Shown here piece after piece: positions 1-64,000 of a stretch of 64,000 nucleotides of DNA. The notes under the pieces were generated by a model. It ran no database searches and was not told the DNA's origin. It worked only from the letters and a program-made list of their open reading frames with translations. This DNA comes from Roseibium polysiphoniae. GTDB lineage: Bacteria > Pseudomonadota > Alphaproteobacteria > Rhizobiales > Stappiaceae. Location of the stretch: the NCBI RefSeq assembly GCF_014842925.1, contig NZ_JACYXJ010000004.1, positions 1 to 64,000 on the forward strand, read 5' to 3'. Each line of letters opens with the position of its first letter. The stretch's first letter is position 1. The translations under genes and the position numbers were made by a program.

Positions 1-74
1 CGTGCCCGGTCGCGGATTTTGACATGACCGGGCCCCATCAAGGAGGGCAAATCCTGACCACGCAACCAAATCAG

Positions 75-110
75 CAAAAAACCCCCGATCGGAAATCCGA
101 CGGGGGTTTT
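75..110. terminator. Bidirectional intrinsic terminator, left copy
   Basis: An A-tract, a C5 run, a short inner stem (CGGA/TCCG), a G5 run and a T-tract form a hairpin that can terminate transcription in either direction. The sequence before it ends in ACCAAATCA, like the tail of a tRNA or stable-RNA gene, but no intact RNA could be folded from bases 1-74. A very similar hairpin with a similar lead-in lies near 16,985. Confidence 0.8.
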
Positions 111-1064
111 CTTGCGTTGGGGAGAGGGGAGAGAAGGGGAGGGGGGCTTTGACGCTGGCAGAAGCAGCGTGGCTCGAACCTTAACAAGAGCTCTTCTATC
201 GACTGAACTCTCAAAAACGTCCGCTAGATGAAGCATGAAGAGCTGTGATCAGACAGATTTTGGATTCGCTCGGAGCCTGCAGGATCCTTTCGATCAGTGA
301 TCCAGCCTCTTCGGCCGCTTCAGAATTCGCATGTCCCAAGCTCAGAGCCTCGATGAAGGGGAAACGAATAGCCAAGTCTCCTCTCGTTGTTTGGAGAGTT
401 GATCAGTCTGTCTGTTGTATACGAAGCGTCCGGCGGCCGAAGCTTTAGCTTTCTGTCGTCCTTCTCGATGGGGCTGGTTGCGTACCTATGGCTATTGAAC
501 CCGATTAAACAGTTCTGGCGGATCGTCCTGTGTCTCCAATCTTCGAAGAAGAAGGCGAGCAGGCCGTGCATTCGGTTTATGTTTGAATAGTGCCGGGGTT
601 ACGTCCGTCGCGTGGGCTCTGCACGAGCGCGGCCTGATGAAGGATCGTCAGGTCCTCAGACTGGGTGTCTTGCCGCGCATCCCGTCGGCAGCGCTTCGGG
701 GCCAACGCGGCATGGGTTTGAAACGCGCTTTTATTCCAATACTTCATCATCAGATACATCATCGGTTTGACCAACAAATGGTGACCGGAAATCTGTCTAA
801 CCCCAATTAGTGGTTTATGAATTTTTGATGAAACTATGCCCAGGCGAGTGTTCTGCCGTTGCAAAAATCAAATATTTAAATATCCATGAATTCTCGTTTT
901 AATAGTTCAATCGTTGAAAACGGCAGCAGTTAATGCCGCTCAGGTTGAAGCTGGACGAAGCGGAAAACCGCTTTCCGCCTCGTGTCATCCTTCAAGACTG
1001 ACGACCGTGTCTTGCCGAGCGATCAGGTTCGTGCGGCAGATCTAGAAATCATCCAGGAGCTCTC
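111..1064. other. Long intergenic stretch, no convincing gene
   Basis: The small open frames here lack ribosome sites and recognisable products. A tract near 160-215 vaguely resembles a degraded tRNA on the minus strand, with a GGTTCGAGCC-like T-arm, but it cannot be folded into a full cloverleaf. The last 200 bases before pstS are AT-rich and hold a 12-bp palindrome (872-883), a 13-bp palindrome (906-918) and a small hairpin (958-973). They probably contain the pst promoter. No clear Pho box was seen. Confidence 0.5.
906..918. promoter_or_regulatory. Short palindrome upstream of pstS
   Basis: TTCAA-TCG-TTGAA is a perfect inverted repeat about 147 bases before the pstS start. It could be an operator for the pst-ars genes, for instance for the ArsR domain encoded at the end of the cluster. 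A match this short can also occur by chance. Confidence 0.25.
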
Positions 1065-2102
1065 ATGGTTTATGGAAAACTTGCCATTACCGCGCTGATG
1101 ATCGCCACGGCGACATCCGCTTTGGCGCAATCTCGTGACCAGATCCGAATTGTCGGATCGTCGACCGTATTCCCCTACACGCAGGCTGTCGCCGAGCAGT
1201 TCGCCAACGCGACAGGAGCCCCGTCCCCGATCGTCGAATCCACGGGCACCGGCGGCGGCATGCAGATCTTTTGCGCCGGCATCGGCGAGCAGCACCCAGA
1301 TCTCACCGGTGCTTCCCGCGCAATGAAGCCTTCGGAATATGAGCTCTGCAAGGACAATGGGGTCGACGACGTTTCTGAAGCTCTCATTGGCTACGACGGT
1401 CTTTCTCTCGCGATTTCGCGGGCAAACGACAACGACTGGGACCTGACGTCGGCGGAAGTCTACCTGGCGCTGGCCGCCGCAGTGCCCGTAGACGGCGAGT
1501 GGTCCGCAAACCCCTACACAAAGTGGAACCAGATCAACTCCGATCTTCCGGCTGTCGACATCCTCGCCTATGGCCCGCCACCGACCTCCGGAACCCGCGA
1601 TGCCTTCGTTGAACTGGCGATGCATGCCGGCTGCGAGGAGCTGGACTTTGTCAAGGACGGCGGCTTCGACGGCGACTGGGTTGAGGAAAACTGCTCGCGC
1701 ATGCGCACCGACGGTCCCTTCGTCGAGGCAGGCGAGAACGACAACCTGATCGTTCAGCGCCTGAACGCAGACGCCAACGCCGTCGGAATCTTCGGCTATT
1801 CGTTCCTCTATGAAAATCTTGATACCCTCAAGGCTGTTAAGGTCGGTGGCGTCGAGCCGAGCGAAACCACGATCGGTGACTTTTCCTATCCGGTTTCTCG
1901 TCCGCTCTACTTCTATACGAAGAATGCACATCGCGGCGTGATCCCGAACTTCAACGAGTTTATCGAAGAGTACATGTCCGAAGATGCTCTTGCGCCGGGC
2001 GGTTACCTTTCCGAACGCGGACTTGTTCCGCTTTCAGAAGAAAAGCGTGCTGAACTTCAGAAAACGGTTCTCGACGGAGAACCCATGAGCGCGCCGGAAT
2101 AA
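1065..2102 (+). CDS. pstS: PstS-like periplasmic phosphate-binding protein
   Basis: This is the substrate-binding component of a high-affinity phosphate ABC importer. The first 22 residues look like a Sec signal ending in ALAQ. The mature protein opens with the typical anion-binding strand and loop (IVGSSTVFPYTQAVAEQF), followed by ESTGTGGGMQIFC and later PPTSGTRDAF, which correspond to phosphate-contacting loops of the PstS family. The length of 345 residues is normal. The ATG is preceded by AGGAG at 1055-1059. It is the first gene of pstS-pstC-pstA. Because the cluster sits with arsenic genes, the protein may discriminate phosphate from arsenate, or serve during arsenic exposure; that role is inferred. 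Confidence 0.9.
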   Translation: MVYGKLAITALMIATATSALAQSRDQIRIVGSSTVFPYTQAVAEQFANATGAPSPIVESTGTGGGMQIFCAGIGEQHPDLTGASRAMKPSEYELCKDNGVDDVSEALIGYDGLSLAISRANDNDWDLTSAEVYLALAAAVPVDGEWSANPYTKWNQINSDLPAVDILAYGPPPTSGTRDAFVELAMHAGCEELDFVKDGGFDGDWVEENCSRMRTDGPFVEAGENDNLIVQRLNADANAVGIFGYSFLYENLDTLKAVKVGGVEPSETTIGDFSYPVSRPLYFYTKNAHRGVIPNFNEFIEEYMSEDALAPGGYLSERGLVPLSEEKRAELQKTVLDGEPMSAPE

Positions 2103-2189
2103 GCCTAAACTCCGGCCGTTCGGGCTGTCCGGGCGGCCACTCCCTTTCACCTGTTGGTCGCAGGTGATCAATGACGCCCGGACAGCTCC

Positions 2190-3566
2190 ATGACAACTCT
2201 CACATTTGCGATCCTCCTGATTGTATCGTGCTCAGGATATCTCCTGAACAGACGCGCTGCGCGCTCGCTCCTCGACGGTGGACAGAGGCTGCATTCAATA
2301 CCGCAGTTTCACGGTCTTTATTCCGGACTGACCATTCTGGTCCCGGTGCTGACACTGGTTCTCTTGTGGCTGGTCCTCCAGGGTCCGCTTACCGACTGGA
2401 TCGTAATGGCCGCATTGCCGACTATCGACGTCGGCGAGTTGAGTTCAGGGGCGCGCCAACTGCTGCTTGCCGAGATCAAGTCGATCGCTGGTGGACGCAT
2501 GTTCGGCACGCCCGCCGATTGGAAGATCGCAGCCGCCGACCGGCTGGTTTTCTACCGGAACGCAGCGTCACTTCTGCTGCTTCTTGCGACGCTCTTATCG
2601 ACGCTGATCCTACTGATGCGTGCGCGCGGCAAGGTTACTTCCGAGTTTCGCGCACGGCAGGGTTCGGAAAAGATCATTCACGGCCTGCTCGTCTTTTGTT
2701 CGACGGTCGCGATCTTCACCACGATTGGTATCATTTTCGCCCTGCTGTTTGAAACGATCAAATTCTTTCGGCTCGTTCCTGTGACAGATTTCCTGTTCGG
2801 CCTGAACTGGGAACCCCAGATACCGATCAGAGAAGACCAGATCGCGGCAGCCGGGGCTTTCGGTTGGTTGCCGGTCCTGCTGGGAACGTTGGTGATCACG
2901 GTCCTGGCGCTCTTCATTGCGGTTCCTGTCGGCCTTGTCTCTGCCGTATACCTGAACGAATTCGCACCACGCAATTTGCGCAAGATTGCCAAGCCACTTC
3001 TTGAAATCCTCGCTGGAGTACCAACCGTCGTCTACGGCTTCTTTGCCGTTCTTGTCGTGGCTCCAGCCATCCGGGGCGCCGGTCAGGCAATTGGCCTGCC
3101 CGTATCACCAAACACGGCGATGGCAGCCGGGGGCGTCATGGGCATCATGCTGATTCCGTTCATTTCCTCCTTCGCGGACGACGCGATGTCGGCGGTACCA
3201 CGCGCCTTGCGGGACGGAGCTCTTGCACTTGGGGCCACGCGGGCGGAAATGATGATGAATATCGTATTTCCCGCCGCCATTCCGGGGATCGCGGGTGGAG
3301 TTCTGCTCGCTGTCAGCCGAGCTATTGGCGAAACCATGATCGTCGTCATGGCGGCAGGACTTATCGCCTCTCTTACAATCAATCCGCTCGACAGCGTCAC
3401 GACAATCACGGTGCAAATCGTCACGCTGCTGATTGGCGACACGTCCTTCGACAATCCTAAAACGCTGGCTGCTTTCGCATTGGGCATGATGCTGTTCCTG
3501 GTCACGCTCGGGATCAACATCTTTGCAATCAGGATCGTTCGCAAATACCGCGAAGCCTACGACTGA
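2190..3566 (+). CDS. pstC: Phosphate ABC transporter permease PstC
   Basis: This is one of the two inner-membrane permeases that would form the phosphate channel. It has 458 residues. The N-terminal extension has hydrophobic segments around residues 1-20, 45-70 and 125-145. The BPD_transp_1 core begins near residue 230 (FGWLPVLLGTLVITVLALF). The EAA loop that contacts the ATPase is ALGATRAEMMMNIVFPAAIP, followed by AIGETMIVVMAAG. Extended PstC proteins of this kind are common in alphaproteobacteria. It starts 87 bases after pstS and is followed after 8 bases by pstA. No pstB ATPase gene lies nearby, so the partner ATPase must be encoded elsewhere. Confidence 0.9.
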   Translation: MTTLTFAILLIVSCSGYLLNRRAARSLLDGGQRLHSIPQFHGLYSGLTILVPVLTLVLLWLVLQGPLTDWIVMAALPTIDVGELSSGARQLLLAEIKSIAGGRMFGTPADWKIAAADRLVFYRNAASLLLLLATLLSTLILLMRARGKVTSEFRARQGSEKIIHGLLVFCSTVAIFTTIGIIFALLFETIKFFRLVPVTDFLFGLNWEPQIPIREDQIAAAGAFGWLPVLLGTLVITVLALFIAVPVGLVSAVYLNEFAPRNLRKIAKPLLEILAGVPTVVYGFFAVLVVAPAIRGAGQAIGLPVSPNTAMAAGGVMGIMLIPFISSFADDAMSAVPRALRDGALALGATRAEMMMNIVFPAAIPGIAGGVLLAVSRAIGETMIVVMAAGLIASLTINPLDSVTTITVQIVTLLIGDTSFDNPKTLAAFALGMMLFLVTLGINIFAIRIVRKYREAYD

Positions 3567-3574
3567 GGTAAGAC

Positions 3575-4873
3575 ATGGATGCTTCCGCAATAAAGTCCGA
3601 AACCGTGATCACGAGCAGCTCTGTCAAGATTACGAGCTCACTCAAGAAGCGACACGGCAAGCAGCTTCGCCTGCAGATCTATGGCATCGCCGCACTAGGC
3701 TTCGCCGGAATGATGCTCTCCATTCTCGTGGGGTCCATTGCGAGCAGCGGATATCAGGCTTTCGTACAGACCCACCTTGAACTGGAGGTCTATGTCGATC
3801 CGGCCGAGATTCCGGCCGAGAAGCTTCCGCGAGGAGGGTTCGATGACGTCCTGGTAAAGAGCCTCGCATCGCACTTTCCGAATGTGGATGTCTCGAACAG
3901 GGCGGAGATGCGCAAGCTCGGCAGCATTCTGTCGAACGGAGCCCAATTCGACCTCAGGGACCGCATTGTCGCCAATCCCGATCTGATCGGCGCCACGATT
4001 TCGATGACCGTGCCGGTGGCTGATCCGTATGACCAGCTTGCCAAGGGGGAAATCAGGAGAGACACGCCGGAGAACCAGCGCAAGATCAGCGACGTACAGA
4101 TCGCCTGGTTCGACAAGCTTGAGCAGGATGGACTCATAAGCACGCCGTTCAATTGGGCTTTGTTCACCAGTGCCGACAGCCGCTTTCCCGAGCTCGCGGG
4201 TCTAAGAGGTGCGATCGTGGGATCATTCTGGGCGCTGTTGGTCTGTTTTGTCATCTCCTTTCCCCTCGGTATCGGAGCTGCCATCTACCTCGAGGAGTTT
4301 GCTCCGAAAAACCGGACGAGCGACCTGATCGAGATCAACATCAATAATCTGGCGGCTGTGCCGTCGGTCGTGTTCGGTCTGCTGGCGCTTGCGGTGTTTA
4401 TCGGCTGGTTTGGCCTTCCCCGGTCCGCGCCACTTGTCGGCGGCATGACGCTTGCCCTGATGACAATGCCGACGATCATCATCGCCACCCGTGCAGCGCT
4501 GAAAGCTGTTCCTCCATCGATCCGGGAGGCAGCGCTCGGCATAGGCGCCTCTCGCCAGCAGGTTGTGTTCGATCATGTGTTGCCGCTGGCGTTGCCCGGG
4601 ATCCTAACCGGCACGATCATCGGTCTCGCTCAGGCTTTGGGTGAAACGGCGCCTTTGCTGCTCATCGGCATGAACGCTTTCATCACCTCCGCTGCTGGAT
4701 CTCCGCTGGAAAGTGCAACGGCGCTGCCGACACAGATCTTTATATGGGCAGACAGTCCCGAACGTGGCTTCGTAAGCCGCACCTCGGCCGCAATCCTGGT
4801 GCTGCTCGGTTTTCTTATTCTGATGAACGGGATAGCGATTTTTCTGAGAAACAGGTTCGAACGCGATTGGTAG
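3575..4873 (+). CDS. pstA: Phosphate ABC transporter permease PstA
   Basis: This is the second permease of the Pst importer, 432 residues long. After a first membrane segment near residues 35-60 comes a large polar region of roughly 140 residues, predicted to be periplasmic. The transport core begins near residue 210, with an EAA loop (ALGIGASRQQVVFDHVLPLA) and then ALGETAPLLLIG. The long inserted loop is typical of alphaproteobacterial PstA and absent from the short enterobacterial form. GAGG before the ATG overlaps the end of pstC, indicating coupled translation. Usually pstB and phoU follow; here an ArsR-ArsC fusion follows instead. Confidence 0.9.
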   Translation: MDASAIKSETVITSSSVKITSSLKKRHGKQLRLQIYGIAALGFAGMMLSILVGSIASSGYQAFVQTHLELEVYVDPAEIPAEKLPRGGFDDVLVKSLASHFPNVDVSNRAEMRKLGSILSNGAQFDLRDRIVANPDLIGATISMTVPVADPYDQLAKGEIRRDTPENQRKISDVQIAWFDKLEQDGLISTPFNWALFTSADSRFPELAGLRGAIVGSFWALLVCFVISFPLGIGAAIYLEEFAPKNRTSDLIEININNLAAVPSVVFGLLALAVFIGWFGLPRSAPLVGGMTLALMTMPTIIIATRAALKAVPPSIREAALGIGASRQQVVFDHVLPLALPGILTGTIIGLAQALGETAPLLLIGMNAFITSAAGSPLESATALPTQIFIWADSPERGFVSRTSAAILVLLGFLILMNGIAIFLRNRFERDW

Positions 4874-4929
4874 TACGGGTGCAGATGCGGCGTTTCGCCA
4901 TTCAGGCACTGGCACGGGCCAGCTAGATC

Positions 4930-5835
4930 GTGTATCGGTTTGCTCTGTCTGTGCCAGCTGATGCCATAATGATGAAAACACCCATGAATGACGGTTACGT
5001 CGCTGCCCTCGTTGCGCTTGGTCACCAAGGCCGTCTTTCGGTTTTTCGACTGTTGGTGCGGCGGGTTCCCGATTGGGTGCCGGCCGGGGAACTTGCTGAA
5101 GCCCTTTCACTAAAGCCGAGTACGCTGTCGGTCTACGTGTCGATTCTCGTGCGCTGCGGGCTTATCCAGTCCCGCCGCGAAGGCCGTTCGATCCTCTATG
5201 CCGTTGATCTGGACAGTGTCGGCGATCTTTTGGGTTTCCTGGTGGACGATTGTTGCCGGGGCCGGCCTGAAGTGCTCGCGCCGGTCAAAGCCTCCCGGGA
5301 AACCGAGATGCAAACCGGTCAGGCTGGCGGCAAGGTGTTCAACGTCCTGTTTGTCTGCTCCGGCAACTCGGCACGTTCGATTTTTGCAGAGGCGATCCTT
5401 GAAAAGGAGGGCAAGGGCCACTTCAATGCCTTCTCCGCAGGAACGCTGCCGGCCTCGGAAGTGAACCCAATGGCAATCTCCACGCTGCAATCCCAAGGCT
5501 ACGACACATCGGCACTGAGGCCAAAGAACGTTGACGAATTCGTGCACCGCAAGTCGCTCGAACTGGATTTCGTCTTCACGGTTTGCGACCATGCCGCGAA
5601 TGTCGACTGTCCTCCGCTGCCGGGACAACCGGTGACGGCACATTGGGGAATGCCCGATCCCGTTCGTGTTGAAGGAACGGTTGCCGAAAAGGCGCTTGCG
5701 TTTCAGCAGGCTTTCGGATCCCTGCGCAAACGGCTTGCCACCTTCATATCGTTGCCTTTTGCCACGCTGGACCGCATTTCCCTGCAATCGCGGTTGGACG
5801 ACATCGGCCGCGAAGCGGCAGAGGTCGCGGTCTGA
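4930..5835 (+). CDS. ArsR-type repressor fused to LMW-PTP-type arsenate reductase
   Basis: This two-domain protein has an N-terminal winged-helix ArsR/SmtB-like domain (about residues 19-115) and a C-terminal arsenate reductase of the low-molecular-weight phosphatase fold (about 137-285). The reductase has the P-loop CSGNSARS (C-X5-R), a VCDHAANVDC segment with two candidate redox cysteines, and the HWGMPDP loop with its acid aspartate. The repressor ends with a vicinal cysteine pair (DDCCRGRPE) that could bind As(III). It would sense arsenite and reduce arsenate. The start is uncertain: ATGs at 4930, 4969, 4972 and 4984 are in frame without a clear ribosome site, and homology fits 4984 best. 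The gene lies 56 bases after pstA, apparently in the same transcript. Confidence 0.88.
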   Translation: MYRFALSVPADAIMMKTPMNDGYVAALVALGHQGRLSVFRLLVRRVPDWVPAGELAEALSLKPSTLSVYVSILVRCGLIQSRREGRSILYAVDLDSVGDLLGFLVDDCCRGRPEVLAPVKASRETEMQTGQAGGKVFNVLFVCSGNSARSIFAEAILEKEGKGHFNAFSAGTLPASEVNPMAISTLQSQGYDTSALRPKNVDEFVHRKSLELDFVFTVCDHAANVDCPPLPGQPVTAHWGMPDPVRVEGTVAEKALAFQQAFGSLRKRLATFISLPFATLDRISLQSRLDDIGREAAEVAV

Positions 5836-5903
5836 GGCTGTACCAAAGTGACTGTTGGCAACGGCGGCGTTCGTCGACGGGGTGCCATCGATAGGGAATC
5901 CAA

Positions 5904-5927
5904 TGCGCGTGAGTTGGCTCACACGCA
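5904..5927. terminator. Hairpin between convergent arsR-arsC and phnE
   Basis: A 10-bp stem (TGCGCGTGAG with CTCACACGCA, one wobble pair) and a TTGG loop sit between two convergent genes. There is no strong T-tract. It is a plausible bidirectional terminator. Confidence 0.5.
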
Positions 5928-5936
5928 CGGAGGGTT

Positions 5937-6746
5937 TCAAATGATGGCCTTGCGCACCTTGGCCGAAATCCATTCCGAGACGACCACCGTCGCCAGGATC
6001 ACCAGCAGGATCATGGTGACCTGCGGCCACGCCAGGACATTGAGGGAGGATTGCAGTTTCAGTCCGAGACCGCCTGCGCCCACCAATCCCAGAATTGCGC
6101 TTTCGCGAATGTTGATATCCCAACGGAAGACCGAAATGCCCCAGAAGGCCGGCAGCACCTGCGGAACGATGGCGTAGTCGAGCACCTGCGCCCGGCCGGC
6201 TCCGGTGGCCGTGACGGCCTCGACAGGCCCCCTGTCGACCTCCTCGATGGCTTCGTAGAGCAGTTTTCCGATGAAGCCGACCGAGCGCAGGCCGATGGCG
6301 ATCACGCCTGCCAGCAGCCCCGGTCCCATGATAGCCACCAGCAGAAGCGCCCAGATCAGCGAGTTGATCGACCGGCTGGCCACGATCAGGAACAGTGCTG
6401 CGGGCCTAAGCATCAGGGTCGAGGGTGTGGTGTTGCGCGCGGCCAGGAAAGCCACCGGCACAGCCAGCACGACACCGAGCATCGTTCCGAGGGTTGCCAT
6501 GTTGAGCGTGTCCCAAAGCGGCCAGAGCAATTCGGGCAGATAGGACAAACGCGGCGGCCACATCCGGCTGCCGATATCGGCGGCCTGCCTGGGAGCGTCG
6601 GTGACGAAGAAGCAGATCGTGTCACGGGTCATGATCTGCCAGCACCAGACGGTGAGTGCCACCAGCCCCAGCCAGGCGAGCCAGATCGTCAGTCCCTGGC
6701 GCTGTGTGTGGCGGCGCCAGGTGTCACGATAAACTGCGTCGGTCAT
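5937..6746 (-). CDS. phnE: PhnE-type ABC permease, second copy
   Basis: This is an inner-membrane permease of a phosphate/phosphite/phosphonate importer, 269 residues. The ATG at 6746 overlaps the stop of the preceding permease gene (ATGA), so I use this start; the longer open frame only reads the neighbouring gene out of frame. The sequence has about six hydrophobic segments and the permease EAA loop GAGRAQVLDYAIVPQVLP, followed by DINIRESAILGLVGAGGLG, a PhnE signature. It is the last gene of the order phnD-phnC-phnE-phnE. The two PhnE proteins probably form a heterodimer. Confidence 0.88.
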   Translation of the reverse strand: MTDAVYRDTWRRHTQRQGLTIWLAWLGLVALTVWCWQIMTRDTICFFVTDAPRQAADIGSRMWPPRLSYLPELLWPLWDTLNMATLGTMLGVVLAVPVAFLAARNTTPSTLMLRPAALFLIVASRSINSLIWALLLVAIMGPGLLAGVIAIGLRSVGFIGKLLYEAIEEVDRGPVEAVTATGAGRAQVLDYAIVPQVLPAFWGISVFRWDINIRESAILGLVGAGGLGLKLQSSLNVLAWPQVTMILLVILATVVVSEWISAKVRKAII

Positions 6747-7543
6747 TGAAGAAACTTCCGGATGTAGCTGGAGCCGTATTCTGTCACCATCACGAGGGCG
6801 ATGATGAGCAGCAGGATGGCACCGGCGCTGTCGTACTCGTAGCGGTCGATCGCGGTGTTGAGCGTGGCTCCGATGCCGCCGGCACCGACGATGCCGATGA
6901 CCGCGCTTTCCCTGAAATTGATATCGAGCCGGTAGAGCGAAAGGCCGATCAGCCGCGGCATGACTTGCGGCTGGATGGCGTAGTTGATCATTTGCAGCCA
7001 GGAGGCACCTGTCGCCCGGATGGCCTCGGCCTGAGCTTCGTCGATGTCCTCGATGTCCTCGGCAAGCAGCTTGGACAGAAATCCTATGGTGGCGAAGCTC
7101 AGGGTCAGAAAACCGGCGAAGGGGCCGAAACCAAACATGGCGACAAAGAAGATCGCGATGATGATCTCCTGAAGCGCGCGGCTTACGGCGATGATCGACC
7201 GGCAAATAAGATAAACTGCACGTGGCGCGATGTTGCGCGCCGCGCCAATCCCGATCGGGACCGACAAGAGAAACCCGGCAACGGTCGAGGTCAGCGTCAT
7301 CGTCAGGCTTTCGACAAGACCTTTCGAGATATCAGTCCATCTGCTCGTGAAGTCGGGTTGCAGAAAGCCTCCGATGAAGCGCAGACCACGTTCCCAGCCA
7401 TCAACCATCCTTGCCCAGTTGGGGTCGAGCGTGGCCAGTGCCAGGACCAGCCAGACGGCGAAGCCGGCCTGAAGCCCGATCCGCCAGCCGCGATGGGTAA
7501 AAATCTGTGGCGGGCGTTTCCAGGTCGTTGGATAGGGCCTCAT
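6743..7543 (-). CDS. phnE: PhnE-type ABC permease, first copy
   Basis: This is a 266-residue inner-membrane permease paralogous to the next gene. It has the EAA-type loop [18 protein letters not shown] and the PhnE signature [19 protein letters not shown], with hydrophobic segments spread through the protein. The start ATG overlaps the phnC stop (ATGA at 7540-7543) and its own stop overlaps the next start, so the three genes are translationally coupled. The substrate cannot be fixed from sequence: phosphonate, phosphite and phosphate importers all use this family. Confidence 0.88.
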
Positions 7544-8361
7544 GCGCCGATCCGCTCAAGTTGCGCGATACCATCCGCTTCGGCGGCCATGTCCTCTTCC
7601 ACGCCACGGCGCATGGCGTGCCAGTCCTCGGCGCCGTAAATCTCTGAAAGCGCGTCTTCCGTCAGATCGGAGGGCGCTCCGTCGAACACGACCTGTCCCG
7701 CCCGCAAGCCGACAATGCGCTGCATGAACTGCTGGGCCAGGGGCACATCATGAATATTGACGATCGCCGGCAGGTCTCGTTCCGCGCAGATCCCGGTCAG
7801 CAGCCGCATGATCTGTCGGCTGGTCTTCGGGTCGAGGCTCGCTGTGGGTTCGTCTACCAGCAGCAGTTCGGGCTCCTGCGCGAGTGCGCGGGCGATGCCC
7901 ACTCTTTGCCGCTGCCCGCCCGACAGGGCGTCGGCGCGCTTGTCAGCGTGATCCAGTAGCCCGACCCGGTCCAGCAAATGATAGGCCCGGCTGACATCGT
8001 CCGAGCTGTAGTGGCGTGTGAAACTCGTCCAGAAACCGACATACCCGAGCCGTCCCGAGAGGACATTTTCCATCACGGTCAGCCGTTCAACCAGGGCATA
8101 TTCCTGAAAGATCATGCCAATCCGCCGGCGCATGGCGCGCAGATCCCGGTGTCCGAGCCCCGTGACCGCCCGCCCGGACAGGCTGATCGATCCGGATGTC
8201 GGCTCGACCAGGCGGTTGATGCAGCGAATCAAGGTTGACTTACCGGCGCCGGAAGGTCCGATGAGACCTACGATCTGCCCTTTTGGAACAGAGATGGTGA
8301 CATTGTCGAGCGCCTTGTCCCCGGTCTTGTAAGTCTTTTTGAGGGAAATCAGTTCGAGCAT
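7540..8361 (-). CDS. phnC: PhnC-type ABC transporter ATPase
   Basis: This is the ATP-hydrolysing subunit of the Phn-type importer, 273 residues. It shows Walker [10 protein letters not shown], a Q-loop around [10 protein letters not shown], the signature [15 protein letters not shown], Walker [13 protein letters not shown] and a switch histidine in IVNIHDV. The N-terminus ([11 protein letters not shown]) and the ribosome site GGAG five bases before the ATG support the start. It lies 66 bases after the binding-protein gene. It is the only ABC ATPase gene in the island; whether it could also serve PstCA is unknown and structurally unlikely. Confidence 0.92.
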
Positions 8362-8427
8362 GGTGGCTCCAGGAAAATGAAGGCACGGGCAGGGATGGCC
8401 GCCCGTGCACAGGAGAGTGGGGAACGA

Positions 8428-9375
8428 TTACTGGCAGGCGTAGGAAACGCCATTGGCCTCATCGATCTGCCGGATTACGGACCAGTTGTCCTTGAAGGTG
8501 ATCGGAATGAACTTCGCTTCTCCCGACTTGGAGAATTCGGCTTCGAGAGTGGAGCCTTCCCACTTGAAGGTTGCAAACGCTTCCTTGATCTTGTCCTGAA
8601 GCTCCGGCGTGAGGTCATGAGCGACGCCATATCCGGTGGTCGGGAAGGTCTGCGAGGTGTAGATGATCTTCACCTGATCGTCGGAAATCACTTCGCGGGC
8701 GATCATCCGCTTGCGAACGGAGTTTGCGATGGCTCCAGCCGGGTAATCCTTGTTGGCAACACCAAGGATGGTGTTGTCGTGCTTGCCGGAGAATGCTGCC
8801 TCGAAATCCTCACCGGCTTCCATGCCGTATTCAGCTTTCAGGATCGCCGACGGTGCCTTGAAACCTGAATTCGAAGTTTCGGACGAGAATGCTAGCGTCT
8901 TGCCCTTGATGTCCTCGACCTTTTCGATGCCGGCGCCCGGATAGGTGATGATCTCCATTTCGTAACCGAACGAACCGTCTTCCTTGGCCATCATGGTGAA
9001 AGGACGGAAACCGGCACAGGCGACGGCCAGAGGATTCGAACCGGTGTTGAAACCGGCAACGTGGAGACGTCCGGCGCGCATGGCCTCGATCTGGGCTGCG
9101 TTGGAATCGACGGGGAAGAACTGAACTTTCTTTCCGGTGACGGTTTCCATATGAACCAGGAAGTCCTTCCATGCCTCTGCATAGACGGCTGGGTCTTCAA
9201 CCGGTGTATAGGCGAAGATCAAGACTGACGGATCCTTCAGCTCGCTCGCATCGGTCGGAATGTCTGCGATCAGGTCGCCATCGGCATCGGTGTATCGGCT
9301 ATCCAGTTGGAAATCGGCAAGGGCTGGCGTTGCCAGGGCGAGCAGGGCGGTCGCCGCGAGTAGATTGCGAAGCAT
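8428..9375 (-). CDS. phnD: PhnD-family phosphate/phosphite/phosphonate-binding protein
   Basis: This is the periplasmic binding protein for the PhnC/PhnE/PhnE importer, 315 residues. A Sec signal covers the first 20 residues (NLLAATALLALATPALA). The mature protein has the family features: an N-terminal FAYTPVEDPA segment, the hinge region MRAGRLHVAGFNTG, and the SSETSNSGFKAP loop, where Ser/Thr residues bind the phosphorus oxyanion in PhnD and PtxB. I chose ATG 9375 because AGGAG ends nine bases before it; the TTG just upstream is less likely. AioX, encoded further upstream, belongs to the same superfamily. Substrate not determined. Confidence 0.88.
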   Translation of the reverse strand: MLRNLLAATALLALATPALADFQLDSRYTDADGDLIADIPTDASELKDPSVLIFAYTPVEDPAVYAEAWKDFLVHMETVTGKKVQFFPVDSNAAQIEAMRAGRLHVAGFNTGSNPLAVACAGFRPFTMMAKEDGSFGYEMEIITYPGAGIEKVEDIKGKTLAFSSETSNSGFKAPSAILKAEYGMEAGEDFEAAFSGKHDNTILGVANKDYPAGAIANSVRKRMIAREVISDDQVKIIYTSQTFPTTGYGVAHDLTPELQDKIKEAFATFKWEGSTLEAEFSKSGEAKFIPITFKDNWSVIRQIDEANGVSYACQ

Positions 9376-9420
9376 CAAATAGTTCTCCTGGTGAATATTC
9401 AGCTTTGTCCAGTCACCTCT

Positions 9421-9438
9421 GCCAATCGATCGATTGGC
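9421..9438. promoter_or_regulatory. Perfect 18-bp palindrome before phnD, candidate operator
   Basis: GCCAATCGA followed by TCGATTGGC is a perfect inverted repeat ending about 46 bases before the phnD start. Its position, between the AT-rich promoter-like tract and the ribosome site, suits a repressor site. The size and symmetry fit a dimeric winged-helix repressor such as ArsR, but the cognate protein is not known. Confidence 0.5.
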
Positions 9439-9629
9439 GCCCGAATGATGGCTGGCATTTGGATGACCACGCGAAATGGTCTCTAGTCGGTCGCATTTCC
9501 TTGCTCATCCAACCTGCATGACAACGCGGCCGCGGTTCATTCCGCCCGGCTGTCAGATTTATTAATCAATAATTCATGAATAATTAAAATATATAGCTTT
9601 TGCAATCGCCTTGAGCCCGCGAAGACCTT

Positions 9630-9651
9630 GTTTCATAAAAGTTTCATAAAC
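9630..9651 (+). promoter_or_regulatory. Tandem 11-bp direct repeats, Pho-box-like
   Basis: GTTTCATAAAA is followed at once by GTTTCATAAAC. The 11-bp period and TTTCAT cores resemble a PhoB box (two TGTCAT half sites 11 bases apart) with one changed base per half site. It lies about 255 bases upstream of phnD and points away from it, so the link with phn expression is uncertain. Confidence 0.4.
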
Positions 9652-9690
9652 TTACCTGGACGAACGCCGGTTCTGGTGAAGCGAAGGGCA

Positions 9691-9716
9691 GGGAGCCGGG
9701 CCGTGGCCCGACTCCC
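9691..9716 (-). terminator. GC-rich hairpin after aioA
   Basis: A 12-bp stem with one wobble pair and a 2-base loop region starts about 22 bases after the aioA stop. There is no T-tract, so it may act as a weak terminator or as protection of the aioBA mRNA 3' end. Confidence 0.6.
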
Positions 9717-9738
9717 CTGATCGTTTTCATGTTTCAAT

Positions 9739-12207
9739 TCAAACCGAGGTGAATTCCTTCGACTTGAAAGACAAGTGCCTGACTGAGGCGGGCGCGTCGG
9801 AGATTTTCCGAATGTTCGCCCACGTCTGCTTGTAGTTGGGCAGGATCAGTTCATTCACACCGGCGTTGATGACATTGCCCTGGGTGCCGCTCGGGGCACC
9901 GAATAGCATGAAGGTTTCCTTCCTGCGCGCAGTCGGGGTTGGATAGGCCATCGCCTGTGTGGCGCCGACGTCGTTATAGACCTCGACCAGGTCACCCGAA
10001 CTGAGCCCGAGCTCGGCCATGTCGTCGGGATTGATCTCGATGAACGGGAATGGAAAACGGTCCGACACGAAGTCGTTGTCCTTGTCGAGGAACCAGTTCT
10101 GCCAATTGATGTTGGCACGGCCATTGTTGATGAGGAAGGTAAAGCTGTCGCGTTGTGATGCCTTTCCTGCAGCCTCCAGGCCCCGCCAGGCACCGGCGCA
10201 GAACAGTGCCTTTTTGTCCTCACGGCCATGGCGATCGAAGTTGCCGTCGGCATAAAGCCGCTTTGTTCCGATCAGCTTGCCATCCTCGTAGCCGACGACG
10301 GGTTCCTGAACACCGTCATTGCCCATGGCGCGCAGACGCTCATAGGTGACTTCCGGGTTGCCTGCGTTGAAGCCGTCCATGAAGGCATCTTCTTCGCTGG
10401 CCCAGTCGTACCCCTGGAACTGATCGGCATAGTCATCACGGCCGTCTTCACGCAATATCCTTTCCAGGTGCTGTGCCAGGCCGGCAGCAATCAGACAGTC
10501 CGGCATCGCCGAACCTGGACCGTCCATGTACTTTTCGACGAGCCGCAGACGGCGTTCGCCGTTCATGGAGGTCAGGTTCATCTCACCCGATTCGACCGCT
10601 GGCAGGATCACATGTGCTGCCTGCCCGATCTGGCTCTGGATGATGTCGACATTGACGGAGAAGATACCACCGGCTTCGATCGCACCGACGATCGCGTCGA
10701 CAAGCCCCTCTCGGGTCGCGCCGGCCCTGGCGTCCATGGCTTCCTTCACCATGTTGGTGCGCCTGTTGTAGACCTTTTTGAACTCCGAGGCGTTCAGCGT
10801 GGTCTTGTAGTGATCATTCGCCCAGATGTGGTGGACCTTACCGTGCCCCGCGATGATCAACTGATCAATATAGGGAGCGGGGCGGCCGACATGGGCGTCT
10901 GACGGGCGGTAGTAGCCTTCCTGGTGTCCGCCAAGACGGCACACACCACCACCTTCGCGGCCGATATTACCGGTCGCCAGCGCAATGTTTACCAGCGCCC
11001 CGACGGTTCGGTAATTATCATTGCCCCAGATGATTCCCTTTTCGTAGGCCGTCACGCATTTGCGGCGCGATCCATCATCATGGGGCTTGGCAATCCATTC
11101 AGCAGCCTTGACGATATCGGCTTCCGGCACGCCGCAAATCTGCGCGCCTTCGGCGAGCGACATCTGGCACTCCTGGCGAGCAAACTCGAAACTGCCAAGT
11201 GCTGCCGGAAAGGCCTCGTTCTGCTCCACCGCAACATCGCCCTGGAAGGTTGAGGCGGAGATGAAATCGCTATCGACCCAACCTTGGTCGGCGATGTAGG
11301 TGAAGAGCGTGTTGAACAGCGCCAGGTCAGTACCGGACTTGATCGGCAGTTGAAGCACATTGTCCGTGCCGGCCTCAACCTCGCAGGCGTTCACCGTCAC
11401 CGTGCGTCTCGGATCGACAATGATTACCCTGGCGCCGGACCGCATTCCTGGAACCATGTGGTTCAGGAACAGGTTCGACTGGGTTTCCAGCGGATTGGCG
11501 CCGATCAGGAACATCGTGTCGGTGAGACCGTAGTCCTCATAGGCGTAATTCAATTCGCCGATGCCCATGTCGCGGGTGGAATGGACCTCCGAATTATACG
11601 CCGGACGATTGTGGATGCGGCAGTTCTTCACCTTCATCGACTGGAAATAGAGCTTTCCGGTCCCCCAGGTGTTCTCGTAGCCCCCAGCTGAACCGCCATG
11701 ATCGAACATGGAAACGAACAGGTCGTCCTCGTTCTCCTTGTCGATCACTCTCGCGGTGACGCGGGCGACCAGATCCAACGCGTCGTCCCAGCTTGTCGGT
11801 TGCCATGTGCCGTAACGCCAGACCATGGGCTGCTCGAGGCGCTGTTGCTGCGTTCCGGTCTTGTCGGAACGGCGGTTCTCCGCCATGCGCGCGCCGCGCA
11901 CCGAACCGAGACCGGAATTTACCACGCAATCTGCGTCCGGCTTGATAACGAGGTGTACATCCTTGCCGTCCTGTTTGACGACATTGTACATCGACGGCGC
12001 GTACCAAGCCTCGGATTCGGCATATTGCTGCTCCGAAAGATCAACGCCGAAGGCGTTCTGATCGGGATCGGTGCCGCCCTGCTTGTTCATCGGCCAAGTG
12101 TAGGCATGGTAGCCGCAGCCGACGATGCAGTAGTGACACGTGACATTATGTTTCTTCGCATCCGCCGGAATGATCGGCAGGCGGTCAATCTGTCTCTTGT
12201 AAGCCAT
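9739..12207 (-). CDS. aioA: Arsenite oxidase large (molybdopterin) subunit AioA
   Basis: This is the catalytic subunit of periplasmic arsenite oxidase, which oxidises As(III) to As(V) at a bis-molybdopterin guanine dinucleotide centre. It has 822 residues, the family's usual length. Near the N-terminus, CHYCIVGC (C24, C27, C31) gives the C-X2-C-X3-C set that holds the [3Fe-4S] cluster in AioA. There is no signal peptide, as expected, because the subunit is exported bound to the Tat-targeted AioB. I chose ATG 12207, preceded by a strong GAGGGGGG site; the longer TTG start overlaps the aioB stop. The gap after aioB is 11 bases. Neither a cytochrome c nor a moeA gene follows, although both often accompany aioBA. 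Confidence 0.95.
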   Translation of the reverse strand: MAYKRQIDRLPIIPADAKKHNVTCHYCIVGCGYHAYTWPMNKQGGTDPDQNAFGVDLSEQQYAESEAWYAPSMYNVVKQDGKDVHLVIKPDADCVVNSGLGSVRGARMAENRRSDKTGTQQQRLEQPMVWRYGTWQPTSWDDALDLVARVTARVIDKENEDDLFVSMFDHGGSAGGYENTWGTGKLYFQSMKVKNCRIHNRPAYNSEVHSTRDMGIGELNYAYEDYGLTDTMFLIGANPLETQSNLFLNHMVPGMRSGARVIIVDPRRTVTVNACEVEAGTDNVLQLPIKSGTDLALFNTLFTYIADQGWVDSDFISASTFQGDVAVEQNEAFPAALGSFEFARQECQMSLAEGAQICGVPEADIVKAAEWIAKPHDDGSRRKCVTAYEKGIIWGNDNYRTVGALVNIALATGNIGREGGGVCRLGGHQEGYYRPSDAHVGRPAPYIDQLIIAGHGKVHHIWANDHYKTTLNASEFKKVYNRRTNMVKEAMDARAGATREGLVDAIVGAIEAGGIFSVNVDIIQSQIGQAAHVILPAVESGEMNLTSMNGERRLRLVEKYMDGPGSAMPDCLIAAGLAQHLERILREDGRDDYADQFQGYDWASEEDAFMDGFNAGNPEVTYERLRAMGNDGVQEPVVGYEDGKLIGTKRLYADGNFDRHGREDKKALFCAGAWRGLEAAGKASQRDSFTFLINNGRANINWQNWFLDKDNDFVSDRFPFPFIEINPDDMAELGLSSGDLVEVYNDVGATQAMAYPTPTARRKETFMLFGAPSGTQGNVINAGVNELILPNYKQTWANIRKISDAPASVRHLSFKSKEFTSV

Positions 12208-12218
12208 GTGATCCCCCC

Positions 12219-12740
12219 TCAAAGCACGTTGGACAGGCGTCCGTACAGCAGCTCATCCACGCCGTCCGCGTAGATATCGCCGTTGTCATCGACGCGGAGC
12301 GTGTATTGCGGCAGGTTCTGGGTTGCATGACCCCAAGTCTGCTGGCCACCCGCTTCGCAATCGAAGACCGAGTAATGACCCGGGCAATTCAACGTCCGGC
12401 GGTCGGCGTTGTAAGACATCGGATAGCCCTTGTGCGGGCAGATCGTGGAGAACCCGACGATGTCTCCATCTGGTCCGGCGCCTCCCTCGACAGCCCTGCC
12501 GAGCTTCAGCAGGACGCCCGGGGCGTCTTCATCCGGATAGGAAACATCGAATGGAACATTTTCTGATAGGTCCGACAGGTTCGCCAGTCGATTGGCCGGG
12601 TATTCGACCCGTGCGAGGCCCGCGGCTTTCGCCTGCTGTGCTGGAAATGCGGCTGCGGTCGCGGCACCGGCTGCGGCAAGACCGCCGCCTTTCAAAAACT
12701 GGCGCCGGCCGACATCGGCCATCTTTGTACACCGTGACAT
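12219..12740 (-). CDS. aioB: Arsenite oxidase small (Rieske) subunit AioB
   Basis: This is the Rieske [2Fe-2S] subunit that carries electrons from AioA and provides the Tat signal for the complex. It has 173 residues. The signal GRRQFLKGG followed by an Ala-rich hydrophobic stretch ends near AKA. The cluster ligands are CPHKG and CPGHYS. The bc1-type disulfide is absent: Tyr and Gly stand where the two extra cysteines would be. As far as I recall, alphaproteobacterial AioB (for example NT-26) also lacks it. The start is ATG 12740, with GGAGGAG eight bases upstream; the longer frame to 12776 would overlap the sigma-54 promoter and the expected transcription start. Confidence 0.95.
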   Translation of the reverse strand: MSRCTKMADVGRRQFLKGGGLAAAGAATAAAFPAQQAKAAGLARVEYPANRLANLSDLSENVPFDVSYPDEDAPGVLLKLGRAVEGGAGPDGDIVGFSTICPHKGYPMSYNADRRTLNCPGHYSVFDCEAGGQQTWGHATQNLPQYTLRVDDNGDIYADGVDELLYGRLSNVL

Positions 12741-12778
12741 GGTTTCTCCTCCCTGGGTTTCAAGTTCACCGAGCAAGG

Positions 12779-12794
12779 AGCAAACCTCGTGCCA
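12779..12794 (-). promoter_or_regulatory. Sigma-54 promoter of aioBA
   Basis: On the minus strand the sequence TGGCACG-AGGT-TTGCT matches the -24/-12 consensus (TGGCACG-N4-TTGCW) at every defined position. Transcription should start near 12768, giving a leader of about 28 bases before aioB. It fits with AioR being a sigma-54 activator. Confidence 0.92.
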
Positions 12795-12855
12795 CGACGT
12801 TTAGCTAAACGATTTCAATATCCAAGGCCGATTCACCCGGGAAGCCACTGGCGAA

Positions 12856-12875
12856 ATGTTCGGGTTTCCGAACAT
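12856..12875. promoter_or_regulatory. AioR binding box (enhancer) upstream of aioB
   Basis: ATGTTCGG and CCGAACAT form a perfect 8-bp inverted repeat around a 4-base centre. The core GTTCG-N6-CGAAC matches the AioR box proposed for rhizobial arsenic islands (GT[TC]CG-N6-CG[GA]AC, recalled from the literature). Its centre is about 98 bases upstream of the predicted start of transcription, a normal distance for a sigma-54 enhancer. Confidence 0.85.
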
Positions 12876-12892
12876 GGTGCAACGCCGAAGGT

Positions 12893-14233
12893 TCAGTTTT
12901 CCGAACGCTCGGTCTTGATGCCGAGACGCGTCATTTTTTCCCAAAGCGTCGTTCGGGAAATCCCGAGAAGACGCGCCGCTTCCTGGATATGCCCGGAGGT
13001 CTCGGCCAGCGCGCGCACGATCTGGCGGCGTTCAGCGTCATCTCTGATCTCGGAAAGTGGAGCGAAGCCGATGCCGGGGCCGATACTGCCAGGCCTGTCT
13101 GGAAACAGGTCCGCGGGCATCAGCCATTCGCCAGCGGCCAGGGCCACACCGCGTTCCACGCGATTGCGGAGTTCTCGAACATTGCCGGGCCAGTCATAGC
13201 CAAGCGCGGTCTCTTCTGTGAGTGAGGAAACTCCACGCACAATCTTGTCGTGCCTTTCAACTGCCTCGGCCAAAAAGATTGCCATCAACCGAATGATATC
13301 CTCCGGTCGCTCCGAGAGCGGCGGTATGTCGACCGGCAGGACGGCTATGCGGAAATAAAGATCACTGCGGAAACCGGCGTTGCCGGAGCCGTCGGTGAGC
13401 TTCCGGTGGGTTGCCGTTACGATCCTCGCGTTGAAGGGCACAATTTCTTCGCCACCGACACGATGAAAGCAGCGGTCCTCGATCAGTCGTAGGATCTTTG
13501 CCTGAAGAGGAAGCGGCATGTCACCAATCTCATCGAGAAATAGCGTGCCGGAACCTGCTCTTTCCGCATAGCCGAGATGTCGTTTTGTCGCTCCGGTGAA
13601 TGCACCTTTCTCGTGGCCAAAAATCTCGCTTTCCAGCAGGTCCGGGGGGATCGCAGCACAATTGACGGCCATGAACCTAGCATCCTCGCCGTTTCTCAGG
13701 TTGTGCAGATAGCGCGCTGCGATCTCCTTGCCGGCCCCTGTTTCTCCGGTGATCAGGACCGGCAGGTCGGAGCGCGCAAATTGCCTCAACAGGGCAGCGA
13801 TCTTTCGCATCGCAGGCGAAACGCCAAGCACGGTATCGCCGTCAGGCGCCGGAGTGCGATTGCGCGCGTTGTCCCGGATGCGCGAGAGAAAGTCATCGAA
13901 ACCGAACGGCTTGGTAACGTAGTCGGCCGCTCCGAGGCGCATCAGGCGCACGGCCTGGCCGATTTCGCCATAACCGGTGATGAAAATGACCGGCGGGGTG
14001 GACCTTTCACCAAGCAGGTTGCGGTAAATCTCCTCACCGTCCATGTCGGGTAGCCGGATATCGCACAGCACAAGATCCAGGTCCGCAAGCTTACCGGAGG
14101 AGGCAAACAGAGCTTCCTGACCGGTCTGCCACCAGCGAACGGCACAGCCTTCCAGCTCAAGACGCTGGACGAGCGAGCCGCCCATCACGGGGTCATCCTC
14201 AATGAGACCAATAGTCAGACCGTCAGGCCGCAT
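12893..14233 (-). CDS. aioR: Sigma-54 response regulator AioR
   Basis: This is the transcriptional activator of aioBA, 446 residues. Domain order: receiver (1-125, phosphoacceptor D58 in CDIRLPDMDG), AAA+ sigma-54 domain (about 145-375, Walker A GETGAGKE and the sigma-54 contact loop GAFTGA), and a C-terminal Fis-like helix-turn-helix (EAARLLGISRTTLWEKM). It is encoded directly after aioS, overlapping it by 11 bases. The sigma-54 promoter and inverted repeat lie in the gap between aioR and aioB, so AioR probably acts on the next transcription unit downstream. Confidence 0.93.
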   Translation of the reverse strand: MRPDGLTIGLIEDDPVMGGSLVQRLELEGCAVRWWQTGQEALFASSGKLADLDLVLCDIRLPDMDGEEIYRNLLGERSTPPVIFITGYGEIGQAVRLMRLGAADYVTKPFGFDDFLSRIRDNARNRTPAPDGDTVLGVSPAMRKIAALLRQFARSDLPVLITGETGAGKEIAARYLHNLRNGEDARFMAVNCAAIPPDLLESEIFGHEKGAFTGATKRHLGYAERAGSGTLFLDEIGDMPLPLQAKILRLIEDRCFHRVGGEEIVPFNARIVTATHRKLTDGSGNAGFRSDLYFRIAVLPVDIPPLSERPEDIIRLMAIFLAEAVERHDKIVRGVSSLTEETALGYDWPGNVRELRNRVERGVALAAGEWLMPADLFPDRPGSIGPGIGFAPLSEIRDDAERRQIVRALAETSGHIQEAARLLGISRTTLWEKMTRLGIKTERSEN

Positions 14234-15674
14234 CGCTTACCTCGTATTTCGTCCGGGGGATGGAAAGGCATATGGCCGTATTCGCGTTCGCACTGCCCGA
14301 GACAGTCACGCCAGCACCAAGTTCATCGGCTATCTCGCGGACAATCCAGAGGCCGAGACCCTTGCCTTCCCGTAGTGTCATCTTTGTGCCCGCTGTAAGG
14401 ACGGTTGCTTCAGCTTCCGGAAGCCCGCTGCCTTGATCGGAAACGGTGATTGCCAAGGCGTTTGGGTTCACTTCGACACGCAGTCCGATGCGGCCACAGT
14501 CCGGTGTTGCGGCGGCCGCGTTCAAAAGAAGGTTCAAGATGGCCTGGCGGATGGGACCAGCCGGCCATGCAGGCTCTGGAGAAAGCGCTCCCTCCATATG
14601 GAAGTCGAGTAACTGCCGCCTACGGCGCAATTCCGGGCGGACCAGCAGCCGTAGGTCGGCAATGTCGGACTCTTCAAGCGGGCGCGCGAGGCGCTCAGGC
14701 CGGTAGGTCGCCAGCGCCGCCTCGACAACGTCCCGAATACCGTGCAGGCCCCGTTGAATCAGGTCGATCGAGGTTTGCCGCACGTTGCTCCGCTCACCAT
14801 GAAGGCGCAGCGTATCAACAGCATTGATCAGGCCGCCAAGTGGGTTGTTGATCTCGTGCGCCATACCGGAAGCGAGCCGCCCGAGGCTCGCGAGTTTTTC
14901 CTCCTCCGCCAGCTGGCTCGCAAGGGCCTGCCTTTCGGTCTCCGAGTTCACAAGTTCGTTGTAGGCACGATAGAGGCTTGCCGCCTCTGTATTGGTTGCA
15001 AGGAACTCGCTCTCCCCGATGACGGTCGCGGATCCGGCTGCGGCCTGGATCATATGGGTTTCAAGAACCTGCATCGGCCGGATCATGCGTCGGACTGCAA
15101 CAAACCCGACGCAGCCGAGCAACGCAGTGATCAGTGAATTCGTCGCCAGCAGGGTTACGAGTATCTGTTGGCGCTCTTCCAGCAGGGAGGTGACATCAAA
15201 AATCGCGTAGACCGTCCCGACCACGGTATTCTGGTACGCGATCGAGCGGCGGATGTAGCCGCTGCGTGTCTGCGGATCGATCACGACATTGGGTCCGTCA
15301 AATTTCGCCGCAAATTTTCCGTCCAGCGGTCGCAGGGTCTCGCGGGTCATCGGATTGCTGGATGCCAGCACCAGCCCGGCCTTGCCGGTGACCACAGTCT
15401 CGATTGGCAGGATGTTCTCCGCCGACGGTTTCATCCGCTCGATGCTGTCGAAAATCTCCCAGCTGTCCTCGCGCAAGACCGACGGCGTGATCGAGGCGAC
15501 AATCCCGTCGAGATAGGCGGACGCGAGCCCCTGTAGATAGACCTCTTGGGTCTTGGAAAGACGATCCAGCACGCGTTCGGAAATCACCGCGGATATTGCC
15601 ACCATCAGCATCACGACCATCACCGGAACGCGGATCGTCAGCGGAACACGGCGGAAGCGCGTCAAGAGACTCAC
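14223..15674 (-). CDS. aioS: Sensor histidine kinase AioS
   Basis: This is an inner-membrane histidine kinase that should pass the arsenite signal from AioX to AioR. It has 483 residues. Two membrane segments (about 15-33 and 170-194) enclose a periplasmic domain of about 135 residues. The H-box is SGMAHEINNPLGG (H273), followed by an ATPase domain with NLLLNAAAA (N box), DQGSGLP (G1) and EGKGLGLWI (G2). It begins with GTG overlapping the aioX stop (GTGA), so synthesis of sensor and binding protein is coupled. Confidence 0.92.
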   Translation of the reverse strand: MSLLTRFRRVPLTIRVPVMVVMLMVAISAVISERVLDRLSKTQEVYLQGLASAYLDGIVASITPSVLREDSWEIFDSIERMKPSAENILPIETVVTGKAGLVLASSNPMTRETLRPLDGKFAAKFDGPNVVIDPQTRSGYIRRSIAYQNTVVGTVYAIFDVTSLLEERQQILVTLLATNSLITALLGCVGFVAVRRMIRPMQVLETHMIQAAAGSATVIGESEFLATNTEAASLYRAYNELVNSETERQALASQLAEEEKLASLGRLASGMAHEINNPLGGLINAVDTLRLHGERSNVRQTSIDLIQRGLHGIRDVVEAALATYRPERLARPLEESDIADLRLLVRPELRRRRQLLDFHMEGALSPEPAWPAGPIRQAILNLLLNAAAATPDCGRIGLRVEVNPNALAITVSDQGSGLPEAEATVLTAGTKMTLREGKGLGLWIVREIADELGAGVTVSGSANANTAICLSIPRTKYEVSDAA

Positions 15675-16561
15675 AAGACCCCTCGCAACATGTTGTATTT
15701 TGCAGCGATGCCGCTGAACACAAGTGGATCCGGAGCTTCGAAACCGGACAGCCGCAGCATGGACAAAACACTCTGTCCGTCGGGTGATTTAGACATCGAG
15801 ACAAGCGCGTTCCGCAACTCAAGAATTCTCGGGGAATATGCAAGGCTCTTGCTCGTGGCTATCGGCGGAAAGCCGAGCCATTCGGACTTTCGCAGCGGCC
15901 GTGTCCGTGCGACCAGTTCGGGCTCGATCTCGCGCAACACCTCCCAGACGTAGCCGTCCACGCTTCCCGACTGGGCAAGTCCCGAAGCGACGGCCCGGAT
16001 AACGTTTCGATGGCCGTAGGTGAACAGCGTCTTTCGGAAGAAGCTGTCCGGGTCCAGCTGCCGCTCGAACAGCAGCGTTCTGGTCACCAGAAAGCCGGAA
16101 TTCGAATCCGGATCGGAGAAGGCGTGAATATCGCCTTCAAGCTCCGGCAAGTCCTCGGCTTTCCGGTCCTGAGAGACAATCAGGTAGGAACGGTAATAAG
16201 GTTGGCCGTTCCAGTCCGGAACAGCCACGAGTTCCAGCTTGTCACGATAGTGGACATAAGGGTAACCGCAGATCCAGGCCGCATCCAGCCGACCGGACAG
16301 AAGCAGGGCCGTGATTTCCTGATAGGTCCGGCGGGTGATCAGCTCGACATCATAGCCCGTCACCCGTTCAAGGAACGCCTGAAGTGCATGCAGAAGTTCA
16401 AGATCGTTGGTCAGGAAAACCGGTGTCAGCCCGAACCGGATCCTGTCGGACTGAGCTCTGAGCGCCGGCGCGGCAAGCGTTGTCGCACAGCCGGTGGCCC
16501 AGCCAAGAAACGATCGGCGCGTAACTTTATTGTTTACGCCGCGCAATGATGCTGCACACAA
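15671..16561 (-). CDS. aioX: Arsenite-binding periplasmic protein AioX
   Basis: This PhnD-superfamily binding protein works with AioS as the arsenite sensor. It has 296 residues. The twin-arginine motif TRRSFLGW and hydrophobic stretch ending APALRAQ suggest Tat export. The mature part has one notable cysteine, C98 in DAAWICGYPYVHY, which fits the single cysteine reported to bind arsenite in the Agrobacterium protein. The loop SDPDSNSGFLVT corresponds to the oxyanion-binding loop of PhnD. The start is an unusual TTG at 16561, preceded by AGGAG; no ATG is available in frame before the signal. Confidence 0.92.
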   Translation of the reverse strand: MCAASLRGVNNKVTRRSFLGWATGCATTLAAPALRAQSDRIRFGLTPVFLTNDLELLHALQAFLERVTGYDVELITRRTYQEITALLLSGRLDAAWICGYPYVHYRDKLELVAVPDWNGQPYYRSYLIVSQDRKAEDLPELEGDIHAFSDPDSNSGFLVTRTLLFERQLDPDSFFRKTLFTYGHRNVIRAVASGLAQSGSVDGYVWEVLREIEPELVARTRPLRKSEWLGFPPIATSKSLAYSPRILELRNALVSMSKSPDGQSVLSMLRLSGFEAPDPLVFSGIAAKYNMLRGVL

Positions 16562-17148
16562 AGCCTCTCCTCCCGTTTCTCCCGCTTCGACCTTAGCGGA
16601 AACGGTGATTGCTTGCCATCAGGAAGGATTGTGCGGTGCATGACGGATGGCCTTTTCAAACAGGGCCGCCCACGTTGTCGTTTCCACAGATGTAGCCAGT
16701 TGCCGATCGCGATCGTGGAACAGATGCGCGCCAGCGGCTCGTCATCGGCACGCCCCTGTGCCTGCCAACCCTGTGTAGTTCGATGCTGGCCCGGATCACG
16801 CAGAGCCGGCGTTCAGAGACTTTCGTTCAATTGCAGACAAAACCGATGCAACCGCGGCGATGCGAAGGTCTCAGAAGTTGGGCTTCGCCGGTGCTTCGCA
16901 GTTTCCGATAGGATAAACACCACTTGGTGTTGAGCGACCGTGTTTAAAGTCTCGGTGTGATCATGCCCCCGGCAGCCAAATCATAAAAACCCCCGCTCGG
17001 AAATCCGACGGGTTTTTTGCGTTTGTGGGGAGGTGAGGGCAGAAAACCTTCACAGCGAGAGCCAGATGCTCGCGGGTATAGGATCTGAATAGTGCGCGAA
17101 TGGTGCATTGGCACCTGGCAACCCCCAGTTCGGCGCCAAAAAAATCCC
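16562..17148. other. Intergenic region upstream of aioX
   Basis: No gene is convincing here. The aioX promoter should lie in the first 200 bases, but neither a sigma-54 motif nor an AioR box was found. The right copy of the flanking terminator repeat is at 16,985-17,018. Confidence 0.5.
16985..17018. terminator. Bidirectional intrinsic terminator, right copy
   Basis: This hairpin has A-tract, C-run, inner CGGA/TCCG stem, G-run and T-tract, and is nearly the same as the one at 75-110. The preceding bases (CAGCCAAATCA) also match. It closes the arsenic island on its right side. Confidence 0.75.
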
Positions 17149-17538
17149 TTATCGAACGACGCTCGAACAATAGGCAAGGGACGCTTCTGCCTGGTCTTTT
17201 TCGGCGAGAACCTCAATCCAGCGTATGTCGCCCTCGGCCGTGGTTCTGAGGGCCAATTGGCATTCGCGATCGCTTGCCTTGCGTTTCTGGCGCGCCGTCT
17301 TTTTGTTGATGGAAGACCAGTAGTAGTAGAGTTCTTTGTTATCGACCGTGGTCGTGCTGCCAGGTCTGTCGCCGAAGGTTTCAGGCTCAACCGGAATTAC
17401 CTGGCTCGGCGGCCCGAATTCATGAAAGAAATTCGCGGAGGGTTGACCTTCAAAGCTGCTTTTCAAGATTGGATTCTTGTCTGACGTATTGCAGCCTGCC
17501 ACTATCAGACAGGCGAAAAGACTGCATGTTGCCCGCAA
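17149..17538 (-). CDS. Small putative lipoprotein
   Basis: The 129-residue product begins with a short signal and lipobox (LIVAGC, lipidated Cys16). The mature part is polar and has no recognised domain; a segment around SINKKTARQKRKASDRECQL is strongly basic. Two further cysteines (CQLALRT and YCSSVV) could form a disulfide. The start is TTG at 17538, with GAGG about eight bases upstream; no ATG is in frame near the signal. It stands alone between the arsenic island and the phospho-switch genes. Function unknown. Confidence 0.65.
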   Translation of the reverse strand: MRATCSLFACLIVAGCNTSDKNPILKSSFEGQPSANFFHEFGPPSQVIPVEPETFGDRPGSTTTVDNKELYYYWSSINKKTARQKRKASDRECQLALRTTAEGDIRWIEVLAEKDQAEASLAYCSSVVR

Positions 17539-17640
17539 TGTCTTCGCCTCGCCTGTTCATCCAAATCCAGCTACAGATTGATCCTAGCGATCCAAACGAG
17601 CAGAAGCGAGGCTACTTCCTGCGCAGGCGCTCAGGGCTCG

Positions 17641-17979
17641 TCAGGAAATGGTCAACTCGAGTGCCGGATGCAGCCGCTGCAAGTTCTTCAGGGATTTGGA
17701 CTGCCAAGGAACCGCCTTCGATCCGTTCACCCGGATCGAAATATCAGGCTGCTTCCGCACCTCGATTGTAAACTTGGCGAGAAGGTTGATTCCCGAGCTG
17801 TTGAGAAACTCAAGCTCGGTCAGGTCCAGCGTGATTTCGTCAGGCTTGGACTGAAGGACGTCATTCATGAGGGACAGGATGGGTGCGTAGGCGTCGGTAC
17901 CCGAAAGCCGCATGGTGCCCTCGTAGTGGATTTTCGTACCCTCAATCCAAACACGGTACTCTTTCGTGCTGATTTCCAT
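17641..17979 (-). CDS. STAS-like regulator (slr1659-type)
   Basis: This 112-residue protein resembles anti-anti-sigma (STAS) proteins. The core LDLTELEFLNSSGINLLAKF contains a Ser pair (S61, S62) where such proteins are phosphorylated by a partner kinase. It lacks the usual RsbV N-terminal pattern and fits the slr1659-like group found with SpoIIE phosphatases. It is the last gene of a minus-strand cluster with two HATPase-like proteins, a SpoIIE phosphatase and a methyltransferase. The likely role is the switch protein whose phosphorylation state is set by the neighbouring kinase-like protein and phosphatase; its target is unknown. Confidence 0.75.
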   Translation of the reverse strand: MEISTKEYRVWIEGTKIHYEGTMRLSGTDAYAPILSLMNDVLQSKPDEITLDLTELEFLNSSGINLLAKFTIEVRKQPDISIRVNGSKAVPWQSKSLKNLQRLHPALELTIS

Positions 17980-18012
17980 GTTTGACCAAAGCCTCTGAAG
18001 TATGGGGTTGAA

Positions 18013-18552
18013 CTACGAAAGTGTGAGCGCTGCGACGGTGGCAAGACGAACCTGGGATTGTTCGGGCACCTTGTCAAAAGCCCATCCCAAACGAGCGTCA
18101 TAGTCGTTCATCAAAGTCAGCAGCCCAAGACCAGATCCGCCCGACGACATGTCCATCGCATTTTGTTCGATCTTCTCCAGAAGCAGCTCACCGGGGTCCC
18201 GGGAGAGAAGCTCTGAAAGAACCTCCTGAAAACGCTCAGCAGTGTCAGAGTTTACCGTGTTCGTGATGCAGATTTCAAAACTGTTCATTTCAAGTGAACC
18301 GGTAATGACGATGTCGTCCGTGTAGCGAAATTTGATAGCGTTTTCAAGAATTTCATTGATCAGGTAGTTGATGCTGTGGTGGGCGTCATTGGCATCAATA
18401 TCGGAATCGCAAGCTTTGCTGAAAAATTCGCTAATGAAATCAGACGTCGTGCCGCAATGGTGCCAACTCAAATCAATTGCATCGGAAGAAATAACAATGC
18501 GGATGCTCTTCGCATCGGCACTGTTGGAGAGCGTCGGGGTTCCAAACTGCAT
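18013..18552 (-). CDS. HATPase-like partner regulator (slr1658/SiaB-type)
   Basis: The 179-residue protein has a degenerate GHKL ATPase pattern: an N-box-like helix (INYLINEILENAIKF) and a G-box-like motif (GGSGLGLLTLMNDYDAR). These place it near the anti-sigma kinase-like proteins that accompany STAS-like regulators. It probably phosphorylates or sequesters the 112-residue protein encoded next. The ATG is followed by MQFGTPT. It sits between the phosphatase gene (10 bases upstream) and the STAS-like gene, and is probably cotranscribed with both. Confidence 0.7.
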   Translation of the reverse strand: MQFGTPTLSNSADAKSIRIVISSDAIDLSWHHCGTTSDFISEFFSKACDSDIDANDAHHSINYLINEILENAIKFRYTDDIVITGSLEMNSFEICITNTVNSDTAERFQEVLSELLSRDPGELLLEKIEQNAMDMSSGGSGLGLLTLMNDYDARLGWAFDKVPEQSQVRLATVAALTLS

Positions 18553-18561
18553 CGGCCTAAA

Positions 18562-20955
18562 TCACCTGTGCTTTAGGACTACGAGAGTGATGTCGTCGTA
18601 GACCTTGTGGGCGCCAATATGGCTCCTGAGGTCGCTAATGATGCCCTCTGTGATCTGCTTTGCCGTCTCCCCGCGGTACTTCTGGGCGCTTTCGCAAAGC
18701 CGTTCGAGGCCAAAGTAGTCGCCAGCATCATTTTCAGCTTCAGTGACGCCGTCGGTATGAAGAATAAGAACGTCATCGCGCTCAAAGGCGAGGTCTCGGG
18801 TCGACACGAAGTCAGCGATATCGGATTCCAGCCCCACGGGGAACCCGAGGTCCATGGTGTCGATCTGTTCGATCTCGCCGTTGCCCCTGATGATCAAAAC
18901 ATCCTCGTGCTGCCCGGAAAGGGTGACCTTGTCATCTGCGTAATCAACGAAGGCAAGCGTCAGGTGCTTGTCGGACTTGGTGCGCTCGATGTTCTTGAAG
19001 ATCGTCCGATTCAGAACGTTGAGGAAGGCGATTGGATCCGTGTCGCCCTTTTCCTGCAGGGCGCGGGCGACGGATTGGACCATGAGCATCAATACGCCGC
19101 TTTCCAACCCATGCCCGGTGACATCGCCGATGCCGATCTTGATGCGGTTTCCATCGGCAAGAACGTCATAGTAGTCGCCGCCGACTTCATCAGCAGGTTC
19201 CATGTAGCCGACGATTTCGATCTGCGATATCTGCTCCAGTTCGCCGCGCCTGGGCAGAACCATTTCCTGGATGCGTTTGGCGACATTGAGTTCTGCGCCC
19301 ATGCGCAGGTTCTCGGTCTGGAGCTTGCGGTTCAGTTCCACGATTTCGTAGTTGGCAGATTCCAGTTTCTTGGTCCGCTCCTCCACCAGATTTTCCAGGT
19401 TTTCCGTATGGAAACTGATTTCCTCAGCCATTCGGTTGAACGCGAGACCCACCGCGGCGACTTCATCGCGTGAGGGAATGCTGACGCGGACCGAATAGTC
19501 TTTATTTTGCAGGCTTCTCGCCGCTCCCGCAAGCGAACTTAAGCCCGCGGTAATCCGTCCGGAAATTGCATAGACCGCAATGAAGACGATGATCAAGCTG
19601 ATAAGAAGTGCGGTTATCTGCCAATAGACGATCCGTGTTGTTGCCTCGGAAATCTGCTGCTGCACAGCGGTCAGAGATTCATAGATCTCCTGGCTTGAGA
19701 CAACGAAACCCAGGGTCAGTGTCTCGCTGACGATTTTCTCGCCGTCCCAGAGGTTCGTGGGTTCCAGTCGTTTCAGGAGGATCAGATACGACTTTTCGAT
19801 ATCGCCCTCGGTCACCGTGAAATGATCTATGACGGTTCGATTGTCCGTCGGCAACTCCATCGACGCGACAGCTGGGTGGCGACTCTGATTGAGAAACCTG
19901 TTGATGCCGGTCACGCCCTGACCCTCAGAATCCATCGAAACGAGACCGAGAATTGCACCGCCTGCCTGGCTGGCTGCGATGACATTGCCATTGGATCCGG
20001 CAAGGAAGCCGAAACCCGTATCGGCGATCCGGACATTTTCAACCAGGTTGTTGAGCTGGTTCAATGTAATGTCAACGGCGGCCATGCCGGCGACATCAGA
20101 CCTGTCCTGGGTCCATAGAGGCTGAAAGAAGCTGACGATCAATGCGCCCGTAATCGCATCCACATAGGGTGCGGTGGCGACAACATCGCGATCTACCGGC
20201 CGACTTGCAGGATCAACCAGCCACTGTTGCCAGCCTTCATAAACGCCCGGGAAAAAGAAGTCCCAAAAGTTTGACTCGTTGTGGCCAGGGTAAAGCTTGT
20301 CGAAGGTCTGCGCCTGTTCCGTGTAGGGGGTGGTCCGCATGATCGGACGATCCTTAGGACCCACATAGTACATCTGCAGCTTGGCCGCTCCCGAGGACAT
20401 CAACTCAGGCGCAATCACATTGAAAGCGGAGCTGTCTTCGATTTGTTTTTGCACATCGGGGGTGGGCTGCCCGTCTTCGTCCAGGAGATAGCCCCAGACA
20501 CTGACGACGGAACGACCGGGAAGGTTCTGCGTCCAATTCCCTTCTGGATTGTATTGAAGTCGATCGCCAAGCCTTGGATGGTTCTCGAGGGTGCTTCCGA
20601 TCTTACTCTCTGCATCGGGATTGTCGATCAGGACCTGAAGTGAATTGCCCAGAACTTCCACCTCGGAATAAACCCGGTCGAGCATCAGGTTCGCGCGCAG
20701 GGCGGTGGTCTCGATATAGGTCTCAAGGTAGCCTTCCGTGGCCTCGGTCAAGCCCTGACTAACCTGCTCCGTCGCGTCCTTAGAAAGGCGCTGAACATTC
20801 CAGATCGAAATCCCGCCCCCGAGAAGCAGATCAAATGCCACCGCAGCGCCGACCACCAGAAGGAATTTTGCTCGGAAACTGTGACGGGAGAAGCTCCCGA
20901 TCGCGATTGGATCAGAGACTGGCTCCGCGGGTATCGTTTGTTTGGAAGACGTCAT
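18562..20955 (-). CDS. Membrane SpoIIE/PP2C-type phosphatase with extracytoplasmic sensor and HAMP
   Basis: This 797-residue transmembrane Ser/Thr phosphatase should dephosphorylate a STAS partner on receipt of a signal. Layout: cytoplasmic tail, membrane segment near 30-50, a large Cache-like periplasmic sensor (about 55-430), second membrane segment (YWQITALLISLIIVFIAVYA), HAMP linker, a coiled coil, then the SpoIIE domain with EVGGDYYDV, IGDVTGHGLESG and the final DDITLVVLK. The same architecture is known in SiaA of the Pseudomonas siaABCD system. I chose ATG 20955, whose ATGA overlaps the stop of the methyltransferase gene; the upstream frame would read into that gene. Confidence 0.9.
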   Translation of the reverse strand: MTSSKQTIPAEPVSDPIAIGSFSRHSFRAKFLLVVGAAVAFDLLLGGGISIWNVQRLSKDATEQVSQGLTEATEGYLETYIETTALRANLMLDRVYSEVEVLGNSLQVLIDNPDAESKIGSTLENHPRLGDRLQYNPEGNWTQNLPGRSVVSVWGYLLDEDGQPTPDVQKQIEDSSAFNVIAPELMSSGAAKLQMYYVGPKDRPIMRTTPYTEQAQTFDKLYPGHNESNFWDFFFPGVYEGWQQWLVDPASRPVDRDVVATAPYVDAITGALIVSFFQPLWTQDRSDVAGMAAVDITLNQLNNLVENVRIADTGFGFLAGSNGNVIAASQAGGAILGLVSMDSEGQGVTGINRFLNQSRHPAVASMELPTDNRTVIDHFTVTEGDIEKSYLILLKRLEPTNLWDGEKIVSETLTLGFVVSSQEIYESLTAVQQQISEATTRIVYWQITALLISLIIVFIAVYAISGRITAGLSSLAGAARSLQNKDYSVRVSIPSRDEVAAVGLAFNRMAEEISFHTENLENLVEERTKKLESANYEIVELNRKLQTENLRMGAELNVAKRIQEMVLPRRGELEQISQIEIVGYMEPADEVGGDYYDVLADGNRIKIGIGDVTGHGLESGVLMLMVQSVARALQEKGDTDPIAFLNVLNRTIFKNIERTKSDKHLTLAFVDYADDKVTLSGQHEDVLIIRGNGEIEQIDTMDLGFPVGLESDIADFVSTRDLAFERDDVLILHTDGVTEAENDAGDYFGLERLCESAQKYRGETAKQITEGIISDLRSHIGAHKVYDDITLVVLKHR

Positions 20956-22130
20956 TGGGGTTTTTGTCCAGATGCGGCCCAAATCGGCCATCCCGCGTAA
21001 CCCTTGGGGTGTAAGGCTGCGAAAATATGATCCTGAAATCCTTGTTTCAAAATCCTGATGTCTTCAACGCTGTCGCCACGTTCGACGGCCATCTGGCCAG
21101 CATAGACATCTTCCCAGGATTGAATGATGTCCGCAAAGTCTTGCGGGTTGCCGTCGAGATTGGTGACCATGAAGGACTCGATCGAGATGTCAGAAAATCC
21201 GGCTTCAAGCAGGTATCGGCGGCTCTTGGGGCCCAGCTCAATGTCCATGTTGAAGTGGTCCCACAATCTGGCGACCTCGTTATAGGTTCTCTGAATTGTC
21301 TCTGACCGCGGTTCGCCAAGGCAATGAGAGTTCTTTTCGTTGGTGATGTAGACTCGACCACCAGGTTTGCAGATGCGGTAAAGTTCCTTGAGGATCAAAT
21401 CGGGCCGGTCAAAAACCTGCAACGAATGCCGGCAGGTGACAAAATCGAACTGATTGTCCTCCAGAAGCATCTCAGATGCATCGCCATAGACATATTCAAT
21501 GCCGCGGACGCCGAAGTCCTCAGCGACCTTCCTTGCATAGTTCAGACTGGATTTTGAGTGATCGAGTGCGATCAAACGACCCGGCTGGAATTCCTTCTGC
21601 ATCAAGACCGCAAAATCCCCGATCCCGCAGCAGATGTCGGCCACATGCATGCCGGGCTTGAGGCCATGGCGTGGCAGAATGCTCTTCTCGTGACGCCATG
21701 TCAGTTTGGTTTGGGTCCTGAGAATTGGAATGAACCCGCCGTCCTCGAGAAACGACTGACCGGGGTAGAACTCATTGTCGTATTCATTGATCGTTATGTT
21801 CGGCGCGATCTTCGCCAGCGTCGAGAACTTTCGGGTCGACCAGCCCAAGACACTTGATGTGGTGACGTGAATTTTCAGATCAGGCCGGTCGCCACTGGTT
21901 TTGACTATCCGCTTGGCAATCGCGTGGAAGGCCACATTGTTCATGCGCACCAAACGTTTGACATTCAGGTAGAAGTTTCCGGTGACGTTTGAGATCGAAG
22001 CTTCAAGGCTGTTAATACAGTCGGCCAGTTCGTCGATCTTCTGAGGACGGAAAGACCCGAAGAGCGAGAACTCCTGATCGTTCTCGTTAAATTGATAGTT
22101 AAAGGCTGGGCTTCTAGCTTCAGTATTCAA
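20952..22130 (-). CDS. STAS-like domain fused to SAM-dependent methyltransferase
   Basis: Residues 1-120 align with the 112-residue STAS-like protein of this cluster: the pattern V-X3-W-S-X-K-X2-L-X-K/R-X2-P-X-I/L-T-I is shared. The place of its Ser pair is taken by MNNVAF, so the phosphorylation site is lost. Residues 150-390 are a class I methyltransferase with motif I VADICCGIGDF and later YVYGDASEM, FDFVTCRHSLQVF and LYRICKPGGRVYI. The methyl acceptor is unknown. The start is TTG at 22130 overlapping the upstream stop (TTGA), with AGGA before it. It may give a methylation output, or a docking surface controlled by the neighbouring HATPase-like protein. Confidence 0.85.
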   Translation of the reverse strand: MNTEARSPAFNYQFNENDQEFSLFGSFRPQKIDELADCINSLEASISNVTGNFYLNVKRLVRMNNVAFHAIAKRIVKTSGDRPDLKIHVTTSSVLGWSTRKFSTLAKIAPNITINEYDNEFYPGQSFLEDGGFIPILRTQTKLTWRHEKSILPRHGLKPGMHVADICCGIGDFAVLMQKEFQPGRLIALDHSKSSLNYARKVAEDFGVRGIEYVYGDASEMLLEDNQFDFVTCRHSLQVFDRPDLILKELYRICKPGGRVYITNEKNSHCLGEPRSETIQRTYNEVARLWDHFNMDIELGPKSRRYLLEAGFSDISIESFMVTNLDGNPQDFADIIQSWEDVYAGQMAVERGDSVEDIRILKQGFQDHIFAALHPKGYAGWPIWAASGQKPQ

Positions 22131-22648
22131 TTTTCAGGTTCCTCAAGCGCGAGATCAACCGTGAGACAAACGCTCTCGTTACCAAGCTTTTTTAAAGAAA
22201 TACTTGCATTATAGTCGATTGCGAGTTCGAGCAGTCCAAGATTTTTGTCCGGGGCGCTCTCGGAAAATAGCTCCGCCATATATGCCTCTTCCGCATTGTC
22301 CGCATGCGCCAGGTCGATTGCCGATTGGAAAAAACTGGCGGCGCTGCCATCGCACGGGAGCGTAAGTTCGATACGGTCAATTTCGTCACATCGATGAAGT
22401 GCACAGAGCAGAGTGCCTTTTTCAGCTCGCGCGTGGAATGCTGTCTCCATAATTTCATTCATCGCGGATGAAAACAGATTGGCAAATCGCAAGGAGTCCT
22501 TGCGGTTGTGACTGATCATGCGCGAGGCATAACTCGATATCTGGTCACAATGAGCCCAATCGGACCCAAACTGTTGTACATCCATGTCGATTTCCAGCAG
22601 CTGTTTAAAATCACGCTGACTGGGAACTGATTTCAGGGAACTTGTCAT
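22127..22648 (-). CDS. HATPase-like regulator, second paralogue
   Basis: This 173-residue protein resembles the 179-residue HATPase-like regulator: a helix with FSSAMNEIMETAFHAR at the N-box position and NLGLLELAIDYNASIS at the G-box position. The nucleotide motifs are more degraded (no GxGxG), so it may bind partners without kinase activity. It is the first gene of the minus-strand cluster and overlaps the methyltransferase gene. ATG 22648 is preferred over GTG 22669. Its natural partner is the degenerate STAS-like domain of that methyltransferase. Confidence 0.65.
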   Translation of the reverse strand: MTSSLKSVPSQRDFKQLLEIDMDVQQFGSDWAHCDQISSYASRMISHNRKDSLRFANLFSSAMNEIMETAFHARAEKGTLLCALHRCDEIDRIELTLPCDGSAASFFQSAIDLAHADNAEEAYMAELFSESAPDKNLGLLELAIDYNASISLKKLGNESVCLTVDLALEEPEN

Positions 22649-22936
22649 TGTAATAGTCCCGTAAGACACATCCGGTGAGGTAACTCTATGCGTGGGATGA
22701 TTGCAGATTGCTTAAAATGAAGGGGCTAATAACTCCATGGAATCAGAAGTATATTGCGTCACGCACCGCAGCAATGAATTATATTGATTTAACAGCATTA
22801 TGTCACATGAGCGGATCTTTTATATCGTATCCCTCACAAGGTAGGCGGTTTTCCAGAACGCAGTGAAATAAGGTAGGAATCATATTGTCTCAAACGTATG
22901 TAAATTCGTGCCTTCAGCCAGAGTTGTTTTATTGAG
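22649..22936. other. Divergent intergenic region between the two switch modules
   Basis: This AT-rich gap of 288 bases must hold promoters for both modules. No consensus sigma-54 or EcfG (GGAAC/CGTT) element was recognised. Confidence 0.4.
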
Positions 22937-23875
22937 ATGAGTGACAAAAGCACTGAAGCTGCCGCACTTGAAAGCGATCCTAAGCATGGCGCGGACTCAT
23001 CGGAGTCGGCCATCAGGGCCGAGCTGGAAGATCTGAAAGCGGAGCACGCGGACCTGAAATTGCTCTATGAGGCGATGATCGAACATGGCGAGGCCGTTGA
23101 AGACCAGCTTGCCGAAAATAATATCTTGCTGCAAGAGACGCAGAAGAGGCTGGAAGCCGAGCTGGCAGATGCCGCAAACTACGTGATGTCGATCCTGCCT
23201 GATCCGCGTGAGGAAGCCCCGCGAGCGACCTGGTCGCTTGTTCCCTCCACGGAGTTGGGAGGCGATTCTTTCGGCTATCACGATATCGATGACGATCACT
23301 TCGCAATCTATCTCATCGATGTGTGTGGCCACGGCGTTGGAGCAGCGCTGCTCTCTGTGACGATCATCAATGTGCTGCGCGCCGGCGCCTTACCGACCAC
23401 TGACTTCAAGAATCCCAGCGAGGTCTTGTTTCGCCTCAACAATGCGTTCCCGATGGAACGTCAGAACAATATGTTTTTCACGATCTGGTATGGCATCTAT
23501 CAGAGATCAAGCCGCAAATTGACGTTTGCCTCAGGGGGGCACCCAGCCGCGATTCACCTCAGGCCGGCAAGTGACGGCAAAGTTCAAAACCATCTCCTTG
23601 GCAGCGAGCAAGGCATGGTCATCGGCGCAATTCCGGACATGGATTTCGACGCAGACGAATTTGTTCTGCAGCCCGGTGACCGGCTACTGGTTCTCAGTGA
23701 CGGGACCTATGAAGTTGAGAGCCCGGAAGGCGATGTTGTTTCTCTTGCAGATCTTGCTGAATACGCCTCAGGCCTCAGCGGGCATTTGCCGGATGAGCTT
23801 TATAATTGGATCAGGGGCCTCAACAGCGACAGCCCGCTGCCAGATGACTATTCTATGGTTCAGCTGACGTTCTAA
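22937..23875 (+). CDS. Soluble SpoIIE-type phosphatase (RsbU-like)
   Basis: This 312-residue cytoplasmic Ser/Thr phosphatase has an acidic N-terminal coiled coil (about 25-85) with repeated Glu/Leu patterns, then a SpoIIE domain with STELGGDSFGY, LIDVCGHGVGAAL, FASGGHPAAI and the final DDYSMVQLTF. No membrane segment or receiver domain is present, so input probably comes through the coiled coil. It is convergent with the rsbW-like and rsbV-like genes (25 bases from the former), forming a compact partner-switching set. Confidence 0.88.
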   Translation: MSDKSTEAAALESDPKHGADSSESAIRAELEDLKAEHADLKLLYEAMIEHGEAVEDQLAENNILLQETQKRLEAELADAANYVMSILPDPREEAPRATWSLVPSTELGGDSFGYHDIDDDHFAIYLIDVCGHGVGAALLSVTIINVLRAGALPTTDFKNPSEVLFRLNNAFPMERQNNMFFTIWYGIYQRSSRKLTFASGGHPAAIHLRPASDGKVQNHLLGSEQGMVIGAIPDMDFDADEFVLQPGDRLLVLSDGTYEVESPEGDVVSLADLAEYASGLSGHLPDELYNWIRGLNSDSPLPDDYSMVQLTF

Positions 23876-23900
23876 GGCCGAACTTCGCTTCTCATTTCGA

Positions 23901-24335
23901 CTATTCGTCGTCGGTGTTCAGGTCCACTGTAACAGTGGTGATGTTTGCGAGGCCTTGCCTCCGACTTTCAACTTTCTTGGCAAGTTGATGAACCAGAAAC
24001 AGTCCGAGCCCGCCAATCCGATGATCTTCTATCGCATTCTCTTGGTCAGGACCGTCTGGTGAGGCTGCGCTGTCGAATTCGACAGCGTGATTTCGAAAGA
24101 CGAGGCTTATCTCTCCCTCAGCCAAGGAAATATCCAGCGCGATTTCGTCAGATCCCTCATCGGGGTAGCCGTACATGACCGTGTTGGAGAAAAGCTCTTC
24201 TGAAATTAAGAGGATTGATCGGCGTGTATAGTCGGGGACCGCGAAACTCGAACAAAAACCTTCAAGAGCCTGGTAGATTTGAGGCAGCTCTTCGAGCGTA
24301 TTTCCCACAATGACCTGAGTGAATGCAGTCGCCAT
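23901..24335 (-). CDS. RsbW-like anti-sigma/serine kinase
   Basis: The 144-residue protein has the HATPase_c_2 fold of anti-sigma kinases. The N box is ISEELFSNTVMYGYPD and the G box is IGGLGLFLVHQLAKKV. Such proteins phosphorylate a STAS antagonist and bind a sigma factor or other target. The gene follows the rsbV-like gene on the same strand after 50 bases. No sigma factor gene is nearby, so the target is not known. Confidence 0.85.
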   Translation of the reverse strand: MATAFTQVIVGNTLEELPQIYQALEGFCSSFAVPDYTRRSILLISEELFSNTVMYGYPDEGSDEIALDISLAEGEISLVFRNHAVEFDSAASPDGPDQENAIEDHRIGGLGLFLVHQLAKKVESRRQGLANITTVTVDLNTDDE

Positions 24336-24385
24336 AGGTTTTCATCCAGCCATGTGCAGGGTTTCTTGGAAACGAATGGGCGTTC

Positions 24386-24751
24386 TCAGGGGTCAGAGCT
24401 TGCTGTTTGACTCAAGCCGGCCATATCGAAAGCGGCATCTTGGTTTTCCGCGACCGTGACAATCTTCAGGAAGCCGGAAACACGCAAAACGTCCATAACC
24501 GAAGGGTTCGTCGCGAAAAGAATGAATTTGCGGCCGAATGGGGCGAGCTTCTTTGCGACGATCAAAATCGACCGCAGCCCGAAACTTGTCACGTAGTCGA
24601 CACCTGACATGTCCACAAGAAGTGGCCCATTCCCGTCTTCGACGCAGGACTGCAAATGGGCTTCGAAGGTTTTCGCCGTCAAAGTATCTAGTTTACCCGT
24701 AGGACAAATGATTTTTACATCGCCTTCAAGAGTGTCTTCAATGGTCAACAT
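24386..24751 (-). CDS. RsbV-like STAS anti-anti-sigma factor
   Basis: This 121-residue STAS protein has the usual core LVDMSGVDYVTSFGLRSIL, with Thr55/Ser56 at the site phosphorylated by RsbW-type kinases. It is expected to cycle between phosphorylated and free forms under the kinase and the phosphatase encoded beside it. The gene faces tssA across a 261-base divergent region, so the switch and the secretion genes may share regulatory DNA. Confidence 0.88.
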   Translation of the reverse strand: MLTIEDTLEGDVKIICPTGKLDTLTAKTFEAHLQSCVEDGNGPLLVDMSGVDYVTSFGLRSILIVAKKLAPFGRKFILFATNPSVMDVLRVSGFLKIVTVAENQDAAFDMAGLSQTASSDP

Positions 24752-25012
24752 TTCCTGGCCCGTTATGCTTATGTCATCGAAATCTCACCAATCTGTTGGA
24801 TTGATGAAGATATAATTTCTCTACCTTGAATTCTAAACATTACGCCAGCGCGAAGGTCTGGGCACGTTGAGCGAAGCCAATCTATTCAACATATGTGAAA
24901 CATAAAAGCGCAAGCATCGAAACAACTGACTTTCATGAACACAGCGAATCCGGCAGCATGGCAACAGTTATGATTGAATTTTTGCGTTATCTGATTTTCT
25001 AGGAACTTGAGT

Positions 25013-26692
25013 ATGCCCGAGGTAGATACCACAAGCCTGCTGAATGACCCGCGCGCCGACTACGGGACCGTTGCGATCGATGCAAGCACCTCGGTCGAAG
25101 ACTTTCGGGACAGTGCGGAATTTGAGGCTCTGGAGGCAGATTTCCGTAAGACCGAAACGGAAGGGCCTTCCGCGGTCGACTGGAAATCGTACAACGCCCG
25201 CTCGCTTGATGTCATCAAGACCCAGTCCAAAGACCTGGTTCTCGGGACGCGCCTCGCCTATGGCCTTTACCTTGACGAGGGCTATACTGGCCTAGGCGTT
25301 GGTCTGTCGATTTTGCGCGGCATGGTTTCGGAGCATTGGGAGGAACTCTTCCCGCCGGTCAAACGAGAGCGTGGACGCGTTGGTGCCTTTGATTGGCTCG
25401 CCGAAAAGCTCGCGCCGGCCGTCGAAGCCAAGCCTCCAAGCGACGACGCGCTGGTCTATGCACTGGTGTCGCACGAGATGCTGACGCAGCTTGACGATCT
25501 TCTCGAGCAGAAGCTGAGCAAATACTCCGTCGCGATGGGCCCCCTGGTGCGTGCTCTGCGGCCGCATGCCAAAGCGGCTCAGCAAGTTCTGGACGCAGCG
25601 GCGGAAGCTGAGAAGCAGGCGGAGGCTCCTCAGAGCACTACAGCTCCCGAGGTGGATGTGCAGAAAGAGCCGTTGGCCGCGCGAGAAGCTGAGGCGCCAG
25701 CACCGCAGCCTGCTCAAGTTGCCCAGCCCGCGCCGCAACCGGCGCCCCCGCCGGCACCTGTAGAGGTTCCAGCCATATCGGCAGATGGCAATGCCGATGC
25801 TTCTGCGCAGGCAATTTTTAACGCTGCAAGCAAGGTCGCCACTTCGATACGCCAGCAATCACCGGCAGATTCCCGGGCTTATCTGTGCGCGCGTTTTGCC
25901 ATATGGGGCCGCATTCAAGCTGCACCACCAAGTTCCGCTGGCAAAACATCGTTGCCGCCGCCGCAGAAAGCAAAAATAGCCGAGATAGAGGCGCTTTTGT
26001 CGGCCGGGAACAATGAAGCGCTCGTCAAAGCGGCAGAATCTGGCTTTGTCGCATCACCCTTCTGGCTAGACGCGCAATACCACGTTGCAAAGGCAATGCA
26101 GTCGCTTGGTGCTGACTATGACGCGGCGAACAGGACCGTGACTGCGGAGTTGGCGAGTTTTCTAAAACGGGTTCCTGGCCTGGTTGAATTGTCTTTCAAC
26201 AGTGGGATGAGTTTTGCCAGCCCGGAAACGCGTTCCTGGATCCAGGAACTTACCAAGGCCCCGGATGATGCCGGCGGTGGGGGAGTGTCCGAGCTCGACA
26301 TGATTGCAGCCGCCGCAAATGCCGAGGGGCAATCCGGTCGTGTTCAGGGAGGCCTCCAGATCCTGAGCGACCACGCGAACAGCCGCGCCAGCGAGCGAGA
26401 GCGTTTTCTGTCTCAAATCAAGATGGGCGAGTACTGCTTGCGCTTTGAACTTCTTGCTCCGGTGTTTGCTCTTATTTCCCGCCTTCGGGAGACGTCTGAA
26501 AAACGCGCTCTTGATATGTGGGAGCCGGAACTGGCTGTGGAACTGGCCAAATTATCCTGGAGAGGCCTGTCGCACAAAAATGCGCGTCAGTTCATTAACG
26601 AGGGACACGGTATTGAAATGAAAGCTGAGATAATGGGGACGCTCGCGGCGTTAAATCTGCCGGTCGCAGCTGAATTGAGCGGCAAGAAGTAG
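25013..26692 (+). CDS. tssA: T6SS baseplate/sheath-capping protein TssA
   Basis: This is the first gene of the main T6SS operon. TssA coordinates assembly of the tail tube and sheath. The 559-residue protein has the ImpA N-terminal domain (residues 15-135, with GLYLDEGYTGLGVGLSIL and HWEELFPPVKR), then a Pro/Ala-rich linker (about 200-265) and a C-terminal domain. I chose ATG 25013, preceded by AGGA; the TTG two codons upstream is less likely. Confidence 0.88.
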   Translation: MPEVDTTSLLNDPRADYGTVAIDASTSVEDFRDSAEFEALEADFRKTETEGPSAVDWKSYNARSLDVIKTQSKDLVLGTRLAYGLYLDEGYTGLGVGLSILRGMVSEHWEELFPPVKRERGRVGAFDWLAEKLAPAVEAKPPSDDALVYALVSHEMLTQLDDLLEQKLSKYSVAMGPLVRALRPHAKAAQQVLDAAAEAEKQAEAPQSTTAPEVDVQKEPLAAREAEAPAPQPAQVAQPAPQPAPPPAPVEVPAISADGNADASAQAIFNAASKVATSIRQQSPADSRAYLCARFAIWGRIQAAPPSSAGKTSLPPPQKAKIAEIEALLSAGNNEALVKAAESGFVASPFWLDAQYHVAKAMQSLGADYDAANRTVTAELASFLKRVPGLVELSFNSGMSFASPETRSWIQELTKAPDDAGGGGVSELDMIAAAANAEGQSGRVQGGLQILSDHANSRASERERFLSQIKMGEYCLRFELLAPVFALISRLRETSEKRALDMWEPELAVELAKLSWRGLSHKNARQFINEGHGIEMKAEIMGTLAALNLPVAAELSGKK

Positions 26693-26859
26693 ACTGCGAA
26701 GAGCAAGTGCTCGAATTTATTTCGCCAACTTAGAAACGGCAAGATGACCTTGTTGTTTCAGCTTTTGGAATGGGTGTTTTGGGTTGCCGACGGGATGCGA
26801 TAGTCTATGCTCTTATCTGCATTTCTGCGGAGGCACTGTTTGATACGTAAGGGATTGTG

Positions 26860-27381
26860 ATGTCAAAAGAATCGTCAGTTGCTCCGAAGGAGCGCGTCAA
26901 TATCAAATACAAGCCTGCGACCGGTGACGGCAAGGAAGAGGTCGAACTTCCGCTGAAAATGGTTGTTCTGGGTGATTACACCCTGAAAGACGATGATACC
27001 CCCGTCGAGGACCGGGCGCTTATCAACGTCAACAAAGATAATTTTGACGAAGTCATGAAGAGCCATGACCTGTCTCTCGATCTGGCCACAGAGAACAAGC
27101 TTGTTGAGACCGCCGAAGGCGAAGAGCCGGAAAACCTGTCCGTTTCATTGAAGTTTGAAAACCTCAAGGATTTCACCCCTGAGGCGATTGTTCGACAAAC
27201 ACCTGAATTGAACAAGTTGCTCGAGCTTCGCGAAGCGCTGGTTGCCATGAAAGGCCCACTCGGAAACGTTCCTGCTTTTCGCAAGGCAATCCAGGGCGTG
27301 CTTGGCGATGAGCAGTCTCGGGACAAGTTGATGGCGGAACTGACGGGCGCTATCGGCAAGCCTGAGGGCTCCGAAGATTAA
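26860..27381 (+). CDS. tssB: T6SS sheath small subunit TssB
   Basis: TssB (VipA) pairs with TssC to form the contractile sheath. The 173-residue protein shows the family pattern: RVNIKYKP near the start, PLKMVVLGDYTLKDDDTPVEDR, then LKFENLKDFTPEAIVRQTPE and ELREALVAMKGPLGNVPAFRK near the end (segments quoted separately). ATG 26860 has AAGGG six bases upstream; the GTG just before it is a weaker choice. The 167-base gap after tssA might contain an additional promoter. Confidence 0.95.
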   Translation: MSKESSVAPKERVNIKYKPATGDGKEEVELPLKMVVLGDYTLKDDDTPVEDRALINVNKDNFDEVMKSHDLSLDLATENKLVETAEGEEPENLSVSLKFENLKDFTPEAIVRQTPELNKLLELREALVAMKGPLGNVPAFRKAIQGVLGDEQSRDKLMAELTGAIGKPEGSED

Positions 27382-27485
27382 TTTTGAATTGCTGCATATT
27401 GGGGCGGCTCGTGCTTTTGTGCGATGGATCTGGTTCAGACATGTCCCAATTATCTGTATGTATATTAAAGACGAGACCGTGAATC

Positions 27486-28970
27486 ATGGCTGAATCCGAA
27501 TTAGACCAACAAGTTTCCGGACAGACGCAGGAAGAAGAAGCTTCGCTTCTTGATCAAATACTGCATGAAACCAAACTGGCGCCAAGTGATGATGGCTATG
27601 ATGTAGCCAAAAAAGGCGTTGCAGCCTTCATCTCAGAGTTGCTGAAGCCGACCCGGGGCGACAGTCAGGTCAACAGCGCTGCGATCGATCAGATGATTAC
27701 TGAGATCGACAGCAAGCTGTCTGCGCAGGTCGACCAGATCCTGCACCATGAAGAGTTCAAGACGCTTGAATCTTCCTGGCGCAGCCTGAAGTTTGTCATC
27801 GACAGAACCGACTTCCGCCAGAACATCAAAGTCGAGATGATGAGCGTGTCGAAAGATGACTTGCTCGAGGACTTTGAAGACAGCCCGGAAGTTGTGAAGT
27901 CTGGTCTCTATCAGCACATTTATACCGCTGAGTATGGTCAGTTTGGTGGTCAGCCAGTTGGCGCTGTCGTTGCAAACTACGACTTCGGCCCTGGCTCACA
28001 GGACGTAAAACTTGCGCAATATTGTGCAAGCGTCGGCTCCATGGCCCATGCGCCCTTCATCGCTGCCGCCGCGCCTTCCATGTTTGGGGTCGACAGCTTC
28101 GAAGAGATTCCAAACCTCAAGGATATGGAATCCATCTTCGAGGGGCCGAAGCACGCGAAATGGAATTCCTTCCGGGAATCCGAAGACGCCAGGTATTTTG
28201 CGTTGGCAATGCCGCGGTTCATGCTGCGGACACCCTATGGTCCCGAAACAACTCCGGTGAAGGCCTTCAACTACGAGGAGAAGGCCGAGGGCGGCAGCGA
28301 GAACTATCTCTGGGGCAATGCCTCATTTGCGCTGGCGACGAAAATCACGGACAGCTTCGCCAAATACCGGTGGTGCCCGAACATCATTGGCCCGCAGTCT
28401 GGTGGTGCGGTCGAGGATCTTCCGCTTCATACATTCGAGGCGATGGGACAGCAGCAAAGCAAGATCCCGACTGAGGTTCTTGTCTCAGACCGCAAAGAGT
28501 TCGAACTGGCAGAGCAGGGTTTCATCTCTCTGACCATGCGGAAGGGCAGTGACAACGCTGCGTTCTTCTCTGCGAATTCCGTCCAGAAGCCGAAATTCTT
28601 TGGGAACACCCCAGAGGGCAAGGATGCCGAGCTGAACTACAAGCTTGGAACACAGCTGCCGTACATGATGATCATAAACCGCCTTGCTCACTATATTAAG
28701 GTGCTGCAGCGTGAGAACATTGGAAGCTGGAAGGACAAGGGCGAGCTGCAGTCCGAGCTGAACAACTGGATCAGGCAGTACGTCTCCGATCAGGACAACC
28801 CTTCTGCCGACGTGCGCTCCCGCCGTCCGCTAAGAAAGGCGTCCATTACAGTCTCTGATGTTGCCGGTGAGCCAGGCTGGTACAGCGTTGGCATGTCTGT
28901 TCAGCCTCACTTCAAGTATATGGGCGCTGACTTCACGCTGTCTCTCAAAGGCAAACTCGACAAGGCTTGA
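27486..28970 (+). CDS. tssC: T6SS sheath large subunit TssC
   Basis: TssC (VipB) is the major sheath protein recognised by ClpV after contraction. The 494-residue protein is full length, with SSWRSLKFVIDRTDF, EYGQFGGQPVGAVVANYDF, SEDARYFALAMPRF and the conserved NRLAHYIKVLQRENIG segment. It lies 104 bases after tssB. A perfect 14-bp hairpin follows 30 bases after its stop. Confidence 0.96.
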   Translation: MAESELDQQVSGQTQEEEASLLDQILHETKLAPSDDGYDVAKKGVAAFISELLKPTRGDSQVNSAAIDQMITEIDSKLSAQVDQILHHEEFKTLESSWRSLKFVIDRTDFRQNIKVEMMSVSKDDLLEDFEDSPEVVKSGLYQHIYTAEYGQFGGQPVGAVVANYDFGPGSQDVKLAQYCASVGSMAHAPFIAAAAPSMFGVDSFEEIPNLKDMESIFEGPKHAKWNSFRESEDARYFALAMPRFMLRTPYGPETTPVKAFNYEEKAEGGSENYLWGNASFALATKITDSFAKYRWCPNIIGPQSGGAVEDLPLHTFEAMGQQQSKIPTEVLVSDRKEFELAEQGFISLTMRKGSDNAAFFSANSVQKPKFFGNTPEGKDAELNYKLGTQLPYMMIINRLAHYIKVLQRENIGSWKDKGELQSELNNWIRQYVSDQDNPSADVRSRRPLRKASITVSDVAGEPGWYSVGMSVQPHFKYMGADFTLSLKGKLDKA

Positions 28971-29000
28971 TCGCTTCACGATCATGATGCGGGAACTGCT

Positions 29001-29032
29001 TTCCGGGATGGCGCTGCTGCGCCATCCCGGAA
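29001..29032 (+). promoter_or_regulatory. Perfect 14-bp hairpin between tssC and tssE
   Basis: TTCCGGGATGGCGC and GCGCCATCCCGGAA are exact complements around a TGCT loop. No T-tract follows, so complete termination is unlikely. The position suggests a processing or attenuation element that protects tssBC mRNA and lowers expression of the genes after it. Confidence 0.85.
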
Positions 29033-29050
29033 CAATCACAAAGAGTGGCG

Positions 29051-29467
29051 ATGATATCGGTCAGTCTTTTGCAACGCCTGGAAGAAGACCTGCCGAATTA
29101 TGCGGGATCAACGACCAGCCAGGCTGAAAATGCATTGATGGACAGCATCTTGTTCAATCTGCGCATGTTGTTGAACAGCAACGCGGGGTGCTGTGAGACG
29201 CGTGCAGATTATGGGCTGGCGGACTTCAATGCGCGTGGGCAAAGCCACCGCGATACAGCCGATGCATTGTGCCGGGATATCGAACGTCAAATAAGAATGT
29301 TCGAGCCACGCCTGCGCAATGCGATGGTGCGGGTCGTCGAAGACGCAGCGCGGCCTCTGGAGTTTATCTTCAGCGTTGAAGCAGATCTGGCTTACCCTGA
29401 CAGGTCCGTACGCGTCAGATTTGATTCCGTGCTCGGAAGCGATGGGCAAGTCCGCCTCAACGTATAG
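29051..29467 (+). CDS. tssE: T6SS baseplate protein TssE (gp25-like)
   Basis: The 138-residue product matches the T4 gp25-like baseplate family: SLLQRLEEDLPN at the start, DSILFNLRMLLNSNAG with CETRADYGLADFN in the middle, and IRMFEPRLRNAMVRV with the arginine-rich core near the end. It helps start sheath polymerisation. ATG 29051 is preferred over the GTG at 29045. It is separated from tssC by a strong hairpin and from tssF by 20 bases. Confidence 0.88.
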   Translation: MISVSLLQRLEEDLPNYAGSTTSQAENALMDSILFNLRMLLNSNAGCCETRADYGLADFNARGQSHRDTADALCRDIERQIRMFEPRLRNAMVRVVEDAARPLEFIFSVEADLAYPDRSVRVRFDSVLGSDGQVRLNV

Positions 29468-29487
29468 TTTTAGAGTTGTTTTTGAAC

Positions 29488-31239
29488 ATGTCTGTCAACT
29501 CGTACTACCGGGATGAGCTGAATTACCTTCGCGAGATGGGAAAGCACTTCGCCAAGGCCAATCCCAGACTTACAAAGTATCTGGGTGAAGACGCTTCAGA
29601 CCCTGATGTTGAGCGATTGCTCGAGGGATTTGCCTTTCTGGTCGGGCGGCTGCGCCAGCGCCTGGACGCGGAAATGCCAGAGGTGTCCCAAAGCCTGCTT
29701 AAGCTGATCTGGCCACACTATCTGCGTCCCGTGGCACCTATCACAACCATGCAATTTCGGTACGCGCCCGGTGCTGGCGAGCCGTCAATCAATGTACCGG
29801 CAGGGACGAGCGTTCAAACTGCAGCTCTGGACGGTCGTGCCGTTCAATTCTGCACGAGCTTCGATCTCAAGGTGTTGCCGCTTGAGATCTCTTCTGTCGA
29901 ATTGGAAAATAGAAAAGACAGTTGCAAGCTCAGCGTGACGATCAAACGGCTGGCTGGCAGTAATTTCCAGATATTCAGAGACAACGATTCTCTGCAATTG
30001 TTTCTAAACGGCCATGGCGACGACAATGTCGCGCGAAATCTCTACATGTATTTTTTGCGTAAGCTCCGAAAGGTCGAGTTTTCGGCAAAAGGCGGTGTCG
30101 CACAAGCGGCGGGCATGGAGATTGAGCCCGTTGGTTTCGCCGACAACGAAGCAACACTGCCTTATCCGCAGGGCGCATTTCAGGGTTTCCGGATCATGCA
30201 GGAGTATTTCTCCTGCCCTGAAAAGTTCATGTACGTCCGCTTGAAGGGGCTGGCGGCACTGGCGGACGTCCAAACAGAGAGCGTCACTCTCGTCTTCCAC
30301 TTCGGGCAGCGCTTTTCCGATGTCTCGCGCCTGAACAAAGATCATATTGTTTTGAACGCGACGCCTGCAATCAATCTGTTTGATACAGAAGGGCAGGCGC
30401 TTCTCGTGTCGCACGATCGATCCGAATATCCAGTCCGGCCCGTCGGAGGCAATGATGCGGAGAGTGTTCACGCAGTCACGTCGGTTACCGGCTGGGTGCA
30501 GGGTAGCGGCGAGAAGGTGGACTATGAAGAGTTCGAGTCCTTCGCACACGATGGCCGTGCGACCGATGACCAGAAGTTCTACTATCGAACGCAAATAAGG
30601 CCGTCTGTTATCGGTGATGGCGTCGATCACTACATCTCATTCGTGACGCGCCTGAACGAGGTTGGCTTGCCGTCCACCGAAACGGTTTCGCTCAGGCTGT
30701 TGTGCTCGAACGGAAAGCTGGCCGGCAGGTTTGGTCTTGGATCCGTGGTAAAATCGACATCCTCAACCCCTGCCAAGCTGGAATTCGGCAACGTCACGCC
30801 CATTCTGACCGAAGTTCCGCCGCCGCTGGATGATCGTGTCTTGTGGACGCTGATCGCGAACCTTTCTCGGAACTACGCATCGCTCATTGATGTGGAGGCT
30901 CTCAGAACGGTCATTTCCGCCTATGATTTCCGCGCCAACATCGACAAGCAGGGCGCGCAGCAGCGGGACCTTCTATTGCAAAGCCTGCAGCGTTTTGAAC
31001 GACGCGGCGTCGACATCTTCCGCCAGGGTCGCCCGGTGCGGGCCTTTGAGCTCGCGCTTACGGTTTCAGAAAGCTTGATTGGCGGCGAGGCTGAGATGTT
31101 TCTGTTCGGAAGCGTCCTGGACCAATTCCTGAAGTCGTACTCGAGCATCAACAGCCTGCATCGGTTCTCGATCACTGGCTCGGATTCGAATGCCGCCCAT
31201 CATTGGACTCCGAAGTGGGGGGGAGCCGCTTCACTATGA
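29488..31239 (+). CDS. tssF: T6SS baseplate protein TssF
   Basis: TssF forms the baseplate wedge with TssE, TssG and TssK. The 583-residue protein begins with the typical YYRDELNYLREMGKHFAK and continues with DPDVERLLEGFAFLVGRLRQ, both hallmark segments. The ATG at 29488 is used; the TTG four codons upstream is in frame. The stop overlaps the tssG start (ATGA). Confidence 0.93.
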   Translation: MSVNSYYRDELNYLREMGKHFAKANPRLTKYLGEDASDPDVERLLEGFAFLVGRLRQRLDAEMPEVSQSLLKLIWPHYLRPVAPITTMQFRYAPGAGEPSINVPAGTSVQTAALDGRAVQFCTSFDLKVLPLEISSVELENRKDSCKLSVTIKRLAGSNFQIFRDNDSLQLFLNGHGDDNVARNLYMYFLRKLRKVEFSAKGGVAQAAGMEIEPVGFADNEATLPYPQGAFQGFRIMQEYFSCPEKFMYVRLKGLAALADVQTESVTLVFHFGQRFSDVSRLNKDHIVLNATPAINLFDTEGQALLVSHDRSEYPVRPVGGNDAESVHAVTSVTGWVQGSGEKVDYEEFESFAHDGRATDDQKFYYRTQIRPSVIGDGVDHYISFVTRLNEVGLPSTETVSLRLLCSNGKLAGRFGLGSVVKSTSSTPAKLEFGNVTPILTEVPPPLDDRVLWTLIANLSRNYASLIDVEALRTVISAYDFRANIDKQGAQQRDLLLQSLQRFERRGVDIFRQGRPVRAFELALTVSESLIGGEAEMFLFGSVLDQFLKSYSSINSLHRFSITGSDSNAAHHWTPKWGGAASL

Positions 31240-32306
31240 CTCTTGGAGACAATCCCGGTTCCCTCGCATCCGTTCAAAAAGTTGGCGACGAAGGGCGGTC
31301 AGCCCGCGCTGATTTGGTGCCGCACCTCAAGCACAGCCAGTTCTATCAACTTGTGACCCTGATCGGGATGCTGCACGAGGGTCTGCAGGGATTGGGGCCT
31401 GGTGGAGATCCGACCGCTGAGCCGATCCGTTTCCGATCAACCCGATCATTGAGCTTCGGTGCCGGCGATGTCTCCGAAATTTCTTACGATGAAGATGCGG
31501 ACCGATTTGACATTCGGGTGAATTTTTTTGGCTTGTACGGTCCGGCCTCTCCGCTTCAACCTTTTTTGACTGAGCGGATCATTGAGAGTGACGAAACACC
31601 GTCGCCGATTGAAGACTTGCTGGACCTGTTTAATCACCGGCTCATCACTCTTCTGTTCGGTATATGGCAGAAATCAAGGTATTTTACCCGTTTTGAATCT
31701 GGCGGGGTTGACGCCACTTCCAAGTGTTTTCTCGCCCTTTGCGGCTTTCCGATTGAGGATCGAAACACCATCGGCAGCGTCCCTCGTTCAGCGCTTTTGC
31801 CGCTCGTCGGATTGATGTCGCTCTATTCCAATTCGGCTGACGTTACGTCGGCAATGCTGACAAATTTTTTCAAGGTTCCGTGCTCTGTCATCGAATATAT
31901 TTCGCGCCAGATTAGGGTGCCTGAGGAGGCACAACTTCAGCTGGGAGTTATGAACACGTCCTTGGGTGAAAATGCGATTGTCGGCAACGAAATTAATGAT
32001 GATCTCGGCAAGTTCAGGGTTCGAATGGGAGTTGCCGATTTCGAGGCACTTCTTCCCTTTCTTCCATTCGGGGAAAGACATCACGAGATTGCAGAATTAC
32101 TGTCGATGGTCATCCGGGATCCCTTGGACTGGGATCTGGAATTTGATTTTGAGCCGGACAGCATGCCGATGGGGCGGTTGGGCGAAAGCCGTTTGAACCA
32201 ATCGTTCTGGCTGCATGCGGACGCTGACGTGCCGCTCGAGACGCCGGTTCAACTATCTGTGGTTTCCGCAGATTCACCCAATCGCTTAGCCGACGCAGGC
32301 TTCTAG
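31236..32306 (+). CDS. tssG: T6SS baseplate protein TssG
   Basis: This is the second wedge subunit, 356 residues. Family features include FYQLVTLIGML near the N-terminus, RFRSTRSLSFGAGDVSEI, FFGLYGPASPLQPFLTE and FNHRLITLLFGIWQKSRYF. The ATG at 31236 overlaps the tssF stop, so the two proteins are translationally coupled, as expected for a fixed-ratio complex. Confidence 0.93.
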   Translation: MTLGDNPGSLASVQKVGDEGRSARADLVPHLKHSQFYQLVTLIGMLHEGLQGLGPGGDPTAEPIRFRSTRSLSFGAGDVSEISYDEDADRFDIRVNFFGLYGPASPLQPFLTERIIESDETPSPIEDLLDLFNHRLITLLFGIWQKSRYFTRFESGGVDATSKCFLALCGFPIEDRNTIGSVPRSALLPLVGLMSLYSNSADVTSAMLTNFFKVPCSVIEYISRQIRVPEEAQLQLGVMNTSLGENAIVGNEINDDLGKFRVRMGVADFEALLPFLPFGERHHEIAELLSMVIRDPLDWDLEFDFEPDSMPMGRLGESRLNQSFWLHADADVPLETPVQLSVVSADSPNRLADAGF

Positions 32307-32392
32307 TTTCGCCCGAGATCAGGCTAGAATACGAACTGGACCAAATTCTATCGAGTCACGACATTTTTGATGCGAAAGACAACGTGATCTAG

Positions 32393-34336
32393 ATGACTTT
32401 TTGCCTATCGCTCACTTGCTCCGCAATCGCGAGCAATCACCTTTTTGGGCCGGACGGCGGAACATTTGGCCGTTCGAACAAGTGTGACTGGACGCTGCCC
32501 GATCCCGAGCGAATTTTGTCCTCCATTCACGCAAGGATCATGTGCCAAGGAGGGACGTTCTTCCTGCTGGATGAAAGCACCAACGGGACGTTTCTGGCGG
32601 GCGAAGCAAATCCGATAGGGCGGGGTCGATCCATCGCGATCTCCCATGGCATGATGATCGTCGCGGGGCGCTATGAGATCGAAACTCAATTGGTCCGGAT
32701 CGACGAGCCTGCGCAGACGCCGATCGAAGCCTCACCATCAGCTTATCCGGCAGCACAGCCACACGTTGGCGCAGCAGGACAATCATTGAACCCGCTTACA
32801 GAGCCCCGTCTGGGCGCCAACCGAGACACAATTGGCGTCCCGCTTCCCGGTAGACAGTCCCTTGATCCTCTGGATTATCTCGGAGGCGATCCGGTGTCTC
32901 ATCATACAGCGACAAGCGCACCAGGTCGGCCGCTCCATCCGCAGCAGGTGCCCGGTGAATTCGGACCTGGCCCAACCGCACAAAGCCCTTTGCCACAAGC
33001 AATGAACCCGATGCCAGATAGTTCTGGAGTTCCGACCAGTCTTCAGGCGCGCGCCAATCCGGCCGCTCCTTTGGGGCAAGGGGTGGGACCGATGCCTATG
33101 TCTGATTTGGGGTCGTCTGGTGGACCCGTAATTCCTGAAGTGTCAGATTTTGCCGCGTCGTCCCCGCAGGCTGCAGACAACCGAAGCGTTCCCACCCCGT
33201 CTCCCGCCGCAACAAAGGCCTCTTCAGGCACTGGAGATGTGATTCCTGAGGACTTTTTATCGGGTTTGATGAAACGCCCGTCCGAAAACGGGCAATCCGC
33301 GCCGAAGATCGCGGGTCCAATAATTCCGAATGAGTTTGAGCCGACAGGAACGCAAAAGGCAGCGACCCGCGCGCCAATGTCAGCCGATTTAAGCGGTCGT
33401 TCATCTGCCGCAAATGTTGGGAAAGCAAATGGCTCAAGTCAGGCTCCGGCGGGCCTGAGTCCTGCATTGAAGGCCGATGAAGTCGTAATTCGCCCACCTT
33501 TGCCTGCTGCTAGCGGCGCTGTTCATGTCCCGAAGCCTCCCTCAGGCCTGGATCATATGGAGGCTTTGAAAGCGCGCCGCGAAAAACGCGTGGCCGCCCT
33601 TGAGCAGAAAGCGAAGATAGCGCAACGGCCGCCCTCGTCTGAGCTGGCTGGCCGTCCGAAGACCCCGGATCCGCTCGAACCGTCCTCTCGTTCCGCAGCT
33701 CGGCCGACTTCGCCGTCACCGGATGCGAAAAACACACAGCTCGTCGCCGCGCTGCTGAAGGGCTTGGGCTTTCCAGATGCAAGTGTTCCAGCTGACAAGC
33801 AGGAAGATCTGATGTCGGACGTCGGCGCCATGGCACGGGAACTGGCCGGGGGAATGGTGACGTTGTTATCCGCCCGTAAAATGGTGAAGTCAGAATTTCG
33901 GATGGATGAGACCCAGATCCAGCCGGAAGAAAATAACCCCTACAAACTTTTCAAAGTCGGAGAGCTTGCTCTCGATGAAATGTTGCTCACTCGCACCGGA
34001 GGTTTCCTGTCGCCCGAAGACGCAACAAAAGCAGCTTTTCAGGATATTCAAGGCCATACCATCGTCATGATGACCGCCATGCAGCGGGCGTTGAAAATAC
34101 TCTTTGAGCGCGTGTCGCCGGAAGCACTCGCAGACGAAGGTGAGGCCGACGGGGGATTGCGGATTCGCGGGCTCGGCGCGCGCAAGGGAAAATGGGAAGC
34201 CGCAACGCAGAATTATCAGAAAATGAGCGGGAATTTTGAGCCTGTCATTCGTCAAATTATTATGGAAGCCTTCGCGCAGGTTCAGGAAGAACAAGCCAGA
34301 CGGACTTCGAAGGAGTTCTGGGAGAAAAGAAAGTAA
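32393..34336 (+). CDS. tagH: FHA-domain T6SS protein TagH/Fha
   Basis: The 647-residue protein has an N-terminal forkhead-associated domain (residues 10-95: GGTFGRSNKCDWTLPD, SSIHARI, LLDESTNGTFLAG) that binds phosphothreonine. A long Pro/Ser/Ala-rich linker (about 105-440) follows, then a conserved T6SS C-terminal domain (about 450-645). In the threonine-phosphorylation pathway it is the substrate or reader of PpkA and counteracted by PppA, both encoded further along this operon. The stop overlaps the next start by one base (TAATG). Confidence 0.9.
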   Translation: MTFCLSLTCSAIASNHLFGPDGGTFGRSNKCDWTLPDPERILSSIHARIMCQGGTFFLLDESTNGTFLAGEANPIGRGRSIAISHGMMIVAGRYEIETQLVRIDEPAQTPIEASPSAYPAAQPHVGAAGQSLNPLTEPRLGANRDTIGVPLPGRQSLDPLDYLGGDPVSHHTATSAPGRPLHPQQVPGEFGPGPTAQSPLPQAMNPMPDSSGVPTSLQARANPAAPLGQGVGPMPMSDLGSSGGPVIPEVSDFAASSPQAADNRSVPTPSPAATKASSGTGDVIPEDFLSGLMKRPSENGQSAPKIAGPIIPNEFEPTGTQKAATRAPMSADLSGRSSAANVGKANGSSQAPAGLSPALKADEVVIRPPLPAASGAVHVPKPPSGLDHMEALKARREKRVAALEQKAKIAQRPPSSELAGRPKTPDPLEPSSRSAARPTSPSPDAKNTQLVAALLKGLGFPDASVPADKQEDLMSDVGAMARELAGGMVTLLSARKMVKSEFRMDETQIQPEENNPYKLFKVGELALDEMLLTRTGGFLSPEDATKAAFQDIQGHTIVMMTAMQRALKILFERVSPEALADEGEADGGLRIRGLGARKGKWEAATQNYQKMSGNFEPVIRQIIMEAFAQVQEEQARRTSKEFWEKRK

Positions 34337-34827
34337 TGTTCCTGACCAGAAGAGAGCTATTTCAGGGGCTTTCCGTCTCTACGTTTGCCACGGTTCTCGG
34401 TTGTTCCCGTTTGCCGGATCCGACGCCTATTGCTGTTGAGTTGAATGCGGATGCCAACGTTAATCCAAACGAGGATGGTGAGCCGTCGCCAATTGTGGTT
34501 CGTATCTACGAACTCAAGGGGACAAAAGCCTTCAACAATGCCGATTTTTTCGACTTTGTAGACGACGACAACAAACTCTTGGGCGCGGACCTTATCGGCA
34601 GCGCCGAATACGAGCTGACGCCGGGGAAATCGCAGAAATATGACCGCGATATATCGAGCGAAGCCACGCATTTAGGTGTCATCGCAGGCTTTCGTGATAT
34701 TCAATCGGCCCAATGGCGTGATTCGATTGAGCTTCAAAAAGAAAAAAAGAATGAATTTGTTATCTATCTGACAAGTTTAGCCGTACGTATTCAGAAATTG
34801 CGTAAGCGCCGGCTCGGTGTATTTTGA
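34336..34827 (+). CDS. tssJ: T6SS outer-membrane lipoprotein TssJ
   Basis: TssJ anchors the TssLM membrane complex at the outer membrane. The 163-residue protein has a signal with lipobox VLGC (lipidated Cys23). Two arginines precede the hydrophobic stretch (TRRELFQGL), so Tat export is possible. The mature part has the family pattern PSPIVVRIYELKGTKAFNNA-D-FF, with the loop that contacts TssM. A gap of 135 bases separates it from tssK. Confidence 0.9.
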   Translation: MFLTRRELFQGLSVSTFATVLGCSRLPDPTPIAVELNADANVNPNEDGEPSPIVVRIYELKGTKAFNNADFFDFVDDDNKLLGADLIGSAEYELTPGKSQKYDRDISSEATHLGVIAGFRDIQSAQWRDSIELQKEKKNEFVIYLTSLAVRIQKLRKRRLGVF

Positions 34828-34962
34828 CAACGGACTTAGGGGCGAAATCAGAATACAGTCTTCGGCCTGAAGCTCCTGTGAATTATTGAACTTGCGGGGC
34901 GATCAGACTGATTTTCTCGTTCCATTGCGCGACAGTGCGAACTGGATACCCAGGGGGTAAGC

Positions 34963-36294
34963 TTGAACGTAACCGGTAAACCGCTTTGGCTGGAGGGAAT
35001 GTTCCTCAGGCCCCAGCATTTGCAGCAGTATGATCGGTGGATCGAAAGCGGCCTGGAACAGCGGATCAAGGGGCTGTTGCCTTACTCCTGGGGTGTTCGG
35101 CAGATCAGTTTTCACGCGGACGCACTCGGCAATGGACAGCTTCAGATCAGCGAAGTCGATTTGATCTTTCCGGATGGGACAGTGTTTGCGTCCCCTGCAG
35201 GCCAGCCAGCTCCCTCAGCGCGACAAATCACCCAAGAACACCAGGGCAAGAAGATATTTTTGACTCTGCCCTTGAAGGCTTCGGGTGGCCTCGATGTCAG
35301 CGAAGACGGGCACAGCGAGCACAGATACCTCAGGCAGTCGACCGACGCCCCGAACAATACGGAGGGTGACCGTCCCCCCGCGAGTATCGTCATCGGGGCG
35401 TTGAATGCGAAGCTTGTGATCGAAGGTGAGAGCCTCGACGAAACAACGTCTATTCCGATTGCCGAAGTTGAATCCGTTGACGCGCAAGGCGCCATAACGC
35501 TCTCGAAGGACTATATCTCTCCGGTGATGTTTGCCGGTGCGAGCAGCATTTTGATCTCGCAGATGGAGCAAATTCGCGGCTTGCTGAGAAAGCGTGGTGA
35601 GGTTTTGGCCTCCGGAGCGGCGGGCCAGGGCGGAAACACAAGGGCGGGCATTATCGACCTGATGATGCTCGGGGTCACAAATCGGTACGAATTGCTCTTT
35701 GGTCACCTCATCAAAACCGGCCTGAACTCTCCGGAAGAGATCTATCGCGAGTGCCTGTCGCTGATTGGCGAGTTTTCGGCTTATGGTGCAGATAGCCGCC
35801 GTCCGCCGGCGGTGCCCCGATACGACCACCTTGACCTTCGCGAAACGTTCCGGCAGGTGCTCGAAATCCTGCGGAACCTGTTGAGCTTTGTCGTCGAGCA
35901 AACAGCGATTAGCATTCCGCTGTCAAAACGCGAATATGGCATCTGGCTGGGGGAAATCACGGATCGTATCGTGTTCCAGGGGCGGCAATTTGTGCTTATT
36001 GCGCAAGCAAATGTCGGCTTGGAAGTACTTCGAACTCAAATGCCGATCCAGATCAAGATCGGCCCGGTTGAAAAAATTCGCGAGCTTGTAAATCTTCAGC
36101 TGCCGGGTATCGGGATTTCGCCGCTTTCAGTGGCGCCCCGCCAGATCCCTTATATTCAGAATGCGGTATACTTTGCTCTTGATGTGGACAATGACCTTTG
36201 GCCGCAGTTCCAGGATTCGGCAGCTTTCGCGTTGCATATGAGTGGCGACTACCCAGGGCTTGATCTCGAACTTTGGGCGATTCAGAAAGGCTAG
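34963..36294 (+). CDS. tssK: T6SS baseplate adaptor TssK
   Basis: TssK connects the baseplate to the membrane complex. The 443-residue protein opens with the hallmark PLWLEGMFLRPQHLQQYDRW. The start is TTG 34963: AGGGGG lies six to eight bases upstream, and the next in-frame ATG is already inside the hallmark motif. Later segments include VTNRYELLFGHLIKTGLNSPEE and the C-terminal receptor-like region. Confidence 0.93.
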   Translation: MNVTGKPLWLEGMFLRPQHLQQYDRWIESGLEQRIKGLLPYSWGVRQISFHADALGNGQLQISEVDLIFPDGTVFASPAGQPAPSARQITQEHQGKKIFLTLPLKASGGLDVSEDGHSEHRYLRQSTDAPNNTEGDRPPASIVIGALNAKLVIEGESLDETTSIPIAEVESVDAQGAITLSKDYISPVMFAGASSILISQMEQIRGLLRKRGEVLASGAAGQGGNTRAGIIDLMMLGVTNRYELLFGHLIKTGLNSPEEIYRECLSLIGEFSAYGADSRRPPAVPRYDHLDLRETFRQVLEILRNLLSFVVEQTAISIPLSKREYGIWLGEITDRIVFQGRQFVLIAQANVGLEVLRTQMPIQIKIGPVEKIRELVNLQLPGIGISPLSVAPRQIPYIQNAVYFALDVDNDLWPQFQDSAAFALHMSGDYPGLDLELWAIQKG

Positions 36295-36309
36295 CAAGCG
36301 ACACCTGCG

Positions 36310-37224
36310 ATGAGCGATGATCTGGACCAACCAACGGTGGCACGACGTCTTAGCCCGAGAGCTCGCACCTCTCTTGCGGACATGAATGCGCCTGCGTCGG
36401 GCGCCCGGCCGGATCTTGGGGATGAGCCAACGGTTGCGATCCTCGGAGAGGATCAATTCGGGCAAAAAAAGCCTTCCGCGAACAATGGCTCGCCTGGGGG
36501 GACTGTTCCGACAGCCTCTACGATTGTGCGTTTGCTGGAGCCAGAGCCGGAGCGGCGGATTGTCCGTGCAGCGTCACCGCTGCTCTTGCTGATTTCCCAG
36601 CTGAGAAACTCGGTTGAACAGGCGGATGTCCGGGGACTTCGCCAACAGGTCGTGGAAGAGATCGACCGTTTTGAACAGGCAACCCAGAAAGATGGTGTCG
36701 AGGCGGGTGATATAATCGCGGCGAGGTACATCCTTTGTGCAACTGTTGATGAAACGGTGTTGATGACTCCTTGGGGCAGCCGCAGTGAGTGGAGCTCAAA
36801 CAGCCTCTTGAACCAGTTTCACAATGAGACCTGGGGCGGGGAAAAAGTTTTCAGCATCCTCGACAGGATCAGTGCCGAGCCGGCCAAGAAACTTTCTCTC
36901 CTCTTGCTGATACATTCCTGCCTGATGTTGGGCTTTGAGGGCCGTTTTCGGGTTCTGGAAGGTGGCAAGGATCAGCTGGAGGATTTGCGAAGTGAACTCT
37001 CCAGGACGATCCGGCGATACAGCAATGTGAAGCCCGACCAGCCACTGTCCAAAGTTGTCAAAGGCTTCCAGCGGGGACGCCGCCTGAGCACCTTGCCGCC
37101 TTTGTGGATCCTCGGGACAATCGGTTTGTTCCTCTTGGTTGTTGTCCGTGGCTATGCCGAATTCACTCTCGATGGTGAGCTCATTCCAGTCTTAAGCGAT
37201 ATCAAATCGCTGTCAGAGAAATAG
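36310..37224 (+). CDS. tssL: T6SS inner-membrane protein TssL (DotU/IcmH)
   Basis: The 304-residue protein has an unstructured N-terminal stretch of about 75 residues, a cytoplasmic hook domain (YILCATVDETVLMTPWG, WGGEKVFSILDR, LLIHSCLMLGFEGRFRV) and one C-terminal membrane helix (ILGTIGLFLLVVVRGYA). There is no OmpA-like peptidoglycan-binding extension, so anchoring to the wall must come from elsewhere. It lies 15 bases after tssK and 15 before tssM. Confidence 0.93.
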   Translation: MSDDLDQPTVARRLSPRARTSLADMNAPASGARPDLGDEPTVAILGEDQFGQKKPSANNGSPGGTVPTASTIVRLLEPEPERRIVRAASPLLLLISQLRNSVEQADVRGLRQQVVEEIDRFEQATQKDGVEAGDIIAARYILCATVDETVLMTPWGSRSEWSSNSLLNQFHNETWGGEKVFSILDRISAEPAKKLSLLLLIHSCLMLGFEGRFRVLEGGKDQLEDLRSELSRTIRRYSNVKPDQPLSKVVKGFQRGRRLSTLPPLWILGTIGLFLLVVVRGYAEFTLDGELIPVLSDIKSLSEK

Positions 37225-37239
37225 AAGGCTGCCGCGAAG

Positions 37240-40200
37240 ATGCTCAGGACCTACTTTGCAAGCCTGTTCCGCGCGCTTAGCCTAATCATCCTATTTGTTC
37301 TGATTGCTTGCTCGCTGCTGATCTGGTTCTTCGGCGGATATGTGACGATTGGCGGTGTGACACCGTTTCAGGAGACACCACCACGGCTCATTGCGATCAT
37401 CGGGCTTTTTACGGCCTTCTTCGCGATCACTTTTATCCGGCATGTGCTGGCGCGCAGATCGAATGCCAAGCTGATCAATTCCATGCTGGCCAACGACGAA
37501 CTTGTTTCCATGGGTAACGATCTGTCGTCGGATGAAGTGGAGTTGATACGCGAGCGTTTTGAAGCTGCCCTGAAGAAATTGAAGGACAACCCACTCGACG
37601 GTCGCAAACAGAGAAATTATCTCTCTGAACTGCCTTGGTACATCATCATTGGTCCACCTGGCACCGGCAAGACGACAATCCTTCGAAACTCCGGTCTTGA
37701 ATTTCCCCTGGCCGATAGCGGCCAGGAAGCCTTGCAGGGCATCGGGGGGACCCGAAACTGTGACTGGTGGATTTCCAATGAAGCCGTCCTGATCGATACA
37801 GCTGGCCGTTACACCACCCAAGACGTCAATAAGGGCATCGACGCGGCCGCGTGGAGCGGTTTTCTCGATCTTCTGGTCAAGTTCAGGCGGCGCCGTCCGA
37901 TCAATGGGGTGATGCTTGCGATCAGCATTGAGGATGTGGCTCTTGCCGGGGAAGAGGAGCGAGCGAGGCAAGCCGAGACCCTTCGGCAGCGACTGAGGGA
38001 GCTCCATCGCGTTTTCGGTATGCGGTTGCCGGTCTATGTCATGTTTACGAAATGCGATCTGATCGCAGGTTTCGATGAATATTTTGACGCCGTAAAGGAA
38101 GATGAGCGGGAACAGGTGTGGGGCGTCACCTTCCCCTATGATGATGAGCAGGTCACAGTTGGCCCGGCATTCGAGACCAACTTTATCGATCTCGTCTCCC
38201 GGTTGGAGCGGCAAATCCCGGCCAAGCTTTCCGAAGAACGGAACAACAGCCGCCGCTGTCGGATCTACGGCTTTCCCTATGAGTTCGGCAGCCTGTCGCA
38301 AGTTCTGCGCGGTTTCCTGACCGATGTGTTCCGCTCGAGCCGCTATGAAGCGCAACCCCTGCTGCGCGGTGTTTACTTCACATCCGGCACGCAGGAAGGA
38401 ACCCCGTTCGATCGCTTGCTCGGTGCAATGGGGCGCAGTTTTTCGCTCTCGGCCAGCCAGCAGTTGCCTTTGAACGGTCAGGGAAAAGCTTATTTTATCA
38501 AGAATCTGCTGACGGACATCATCTTTCCGGAACAAAACCTGGTTGGAAAGAACACGAAGGTCGAAAGGCGTTTGGCGGCGCTCTATGCAGCTTCGCTTGC
38601 CGGTCTCGCTGCGTGTGTCGTCGGGCTTTCTCTCTACTGGCTTTCTGGTTTGTACTACAGCCAAGAGGTTGTTGAGCGGGCCGAGGAGAACACGGAGCTT
38701 GTGAGCGTCCGGCTGGACGAGGCCAAACAGAATCGCTCCCTGGTCAACATCTTGCCGACCCTAAATGCGGCGGAGAAACTGCGTGATGACGTTGCCAACT
38801 CTTCGAATTGGCTGACTGGTGCGTTCTTCAGCGTTGAGGGGGAGAGCAGCCTCTATCCGGCGGCTGATGAAATCTATCATTCCATTCTGCTGGAATACCT
38901 TCTGCCCTCCATCTCGTCGCGTTTGGCAACGCAGATCCAGCTGGTTTCCAGCGCGACAGACGGCAACAGCGTTTTGCTGCGCGATCAGTTGGAAACCTAT
39001 CTGATGCTCACCACCGGTCAGAATTTTGACCCGAGTAAGGTCGGCAAGACGTTCAAGGAGCAGAACGAGGCAGCGTTTGTCCTCAATCCGCAGAACCGGG
39101 CAGCCATGCAGGAGCACATGGATACGCTGGTTACGCTATTGCCGGCGGTTGCGCCCGCCGATGTCCCGATCGTAGAAGCTGCTCGTACGCGCATTCAAAA
39201 AGTCCCGCAAGCGTCTGATATCTACAATCGTATGGTCGCAGATGCCGTGCAGAGATATCGACTGGCTCCCATCGATATCGTCCGCGTTTTGGGATCGGGC
39301 TCGCTTTATGTCGATACCGCCGTCAGCAGCGGTCAGAGCATCATACAAGGGCTCTACACCAAAAACGGCTTCTACAATTTCTTCCTGCCGCGCTTGCCGC
39401 AATACATCAGGGAATCCATCGGGACAGATTGGGTTCTGGGCAATGACGGCCTCAATGATCAGGCCTACAACAAATTGGCCAACCAGATCGTCAAACTCTA
39501 TACGGATGATTACGTCTCTGCCTGGCGTGGCGGTGTGACATTTGTAAGAGTTATTGAGCTGGGTTCCCTCGGGCGTGCGCAGATTGTTCTCCAAGACCTT
39601 TCGAGCCCACAGTCTCCGCTTACCAATCTTCTCTCCGTATTGCGTGAGAACACACAGCTGCCGTTGCCCGGTGACGATACGGATCCTGCGGCGGCAGCGG
39701 TCGCCGGAGCCGCGCCGCCTGCAGCCGGCGGGTTGGTCACCTCGGCAACAGATGCGCTGAAAAAAAATGCGATCGAGACGGCCTTTGGCGATGCCCCTTG
39801 GCCAGGCCTGAAGATCGAGGAGGCTTTTCGCCCGTTGATCAACCTGGCTGACCCGTCAAGTGGGCAGGCCGCGCTTGATCGGGTCCAACAGCTGTTCGGC
39901 GACCTTTACGGCAACGTCTCCGGGATCGTCACCGCGCCGGACCCCAATCAGGCCGCTTTCGATTTCGTGTCCAAACGCGTGAAGTCACCGACAAGCGACG
40001 CATTTACCACCCTGCGATCTGAGGCGGCCATCAAACCTGAGCCTGTTCGCTCCCTGGTCTTGTCGATTGTCAATCGCACCTGGCAGCTGATGATGAAATC
40101 CAGCTATCTCCACGTGAATGGAAAGTGGCAGGACGAGGTGGTTCCAGTCTGCAATTCGATCATGACCGGCCGGTATCCATTCACGCCAAGCGCCGAAGAA

Positions 40201-40809
40201 GATGTCGCCCTTCAGGATTTCACTGAGCTGTTTGGCCCTGCGGGTATCATCGACACGTTCTTCAAGGAGAACATGTCACCTTTCGTGACAGTTCGCGGGC
40301 GGCAATACGCGGAAATTACGTCACAAGGCATAGGCCTGGGCCTTTCGAACGGGTCCCTGGCCCAGATGTCGACTGCACAGACCATTCGGGAAGCATTCTT
40401 CGGCAAGACGGGAACAACCCCAGAAGCAAAATTCACGATTCAGCCGACGTTTTTGGACCCGAACGCTCTGCGGTCGGTTCTCAAAATCGACGATGAGCAG
40501 ATTGTTTATCGCCATGGACCGGAACGCGCGCAGGACTTCGCCTGGCCGAGCAAGCTTGACGCAAGTGTTGCAGAGCTGTCGATCACGCTTCTGGACAATT
40601 CCAAAGAGACATTGGAGCGCAATGGCACCTGGGCAATCTTCCGAATGCTGACAGCCTCGGGTTTGTCGAAAGCCCGGGGACGGGATCAGTTCGTGTTTTC
40701 GATCGAAACCGAAGGAGCCAAGGCCAGTTACCGGCTTAATGCGGGAAGCGTGACAAACCCGTTCAACCTGGGCCTCTATTCTTCCTTCCGCTGTCCCCCT
40801 GCGCTTTAA
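37240..40809 (+). CDS. tssM: T6SS inner-membrane protein TssM (IcmF)
   Basis: TssM spans the inner membrane and periplasm and links TssL with TssJ. The 1189-residue protein has two N-terminal membrane helices (about 12-32 and 50-68), a cytoplasmic NTPase domain with an intact Walker A (GPPGTGKTT, about 138-146) and DTAGRY, a third membrane helix near 450-470 (LYAASLAGLAACVVGLSLYW), and a large periplasmic region with a C-terminal beta domain. Many IcmF proteins have lost Walker A; here ATP binding appears preserved. Confidence 0.95.
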   Translation: MLRTYFASLFRALSLIILFVLIACSLLIWFFGGYVTIGGVTPFQETPPRLIAIIGLFTAFFAITFIRHVLARRSNAKLINSMLANDELVSMGNDLSSDEVELIRERFEAALKKLKDNPLDGRKQRNYLSELPWYIIIGPPGTGKTTILRNSGLEFPLADSGQEALQGIGGTRNCDWWISNEAVLIDTAGRYTTQDVNKGIDAAAWSGFLDLLVKFRRRRPINGVMLAISIEDVALAGEEERARQAETLRQRLRELHRVFGMRLPVYVMFTKCDLIAGFDEYFDAVKEDEREQVWGVTFPYDDEQVTVGPAFETNFIDLVSRLERQIPAKLSEERNNSRRCRIYGFPYEFGSLSQVLRGFLTDVFRSSRYEAQPLLRGVYFTSGTQEGTPFDRLLGAMGRSFSLSASQQLPLNGQGKAYFIKNLLTDIIFPEQNLVGKNTKVERRLAALYAASLAGLAACVVGLSLYWLSGLYYSQEVVERAEENTELVSVRLDEAKQNRSLVNILPTLNAAEKLRDDVANSSNWLTGAFFSVEGESSLYPAADEIYHSILLEYLLPSISSRLATQIQLVSSATDGNSVLLRDQLETYLMLTTGQNFDPSKVGKTFKEQNEAAFVLNPQNRAAMQEHMDTLVTLLPAVAPADVPIVEAARTRIQKVPQASDIYNRMVADAVQRYRLAPIDIVRVLGSGSLYVDTAVSSGQSIIQGLYTKNGFYNFFLPRLPQYIRESIGTDWVLGNDGLNDQAYNKLANQIVKLYTDDYVSAWRGGVTFVRVIELGSLGRAQIVLQDLSSPQSPLTNLLSVLRENTQLPLPGDDTDPAAAAVAGAAPPAAGGLVTSATDALKKNAIETAFGDAPWPGLKIEEAFRPLINLADPSSGQAALDRVQQLFGDLYGNVSGIVTAPDPNQAAFDFVSKRVKSPTSDAFTTLRSEAAIKPEPVRSLVLSIVNRTWQLMMKSSYLHVNGKWQDEVVPVCNSIMTGRYPFTPSAEEDVALQDFTELFGPAGIIDTFFKENMSPFVTVRGRQYAEITSQGIGLGLSNGSLAQMSTAQTIREAFFGKTGTTPEAKFTIQPTFLDPNALRSVLKIDDEQIVYRHGPERAQDFAWPSKLDASVAELSITLLDNSKETLERNGTWAIFRMLTASGLSKARGRDQFVFSIETEGAKASYRLNAGSVTNPFNLGLYSSFRCPPAL

Positions 40810-40936
40810 TAGATATGATCTTGAGCGGAATTGCTTTTACGGTTGCGTTGATCGTCGGGCCTGCGTCTCGTTGAAGACGGTCTCGGGCCCCGAACCTAAA
40901 TTGCCGCTGTGAGTTTCATCAAATCTGGATTGCGCA

Positions 40937-41701
40937 ATGTCTGTCTGCGGCTATTTCGGCAAGATCCCCCTTGAAAGGGATTTCATATTTCATGGCCTTC
41001 CGACCCGGACAATGGACGCTTGGGCGGATGTCATGGCAGCGTGGATGGCTGCGAGCCGGGCGGTTGAACGCAGTCGGTGGAGTGAGCGTTACTATTCTGC
41101 GCCTATTTGGCGGTTTGTCGTTGGAAGAGGGCAGATTGACGGTGAGTGCTGGCTCGGGATCGTTGCAGCTTCAGTTGACGCCGTTGGACGCGAATTCCCA
41201 TTCGCAGTTTTGATCTCGGCCGATCTGGATTTGATGAAATCGCAGCCCATACCCTTTCTGGACAGGCTTTTGGACACTCTGGAAAGGCCCATGCTGTCCT
41301 TTATCGAGGGAGACCTTGGTCAAGACGAATTTCGGAATTTGATCCAGGCCGCCGCGCACCAGATGCAACGGGGAGCCGATGGTCCAGGCAGCAGTGACGC
41401 TTCCAGCATTATTCTCCCCCGGTCGCGCGATGACGGGATATGCCTATCCTATGAAAAACCGGAGGGGGGAGGCTTGGCGATTCAGTCCCTGCACAGCCTG
41501 CCGTCCCAAAACAAGGACGATCCTGCTGGCAGTCCCTGCCTTTGGTGGCATGATCGTGACGCAGGGCGTCCCGGTGAATACTGCGTGACCAAAAGCTTGC
41601 CAAAGGTAAGCAATGCAGCGCCCTATTTTCTTGGCAACTGGGGAGCTCATGGTTGGTCTCCCGAGCGCCTGGAAGACTATTTCAGTGAGACCTCCGACTG
41701 A
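40937..41701 (+). CDS. tagF: T6SS-associated protein TagF
   Basis: The 254-residue protein has the TagF/ImpM start (CGYFGKIPLERDFIFHGLP) and LGIVAASVDAVGREFPFAVL. TagF is a post-translational repressor in other T6SS, acting through Fha. Here it is encoded directly before the phosphatase and kinase of the same control pathway. Its stop overlaps the pppA start by one base (TGATG). Confidence 0.9.
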   Translation: MSVCGYFGKIPLERDFIFHGLPTRTMDAWADVMAAWMAASRAVERSRWSERYYSAPIWRFVVGRGQIDGECWLGIVAASVDAVGREFPFAVLISADLDLMKSQPIPFLDRLLDTLERPMLSFIEGDLGQDEFRNLIQAAAHQMQRGADGPGSSDASSIILPRSRDDGICLSYEKPEGGGLAIQSLHSLPSQNKDDPAGSPCLWWHDRDAGRPGEYCVTKSLPKVSNAAPYFLGNWGAHGWSPERLEDYFSETSD

Positions 41702-42417
41702 TGAGTGAGCAGAGCAGAATGGAAAGCGCATCGCCATCGCAGCTGAAACTGACGTTGGAAGCGGAAGTGGCGACCCGGAGAGGGCCTTCTCACGAATGCA
41801 ATGAGGATGCGTATTTCATTGACCTCGCCCAGGGCGTTTTTGTCGTAGCCGACGGCATGGGCGGCCATCGGGATGGTCATCTGGCCAGCAATGCAATCAT
41901 TTCCGAAATCTCTGCGGTGCAGAGTTCAGATGTCGAGCTTGAAGATCGGGTTCGTCTTCTGACGTCCGCCCTCGAAGAGGTCAATGGAACCCTTTATTCC
42001 CAATCTTTGGCTCTCCCTGGTGGTGACATCTCCGGTTCGACGGCACTCTGCCTGCTGATCAACAGCGGCTATGCCTGCTGCCTTTGGGCCGGAGATTCGA
42101 GGCTTTATCTTTTGCGCGACAATCACCTGTTCCTGGTGTCCGAGGATCACACGGAAGAAAGCGGAATGCTGACCCGGGCGATAGGATCTGCCCAAGACGT
42201 GGAGATCGATCGCCGGGTATTGAGCATTAAAGAGGATGACGTCTTCGTCTTATGCAGCGACGGGCTTCTCAAGGGCGCCAGCGAAGACGAGCTTGCAGAA
42301 ATGCTCAGCCAAGACGAGGTAGGGCTCGCTGACCGACTGCTGGCCAAATCGATCGTCGGTGGCTCGAAAGACGATATCACGCTTATTCTGGTCTGGGTCA
42401 GAAGTCATGACATCTGA
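41701..42417 (+). CDS. pppA: PP2C phosphatase PppA of the T6SS phospho-pathway
   Basis: The 238-residue protein is a PP2C-type (Stp1-like) phosphatase. Metal-binding motifs are visible: ECNEDAYFID, VVADGMGGH, DISGSTALCLL, WAGDSRLYLLRD, CSDGLLKGAS and GSKDDITLILV. In other systems PppA reverses the Fha phosphorylation made by PpkA. The gene overlaps the kinase gene by 11 bases. Confidence 0.93.
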   Translation: MSEQSRMESASPSQLKLTLEAEVATRRGPSHECNEDAYFIDLAQGVFVVADGMGGHRDGHLASNAIISEISAVQSSDVELEDRVRLLTSALEEVNGTLYSQSLALPGGDISGSTALCLLINSGYACCLWAGDSRLYLLRDNHLFLVSEDHTEESGMLTRAIGSAQDVEIDRRVLSIKEDDVFVLCSDGLLKGASEDELAEMLSQDEVGLADRLLAKSIVGGSKDDITLILVWVRSHDI

Positions 42418-43366
42418 TACTGGCGTCCGGAAGACCCCTCCAACAAAAACCAAGAAGGCCGGAAAGCCGAAGTCCCCGGTTCGCCCAGGCGTCGTCCTGA
42501 GGGGCCGCTTTGAATTGCTGGAGGAAATTGGCCGCGGTGGGCTGTCCGTTGTTTTCAAGGCCCGTGACAAAGTCGCGGCCGACGCCGGTCTTGCAGATCC
42601 CCATGTTGCATTGAAAATCATCCTTGCGGGTGATGCCGTTGAACCGGATATTGTCTCATTGATGCACCGGGAAGCCCGACGGCTTAGGGATCTGGTTCAC
42701 CCTAATATCGTCCGTGTCTACGACATGGATGTCGAGGGTCAACTGCACTTCATGGTGATGGAGCATCTGAACGGAAAGACGCTATCCCAGGCCTTTAGGG
42801 AAACGCCGGCGCACATTCTCGACGCCAGAAAGGTCAATCGTCTCGTTCAGGATGTGGCCGCTGCACTGTCCTTTTCCCACGGACGCGGGATCGTTCACGC
42901 AGACCTGAAACCCGGCAATATCTTCATCGAACGCAATGGCGCCGTTAAGCTGATCGACTTCAATATTGCCTTCCCGGTTGCCCGCCCGATGAAGGTCACA
43001 GAGGAAGACACGATACAGATACTGGGCCGATTGGGTGCTGTTACGCCTGCTTATGCGTCACCGCAAAGGCTGAATGATGCGGAGCCTTGCGAGGCAGACG
43101 ACGTCTTTTCACTCGCGGTGCTGACCTATATGGCCCTGTCCGGTCGGCGCCCGTTTGGCGGCAAAACGTCGCTTGAAGCGTTGAAAGAAGAGGTTGCTCC
43201 AGAGCCCATTCGAGGTCTGCATCGGCGGAGCTGGAAGGCAATCGAAAACGGCCTGGCGTTAGACGATGCCAGTAGAACGCCATCGGCGGCGCAATTTGCA
43301 TTGGAATTTACGCGTCAAAACGTGTTCTCGGTCGCCAATCGCCTGATGGCACCCCTGCAAAGATAG
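42407..43366 (+). CDS. ppkA: Ser/Thr kinase PpkA of the T6SS phospho-pathway
   Basis: The 319-residue protein is a Hanks-type kinase: glycine loop GRGGLSVVFKA, catalytic Lys in HVALKIIL, catalytic loop VHADLKPGNIF, and metal site IDFNIAF, where Asn replaces the Gly of DFG. It lacks the membrane helix and sensor domain of Pseudomonas PpkA, so activation must be cytoplasmic. I chose ATG 42407 inside the end of pppA because the upstream frame only overlaps that gene. It is the last gene of the plus-strand T6SS operon. Confidence 0.9.
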   Translation: MTSDTGVRKTPPTKTKKAGKPKSPVRPGVVLRGRFELLEEIGRGGLSVVFKARDKVAADAGLADPHVALKIILAGDAVEPDIVSLMHREARRLRDLVHPNIVRVYDMDVEGQLHFMVMEHLNGKTLSQAFRETPAHILDARKVNRLVQDVAAALSFSHGRGIVHADLKPGNIFIERNGAVKLIDFNIAFPVARPMKVTEEDTIQILGRLGAVTPAYASPQRLNDAEPCEADDVFSLAVLTYMALSGRRPFGGKTSLEALKEEVAPEPIRGLHRRSWKAIENGLALDDASRTPSAAQFALEFTRQNVFSVANRLMAPLQR

Positions 43367-43395
43367 TCAGGTATTCGACTCTGGAGCCCACATTT

Positions 43396-45105
43396 CTAAA
43401 CAGGGATCTTGAATTCGAATTCCTGCTGAGGCGCGATATCAGGTGTCGAACGTGCTGCAATCTCGATGACTGAGCCGCCATCATCATCGTCACCCAGATT
43501 GACGTCAAACACCATCTTGCCCGAGTAGATGTCATTAAGCTGGGCAAGGCGAAGACGCAGCGTCTGCAGCATTTCGTCGACGGGTTGATCAGCGGAGAAG
43601 GTTTCCATGAGAACGGACTGTAGCAGCGTGTTGAGGCGCGCCAGAACCAGTGCGTTTGTGAGAGACTGATCTCCCTTTCCGTTGGCAATAGTGGCTGGCT
43701 GGCCGAAGAAGACACTGGCCCGGTTTTCCTGACCCGAAAGCACGGTGATTCCAGTTTGGGCGAGTGCTTCCGAGCTGTCCCTGGAGATCGTTGCGCGAAC
43801 GGCGTCACCAACCTCGCGTCCGCCAATGTGCTTTGATTGCACCTCCAGCGCATCGAATTCGGCCCTAAGCCCTGGTGTCAGCATTGGCCAGCCGGTCCTG
43901 GCCACCTGCTGCGAGATCATGGTGGCAGCGATCCAGCATGACGGGATGAAATAGGCGGGACTGTCTTGGCTCATGGTGCGTGCACAGCCATCATTCCACA
44001 ATAGGCCTAGATGATGCGCTGCATCGTTGTCTCGAAGCGAAAAGAAGCCCTCATGTCCGGTAGATCCGATGACCTCCTGGGGCGCGTCTCTCATGGCAAG
44101 CTCGCTTGCTGCAACGCCTGAAAAGTCGGGAGTGAGAGTGGCCAACGAAAGCGTGTCGAATGTATGAGCTGTGCTCGCCAAAGCTTTCAATTCGGCAACA
44201 CCGGCGTTTTTGAGATCGCACCGATTTGTAAAAACGACAAGATCGAAGAGTTCCGCCGACAGTGCTTCTTCAAGGCGCTGGGAGATATCACCAGCGTCAG
44301 CATCGAGTGGTATTTGAAGAAGTGAGGCATCCGGCGTCTGGTCTTTTGGGGTGCTGCTGAGTAGGAGCCGGAGACCAACCCAATTCTCAAGGATTTGCTG
44401 GCATCTTGGGACTGACAGAAAAGCCTTGGTCTGCAGCGCCAAGAGCCGCTCGACACCTGGAATCGGGGCTTCCTCTGGTGCACTCCTGGACGTTTCTGGC
44501 GGGATGTTTTGTTCGATAAAGGAGTCCAGCAGACCCCTGGCTGCTGTCGCCGGGGCCTCAGGGATCTCGACCATTGACAGTAGTCTGTCGAGGTCATCCA
44601 AGATGTCCGGATTCATATCTTGCTTGGTCGTTTCTTCCGCCACACCGGTCTTTTGATGTTTGGTAGGCCGCGACGTCTTTTCCGGCTGTGATGCGCTTTC
44701 AGCCAGCTTGTCATACCGTTGACCGAACCGCTCAAGAGACTGGAAGTCCCCGGCCTTGAGTGCGGGGCCAATCTCGCTCTTGTAAGAAAACTGGGTCGCA
44801 AGCTTTTCTGGACGCAAGTGAGAGAGCTTCGCAAGGCGGAGCGTTTCAGACAGGACGGGGGGATAGGACCCGAGAAGGTTCTCCGCCTCAATCGTGAACT
44901 GTGGAGCCAGGTCCGAGAGAAGCTCAGCGAGATCCCGACTGGCCAGGTCGTGGCAATCGCCGTTTTCCTCTATTCCGAAATCCCCAACAAGAAGCATCCG
45001 GTAAGCGGGCGTGGGCGGAACTTCTTGCAGCCCATTGTCCGAACCAAGTCCGAAGGTCGTCGTAAAAGATCTGATTCCCGCTTGATGCTCGTTGTCGTCA
45101 GCCAT
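43396..45105 (-). CDS. Single-chain TssB-TssC-like sheath paralogue
   Basis: The 569-residue protein seems to join divergent copies of both sheath subunits. Residues 30-135 align with TssB: YRMLLVGDFG matches KMVVLGDYT, and LRPEKLATQFSYKSEIGPAL matches the TssB segment FTPEAIVRQTPELNKLLEL. After a linker (about 140-170), residues 170-569 align with TssC: LDDLDRLLSMVEI, RCQQILENWVGLRLLL and ITVLSGQENRASVFFGQPAT match the TssC segments DQILHE, FKTLESSWRSLKFVI and FISLTMRKGSDNAAFFSANS. It is the last gene of the VgrG/spike operon, not of the sheath operon. The role may be a cap, adaptor or regulator of the sheath; this is inferred. Confidence 0.7.
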   Translation of the reverse strand: MADDNEHQAGIRSFTTTFGLGSDNGLQEVPPTPAYRMLLVGDFGIEENGDCHDLASRDLAELLSDLAPQFTIEAENLLGSYPPVLSETLRLAKLSHLRPEKLATQFSYKSEIGPALKAGDFQSLERFGQRYDKLAESASQPEKTSRPTKHQKTGVAEETTKQDMNPDILDDLDRLLSMVEIPEAPATAARGLLDSFIEQNIPPETSRSAPEEAPIPGVERLLALQTKAFLSVPRCQQILENWVGLRLLLSSTPKDQTPDASLLQIPLDADAGDISQRLEEALSAELFDLVVFTNRCDLKNAGVAELKALASTAHTFDTLSLATLTPDFSGVAASELAMRDAPQEVIGSTGHEGFFSLRDNDAAHHLGLLWNDGCARTMSQDSPAYFIPSCWIAATMISQQVARTGWPMLTPGLRAEFDALEVQSKHIGGREVGDAVRATISRDSSEALAQTGITVLSGQENRASVFFGQPATIANGKGDQSLTNALVLARLNTLLQSVLMETFSADQPVDEMLQTLRLRLAQLNDIYSGKMVFDVNLGDDDDGGSVIEIAARSTPDIAPQQEFEFKIPV

Positions 45106-45111
45106 GAGGTT

Positions 45112-45465
45112 TCAGCCCCTGCGGTTTAGGAGGGTCGGTGAGGCATCGATCGATAAGAACGCAAGTGTCTGTCTATCGAGAACGACCTTGCCCTGAACTT
45201 CGTAGCCCGCCGTTGTGTCTGCGACATGTCCCGATATGCCGAACACGATGGCGGTTCTGGTGCCTACCATGGAAGTGTCGAGAGGCGTCAGGGTCAGATC
45301 GAGGTTCAGTGGACCACCGTCACTCATGACAACGGATGTCCGTCCGAGGGCACGCGCCGCGCCACCGCCCTCAAGATAAACCTGAGGAGAGCGGTTGCGG
45401 ATGTAGTCATAAATCGCGGCGCGCATTGGGTCGGGTTCGCGCAGGGCCGGCCGCCATGAAGCCAT
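45112..45465 (-). CDS. Conserved-looking protein of unknown function in the spike operon
   Basis: The 117-residue protein has no recognised domain. It begins MASWRPALREPDPM and contains strands such as SVVMSDGGPLNLDLTLTPLD and TAIVFGISGHVAD, suggesting a small beta-rich fold. It lies 12 bases after the TPR protein gene and 6 bases before the TssB-TssC-like gene, so it is surely cotranscribed with both. It might be a partner or chaperone of the latter. Confidence 0.65.
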   Translation of the reverse strand: MASWRPALREPDPMRAAIYDYIRNRSPQVYLEGGGAARALGRTSVVMSDGGPLNLDLTLTPLDTSMVGTRTAIVFGISGHVADTTAGYEVQGKVVLDRQTLAFLSIDASPTLLNRRG

Positions 45466-45477
45466 CAGATGTCCTTG

Positions 45478-47394
45478 TCACTCAGATGCATGATGTTTCT
45501 TCGTCAAAGGCGATGACTGCGCCTGCAGGTCGAGGAGTTGCGAGACCTGTTCCAGAACCTCTTGCGCAATCTGTGGGAAAAGCTCTGCCCAATTGCCGAA
45601 TTGCGGCGAGCTCACCACGAGCGCAGAAGGGTACCACAGCGCTTTGCCAGCGTCTGCATGCCAATACCAGGGTCTGGCAGGGCGTGTAAGGACGATCGCT
45701 GCCTTGCCCAAGGCTCCTGCCACATGCAATGGAATCCCGTCCGGTCCAATGACCAGGTCCATCTCCGAAAGGACACAGGACAGATCGACAAGGTCCTTGA
45801 AGTGAACGCCCGTATCAACGATGTCCGGAAACGCTTTCAGCTGATGTCGCGTGTCGTCCCAGGCAACGCTGAAAACGGTTCCCGGGAACTCTCTGAGCGC
45901 AGGGCCGTAGTCCTCAAGCAGCAGTCCGGGTCGAGAGGCATCCCATGCCAAGGCGATCCAGGGCCTTGGAAATTCTGATAAGGCCAGGCGCCAATGTTCG
46001 GTTCTGGCTTCCGGAGGGCTTATGTAGGGCAGGGAGGTCGTCACATCGCCGCGTATCGCCTCCGGTATCGCAAGCAGAAGCGAAATGGGAAAGGAAACCA
46101 CATCTTCCGTTTGAGGCGGGGCCTCTCGGGCTAAATCGATCCCGGTATAGGCAATGGCATCGAACAATTCGGCCAACTGCGAGAGCGTTTGCGATCCCGA
46201 CAGGGTTGCCCCTGATCCCTTGCTCATCTGCAGGACGAAGCGCAAAAGGACGATCAGTTCCAGATTTGTAATGCCTGTATCAACGACATAATTTGCGGTC
46301 GAGAGTGCCTCAGCTAAAGACTGGTCATTTGCAATCAGATCGGCTGGTAACCCCAGGGTTTCACCAAGAGGCACCTGATCGAAAGTGCCAACCGCTTTGT
46401 CGATCTCGCCGGTGGACAGATAGCAGTCGCGGGCCAAGTTCCACAATCGTTGGGATTTGTCAGCTGGAAGCTTCGCATGATTTGCAATCAGCGGCTCAAG
46501 CAGGCGCAGCGCCTGCTCCGAAAGGCCAGCCATGCGATAGGCAAGAGCAAGCGCAAGGCTGGCGTCGATGCGATCCGGGTTTCGCTTAACAACGGGCAGG
46601 AATTCCGCAAGGGCAGCACGTGGTTCCCCACGCTCGATCATCACACGCACATGACAAAGCCAGGCAGGAAGCAGGTCCGGAAAGAGCGTCGTCGCACGTT
46701 TTGTGACCCGTTGAGCCTCGCTCAGGTAGCCCAGGGCTGCCAGGTTCGATGCAATGGCAATCATGAAACCTGGATTTTCAGGCGCCTTCAGATGGGCCTT
46801 TTGCAAGTAGTGGGAGGCTTTTTCATTGTCCCCCAGGCCCGAGAGAATTTCGCCGATGAGGCCGTTGAGGTCTGCATTTTCAGGGTCCCGTTGAAGGGCG
46901 TCCTGAGCAAGTTCCAAAGCCGGAGGATAAATGCCATGCGCGGCATAGAGCTGGGACATTGCCCGCACAATGCCTATGTCTTCCGGATGGGCGGCGCGCA
47001 CATCTGACAGGAGCACTTCAGCTTCGGAAACCTGACCGTCCTTGATAAAGAACTGGGCCTTCAAGATCGCCGCATCAGCGTGCATTGGATCACTTGAAAG
47101 GGCTTGGTCGACGAACGCTTGCGCCTTGTCTTCTTGCTGGGCCAAAACAAACAGCTGAGCGCAGAGTGACAGGATATCCGCGTTGTTCCCGGCGAGCGTC
47201 AAGGCTTTCTGTGCGAGGGACTGTGCAGCCTCCAGATCACCGAGCTCCATGCGGATCTTCAGAAGCGCTTTAAATGCATCGATAGAACTGGGCGAGAAGT
47301 CCAGAACGCTTTCATAAATCAAAGCAGCACTCTCGCGTCGGCCCGCGTCATGATGCTCTTGGGCAGCCTTCAGACGATCTTCAATCAAGAGCAT
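45478..47394 (-). CDS. TPR protein with glycosyltransferase-like C-terminus
   Basis: The 638-residue protein has many tetratricopeptide repeats in its first half (about 5-330; examples are YESVLDFSPSSIDAFKALLK and AEVLLSDVRAAHPEDIGIVR). The C-terminal part (about 430-625) resembles heptosyltransferase/GT9-like or O-GlcNAc-transferase-like domains: MDLVIGPDGIPLHVAGALGK and VLTRPARPWYWHADAGKALW-YP correspond to the nucleotide-sugar side of that fold. No signal or membrane helix. TPR-glycosyltransferases often glycosylate proteins. Within the spike operon it could modify a secreted protein or act as a scaffold. Confidence 0.72.
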   Translation of the reverse strand: MLLIEDRLKAAQEHHDAGRRESAALIYESVLDFSPSSIDAFKALLKIRMELGDLEAAQSLAQKALTLAGNNADILSLCAQLFVLAQQEDKAQAFVDQALSSDPMHADAAILKAQFFIKDGQVSEAEVLLSDVRAAHPEDIGIVRAMSQLYAAHGIYPPALELAQDALQRDPENADLNGLIGEILSGLGDNEKASHYLQKAHLKAPENPGFMIAIASNLAALGYLSEAQRVTKRATTLFPDLLPAWLCHVRVMIERGEPRAALAEFLPVVKRNPDRIDASLALALAYRMAGLSEQALRLLEPLIANHAKLPADKSQRLWNLARDCYLSTGEIDKAVGTFDQVPLGETLGLPADLIANDQSLAEALSTANYVVDTGITNLELIVLLRFVLQMSKGSGATLSGSQTLSQLAELFDAIAYTGIDLAREAPPQTEDVVSFPISLLLAIPEAIRGDVTTSLPYISPPEARTEHWRLALSEFPRPWIALAWDASRPGLLLEDYGPALREFPGTVFSVAWDDTRHQLKAFPDIVDTGVHFKDLVDLSCVLSEMDLVIGPDGIPLHVAGALGKAAIVLTRPARPWYWHADAGKALWYPSALVVSSPQFGNWAELFPQIAQEVLEQVSQLLDLQAQSSPLTKKHHASE

Positions 47395-47470
47395 TGAAAC
47401 ATCCGGTTTCGATCATGAATTAATGCTGGTTCAATCAGCGGCAACAGTTAGGAGGGGCTTGCGATCGACA

Positions 47471-48124
47471 TCACCCTACGCTCACCCGCGTTGCGTCCAG
47501 GCGAACGTCTTCCTTCGCGGTGATCAAGGAAATCTCGCTGGTTTGGGTTGCAACGTGATCAATGTTTTGCACCAGTGTGCCGGCATTCAACGTCTCGGTT
47601 TCCCGAACAGCGCTTGTGCGCGTGTCGACCGTTGTGGTGATCGTGCGCGCAGAAACCATCTTGTCGATGATGTTCTCAAATGTCCGGGTGAAGCTGGAAA
47701 CACACCGCTTACCCGTTTGAGTCAGGCTCTCTGCGAAAACAGTCAGTTTTTTAGCGGTCAAATGAAGATCCGGCGCGGCGATGTCGATTTGTTGGCCGGA
47801 CTTGATCTGAAGATGGTCGGCCCCCGGCACGGAAAGCTGAGCTACGAGGGATTCCCGCCGCTCCAGAACGGAAAGGATGTGTGCTTCTTCACCCTGAACA
47901 AAAACAAGAACACGATCGCCAATGGCGGGAGCGAGCAGGCAACCAGCGGCTTGCGTGGCATGAACCGGATCGCTTCCTGCCACATCCACCAGCGCCTCGT
48001 GTTCGGTGATTAGAGCAGTCACCGAACCGGTCAATAGAGAGCCTTGATCGCCTTCCTTTGCCCGTAGCTCTTCTCCGTTTCGAGCGGTGGCGGGCGTAGA
48101 GTGCGACTTGCGCGGGGTAACCAT
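47471..48124 (-). CDS. DUF3540 family protein
   Basis: The 217-residue protein has an OB-like N-terminal part (GSLLTGSVTALITEHEALVDV, then LLAPAIGDRVLVFVQGEEAHILSVL), resembling the gp5/VgrG OB fold, followed by a repetitive beta-helix-like tail (LQIKSGQQIDIAAPDLHLTAKKLTVFAESL). DUF3540 genes are often found beside vgrG and DUF2169 genes. I chose ATG 48124, which has GGAG seven bases upstream. It may be a spike accessory or adaptor. Confidence 0.75.
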   Translation of the reverse strand: MVTPRKSHSTPATARNGEELRAKEGDQGSLLTGSVTALITEHEALVDVAGSDPVHATQAAGCLLAPAIGDRVLVFVQGEEAHILSVLERRESLVAQLSVPGADHLQIKSGQQIDIAAPDLHLTAKKLTVFAESLTQTGKRCVSSFTRTFENIIDKMVSARTITTTVDTRTSAVRETETLNAGTLVQNIDHVATQTSEISLITAKEDVRLDATRVSVG

Positions 48125-48175
48125 TCGTGGTCTCCAAACTCGTGTGAAGGCGGCCTGTATAGGTTTGCCCAAGCG

Positions 48176-49285
48176 TTACATAAATGTTTGCATGCCGACG
48201 ATTGCTCCCAGCGGGTTCATCGTGGCACTTAAATTGGTGTTCTTTGCAACGACAGCACCAGCTTCGGCGACCGTGCTGACAGCCTTGACGGCCGTAGTTC
48301 CCATGTCGGCACCGACGTTTTTCAGCATCGCCCCAACATTGGATGCCGTGACTTCATTTGCCGTAATTTCTACTTTGTCTTTTTTTATCTCGGCCTTGAT
48401 CTGGCAAATATCGAATTTGTAGTGACCGACGTCAAACTTCCAGCCGTAGAGGTTTAGCTTGGTAAGGACCGAAATGCTCACGACGGCCGCCAATGACATG
48501 TGAAATTCGGCGGCGAGCTTGAGGCTGACCTTCCCGCCCATAAAGAGCTTCGAACTTCCGCCATGATGAGTGCTTGAGGTGTTCGCGTAAATTTCTTTAA
48601 AAGAGTCTGCTTTGTATATTTCGTATTTATTGTGCTCATAATACTTTCTGGAGACGCTTGTGGTCTTTGTGTATTCTTCACCATTGATCGTTATTTTTGA
48701 TTTATAATAAGATTGCTCAATATCACCCAGGCCATCTGCTGCCGCTATATATATGTTTTGGGCGACGCCGTCAGTATTCGTGCCTGATTCGATGGTCACC
48801 GTGCCTTCTGTACTTTCCAGATGAATGTCGCTGGTCGCGTTGATCGACATTTTTTCGCCGGCCTTTACCAGGATACGCCCATCGCAAGCCAGTAGTATGC
48901 CATTTCCGCCGCCCGCCGCGTTGGTGTAGATCCCTGCGTCCGTCTCGGTTTCTATCTGGTGCGCTGGAAAGTAACCGGCGTAGGCGGCCTCACCCGCGTT
49001 GTAGGCGCTTTGTTCCATATCTGAATACTGGCCAAGGCGCAGGATCGCGCCCAGTCCTGCGTCATCGGACGTCGTCGAGCCATCGCCCACGGTCGCGGGA
49101 ACGTAAAAGTAGGTATAGGTGTTCTGGTAATGGGTTCCCGTATCGGATTGCATCAAAGCCTGATCATCTGTCCGATTGGACAGTGCCTGGTTTAGCGCAG
49201 CGATTTGGTTGCTCTGGGCGTTATTGGTTGTCTCCAGCGCATCAATATCATTTTGAAGTTGCGTAATGCGAGGCGTCCTGGCCAT
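48176..49285 (-). CDS. Spike-like or cargo protein with coiled-coil and beta-helix-like segments
   Basis: The 369-residue protein starts with a coiled coil (about 6-40, heptads in LQNDIDALETTNNAQSNQI), then a region ending in short beta repeats (GRILVKAGEKMSINATSD, IHLESTEGTVTIESG) like those of VgrG tails (DUF2345-type). The rest is rich in Lys, Tyr and Ser, with an Ala/Gly-rich end (GADMGTTAVKAVSTVAEAGA). No catalytic motif is apparent. It follows vgrG after 35 bases. A trimeric spike extension or a secreted effector are both possible. Confidence 0.6.
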   Translation of the reverse strand: MARTPRITQLQNDIDALETTNNAQSNQIAALNQALSNRTDDQALMQSDTGTHYQNTYTYFYVPATVGDGSTTSDDAGLGAILRLGQYSDMEQSAYNAGEAAYAGYFPAHQIETETDAGIYTNAAGGGNGILLACDGRILVKAGEKMSINATSDIHLESTEGTVTIESGTNTDGVAQNIYIAAADGLGDIEQSYYKSKITINGEEYTKTTSVSRKYYEHNKYEIYKADSFKEIYANTSSTHHGGSSKLFMGGKVSLKLAAEFHMSLAAVVSISVLTKLNLYGWKFDVGHYKFDICQIKAEIKKDKVEITANEVTASNVGAMLKNVGADMGTTAVKAVSTVAEAGAVVAKNTNLSATMNPLGAIVGMQTFM

Positions 49286-49320
49286 CGAATGCTTCCTCTA
49301 AAAACATGAATCTCGAAAAT

Positions 49321-50850
49321 TTAAACGGCACCATCGCTCATTTGCATGACAATGCCCGAGCTTGTTCTCGTGCGATGGGCCACATTTTGGTTTGTCGATG
49401 TGATCGGATTGGTCTGTTCACCGTTGGAGACTGCGCCAAGGATAATCGGCCGATCAGGATCACCGTGGATAAAGCCAAGGATCACTTCGGTTCCGATCAG
49501 CAAAGTTGAATGGGCGCCATAGCCGTCTCCGCCGCCGTAAGGCTCCATTTTCCGGATCTGAGCACTGGCCTTGCCTTTTGATAGACCGCTTTCTTCATCC
49601 AGGATTCGAACCTTGTAGCGCCCGTAATCGTCAAGTTCAGCGCGTTTGCCCTCTGTTTCGCCATCGATCACAGCGCTCAGGTAACCATGCACGGTCGGCT
49701 TGGGCGTTACGCAGGGCGTTCGATAGCCGGCGTCAAACGGGACACACCTGAAGGAGTTGTTATAGGGAGCCGCTGTCTTGTCAGGCGAACTGAAACCGAA
49801 TGGCGTGGTCATCGTGATGCTATGATCAACCTCAACCACGATATAGAGCCCGTCCAGATCAGAGATCGGATGATCGGTCAGTTTGAAAAACAGGCCGGGT
49901 CGCAACAGCGGGATGTTACTTTGACCGCGAAACGAAAGATATTCCGACTGCAGCTGTTCCACACGCCGCTTCGCGAGAAAATTTCCCTCAGAAACAGTGC
50001 TGTAATTCTCGCCATAAAGAGTGCTCACGCCCTGGCCTTTGTGGGACGCATTTTCGGAAACAGACAGTGAGACCTTTGGCGTTTCCTCGTTGTATTCGCG
50101 CAGTGCGAGCGTGCCGCTGGAGGCTGCATATTCGGCATTGAACGACCAGATTGCAAAATCACCTTGGCTGAGAATTTGTTGTTTGCTGCGGTAGGGAAGC
50201 TCCTCGGTCAATTGCCGACCGGAGAGTTTCTTGAAGTGCTCCTTCCGGTCCCCAAAAACGATCTTCTCCTGATCGCCGTCATGCTGGAAGGTGAAGAAAA
50301 TCCCGAATTTCTCACAAAGCCGGCATATGAAATCGAAATCCGTTTCGCGGTACTGCATCACGAAATCGAGCTTCGGGTAGCTCGATTTTTCAGCGAGCAT
50401 CTGATGCTGAAGCGTTCGAGCAATGCGATTGGAGGATGTGCTCGACCCGGCTTTGTTGGCATCGGAGAGCTCACCCTCAACAATGTCGACGACGGTCACG
50501 TCCTTGTCGGACCCGTAGACCTGGTTCTGGGCGCTATAGCGCAACATGGCAAAACCCGGCTCGATCGAAAAGCCGTAACAGAACTCACGATTGGGGGTCG
50601 GGTCGAGGGTTCTGGCCTTGGACACAACACCATGCACGACCGCCGTTTCATCGACGATCGTCAGTTCAAGTTTTACGGCTTTGCCAATCAGGGGATCCAG
50701 CGAAATGGGATCTTTGGACAAGACATCGACATTGAATTCATAGGCGGAGCCGATCGCCTCATGCCCCGAAACGCTTTCGACGTGAACGTCGTCGGAGGCC
50801 ATTCCCGGAAGGGTCAGTTTCATTTTCTGGACGATATCGCCATTACTCAT
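49321..50850 (-). CDS. vgrG: T6SS spike protein VgrG (TssI)
   Basis: VgrG trimers form the tip of the tail tube. The 509-residue protein has the gp27-like part (DVHVESVSGHEAIGSAYEF; FICRLCEKFGIFFTFQHDG), the linker with GLYIVVEVDHSI, and the gp5-like OB domain with DDYGRYKVRILDE and ILGFIHGDPDRPIILG. It ends shortly after the OB domain, so it is a short VgrG without an effector extension; cargo must bind separately. The start has AAGG upstream. Confidence 0.95.
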   Translation of the reverse strand: MSNGDIVQKMKLTLPGMASDDVHVESVSGHEAIGSAYEFNVDVLSKDPISLDPLIGKAVKLELTIVDETAVVHGVVSKARTLDPTPNREFCYGFSIEPGFAMLRYSAQNQVYGSDKDVTVVDIVEGELSDANKAGSSTSSNRIARTLQHQMLAEKSSYPKLDFVMQYRETDFDFICRLCEKFGIFFTFQHDGDQEKIVFGDRKEHFKKLSGRQLTEELPYRSKQQILSQGDFAIWSFNAEYAASSGTLALREYNEETPKVSLSVSENASHKGQGVSTLYGENYSTVSEGNFLAKRRVEQLQSEYLSFRGQSNIPLLRPGLFFKLTDHPISDLDGLYIVVEVDHSITMTTPFGFSSPDKTAAPYNNSFRCVPFDAGYRTPCVTPKPTVHGYLSAVIDGETEGKRAELDDYGRYKVRILDEESGLSKGKASAQIRKMEPYGGGDGYGAHSTLLIGTEVILGFIHGDPDRPIILGAVSNGEQTNPITSTNQNVAHRTRTSSGIVMQMSDGAV

Positions 50851-50880
50851 GACCTTATTTCCTCGCTGCTATGAATTTTG

Positions 50881-51285
50881 TCAGGGGCTCGGATTCAGCA
50901 ATCGAATCTGGGAAGGAACGAGCGTTGTGCCGACTGAATTAGGTGATAAACCGTTTTGAAGTGTGGGATCTAAAAGGGCTCGTGTCGCAGGCATGGCCTG
51001 TATGAAGAACTTGACCGAGCCTTTCACATTGCGGCTGTTGGAACAGACCATTCCGGAGGCAACTCCGGGCCCGGGCCCACTGATCGTGGCTGGAGCCAGG
51101 TTCGTCATGTTGTGGCTCGGCATGCACATCAGCAGGCATCTGAAACAGGTTGGTATCTCGGTTGCCCTGAACCCCATGCTAAACAATGGGATGGGCACAG
51201 GCCCGACCGGTGTCGGTTGCAAATAAACGTCAGGAACCGAGAAATCCATGCCAGGGATCGGGCCCTGTGAATTTACAAAAGGCAT
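50881..51285 (-). CDS. PAAR-like spike tip protein (DUF4150)
   Basis: The 134-residue protein starts MPFVNSQGPIPGMDFSVPDVY and has a PAAR-like cysteine and glycine-rich core (CFRCLLMCMPSHNMTN). It should cap VgrG, encoded immediately after it. The ATG at 51285 overlaps the stop of the pentapeptide gene by one base (TAATG). The longer open frame upstream reads that gene out of frame and is not real. Confidence 0.85.
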   Translation of the reverse strand: MPFVNSQGPIPGMDFSVPDVYLQPTPVGPVPIPLFSMGFRATEIPTCFRCLLMCMPSHNMTNLAPATISGPGPGVASGMVCSNSRNVKGSVKFFIQAMPATRALLDPTLQNGLSPNSVGTTLVPSQIRLLNPSP

Positions 51286-52406
51286 TAGAGTGCTCCTCCG
51301 TTCGGGGCATTTTCTCCATCCAGAGCGACCATCTTCGGAGAATACAATTCGCCAATCGCCCGGTCCTGATCCGTGTCGATCCGGCTTCCTGAGGCGCCGA
51401 GCATGACCGTGCCGTCGGTTTTGGCGGCATGCAGTTTGGTATTGAAAAAGGTTGTTGCGGCCAAATTGGCACCCGAGATGTCGGCGTGAGAGAATTCCGC
51501 CTGCCTGAGATCGCATCTTTCGAACAACGTCGCCCTGCAGTCAGCCTCCTGAAAAACAGCCGAGAAGAGCGTGGATCCGGTGAAATTGGCTGCACTCAGA
51601 CTTGCGCCCGCGAAATTCGACATCGGCAAAGTACTTCCGGAAAGGTCAATGCCGTCGAGTTGGCACTTGGTGAAGCCTGTTGAATTTCCAGAGATCCCGG
51701 TTAGGCGCGCATCCTGAAAATCGCATTCTGCAAACACCGAGGCATCGAGTTGGGCTCCGGTGAAATCAGTTCCGATAAATGTCGCCTGATAAAAAGTGCA
51801 GCGTTGCCATGACTGATTTGAGAGGTCTTTCCCGGAAAGATCCGCATCTGCAAACACGGCCGTGTCGATATAGGCGTTTGAAATGTCGACACCGCGCAAG
51901 TCAGCGTCTGTCAGCATGAAGTTCGACAGTGCTGCACCCGACAGGGAAATATTCTGAAGGCCGCAGGCCAGAAGAGCGCATCTGTAGATGGCGGCGTCTT
52001 GAAGGCTTGAATTTTCAAGGTCGACCTTTGCAAGCGACACCTGATCAAGCTCCGCCGTCAGGAAGTTCGCGGCTTTGGCGGAACCGGCCACCAACTGCGC
52101 CCTCTCAAGAGAGCAACCCGCCAGATTTGCGCCGTCCATATTGCATTCAACGAACTGGGTGCCCTTGATGATGGCACCGGAAAACCGGCAGCCTTGCAGT
52201 TCACAGGAGACAAATTGGGCCTCTGTCAGATCAGCATCTTCGAAATCACATCCGCTCAGGTCGCATTGAATGAAGCGTGCCTTGCTCAGATTTGACTTGT
52301 TGAACTTGAGGCCTGGGCCACTTCGCAAAAGCACAGGCTGCTCGTGCTCGACGAATGCAAAAATATCCTCGATCGTAATCGGCTTTAGGTCGGGCATCTT
52401 AGGCAT
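51285..52406 (-). CDS. Pentapeptide-repeat protein
   Basis: The 373-residue protein consists mainly of A(D/N)LXX pentapeptide repeats (about 35-330; for example CDFEDADLTEAQFVSCELQG), which fold as a square right-handed beta helix. No signal or catalytic domain is seen. It overlaps the preceding DUF2169 gene by 8 bases. Such repeat rods next to DUF2169 and DUF4150 genes are thought to help load or extend the spike; the exact role is not established. Confidence 0.88.
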   Translation of the reverse strand: MPKMPDLKPITIEDIFAFVEHEQPVLLRSGPGLKFNKSNLSKARFIQCDLSGCDFEDADLTEAQFVSCELQGCRFSGAIIKGTQFVECNMDGANLAGCSLERAQLVAGSAKAANFLTAELDQVSLAKVDLENSSLQDAAIYRCALLACGLQNISLSGAALSNFMLTDADLRGVDISNAYIDTAVFADADLSGKDLSNQSWQRCTFYQATFIGTDFTGAQLDASVFAECDFQDARLTGISGNSTGFTKCQLDGIDLSGSTLPMSNFAGASLSAANFTGSTLFSAVFQEADCRATLFERCDLRQAEFSHADISGANLAATTFFNTKLHAAKTDGTVMLGASGSRIDTDQDRAIGELYSPKMVALDGENAPNGGAL

Positions 52407-55400
52407 GGGTCGGCTGCTCCAGCGAAGTCATGCCAAGATTTGCGCCCGAAAGGTCGCAGCTGGCGAGATTGGCCTCCAGCAAGTTGGCCGCATAGAGGTT
52501 TGCCGCTCGCATGGAACAGCGTCTCAAGTCTGTCTGGTTCAATGCTGCAGAAAACAGATTGGCACCGAAGAAGTCGCTGTCGGCGAGCTTCGATTTGCCA
52601 AACAGGCAACTCTTGAAGGAGCCGAGTCTCAGGTCGGTTGCCTCCATATCGCAGGCGTTGAAGAAGCAGGAATGGCAAGACGCTCTCACAAAACAGGATT
52701 CCTGCAACTTCGCTGTGTTCCAGGAGGTCTCTCGCGCTTGCAACGCATCGAACCGGCTGCTGCTCAGGTCGGAGTTGCCCATGAAGCCAACGGAAAACAG
52801 GGAGGCGCGTCTGAAGTCTACGTTCGGAGCCTGGATCTCCATAAACGCAACGCGTTCCATCGATGTGTCTGAAAAGTCTGCATTGGCGAGTGGCAAGGAC
52901 ATGAACACCGCGCGCTCGAGCCTGCTGCCTGCGGCCGAAAAGCCGTTTGCGCTGCCAAGTAGCATCTGTAAATCCGAGACCTTGCATCCTCGGAGGCTCA
53001 CGTTGTCCAGGGTGCACTCAATCAACTGACTCTCGGACAGGACAGCTCCGTCAGCGGTGAGGTCTGAAAGATCAGACCGAATGACCGTCAGGCCGTTCAG
53101 AGTGGCGTTGGTCAATGTCGCGCCACGCAGGGAGGCCTGGCTGATGTTTGCCTTGGTTAGATCGGTTCCACTCAGATCCGCGCCGTCGAGCGTGGCGCCA
53201 GCAAAAACGGCCTTTCCAAGTTTCGCTCCGGCAAAGTTCGCACCCGTCAGGTCCGTGTTTTCAAAGAAAGTTCCGCTCAGGTCCAGACCGCTGAAGTCGG
53301 CATTGCGCAAATCTGCTCCTGCGAGGTCGGCGCCTTTGAAGTCTTGCCCGGATGCGAGGCTTTCGACGACGAAAGTGCCAAGCCGCTCGGCCACACCAGG
53401 TAGAAGTGGCTCAAATGGACAAAGCGGGGCAGGTGACATTTGCCTGCCCGTTGCCAGGGCCTCTGCCACACTGGTCTCCGCCTCGTCTATTTTTTGCAGC
53501 GAGTCGGTCTTGGCCTTTTGGGCCTTTTCCGGCGGTGTAAGTCCGTCCATGGCTTCGCTGTCAGGCGGCGCTATGTCCTGAACACGAGACATGAGTCCGC
53601 TGATCGGGTCGTCCTCAGTGCCTTCGGGAACAAGATGCGAGGCCATCGAAAGGAGCTTGCCTTCCGCCGCCGCCAATGCCTGCTCCATGGCTTCTGTGCT
53701 TAGTCCATCTTTGTATTCGGGAAGTTCGGGGATGAGTGCATCCCGTTTAAAGGATGTCTCACGCGGGGCGATCTCTGGAAGAGGCAGTGAGTCGCCGATC
53801 ATGTCCAGAAACTCATCATCAAGACCCTGCTGCAGCGTGGAGGGGTCGCTGATCTGGTCCACCATCCCCAGATCCACGTCATTCAAGCTCGTGCGTGCCT
53901 CATGCAGCAGGGACCCTTCTGGCAATCCCAGGGCACGCGCGCGGGCCGTTTGAAACTGTTTCTCTACGGCCTCGGTATCGGATCCGCTTGGCTCATCGAA
54001 AATCTGGAACGCTTCATTGATCGCGGCCTCGATTTCGTCGGCGCGCTCGGTCTCATTCGGGTCGATGATTGACAGCATCTGATCCTGGGCGGAGCCCAGC
54101 TGTGTTTCCAGCTCCTTCAGTCCAACCGCCACGTCCTTGTCGAGCTCAAGATCCTGATACTTCGCCAGTTTCTCATCGCTTACAATCGGCGTTCGAGCGA
54201 TGTCCGGCAAGACGGCGTTCGGCGCTGCCGTCACGATGGCCCGGCGCTGTATCTCGGCTTTCGCCATCTCCTCGTCCATCCGCGCCATCAAGGCATCTTC
54301 GAGGGACTTCATGTCATCCATCAAGGCGGCGAGATCCAGGTCACCATTTTCGATTTCTTCAGATGTCGGTTGCGCAACGAGGGGGAGGTCGCCAAATGCA
54401 TTTTCATCGACCGGAGGTATGAGCTCCGGTGGCATTTCCTCGTCTTCCATGAATTTTCTGGCGGCCCAGTTTTGGTTTTCCAGAAACCGGATCCGGTCTG
54501 CCTGAGCCTTTTCAAGTTTTTCCTGACGCCGCGCGCTTACTTTGCCTTGAGCGACCTCGGGCATCAGCTGAAAATCCGAGAGAGCATGTTTGTGAGCCTC
54601 TTCCGGATCAGTGCGTTTGTTGAAGACATCTAGATAGTAGTCCGCAGGACGTGGTTCGGCATCGACATGCTCAACCGCAATCATGATCGTACCGATATCT
54701 TCGGCGAACCGGTCGGCGCCCCTGATAAGTCCCCGAAATGTAAGAACAGCCTTCTCGACGTTCGGAAAGAGGGTGACGGTGTCACAAACCATCGTCGTTT
54801 CGGTGAAGCTTTCGTCGTGGGGTTGGTGAAAGAACCCACGCGTTCTCAGTCGTGGCAGCTGCCCGCCTACCGTCGACGTGCCCCTGGACATGCCCGAGAT
54901 GGCAAATGTTTCACCACCCTCGAAATAGCCCTCGAACCTTTGATCGTCCGGCGCATCGCAGTGAAATAGCGGATTGAAATCCTCCGGCTTGAGCGGAGAG
55001 ACCTTTTTGATCCAGTGTTGGTCGTAGGTTCCCGCATAGCGCATGCGCTGGGCATCATCCGGTGCCAAGGGACCAAAATGGGCAGGCTGCGGTACATCGT
55101 CAATCGATCGGATCGGCGAATTGAGATCTTCGACGTTCGGCAGAGGAGCATCATAACCCGCATTCACGATCCTTCGGGAGTCATGCCCCTTTCCATGCGG
55201 GTTCAATTTGAAGTTTTGGCCGCCGAACGCTTGGACATTGCCGACGGGCATTTTGTGAAATGGCTGTGCCGGTAGCATCTCTATGCCCTGATCGGTCAGC
55301 CTCCAGTAACGATCTCCGAATACAGCGAGCCGTTTCTCCCAGCCACCAAGTCGAGCAATGACTTTTTGACCTTGGACAGGTTCATCCGTTGGCGCCAGCG

Positions 55401-55653
55401 CATGACCGGCAATGATAACCTCGGAACGGGGTTTCAGCTGGCCCTTGTCGAACATGGCGCCGTTCGGCATTTGCTCGGTAACCATCGGCCACAGAGCCTG
55501 TTCCGTTAGCAGACGTTCGGGTTCAGAAAAATCAACAAGCAGGAATGCGCTGACCGTTGTCAGCCCGCCATCACGAACGGCCTCAGTTTGGGATGCGACC
55601 GAAACACGGCTTGGTTTGATTATCGCTGGCACGTCTCGGGTCTCCGCCTGCAT
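52399..55653 (-). CDS. DUF2169 and pentapeptide-repeat fusion protein
   Basis: The 1084-residue protein has a DUF2169 domain in its first 340 residues (TTVSAFLLVDFSEP, VQGQKVIARLGGWEKRLAVFGDR, PVGNVQAFGGQNFKLNPHGKG). A long acidic, helix-rich middle part (about 370-770) follows, and then a pentapeptide rod (about 785-1080, many ADLXX units). DUF2169 proteins are T6SS adaptors that link effectors to VgrG/PAAR tips. It is the first gene of the minus-strand spike operon. Confidence 0.88.
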   Translation of the reverse strand: MQAETRDVPAIIKPSRVSVASQTEAVRDGGLTTVSAFLLVDFSEPERLLTEQALWPMVTEQMPNGAMFDKGQLKPRSEVIIAGHALAPTDEPVQGQKVIARLGGWEKRLAVFGDRYWRLTDQGIEMLPAQPFHKMPVGNVQAFGGQNFKLNPHGKGHDSRRIVNAGYDAPLPNVEDLNSPIRSIDDVPQPAHFGPLAPDDAQRMRYAGTYDQHWIKKVSPLKPEDFNPLFHCDAPDDQRFEGYFEGGETFAISGMSRGTSTVGGQLPRLRTRGFFHQPHDESFTETTMVCDTVTLFPNVEKAVLTFRGLIRGADRFAEDIGTIMIAVEHVDAEPRPADYYLDVFNKRTDPEEAHKHALSDFQLMPEVAQGKVSARRQEKLEKAQADRIRFLENQNWAARKFMEDEEMPPELIPPVDENAFGDLPLVAQPTSEEIENGDLDLAALMDDMKSLEDALMARMDEEMAKAEIQRRAIVTAAPNAVLPDIARTPIVSDEKLAKYQDLELDKDVAVGLKELETQLGSAQDQMLSIIDPNETERADEIEAAINEAFQIFDEPSGSDTEAVEKQFQTARARALGLPEGSLLHEARTSLNDVDLGMVDQISDPSTLQQGLDDEFLDMIGDSLPLPEIAPRETSFKRDALIPELPEYKDGLSTEAMEQALAAAEGKLLSMASHLVPEGTEDDPISGLMSRVQDIAPPDSEAMDGLTPPEKAQKAKTDSLQKIDEAETSVAEALATGRQMSPAPLCPFEPLLPGVAERLGTFVVESLASGQDFKGADLAGADLRNADFSGLDLSGTFFENTDLTGANFAGAKLGKAVFAGATLDGADLSGTDLTKANISQASLRGATLTNATLNGLTVIRSDLSDLTADGAVLSESQLIECTLDNVSLRGCKVSDLQMLLGSANGFSAAGSRLERAVFMSLPLANADFSDTSMERVAFMEIQAPNVDFRRASLFSVGFMGNSDLSSSRFDALQARETSWNTAKLQESCFVRASCHSCFFNACDMEATDLRLGSFKSCLFGKSKLADSDFFGANLFSAALNQTDLRRCSMRAANLYAANLLEANLASCDLSGANLGMTSLEQPTHA

Positions 55654-56148
55654 GCTGACTTATCGAGTTCCACGCTCATTTTCTGAGGTCTTGCCCCACT
55701 ATTGGAAATGGATGAAAACACGGTCTGAAGACACTCCTGCAACAGCTTGATCAAAAAGCTGGAAGTTATCGAGTGTCAAACCTGCTTTAGTATCGTGAGA
55801 GGGTCAACTAGCATTTATTTTCACACGCCCAATTCAGATCAAGAAAGCTCTGAGAAAAAATCAATGATTTCAAGTGCAGAAGAATATGTGCTGATCGAAT
55901 AGAAGCTGTCTAAGAATTATTTTCTGTATTTTACTCCCGAAATTGTGGGCGATAATTCACACTATCATTGGAGAATTGTGAGGTAATCTGCACACTGACA
56001 TAATTGACGATGCAATTCAAAATTCGCTAAGATATTGATTCTAAAAATATAAAAAATATTCTCCTGTTTGGCACAGCGTTTGCGAATGATGGTTGGTCGG
56101 CGCCGGGTTGCTCCGGCGAATTGAAATAAATCAGTTCAGGAGGCCGAA
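55654..56148. other. Divergent AT-rich region between spike operon and hcp
   Basis: These 495 bases hold no gene. The right part has the hcp sigma-54 promoter (56069-56084). The stretch 55,800-56,060 is AT-rich and probably contains activator sites. The promoter of the leftward operon was not recognised. Confidence 0.55.
56069..56084 (+). promoter_or_regulatory. Sigma-54 promoter of hcp
   Basis: TGGCACA-GCGT-TTGCG matches the -24/-12 consensus except at the last positions of each block; the invariant GG and GC are 10 bases apart. Transcription would start near 56,095, about 54 bases before hcp. The GAF-domain sigma-54 activator encoded at 59,706 is the obvious candidate regulator. Confidence 0.85.
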
Positions 56149-56661
56149 ATGGCTAACATCGGATACATCACGATCAGTGGCTCTACCCAGGGCGAAATCA
56201 CCAAGGACGCTTCAACCGCAGATTCCATCGGCAACGTCTGGCAGGAAGGCCATGAGGGCGAGTCCCTGGTCTACAAGTTCGAGAGCAACGCAATCGTACC
56301 GCGTGATCCGAACTCCGGCACAGCCATCGGCACTCGCCGTCACCAGCCGACCGTCTTTGTTAAGCCGCTCGACAAAGCATCCCCAATGCTGTGGCAGGCG
56401 CTCGCTACAGGTGAAAACCTGGAAGTCGAGATGAAATTCTGGCGCACCTCCGTCAGCGGTGTGCAAGAGCATTACTACACAATCAAATACACCGACGCCG
56501 TTCTCGTTGAAGGCAAGACCATTCTGCCGGACGTCAACGATGAAGCAAACACATCTCGTGGTGACCTCGAGCAGTGGGCTCTGACCTACCGCAAAGCTGA
56601 ATGGACCCACGAAATCGCCGGCACTTCAGCTTCTGATGATTGGCGCGCTCCAGTTACCTGA
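56149..56661 (+). CDS. hcp: T6SS tail-tube protein Hcp (TssD)
   Basis: Hcp hexamers stack into the inner tube that is fired out. The 170-residue protein has the family pattern: YITISGSTQGEITKD, VYKFESNAIVPRDPNSG, RHQPTVFVKPLDKASPMLWQ (segments quoted separately) and the final WALTYRKAEWTHEIAGTSASDDW. AGGAGG precedes the ATG, which fits high expression. It is located away from the main operon, under its own sigma-54 promoter. Confidence 0.97.
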   Translation: MANIGYITISGSTQGEITKDASTADSIGNVWQEGHEGESLVYKFESNAIVPRDPNSGTAIGTRRHQPTVFVKPLDKASPMLWQALATGENLEVEMKFWRTSVSGVQEHYYTIKYTDAVLVEGKTILPDVNDEANTSRGDLEQWALTYRKAEWTHEIAGTSASDDWRAPVT

Positions 56662-56714
56662 TGATCGTCCTTTACCGGATATCAGGGTAACAACGATTAC
56701 AAGCTAAGCCTCCA

Positions 56715-56745
56715 GGGTGCCGTTTCGCAAATCGGAACGGCACCC
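56715..56745 (+). terminator. Strong hairpin after hcp
   Basis: GGGTGCCGTT and AACGGCACCC form a perfect 10-bp stem with an 11-base loop, 53 bases after the hcp stop. No T-tract follows, so partial readthrough into clpV is possible and the hairpin may stabilise hcp mRNA. Confidence 0.75.
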
Positions 56746-56861
56746 GTGGCCATTTCCGGTCATTGATAACGCGTCCTCTTTCGGCGTAGTAATAAATTCT
56801 ATTTTTCAAGGGGCTGTTTTCAATGCTCCTGTCATGAAAGCAAAATACTTGGTTAGATTAT

Positions 56862-56890
56862 AGCATTGGCAGGCTAGCCGATGCTTTTTC
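56862..56890 (+). terminator. Terminator-like hairpin in the clpV leader
   Basis: AGCATTGGC pairs with GCCGATGCT (one wobble) around AGGCTA and is followed by TTTTC. It ends just before the AGGGAG ribosome site of clpV. It could stop readthrough from hcp, or control clpV translation. Confidence 0.5.
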
Positions 56891-56906
56891 AGGGAGCGGA
56901 ATTTTG

Positions 56907-59609
56907 GTGGATCTTGATCTTCGTCGCCTTATTAGTCGCCTGAATACCTATTCTCGCCGCGCGCTGGAATCTGCGGCTGGACTTGCGGTGACCCGTGGGC
57001 ATTTCGAGGTGACGATAGAGCATCTGCTTTATGTGTTTGTCGAGGACAGCCAACACGACGTCCAGACTGCCTGTCGGCACTTCGAAGTTGATCCGACAAA
57101 TTTCAAAAAGAGCCTGCATTCGACACTTGAGGACATGAAGCGCGGCAACGAAGGCCGGCCAGTGTTCTCACGCTTGCTGATTGAGTGGATTTCAGATGCC
57201 TGGCTGGTCAGCTCCGTCGAGTTAAACCTTGATCAAGTGCGTTCGGGCAGCCTGTTCGCAACGGTTTTTGCCCAACCCAACCGTTTCGGCGATGACCGGT
57301 GGCTTTCTGAGCTGCAGTCGGTCTCCTACGAGCAGTTCAAGAAAGACTTCGGCGCGGCGGTCGAGGGATCAGAAGAGACAACCACCGAGCAGACCTCCGG
57401 GACCAGCAACGAAAGCAAGGCAACGCCTGGTGCGAGCCCTGACAGCGCGCTGGCGAAGTTCTGCACCAATTTCACCGAGCAGGCGCGGCAGGGCAAGATC
57501 GACCAGGTGTTCTGCCGTGACCGCGAAATCCAGCAGATGATCGATGTGCTGGGCCGTCGACGCAAGAACAACCCAATCTGCGTTGGAGATCCAGGGGTCG
57601 GCAAGACTGCCGTTGTTGAGGGCTTGGCGCGCAAGATCTCTGAGGGCGACGTTCCCGACATGCTCAAGAATGTCGAGTTGATCGGTCTTGACCTTGGAAT
57701 GTTGCAGGCCGGTGCTGGTGTTAAGGGTGAGTTCGAAAACCGCCTTAAGGGCATCATCGAAGAGGTTAAATCCTCGCCGAAGCCCGTCATCCTGTTCATC
57801 GATGAAGCGCATATGCTCATTGGTGCGGGTGGTTCAGCGGGCGGCGCTGACGCGGCCAACCTATTGAAACCGGCGCTGGCACGCGGTGAGCTTCGGACCA
57901 TCGCGGCGACGACCTGGAGCGAATACAAGAAATACATCGAAAAAGACCCGGCCCTTGAACGCCGGTTCCAGCTTGTAAAGCTGGATGAACCCAGCCCTGC
58001 TCAAGCAATCACGATCATGCGCGGGCTGCGCACCGCCTATGAAAAGAACCATGGCGTCTACATTCGGGACAACGCCGTTTCAGCGGCCGCTAAATTGTCG
58101 GCTCGGTATATTTCAGGCCGTCAGCTGCCTGATAAGGCGGTCGATGTCCTCGATACCGCCTGTGCCCGTGTGAAGCTGTCACTATCCTCAAAACCATTCG
58201 CGATCGAGTTGAGAGAGAAGAACCTCGGCGAACTTCGCCGGGAGCTTGATTCCATTCGTCGCGACCAGCAGTCGGACTTCGGTGACGAAGCTCTTCAAGT
58301 ATCTGAAATTGAAGAAAAAATTTCCGATCTCGAAAACGAAATCGCCGAGTTGACGTCAAAGTGGCAAGAAGAACTTTCCCTCGTTGACGAAATTCTGCGC
58401 ATGCGCCTTGAGCTTGGCTTGACGCTCGATGAGGATGCTGCTGAGCCTGACAGTGAAGCCAATGACGGTGATACTGACAGTGATACTGGCGGTGATGAAG
58501 CGCCAGCCGCACCGGATCTGGATGAACTGCGTGTGAAATATCGTGAGGTGGCCGAACAGTTGACCGCCATACAGGCCGGGGACCCTTTGGTCTCCTTCGA
58601 GGTCACTGAAGAATCCGTCGGGCAGGTCATTGCTGATTGGACGGGCGTTCCGCTCGGGCGAATGGTTGAGGATGATGCTCAATCCATCCTGTCGCTTTCA
58701 GAGAACCTGAAGGCCAGGGTGGTTGGCCAGGACCATGCCATTCAGGCAATCGATGAAGCATTGCGCACAGCCAAGGCCGGGGTGCAAAACCCGGACGCGC
58801 CGATGGGTGTTTTCTTGTTCGTTGGCCCGTCCGGCGTCGGTAAGACCGAGCTGGCAACGGCCATCGCCGATCAACTGTTTGGCGGCGAGCGCTTCCTTAT
58901 TTCGATCAACATGTCCGAATTCCAGGAAAAGCATACCGTATCGAAGCTGGTTGGCTCTCCCCCGGGTTATGTTGGTTATGGCGAAGGTGGTCTCCTGACC
59001 GAAGCTGTGCGCCAACGACCCTATTCCGTCGTCCTGCTCGACGAGGTCGAAAAGGCAGACCTGGAGGTCATGAATCTCTTCTACCAGGTCTTCGACAAGG
59101 GCATGTTGGCAGATGGCGAAGGCCGGCAGATTGATTTCAAGAATACAATCATCGTTCTGACCAGCAACCTCGCAACGGATGTGCTTACCGAGATGGGCAC
59201 ATTGCCCACACAGCCGAGCTCCGATGAGCTGGTTGCTGCAATCCGGCCGATCCTGAGTGCGCATTTCAAACCGGCACTGCTGGCACGCATGCAGATAGTG
59301 CCCTTCTACCCGCTAGTTGGCGCGCCGCTTGAGAAAATCGTCCGTCTGAAACTCAACAAGGTCGGCAAGCGGCTGTTGGAAAATCAGAAGATGACACTCC
59401 ATTATTCTGACGAGGTGGTCGCCGCAATCTCCGCCCGCTGCACGGAAGTGGAGACAGGCGCCCGCAACATCGACCATATCGTGAACCGTACGATCCTTCC
59501 TGAACTGTCGACTGAGCTTTTGACCCAAATGGGGTCAGGTGATGCATTCTCATCGGTCTCGATTGATGTCCAGGGAGATGGTCGTTTTGGATATACGCTG
59601 TCAGTCTAG
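56907..59609 (+). CDS. tssH: T6SS AAA+ ATPase TssH (ClpV)
   Basis: ClpV disassembles contracted sheaths for reuse. The 900-residue protein has the Clp N domain (about 1-145: RALESAAGLAVTRGHFEVTIE), first AAA+ domain with Walker A GDPGVGKTA and LFIDEAHML, a coiled-coil middle domain with an acidic insertion (about 510-545), and second AAA+ domain with GPSGVGKTE and LLDEVEKAD. The ClpV type is indicated by FLISINMSEFQEKHTVSKLV. The start is GTG 56907 or the TTG just before; AGGGAG lies about 10 bases upstream. Confidence 0.95.
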   Translation: MDLDLRRLISRLNTYSRRALESAAGLAVTRGHFEVTIEHLLYVFVEDSQHDVQTACRHFEVDPTNFKKSLHSTLEDMKRGNEGRPVFSRLLIEWISDAWLVSSVELNLDQVRSGSLFATVFAQPNRFGDDRWLSELQSVSYEQFKKDFGAAVEGSEETTTEQTSGTSNESKATPGASPDSALAKFCTNFTEQARQGKIDQVFCRDREIQQMIDVLGRRRKNNPICVGDPGVGKTAVVEGLARKISEGDVPDMLKNVELIGLDLGMLQAGAGVKGEFENRLKGIIEEVKSSPKPVILFIDEAHMLIGAGGSAGGADAANLLKPALARGELRTIAATTWSEYKKYIEKDPALERRFQLVKLDEPSPAQAITIMRGLRTAYEKNHGVYIRDNAVSAAAKLSARYISGRQLPDKAVDVLDTACARVKLSLSSKPFAIELREKNLGELRRELDSIRRDQQSDFGDEALQVSEIEEKISDLENEIAELTSKWQEELSLVDEILRMRLELGLTLDEDAAEPDSEANDGDTDSDTGGDEAPAAPDLDELRVKYREVAEQLTAIQAGDPLVSFEVTEESVGQVIADWTGVPLGRMVEDDAQSILSLSENLKARVVGQDHAIQAIDEALRTAKAGVQNPDAPMGVFLFVGPSGVGKTELATAIADQLFGGERFLISINMSEFQEKHTVSKLVGSPPGYVGYGEGGLLTEAVRQRPYSVVLLDEVEKADLEVMNLFYQVFDKGMLADGEGRQIDFKNTIIVLTSNLATDVLTEMGTLPTQPSSDELVAAIRPILSAHFKPALLARMQIVPFYPLVGAPLEKIVRLKLNKVGKRLLENQKMTLHYSDEVVAAISARCTEVETGARNIDHIVNRTILPELSTELLTQMGSGDAFSSVSIDVQGDGRFGYTLSV

Positions 59610-59705
59610 GATTGTTCGACGCGCCTATTGTGCCACGACGACGTTGAAGCCGCCCTGTCGACATTGTGTCGCCGGACATTTGTTTGGTCTTGGAGGCATT
59701 GTTGA

Positions 59706-61361
59706 ATGATGCCTAAAAACGCTGTTTTTCAGGATTTGATAGACCTTTCGATTGCTCTGGCAAGTGAGCAAAAGATCGAGTCCGTCATGAACCTGGTGCT
59801 TGAGGCGTCCATTCGCCTGTCCGGTGCCGAGGGCGCGTCGATTTATGCCCTGGACACGCTCGCTCATTACCTTCATCGCGTGAGTTCCAAATATCGCGGG
59901 CTCATCGAGGTGATGGCCGAAGGTGAGCGGATCCCGATCTATAGCGGTGAGAAGACTCCCAACTTGAATGAACCGGCGTCGCTTGTCGTTTCGACCGGGA
60001 CGCCCGTCAATATCGGAAACATCGACAGCGCCATCGGCTATGACTTTTCCCGAATTCGGGAAGACGACAAGCTCGGTGGGACACGAACACGCTCGCTTGT
60101 GATCGTGCCCCTGACGATTCAGGAAAATCGTTCCATCGGCATCCTGCAACTGATCAACGTTCGCAACGGCGCGGATGAGATTGGAGCGCTGGAGGACGCT
60201 GCGTTGCGTCCATTGATGAGTTTCGCCAGCCAGGCAGCCGTTTGCATGTGGAATAGCCGTCTCGTGGAGGAGAACTCCCGCTTGAATCGGCAGTTCAACC
60301 GCCAGCTTGCGGAACTGCCAAGGCAGCGAAAGGCCAAGAAAGAAAGCCAGACGCGCAAATTTGCCAAGCCGGGCGGCCTCGTCGGTGATAGCCCGCCGAT
60401 TGAGCACGCGATTTCCTTGATTTGCAAAGCCGCGGTTTCCGATGTGCCAATTCTTCTGCGAGGAGAAACCGGTACGGGCAAGGAAATGATGGCCAGTTTC
60501 ATTCATCAATCGAGCGATCGCAGCGGCAATCCGTTTGTGGTGCAGAACTGCGCCGCGCTGCCTGAAGCTTTGCTGGAAAGCGAACTCTTTGGTCATGTCA
60601 AAGGCGCGTTCACCGGTGCGGCGACCACGAAACAGGGGCTCGCCCACGAAGCGCACAAGGGGACGTTGTTCCTGGATGAAATCGGCGACATGCCGCTTAG
60701 CCTCCAGGCCAAGTTGCTCCGCCTCTTGCAGGAAGGCGAAGTCCGCCGTGTTGGATCCACGAAGACCGAAACAGTCGACGTGCGTATTGTAGGTGCCACG
60801 AACGTCAATCTTGAGAAAAAGATTGCCGAAGCCGAATTCAGAAAAGACCTGTTTTATCGGTTGAACGTTTTTCCGATCCAGATGCCCCCTCTTCGGGAGC
60901 GTCCCTCTGACATTCCCAAGCTGATAGATCATTTCTTGAAGACATCATCCGAGAAATTCGGACGTCCGATGCCAGAAGTCAGCTCGGATGCCTTGGACGC
61001 TCTGCTGTGCTGGAGCTATCCGGGCAATGTTCGCGAGCTGAAGAATATTCTGGACCGGGCTCAGCTGATGGCAGACGCCGATCAGCCGATCCAGATCACG
61101 CATTTGCCCGGAGAACTGGTTGGCTATTCCGACAAGGAATCCTCGCGAATGCCGGCCGTTATCCCGGATGGGGACCTCAAAACGATTGTCGGTCAATACG
61201 AGGCTCTGGTTTTGGAAGCGAAAATGCGCGAAGCTAATTGGAACAAAAGCTTGGCAGCTCGGATCTTGAAAGTCAGCCGGCGGACGATTATCGAAAAGCT
61301 CAATCGATATAATATTAGTCGGCCGAAAGGTTACGAGATCCCAGATTCAGAAAGTCTCTAA
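59706..61361 (+). CDS. GAF-domain sigma-54 activator of the T6SS (VasH-like)
   Basis: The 551-residue protein has an N-terminal GAF sensor domain (about 20-185), an AAA+ sigma-54 domain (about 222-455; Walker A GETGTGKE at 253-260, contact loop GAFTGA at 300-305, LFLDEIGDMPLSLQ) and a C-terminal Fis-like helix-turn-helix (SLAARILKVSRRTIIEKL). There is no receiver domain, so a small molecule or protein signal is expected. It follows clpV and probably activates the sigma-54 promoter before hcp. Confidence 0.9.
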   Translation: MMPKNAVFQDLIDLSIALASEQKIESVMNLVLEASIRLSGAEGASIYALDTLAHYLHRVSSKYRGLIEVMAEGERIPIYSGEKTPNLNEPASLVVSTGTPVNIGNIDSAIGYDFSRIREDDKLGGTRTRSLVIVPLTIQENRSIGILQLINVRNGADEIGALEDAALRPLMSFASQAAVCMWNSRLVEENSRLNRQFNRQLAELPRQRKAKKESQTRKFAKPGGLVGDSPPIEHAISLICKAAVSDVPILLRGETGTGKEMMASFIHQSSDRSGNPFVVQNCAALPEALLESELFGHVKGAFTGAATTKQGLAHEAHKGTLFLDEIGDMPLSLQAKLLRLLQEGEVRRVGSTKTETVDVRIVGATNVNLEKKIAEAEFRKDLFYRLNVFPIQMPPLRERPSDIPKLIDHFLKTSSEKFGRPMPEVSSDALDALLCWSYPGNVRELKNILDRAQLMADADQPIQITHLPGELVGYSDKESSRMPAVIPDGDLKTIVGQYEALVLEAKMREANWNKSLAARILKVSRRTIIEKLNRYNISRPKGYEIPDSESL

Positions 61362-61372
61362 AACTGAAATTC

Positions 61373-63043
61373 TTGCGACCGAAAAAACCACCTCAGATGC
61401 CAGCGACGGGTTCGGACGAGGATCCCACCGGCGCAGTCAGCGCATTTGTCACGGGGCGGTCCAACTACGATCTTCTGGTGCGTCGGCTCAAGACTTACGC
61501 AATGAAGTCTGAACACCAATTTGAGCAGGTTGTTGGCGTTATCCGGCAATCGATTGAGGAAGGGCGCCTTCCGAACGATCTTGGTACCATTGTCTTGCAG
61601 CAGTTGCCTGGCGCAACGAAAACAAGCGATGCGTTCAGCGTTGCAGATCTGGGCTTGCCGGGAACGTATCCGCCCACCACGCCCATGGCTGCGGCCTCGA
61701 CGGCTGGCACACCAAATGCTCTTTTGAATGACGATTTCGACGAACCGACAATTCCCCGAGTGTTGCATTTGCAGGGCATGGGGCAAACGCCGGCCGCAGC
61801 GCCGGTTCCAAGCCCAACAATTTCTCCCCTGCAGGTGGCTGGAGAGCTCGGCTTGTCAAAAGGGGAAGCAGCGCTCACGCTGACCGGACACCGCGATCAG
61901 ACGACGGGCAAGCCCTACCTGCCGCCGCTGCCGTTTCTGGCAACCCCGAAGAGCACTTCAGGGGATGAAACGCGTCAGAAGGTGGACGATGTCGTGCTGT
62001 CTTCAATTGTCGACGATTACCGCGGGTTCCGCAAAGGTCGCGACGGCGACGCGCCGGAAACGAAAGCTCCAGAAGAGCAGCCAGAACAACTCGACAAGTT
62101 TCTGACCAACTACAGAAGCGCTCGCTTTCGGTCAGATGCCCGCCGCTCTGGCAGCGATCGCTCACGTGAGGCTCAAAACCTTGAAAAATTCGGTGCTGCA
62201 GGCGCGCCGCGTGCCGGCGTTGGGAGCATTTTGCGGGATCGGTTTATTCTCGACGTAGAGATCGGTCGAGGCGGCATGGGAGTGGTCTATTCGGCCGTCG
62301 ATCGCCGAAGGCTGGAGGCGGGAAATGCCCAGCCCTATGTCGCCGTGAAACTGTTGAACGACGAATTCCGCACCAATCCGGACGCCCTGCGCATTCTGGA
62401 AGCCGAGGCCCGCAAATCACAAATGCTGGCGCACCCCAATATTGCCTCGGTTTATGATTTTGATCGGGATCGTTCCGAGGTCTTCATCGTGATGGAGCTC
62501 TTGAAAGGGGTGCCGCTGAACCGCCGGTTGGCGCAATCCGTCGGGCTGGCGCTCCCGGGAAATGAGGCAAGTGCGATCTTGACCGGGATTTGTTCGGCGC
62601 TAACTCACGCGCATTCCCAAGGCGTGATTCATTCGGACCTCAAGCCTGGGAACGTTTTTCTGGTCGAGGACGGTCCAGTCAAACTGCTCGACTTCGGTCT
62701 GGCCGCTGCGGCAACCGCTGACGGCGCAGACGAAACGCTCGCAGACGCCATGACCACCGCCTACGCCAGCCCGGAAATGTTCGACCGGGCGCCGCGCGAT
62801 CCGCGAGACGATATCTTTGCGCTTGGCTGTATCGCCTATCAATTGATTTCCGGAACGCATCCGTTTGCCATGCGACCGTCAAATGAAGCCGCTGCGGAAA
62901 ACCTGGAACCGGAGGTCCTGAGCGATCTGGATGTCGCGGCCTGGACCGCGATCCGCAACGCGCTTCAATTCGACAGAAATAAACGGACAGCGAGTGTCGA
63001 GGACTTCATGACAGCGTTGTTTGATGCGCCGAGCGAAGACTGA
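61373..63043 (+). CDS. Second Ser/Thr protein kinase
   Basis: The 556-residue protein has a long N-terminal region of about 285 residues with no recognised domain except a possible helical segment near 30-70, then a Hanks-type kinase domain: GRGGMGVVYSA, YVAVKLLN, VIHSDLKPGNVFL and KLLDFGLAAA. All catalytic residues seem present. No membrane helix is seen. The start is doubtful: TTG 61373 or ATG 61397, neither with a good ribosome site. It lies 11 bases after the sigma-54 activator gene and so probably belongs to the T6SS regulon. Confidence 0.85.
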   Translation: MRPKKPPQMPATGSDEDPTGAVSAFVTGRSNYDLLVRRLKTYAMKSEHQFEQVVGVIRQSIEEGRLPNDLGTIVLQQLPGATKTSDAFSVADLGLPGTYPPTTPMAAASTAGTPNALLNDDFDEPTIPRVLHLQGMGQTPAAAPVPSPTISPLQVAGELGLSKGEAALTLTGHRDQTTGKPYLPPLPFLATPKSTSGDETRQKVDDVVLSSIVDDYRGFRKGRDGDAPETKAPEEQPEQLDKFLTNYRSARFRSDARRSGSDRSREAQNLEKFGAAGAPRAGVGSILRDRFILDVEIGRGGMGVVYSAVDRRRLEAGNAQPYVAVKLLNDEFRTNPDALRILEAEARKSQMLAHPNIASVYDFDRDRSEVFIVMELLKGVPLNRRLAQSVGLALPGNEASAILTGICSALTHAHSQGVIHSDLKPGNVFLVEDGPVKLLDFGLAAAATADGADETLADAMTTAYASPEMFDRAPRDPRDDIFALGCIAYQLISGTHPFAMRPSNEAAAENLEPEVLSDLDVAAWTAIRNALQFDRNKRTASVEDFMTALFDAPSED

Positions 63044-63062
63044 AAGCCTTCGAGACAGGCTC

Positions 63063-63836
63063 CTACTCGATCGCGTCAACGATCGATTCAATTGCTCTCG
63101 TAAAGGCATGGTCAGGCTGCAATGTCCGGAGCAAGCCGGTGCTGCCAATCTGAATCAGGTCTGTCGAGAGCGGGAGGACCGCTGCGACCGGCGTGCGATA
63201 GTTGGAAAACACCCGTTGTGCCAGATCGTTGAAGTCGAATGCCTCGAGCGCCTTGTTGACGATCAGGAACAACTGAGGAACCTCAAGCTTGCGCGCCAGA
63301 TCGAGTGTGACAGCTGTGCCTTGGTAATCCTGGACATCGGGCCTGAGGATCAGCAGCAAGGTGTCGGAAATCGCGATCGAGAGCAACGTTTCCTCATTGA
63401 CCCCTGGGTGCGTGTCAATCAGCAAATAATCGAGCTCGAGCTCCTGGCAAAGAGTGATGAACCCGCGATTGAGGTCTTCGACATCGTATTTCTCTTTCAG
63501 AATACGGGCGATTTCACCGGTCTTGATAGACGAAGGCACCAGGAAGACCTTGGCTCCTTCCGGGGGAACAACATCGCCATTTGCGTCGACCACCCCACCA
63601 GTCACGTCAATCGCGCAATCGGTGACACCACAGTGCCCCCACAGGAAGTTGTTCAAGGTATATTGGACTGAATTGAGGTCGACCTTGAAAAGCGTGTGGA
63701 TGCCGGGCGACTGAATGTCGGTATCGACGATCCCGACCCTGTGTCCGCGAATGGCCAGCGTCGCCGCAAGGTTCGCGGTGACATTGGATTTGCCCGTGCC
63801 GCCCCGGTAGGAATGCGTGGAAATGATCTTGGTCAA
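63063..63836 (-). CDS. ParA/MinD-like ATPase with variant Walker A
   Basis: The 257-residue protein is a SIMIBI-class ATPase. It starts with MTKIISTHSYRGGTGKSN: the P-loop Lys16 is kept, but the second lysine of the deviant Walker A (KGGxGKT) is Arg11. Other motifs are GIVDTDIQSPG and DYLLIDTHPGVNEETL. Such ATPases position proteins or complexes on membranes or the nucleoid. It converges with the kinase gene (19 bases). A truncated gene lies upstream on the same strand. Confidence 0.88.
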   Translation of the reverse strand: MTKIISTHSYRGGTGKSNVTANLAATLAIRGHRVGIVDTDIQSPGIHTLFKVDLNSVQYTLNNFLWGHCGVTDCAIDVTGGVVDANGDVVPPEGAKVFLVPSSIKTGEIARILKEKYDVEDLNRGFITLCQELELDYLLIDTHPGVNEETLLSIAISDTLLLILRPDVQDYQGTAVTLDLARKLEVPQLFLIVNKALEAFDFNDLAQRVFSNYRTPVAAVLPLSTDLIQIGSTGLLRTLQPDHAFTRAIESIVDAIE

Positions 63837-63860
63837 GCGAAGCTCTCTGAAATGATTGGT

Positions 63861-64000
63861 CTAGGGATCGGTCTTGAATTTCGACCTCAGGGATTTGGCG
63901 CGTGATTGCAGCGACTTGAAATAGTCGCTGTCGGTGACCTGCTGGATTTCAAGTTCTGCCTGCTTTTCGTCGTAGGTCACGTCCAATTTGTCGAGACGTG
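63861..64000 (-). CDS. C-terminal end of an unidentified protein (partial)
   Basis: An open frame enters from beyond the window and ends at a TAG at 63861-63863. The 46 visible residues include LDKLDVTYDEKQAELEIQQV and a basic end (SRAKSLRSKFKTDP), suggesting an alpha-helical protein. It is 24 bases before the ParA-like gene and may be in the same operon. Too little is visible to assign a function. Confidence 0.6.
   Translation of the reverse strand, partial: RLDKLDVTYDEKQAELEIQQVTDSDYFKSLQSRAKSLRSKFKTDP

Follow-up and report, generated by a model that had tools for sequence, protein, structure and literature searches.

A predicted single-chain TssB–TssC sheath paralogue in the vgrG operon of a Roseibium type VI secretion cluster

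Sheath proteins in described systems and at the Roseibium locus

Contractile sheaths carry their two domains either on separate polypeptides, as with TssB and TssC (VipA and VipB) of the type VI secretion system (T6SS), or on one chain, as in phage, R-pyocin, Afp, and PVC sheaths. The Afp sheath consists of Afp2, Afp3, and Afp4 (PMC12961389), which by analogy may show that a single machine can use more than one sheath protein. In Agrobacterium, TssC40 (ImpD, Atu4340), an extra divergent TssC homologue in a T6SS cluster, is described as indispensable for Hcp secretion and non-redundant with TssC41, and its locus number adjoins those of tssC41 and tssB, not that of vgrG (PMC3702570). This essential second TssC could, again by analogy, be a precedent for the protein described here. 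TssC40 is not known to carry a TssB domain, and the start of the sheath at the baseplate and the setting of its length are open questions in T6SSs. A search of open-access papers yielded no description of a natural TssB–TssC fusion, which is not proof of absence.

The window analysed here, a stretch of 64,000 nucleotides from Roseibium polysiphoniae, contains a complete T6SS and, on the minus strand at 43396..45105, an open reading frame with an ATG start that encodes a 569-aa protein. The protein resembles TssB/TssC in having homologous domains in the same TssB-then-TssC order, a TssC-type motif in its linker, and a fold match to TssC, but it differs from that pair in being one chain, in falling under Pfam cut-offs in the window copy, in evolving far faster, and in being encoded with vgrG beside a complete ordinary tssBC pair. 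With the sheaths of phages, R-pyocins, Afp, and PVC it shares the placement of both sheath domains on one chain; unlike them, it is T6SS-type by sequence (Pfam VipA/VipB matches in relatives, no PHROGs match), and its gene sits in a T6SS cluster in which ordinary TssBC is encoded as well. We infer, with a probability of about 0.42, that this fusion is a low-copy accessory sheath-fold protein acting at the VgrG end of the tail and not a bulk subunit. Such a VgrG-linked, subtype-tied paralogue would offer one gene with which to probe sheath start and length setting.

The tss genes lie on the plus strand, beginning with tssA (25007) and the ordinary sheath genes, tssB for the small subunit (26857..27381; PF05591, E 6.7e-53) and tssC for the large subunit (27486..28970; PF05943, E 1.8e-130; PF18945, E 1.8e-44), the latter with an LLDQIL motif. 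They continue with tssE (GPW_gp25; 29045..29467), tssF (29476), tssG (31203), fha (32393), tssJ (34336), tssK (34963), tssL (36310), tssM (37240), tagF (40937), and genes for a PP2C phosphatase (41701) and a Ser/Thr kinase (42359). The spike operon (55653-43396) faces them from the minus strand and opens with a gene for a 1084-aa protein with DUF2169 and pentapeptide repeats (52399..55653), followed by a 373-aa pentapeptide-repeat protein (51285..52406), an overlapping Tox-PAAR-like ORF (50881..51516), and vgrG (TssI, 509 aa; 49321..50850). The Tox-PAAR-like start may be internal, given this overlap and the length of the ORFs matched in relatives, 133-135 aa in several and 214 aa in G036 (our genome codes being used where genomes must be told apart). 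Downstream of vgrG are a fast-evolving 369-aa protein of no assigned function (48176..49285), a DUF3540 gene (47471..48172; 233 aa from a TTG, with a real start that may be further in), a 638-aa TPR protein with a weakly glycosyltransferase-family-9-like end (45478..47394), orf117 (117 aa; 45112..45465), and the fusion as the last gene. The original prediction, made from the letters of the window, was thus right in placing the fusion in the vgrG operon and in noting ordinary tssB and tssC elsewhere in the cluster. The product of orf117, a conserved gene, has a predicted helix and five strands, and no known family was found for it.

Divergent from the spike operon, a plus-strand group comprises hcp (56149..56661), clpV (56904..59609), and a sigma-54 activator gene. 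Sigma-54 promoter patterns were no more frequent than chance predicts (12 occurrences against 13.4 expected) and absent from 55653-56149, and sigma-70 and terminator scans of 43300-49000 gave results at the level of shuffled sequence. As minor observations, the end of the TPR protein, a possible modifying enzyme or cargo, is also weakly heptosyltransferase-like, and the end of the 369-aa protein, another possible cargo, is weakly similar to a VgrG profile. A plus-strand ORF at 47423-48013 was rejected, as it overlaps the DUF3540 gene, a real gene on the minus strand, and matches no family.

Domain identity, fold, and conserved motif of the fusion protein

Searches with the window copy alone gave a Pfam VipB (PF05943) score of 14.9 bits, under the cut-off of 27, no reported VipA (PF05591) match, and an NCBIfam TssC match at E 0.21. 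A PDB sequence search returned seven matches at E <= 10, all of them potassium channels and none a sheath protein. Since these matches were sub-threshold or due to chance, a family profile was needed, and we built two alignments, A1 with 16 whole fusion copies including that of the window and A6 with 13 rows whose identity reached down to 21%. Profile comparison of the separate halves of A6 with hhalign aligned the N half (window residues 1-141) with TssB (probability 96.7, E 3.9e-10) and the C half (165-569) with TssC (probability 99.2, E 2.9e-19; the match to the TssC profile extends to position 436 of 496). The controls stayed far from these values, at E 0.33 and 0.78 for crossed halves, 0.36 and 0.6 for reversed targets, and 0.35 for an unrelated alignment, and the lowest E among column shuffles (50 each, four settings) was 0.05-0.11. 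An hmmsearch with A6 also picked up two ordinary sheath proteins of G104, TssB at 42 bits and TssC at 70 bits. Correspondences that had been proposed by eye largely survived this comparison: VGDFG with LGDYT and ENWVGLRLLL with SSWRSLKFVI are exactly the pairings of hhalign, while ENRASVFFGQ with SDNAAFFSAN falls in the right place with a two-residue gap that hhalign opens.

Pfam scans of eight fusion relatives pointed the same way. The single ORFs of G143 and G177 passed both cut-offs, VipA (cut-off 24) at 34.8 and 28.1 bits and VipB at 73 and 43 bits. G131 (61.3), G239 (40.9), and G474 (29.6) passed for VipB and not for VipA, bringing the relatives above the VipB cut-off to five of eight. 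Below both cut-offs as whole proteins were G236 (VipB 16.3), G043 (VipB 25.5), and G032 (VipA 22.5, the third of three reported VipA matches, and no reported VipB match). In a scan of 20 genomes, the fusion exceeded the VipA cut-off in G032 (24.8) and G034 (24.3) and stayed under it in G020 (23.0) and G027 (21.7). G043 passed for VipB when genomes were scanned. No VipB_2 (PF18945) match occurred in the window fusion or the eight relatives, nor did a phage sheath family at the Pfam limits used. Similarly, no PHROGs family was found at E <= 0.1 for the window fusion and three relatives, tblastn gave no phage record at E <= 0.1 and no plasmid match, and a pattern scan of viral contigs returned 34 stretches without a fusion relative.

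The fold was assessed on a single-chain AlphaFold model. In structure comparisons, the model matched solved TssC, with the alignment extending to model residues 559-560 (TssC residues 474-483), and it matched phage-type single-chain sheaths across both domains, the R-pyocin sheath being aligned across 34..559. The predicted structure thus has a sheath fold with two domains in one chain, as in phage and eCIS single-chain sheaths. Profile comparison, Pfam matches in relatives, and modelled fold agree with the earlier proposal of a TssB-like part followed by a TssC-like part, and they characterise the fusion as a predicted T6SS sheath paralogue that carries both domains on one polypeptide. An N-arm (residues 1-32) precedes the TssB-like domain (about 33-141), and a linker (142-213), disordered in the predicted model, leads into the TssC-like domain (about 168-569), whose TssC alignment begins at residue 170.

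Across 13 diverse rows, invariant or near-invariant residues comprised G19, G41, D42, F43, N76, D96, L172, D173, L175, Q225, W242, L324, F328, N371, P407, L448, G452, R462, and V535. In the hhalign alignment, G41-D42-F43 falls on LGDY of the window TssB and W242 on SSWR of the window TssC. The linker holds an LDxL motif at residues 172-175 (LDRL in the window copy; codons 44581..44592, minus strand), which hhalign placed with L172-D173-x-L175 on SLLDQIL of the window TssC. The majority fraction in motif columns 170-179 was 0.72 in A6, against 0.31 and 0.39 in flanking columns, and 0.86 in A1, against 0.34 and 0.49. The first leucine of the TssC motif is missing in LDxL, and the motif is internal in the fusion chain. 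In systems with an LLDEII motif near the N-terminus, ClpV recognises TssC through the helix that carries it (PMC4239648). By sequence likeness, the LDxL of the fusion is a probable ClpV contact.

Distribution and gene order across genomes

A protein search recovered the fusion in 17 of 101 relatives, all of them Roseibium (17 of the 45 genomes of the genus), with G001 counted though its fusion is in two pieces at contig ends. A co-occurrence survey had been suggested by the original prediction, and it revealed that every Roseibium genome with a TssC at least 87% identical to that of the window (16/16) carries the fusion. In contrast, 28 of the other 29 had no fusion match in the single-protein search, five of these 28 being negative in a profile search as well (Fisher p 2.6e-11, a value too small owing to shared descent). 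The exception is G040, which has an intact fusion without a TssC of at least 87% identity. In G013, whose T6SS has a TssC of the window's clade at 64% identity to that of the window, no fusion was found. Within Roseibium, the fusion gene goes with one T6SS subtype. Neither this tie, nor the LDxL motif aligned with the ClpV-recognition helix, nor orf117 as a small conserved partner had been mentioned in the original prediction.

Profile searches extended the survey, and their counts are lower bounds because at most three candidates were scored per genome. Twelve of 397 genomes matched in the order, comprising three Roseibium, five fusion-length ORFs in other families (G131, G143, G177, G236, and G239), three TssC-length ORFs, and one giant ORF. 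The class gave 4 of 385 (the window's own, a fusion-length ORF in G474, and two TssC-length ORFs), and the phylum gave 6 of 398, with the window's own as the sole fusion-length ORF. Outside Roseibium, the fusion thus occurs in at least six genomes of five other families, G474 being the only genome of its order in the set, and five of the six also have an ordinary TssC of the window's clade; none was found in G236, a genome 86% complete. A scan of genome contigs with two peptide patterns returned 10 loci, all Roseibium/Labrenzia except one Alphaproteobacteria bacterium, and says little on wider spread because the patterns are narrow. Weak A1 matches in G571 and G616 lay in TssC-length ORFs, and a split A6 match with a stop in G104 was not a broken fusion, as the region holds ordinary tssB and two ordinary tssC genes.

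A midpoint-rooted tree of TssC-like domains, computed under LG+G4 with no mixture, grouped the 14 fusion rows in a single clade (100/99) that excluded the 15 rows of ordinary TssC; five rows had odd composition, and L152_tssCb and the fusions of G474 and G033 stood on long branches.

Gene order was compared in 15 Roseibium clusters, the 17 fusion genomes minus G001 (contig end) and G040 (decayed). All 15, intact and in view, kept the order vgrG, optional cargo genes, orf117, fusion, with the fusion apart from ordinary tssBC. Cargo genes separated vgrG and orf117 in eight, which also have the TPR protein; the other seven had none, and no PAAR, DUF2169, or TPR cargo genes near vgrG. Outside the genus, G131 and G239 kept the vgrG, orf117, fusion order. 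The G474 fusion is part of the main cluster, flanked by tssA and fha, with vgrG about 10 kb off on the same contig, and in G143, G177, and G236 no window T6SS protein was matched within 5-11 kb on each side of the fusion; orf117 was not found at these four loci. The G040 remnant (L114) retains the left flank, pppA, the fusion in intact form, part of the sigma-54 activator gene, and a gene for a kinase; the 20 kb examined yielded no tss genes and no vgrG, orf117, hcp, or clpV.

The original prediction had raised a special ring at the baseplate or tip end, a length regulator, and a chaperone-like mimic as possible roles, among which our results do not discriminate. The linkage of the fusion to vgrG is consistent with a function at the tip. 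It could also reflect a VgrG-specific loading or assembly factor whose sheath fold holds VgrG, orf117, or cargo before the tail is built and which stays outside the fired machine. The position of the fusion after vgrG and directly after orf117 in 15/15 clusters, with or without cargo genes, agrees with this account, as does the fact that spike-cargo adaptors commonly evolve fast. We nevertheless regard it as improbable, given that the fusion is also present in the 7/15 clusters lacking such cargo genes, that it is not beside vgrG in G040, G143, G177, G236, and G474, and that its divergence does not follow vgrG best. The same five genomes also weigh against the accessory role at the VgrG end that we favour, four because the fusion is away from vgrG and G040 because it stays intact where vgrG, orf117, and the tss genes are missing from view.

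Evolutionary rate and possible roles

Across the same 15 genomes, mean pairwise identity was 0.43 for the fusion, compared with 0.92 for TssC, 0.83 for TssB, 0.73 for TssM, 0.70 for VgrG, 0.63 for orf117, 0.59 for the kinase PpkA, 0.56 for PppA, and 0.43 for TagF. In the comparison of the window with its nearest relative, G026, the fusion had the highest dN/dS of 11 genes (0.307), about 18 times that of TssC in this one species pair. By part, dN/dS was 0.65 in the linker, 0.29 in the TssB part, and 0.27 in the TssC part, and in the same pair it was 0.017 for TssC, 0.047 for TssB, 0.080 for TagF, 0.025 for VgrG, 0.027 for orf117, and 0.230 for the 369-aa protein. The fusion is fast evolving, though still under purifying selection, with dN/dS well below 1. 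So fast a protein beside a very slow TssC speaks against a normal sheath subunit and is the main evidence against a role in the bulk sheath; the rate fits an accessory or regulatory protein.

That dN/dS tops the 11 genes compared, in a cluster that retains ordinary tssB and tssC, might suggest a decaying tssBC duplicate with little or no function. This is very unlikely, as selection is still purifying, the frames are open in 16/16 A1 rows and in the six genomes that represent five other families, near-invariant residues are retained at 21-35% identity, and the gene is tied to one T6SS subtype in the genus.

A functional alternative that we consider doubtful is a sheath mimic acting as a poisoning regulator, which would bind a growing or contracted sheath by its arms or ClpV by LDxL, support no next ring, and so limit tail length or number or compete with TssC for ClpV. 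The sheath fold, divergent sequence, and retained ClpV-type motif would suit such a protein; its mean identity equals that of TagF and lies under those of PppA and PpkA, and it survives beside pppA in the decayed G040 cluster. However, the dN/dS of tagF is 0.080 against 0.307 for the fusion, so that a regulator-like pace is not seen in the window-G026 pair. Moreover, a regulator of this kind leaves the coupling to vgrG and orf117 unexplained, and one would not expect every cluster of the subtype to need a poison.

Under the favoured reading of a low-copy protein at the VgrG end, the fusion would be produced along with VgrG, and no more than a few copies, perhaps a single one, would join the VgrG/baseplate end of the tail, possibly with orf117 as a partner there. 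It would connect spike, baseplate, and TssBC sheath, serving as an adaptor or a starter ring, and LDxL may let ClpV handle it after firing, as with TssC. Against this stand the change of the fusion at a rate far above that of the sheath it should touch and the pattern of covariation among the 15 genomes, in which its pairwise identities tracked TssC (0.85), TagF (0.83), and TssK (0.82) above VgrG (0.72) and orf117 (0.62) (Spearman, 105 pairs). The cargo genes correlated with the fusion at 0.85-0.97, though on only 21-28 pairs, and their correlation with TssC is equally close. A bolder form, which we hold to be rather unlikely, posits two kinds of sheath block in one machine, TssB/TssC and a phage-like ring of single-chain subunits next to the spike, which would be co-produced with VgrG and orf117 and disassembled by the same ClpV through the internal motif.

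Joining of TssB and TssC seems, judged from the ORFs found, to have happened more than once. A 603-aa ORF in G033 (L153:9219-11027) exceeds the Pfam cut-offs for VipA, VipB, and VipB_2, and no other window T6SS protein was matched in 20 kb; read by sequence, its neighbours resemble cell-division and cell-wall genes. Giant ORFs of 996-1167 aa in G323 (L113:7623-10610), G029 (L150:8504-12004), and G021 (L151:6006-9410) constitute a separate kind of sheath fusion, with a full N-terminal TssB domain, a long middle, and then a second, weak TssB-like part and a TssC-like part. No more than one small ORF separates them from vgrG, and in G323 an acidic stretch separates the TssB and TssC-like parts. 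Because the G033 protein, whose tree place is unsure on its long branch, and the giant ORFs lie outside the fusion clade, they probably represent separate fusion events. The TssB/TssC split would then appear to be re-joinable, which bears on the relation between T6SS and single-chain phage sheaths. Tandem tssC pairs resembling ImpC/ImpD of Agrobacterium were also observed in G006 (L152:10047-12948) and G104 (L168:8399-11501).
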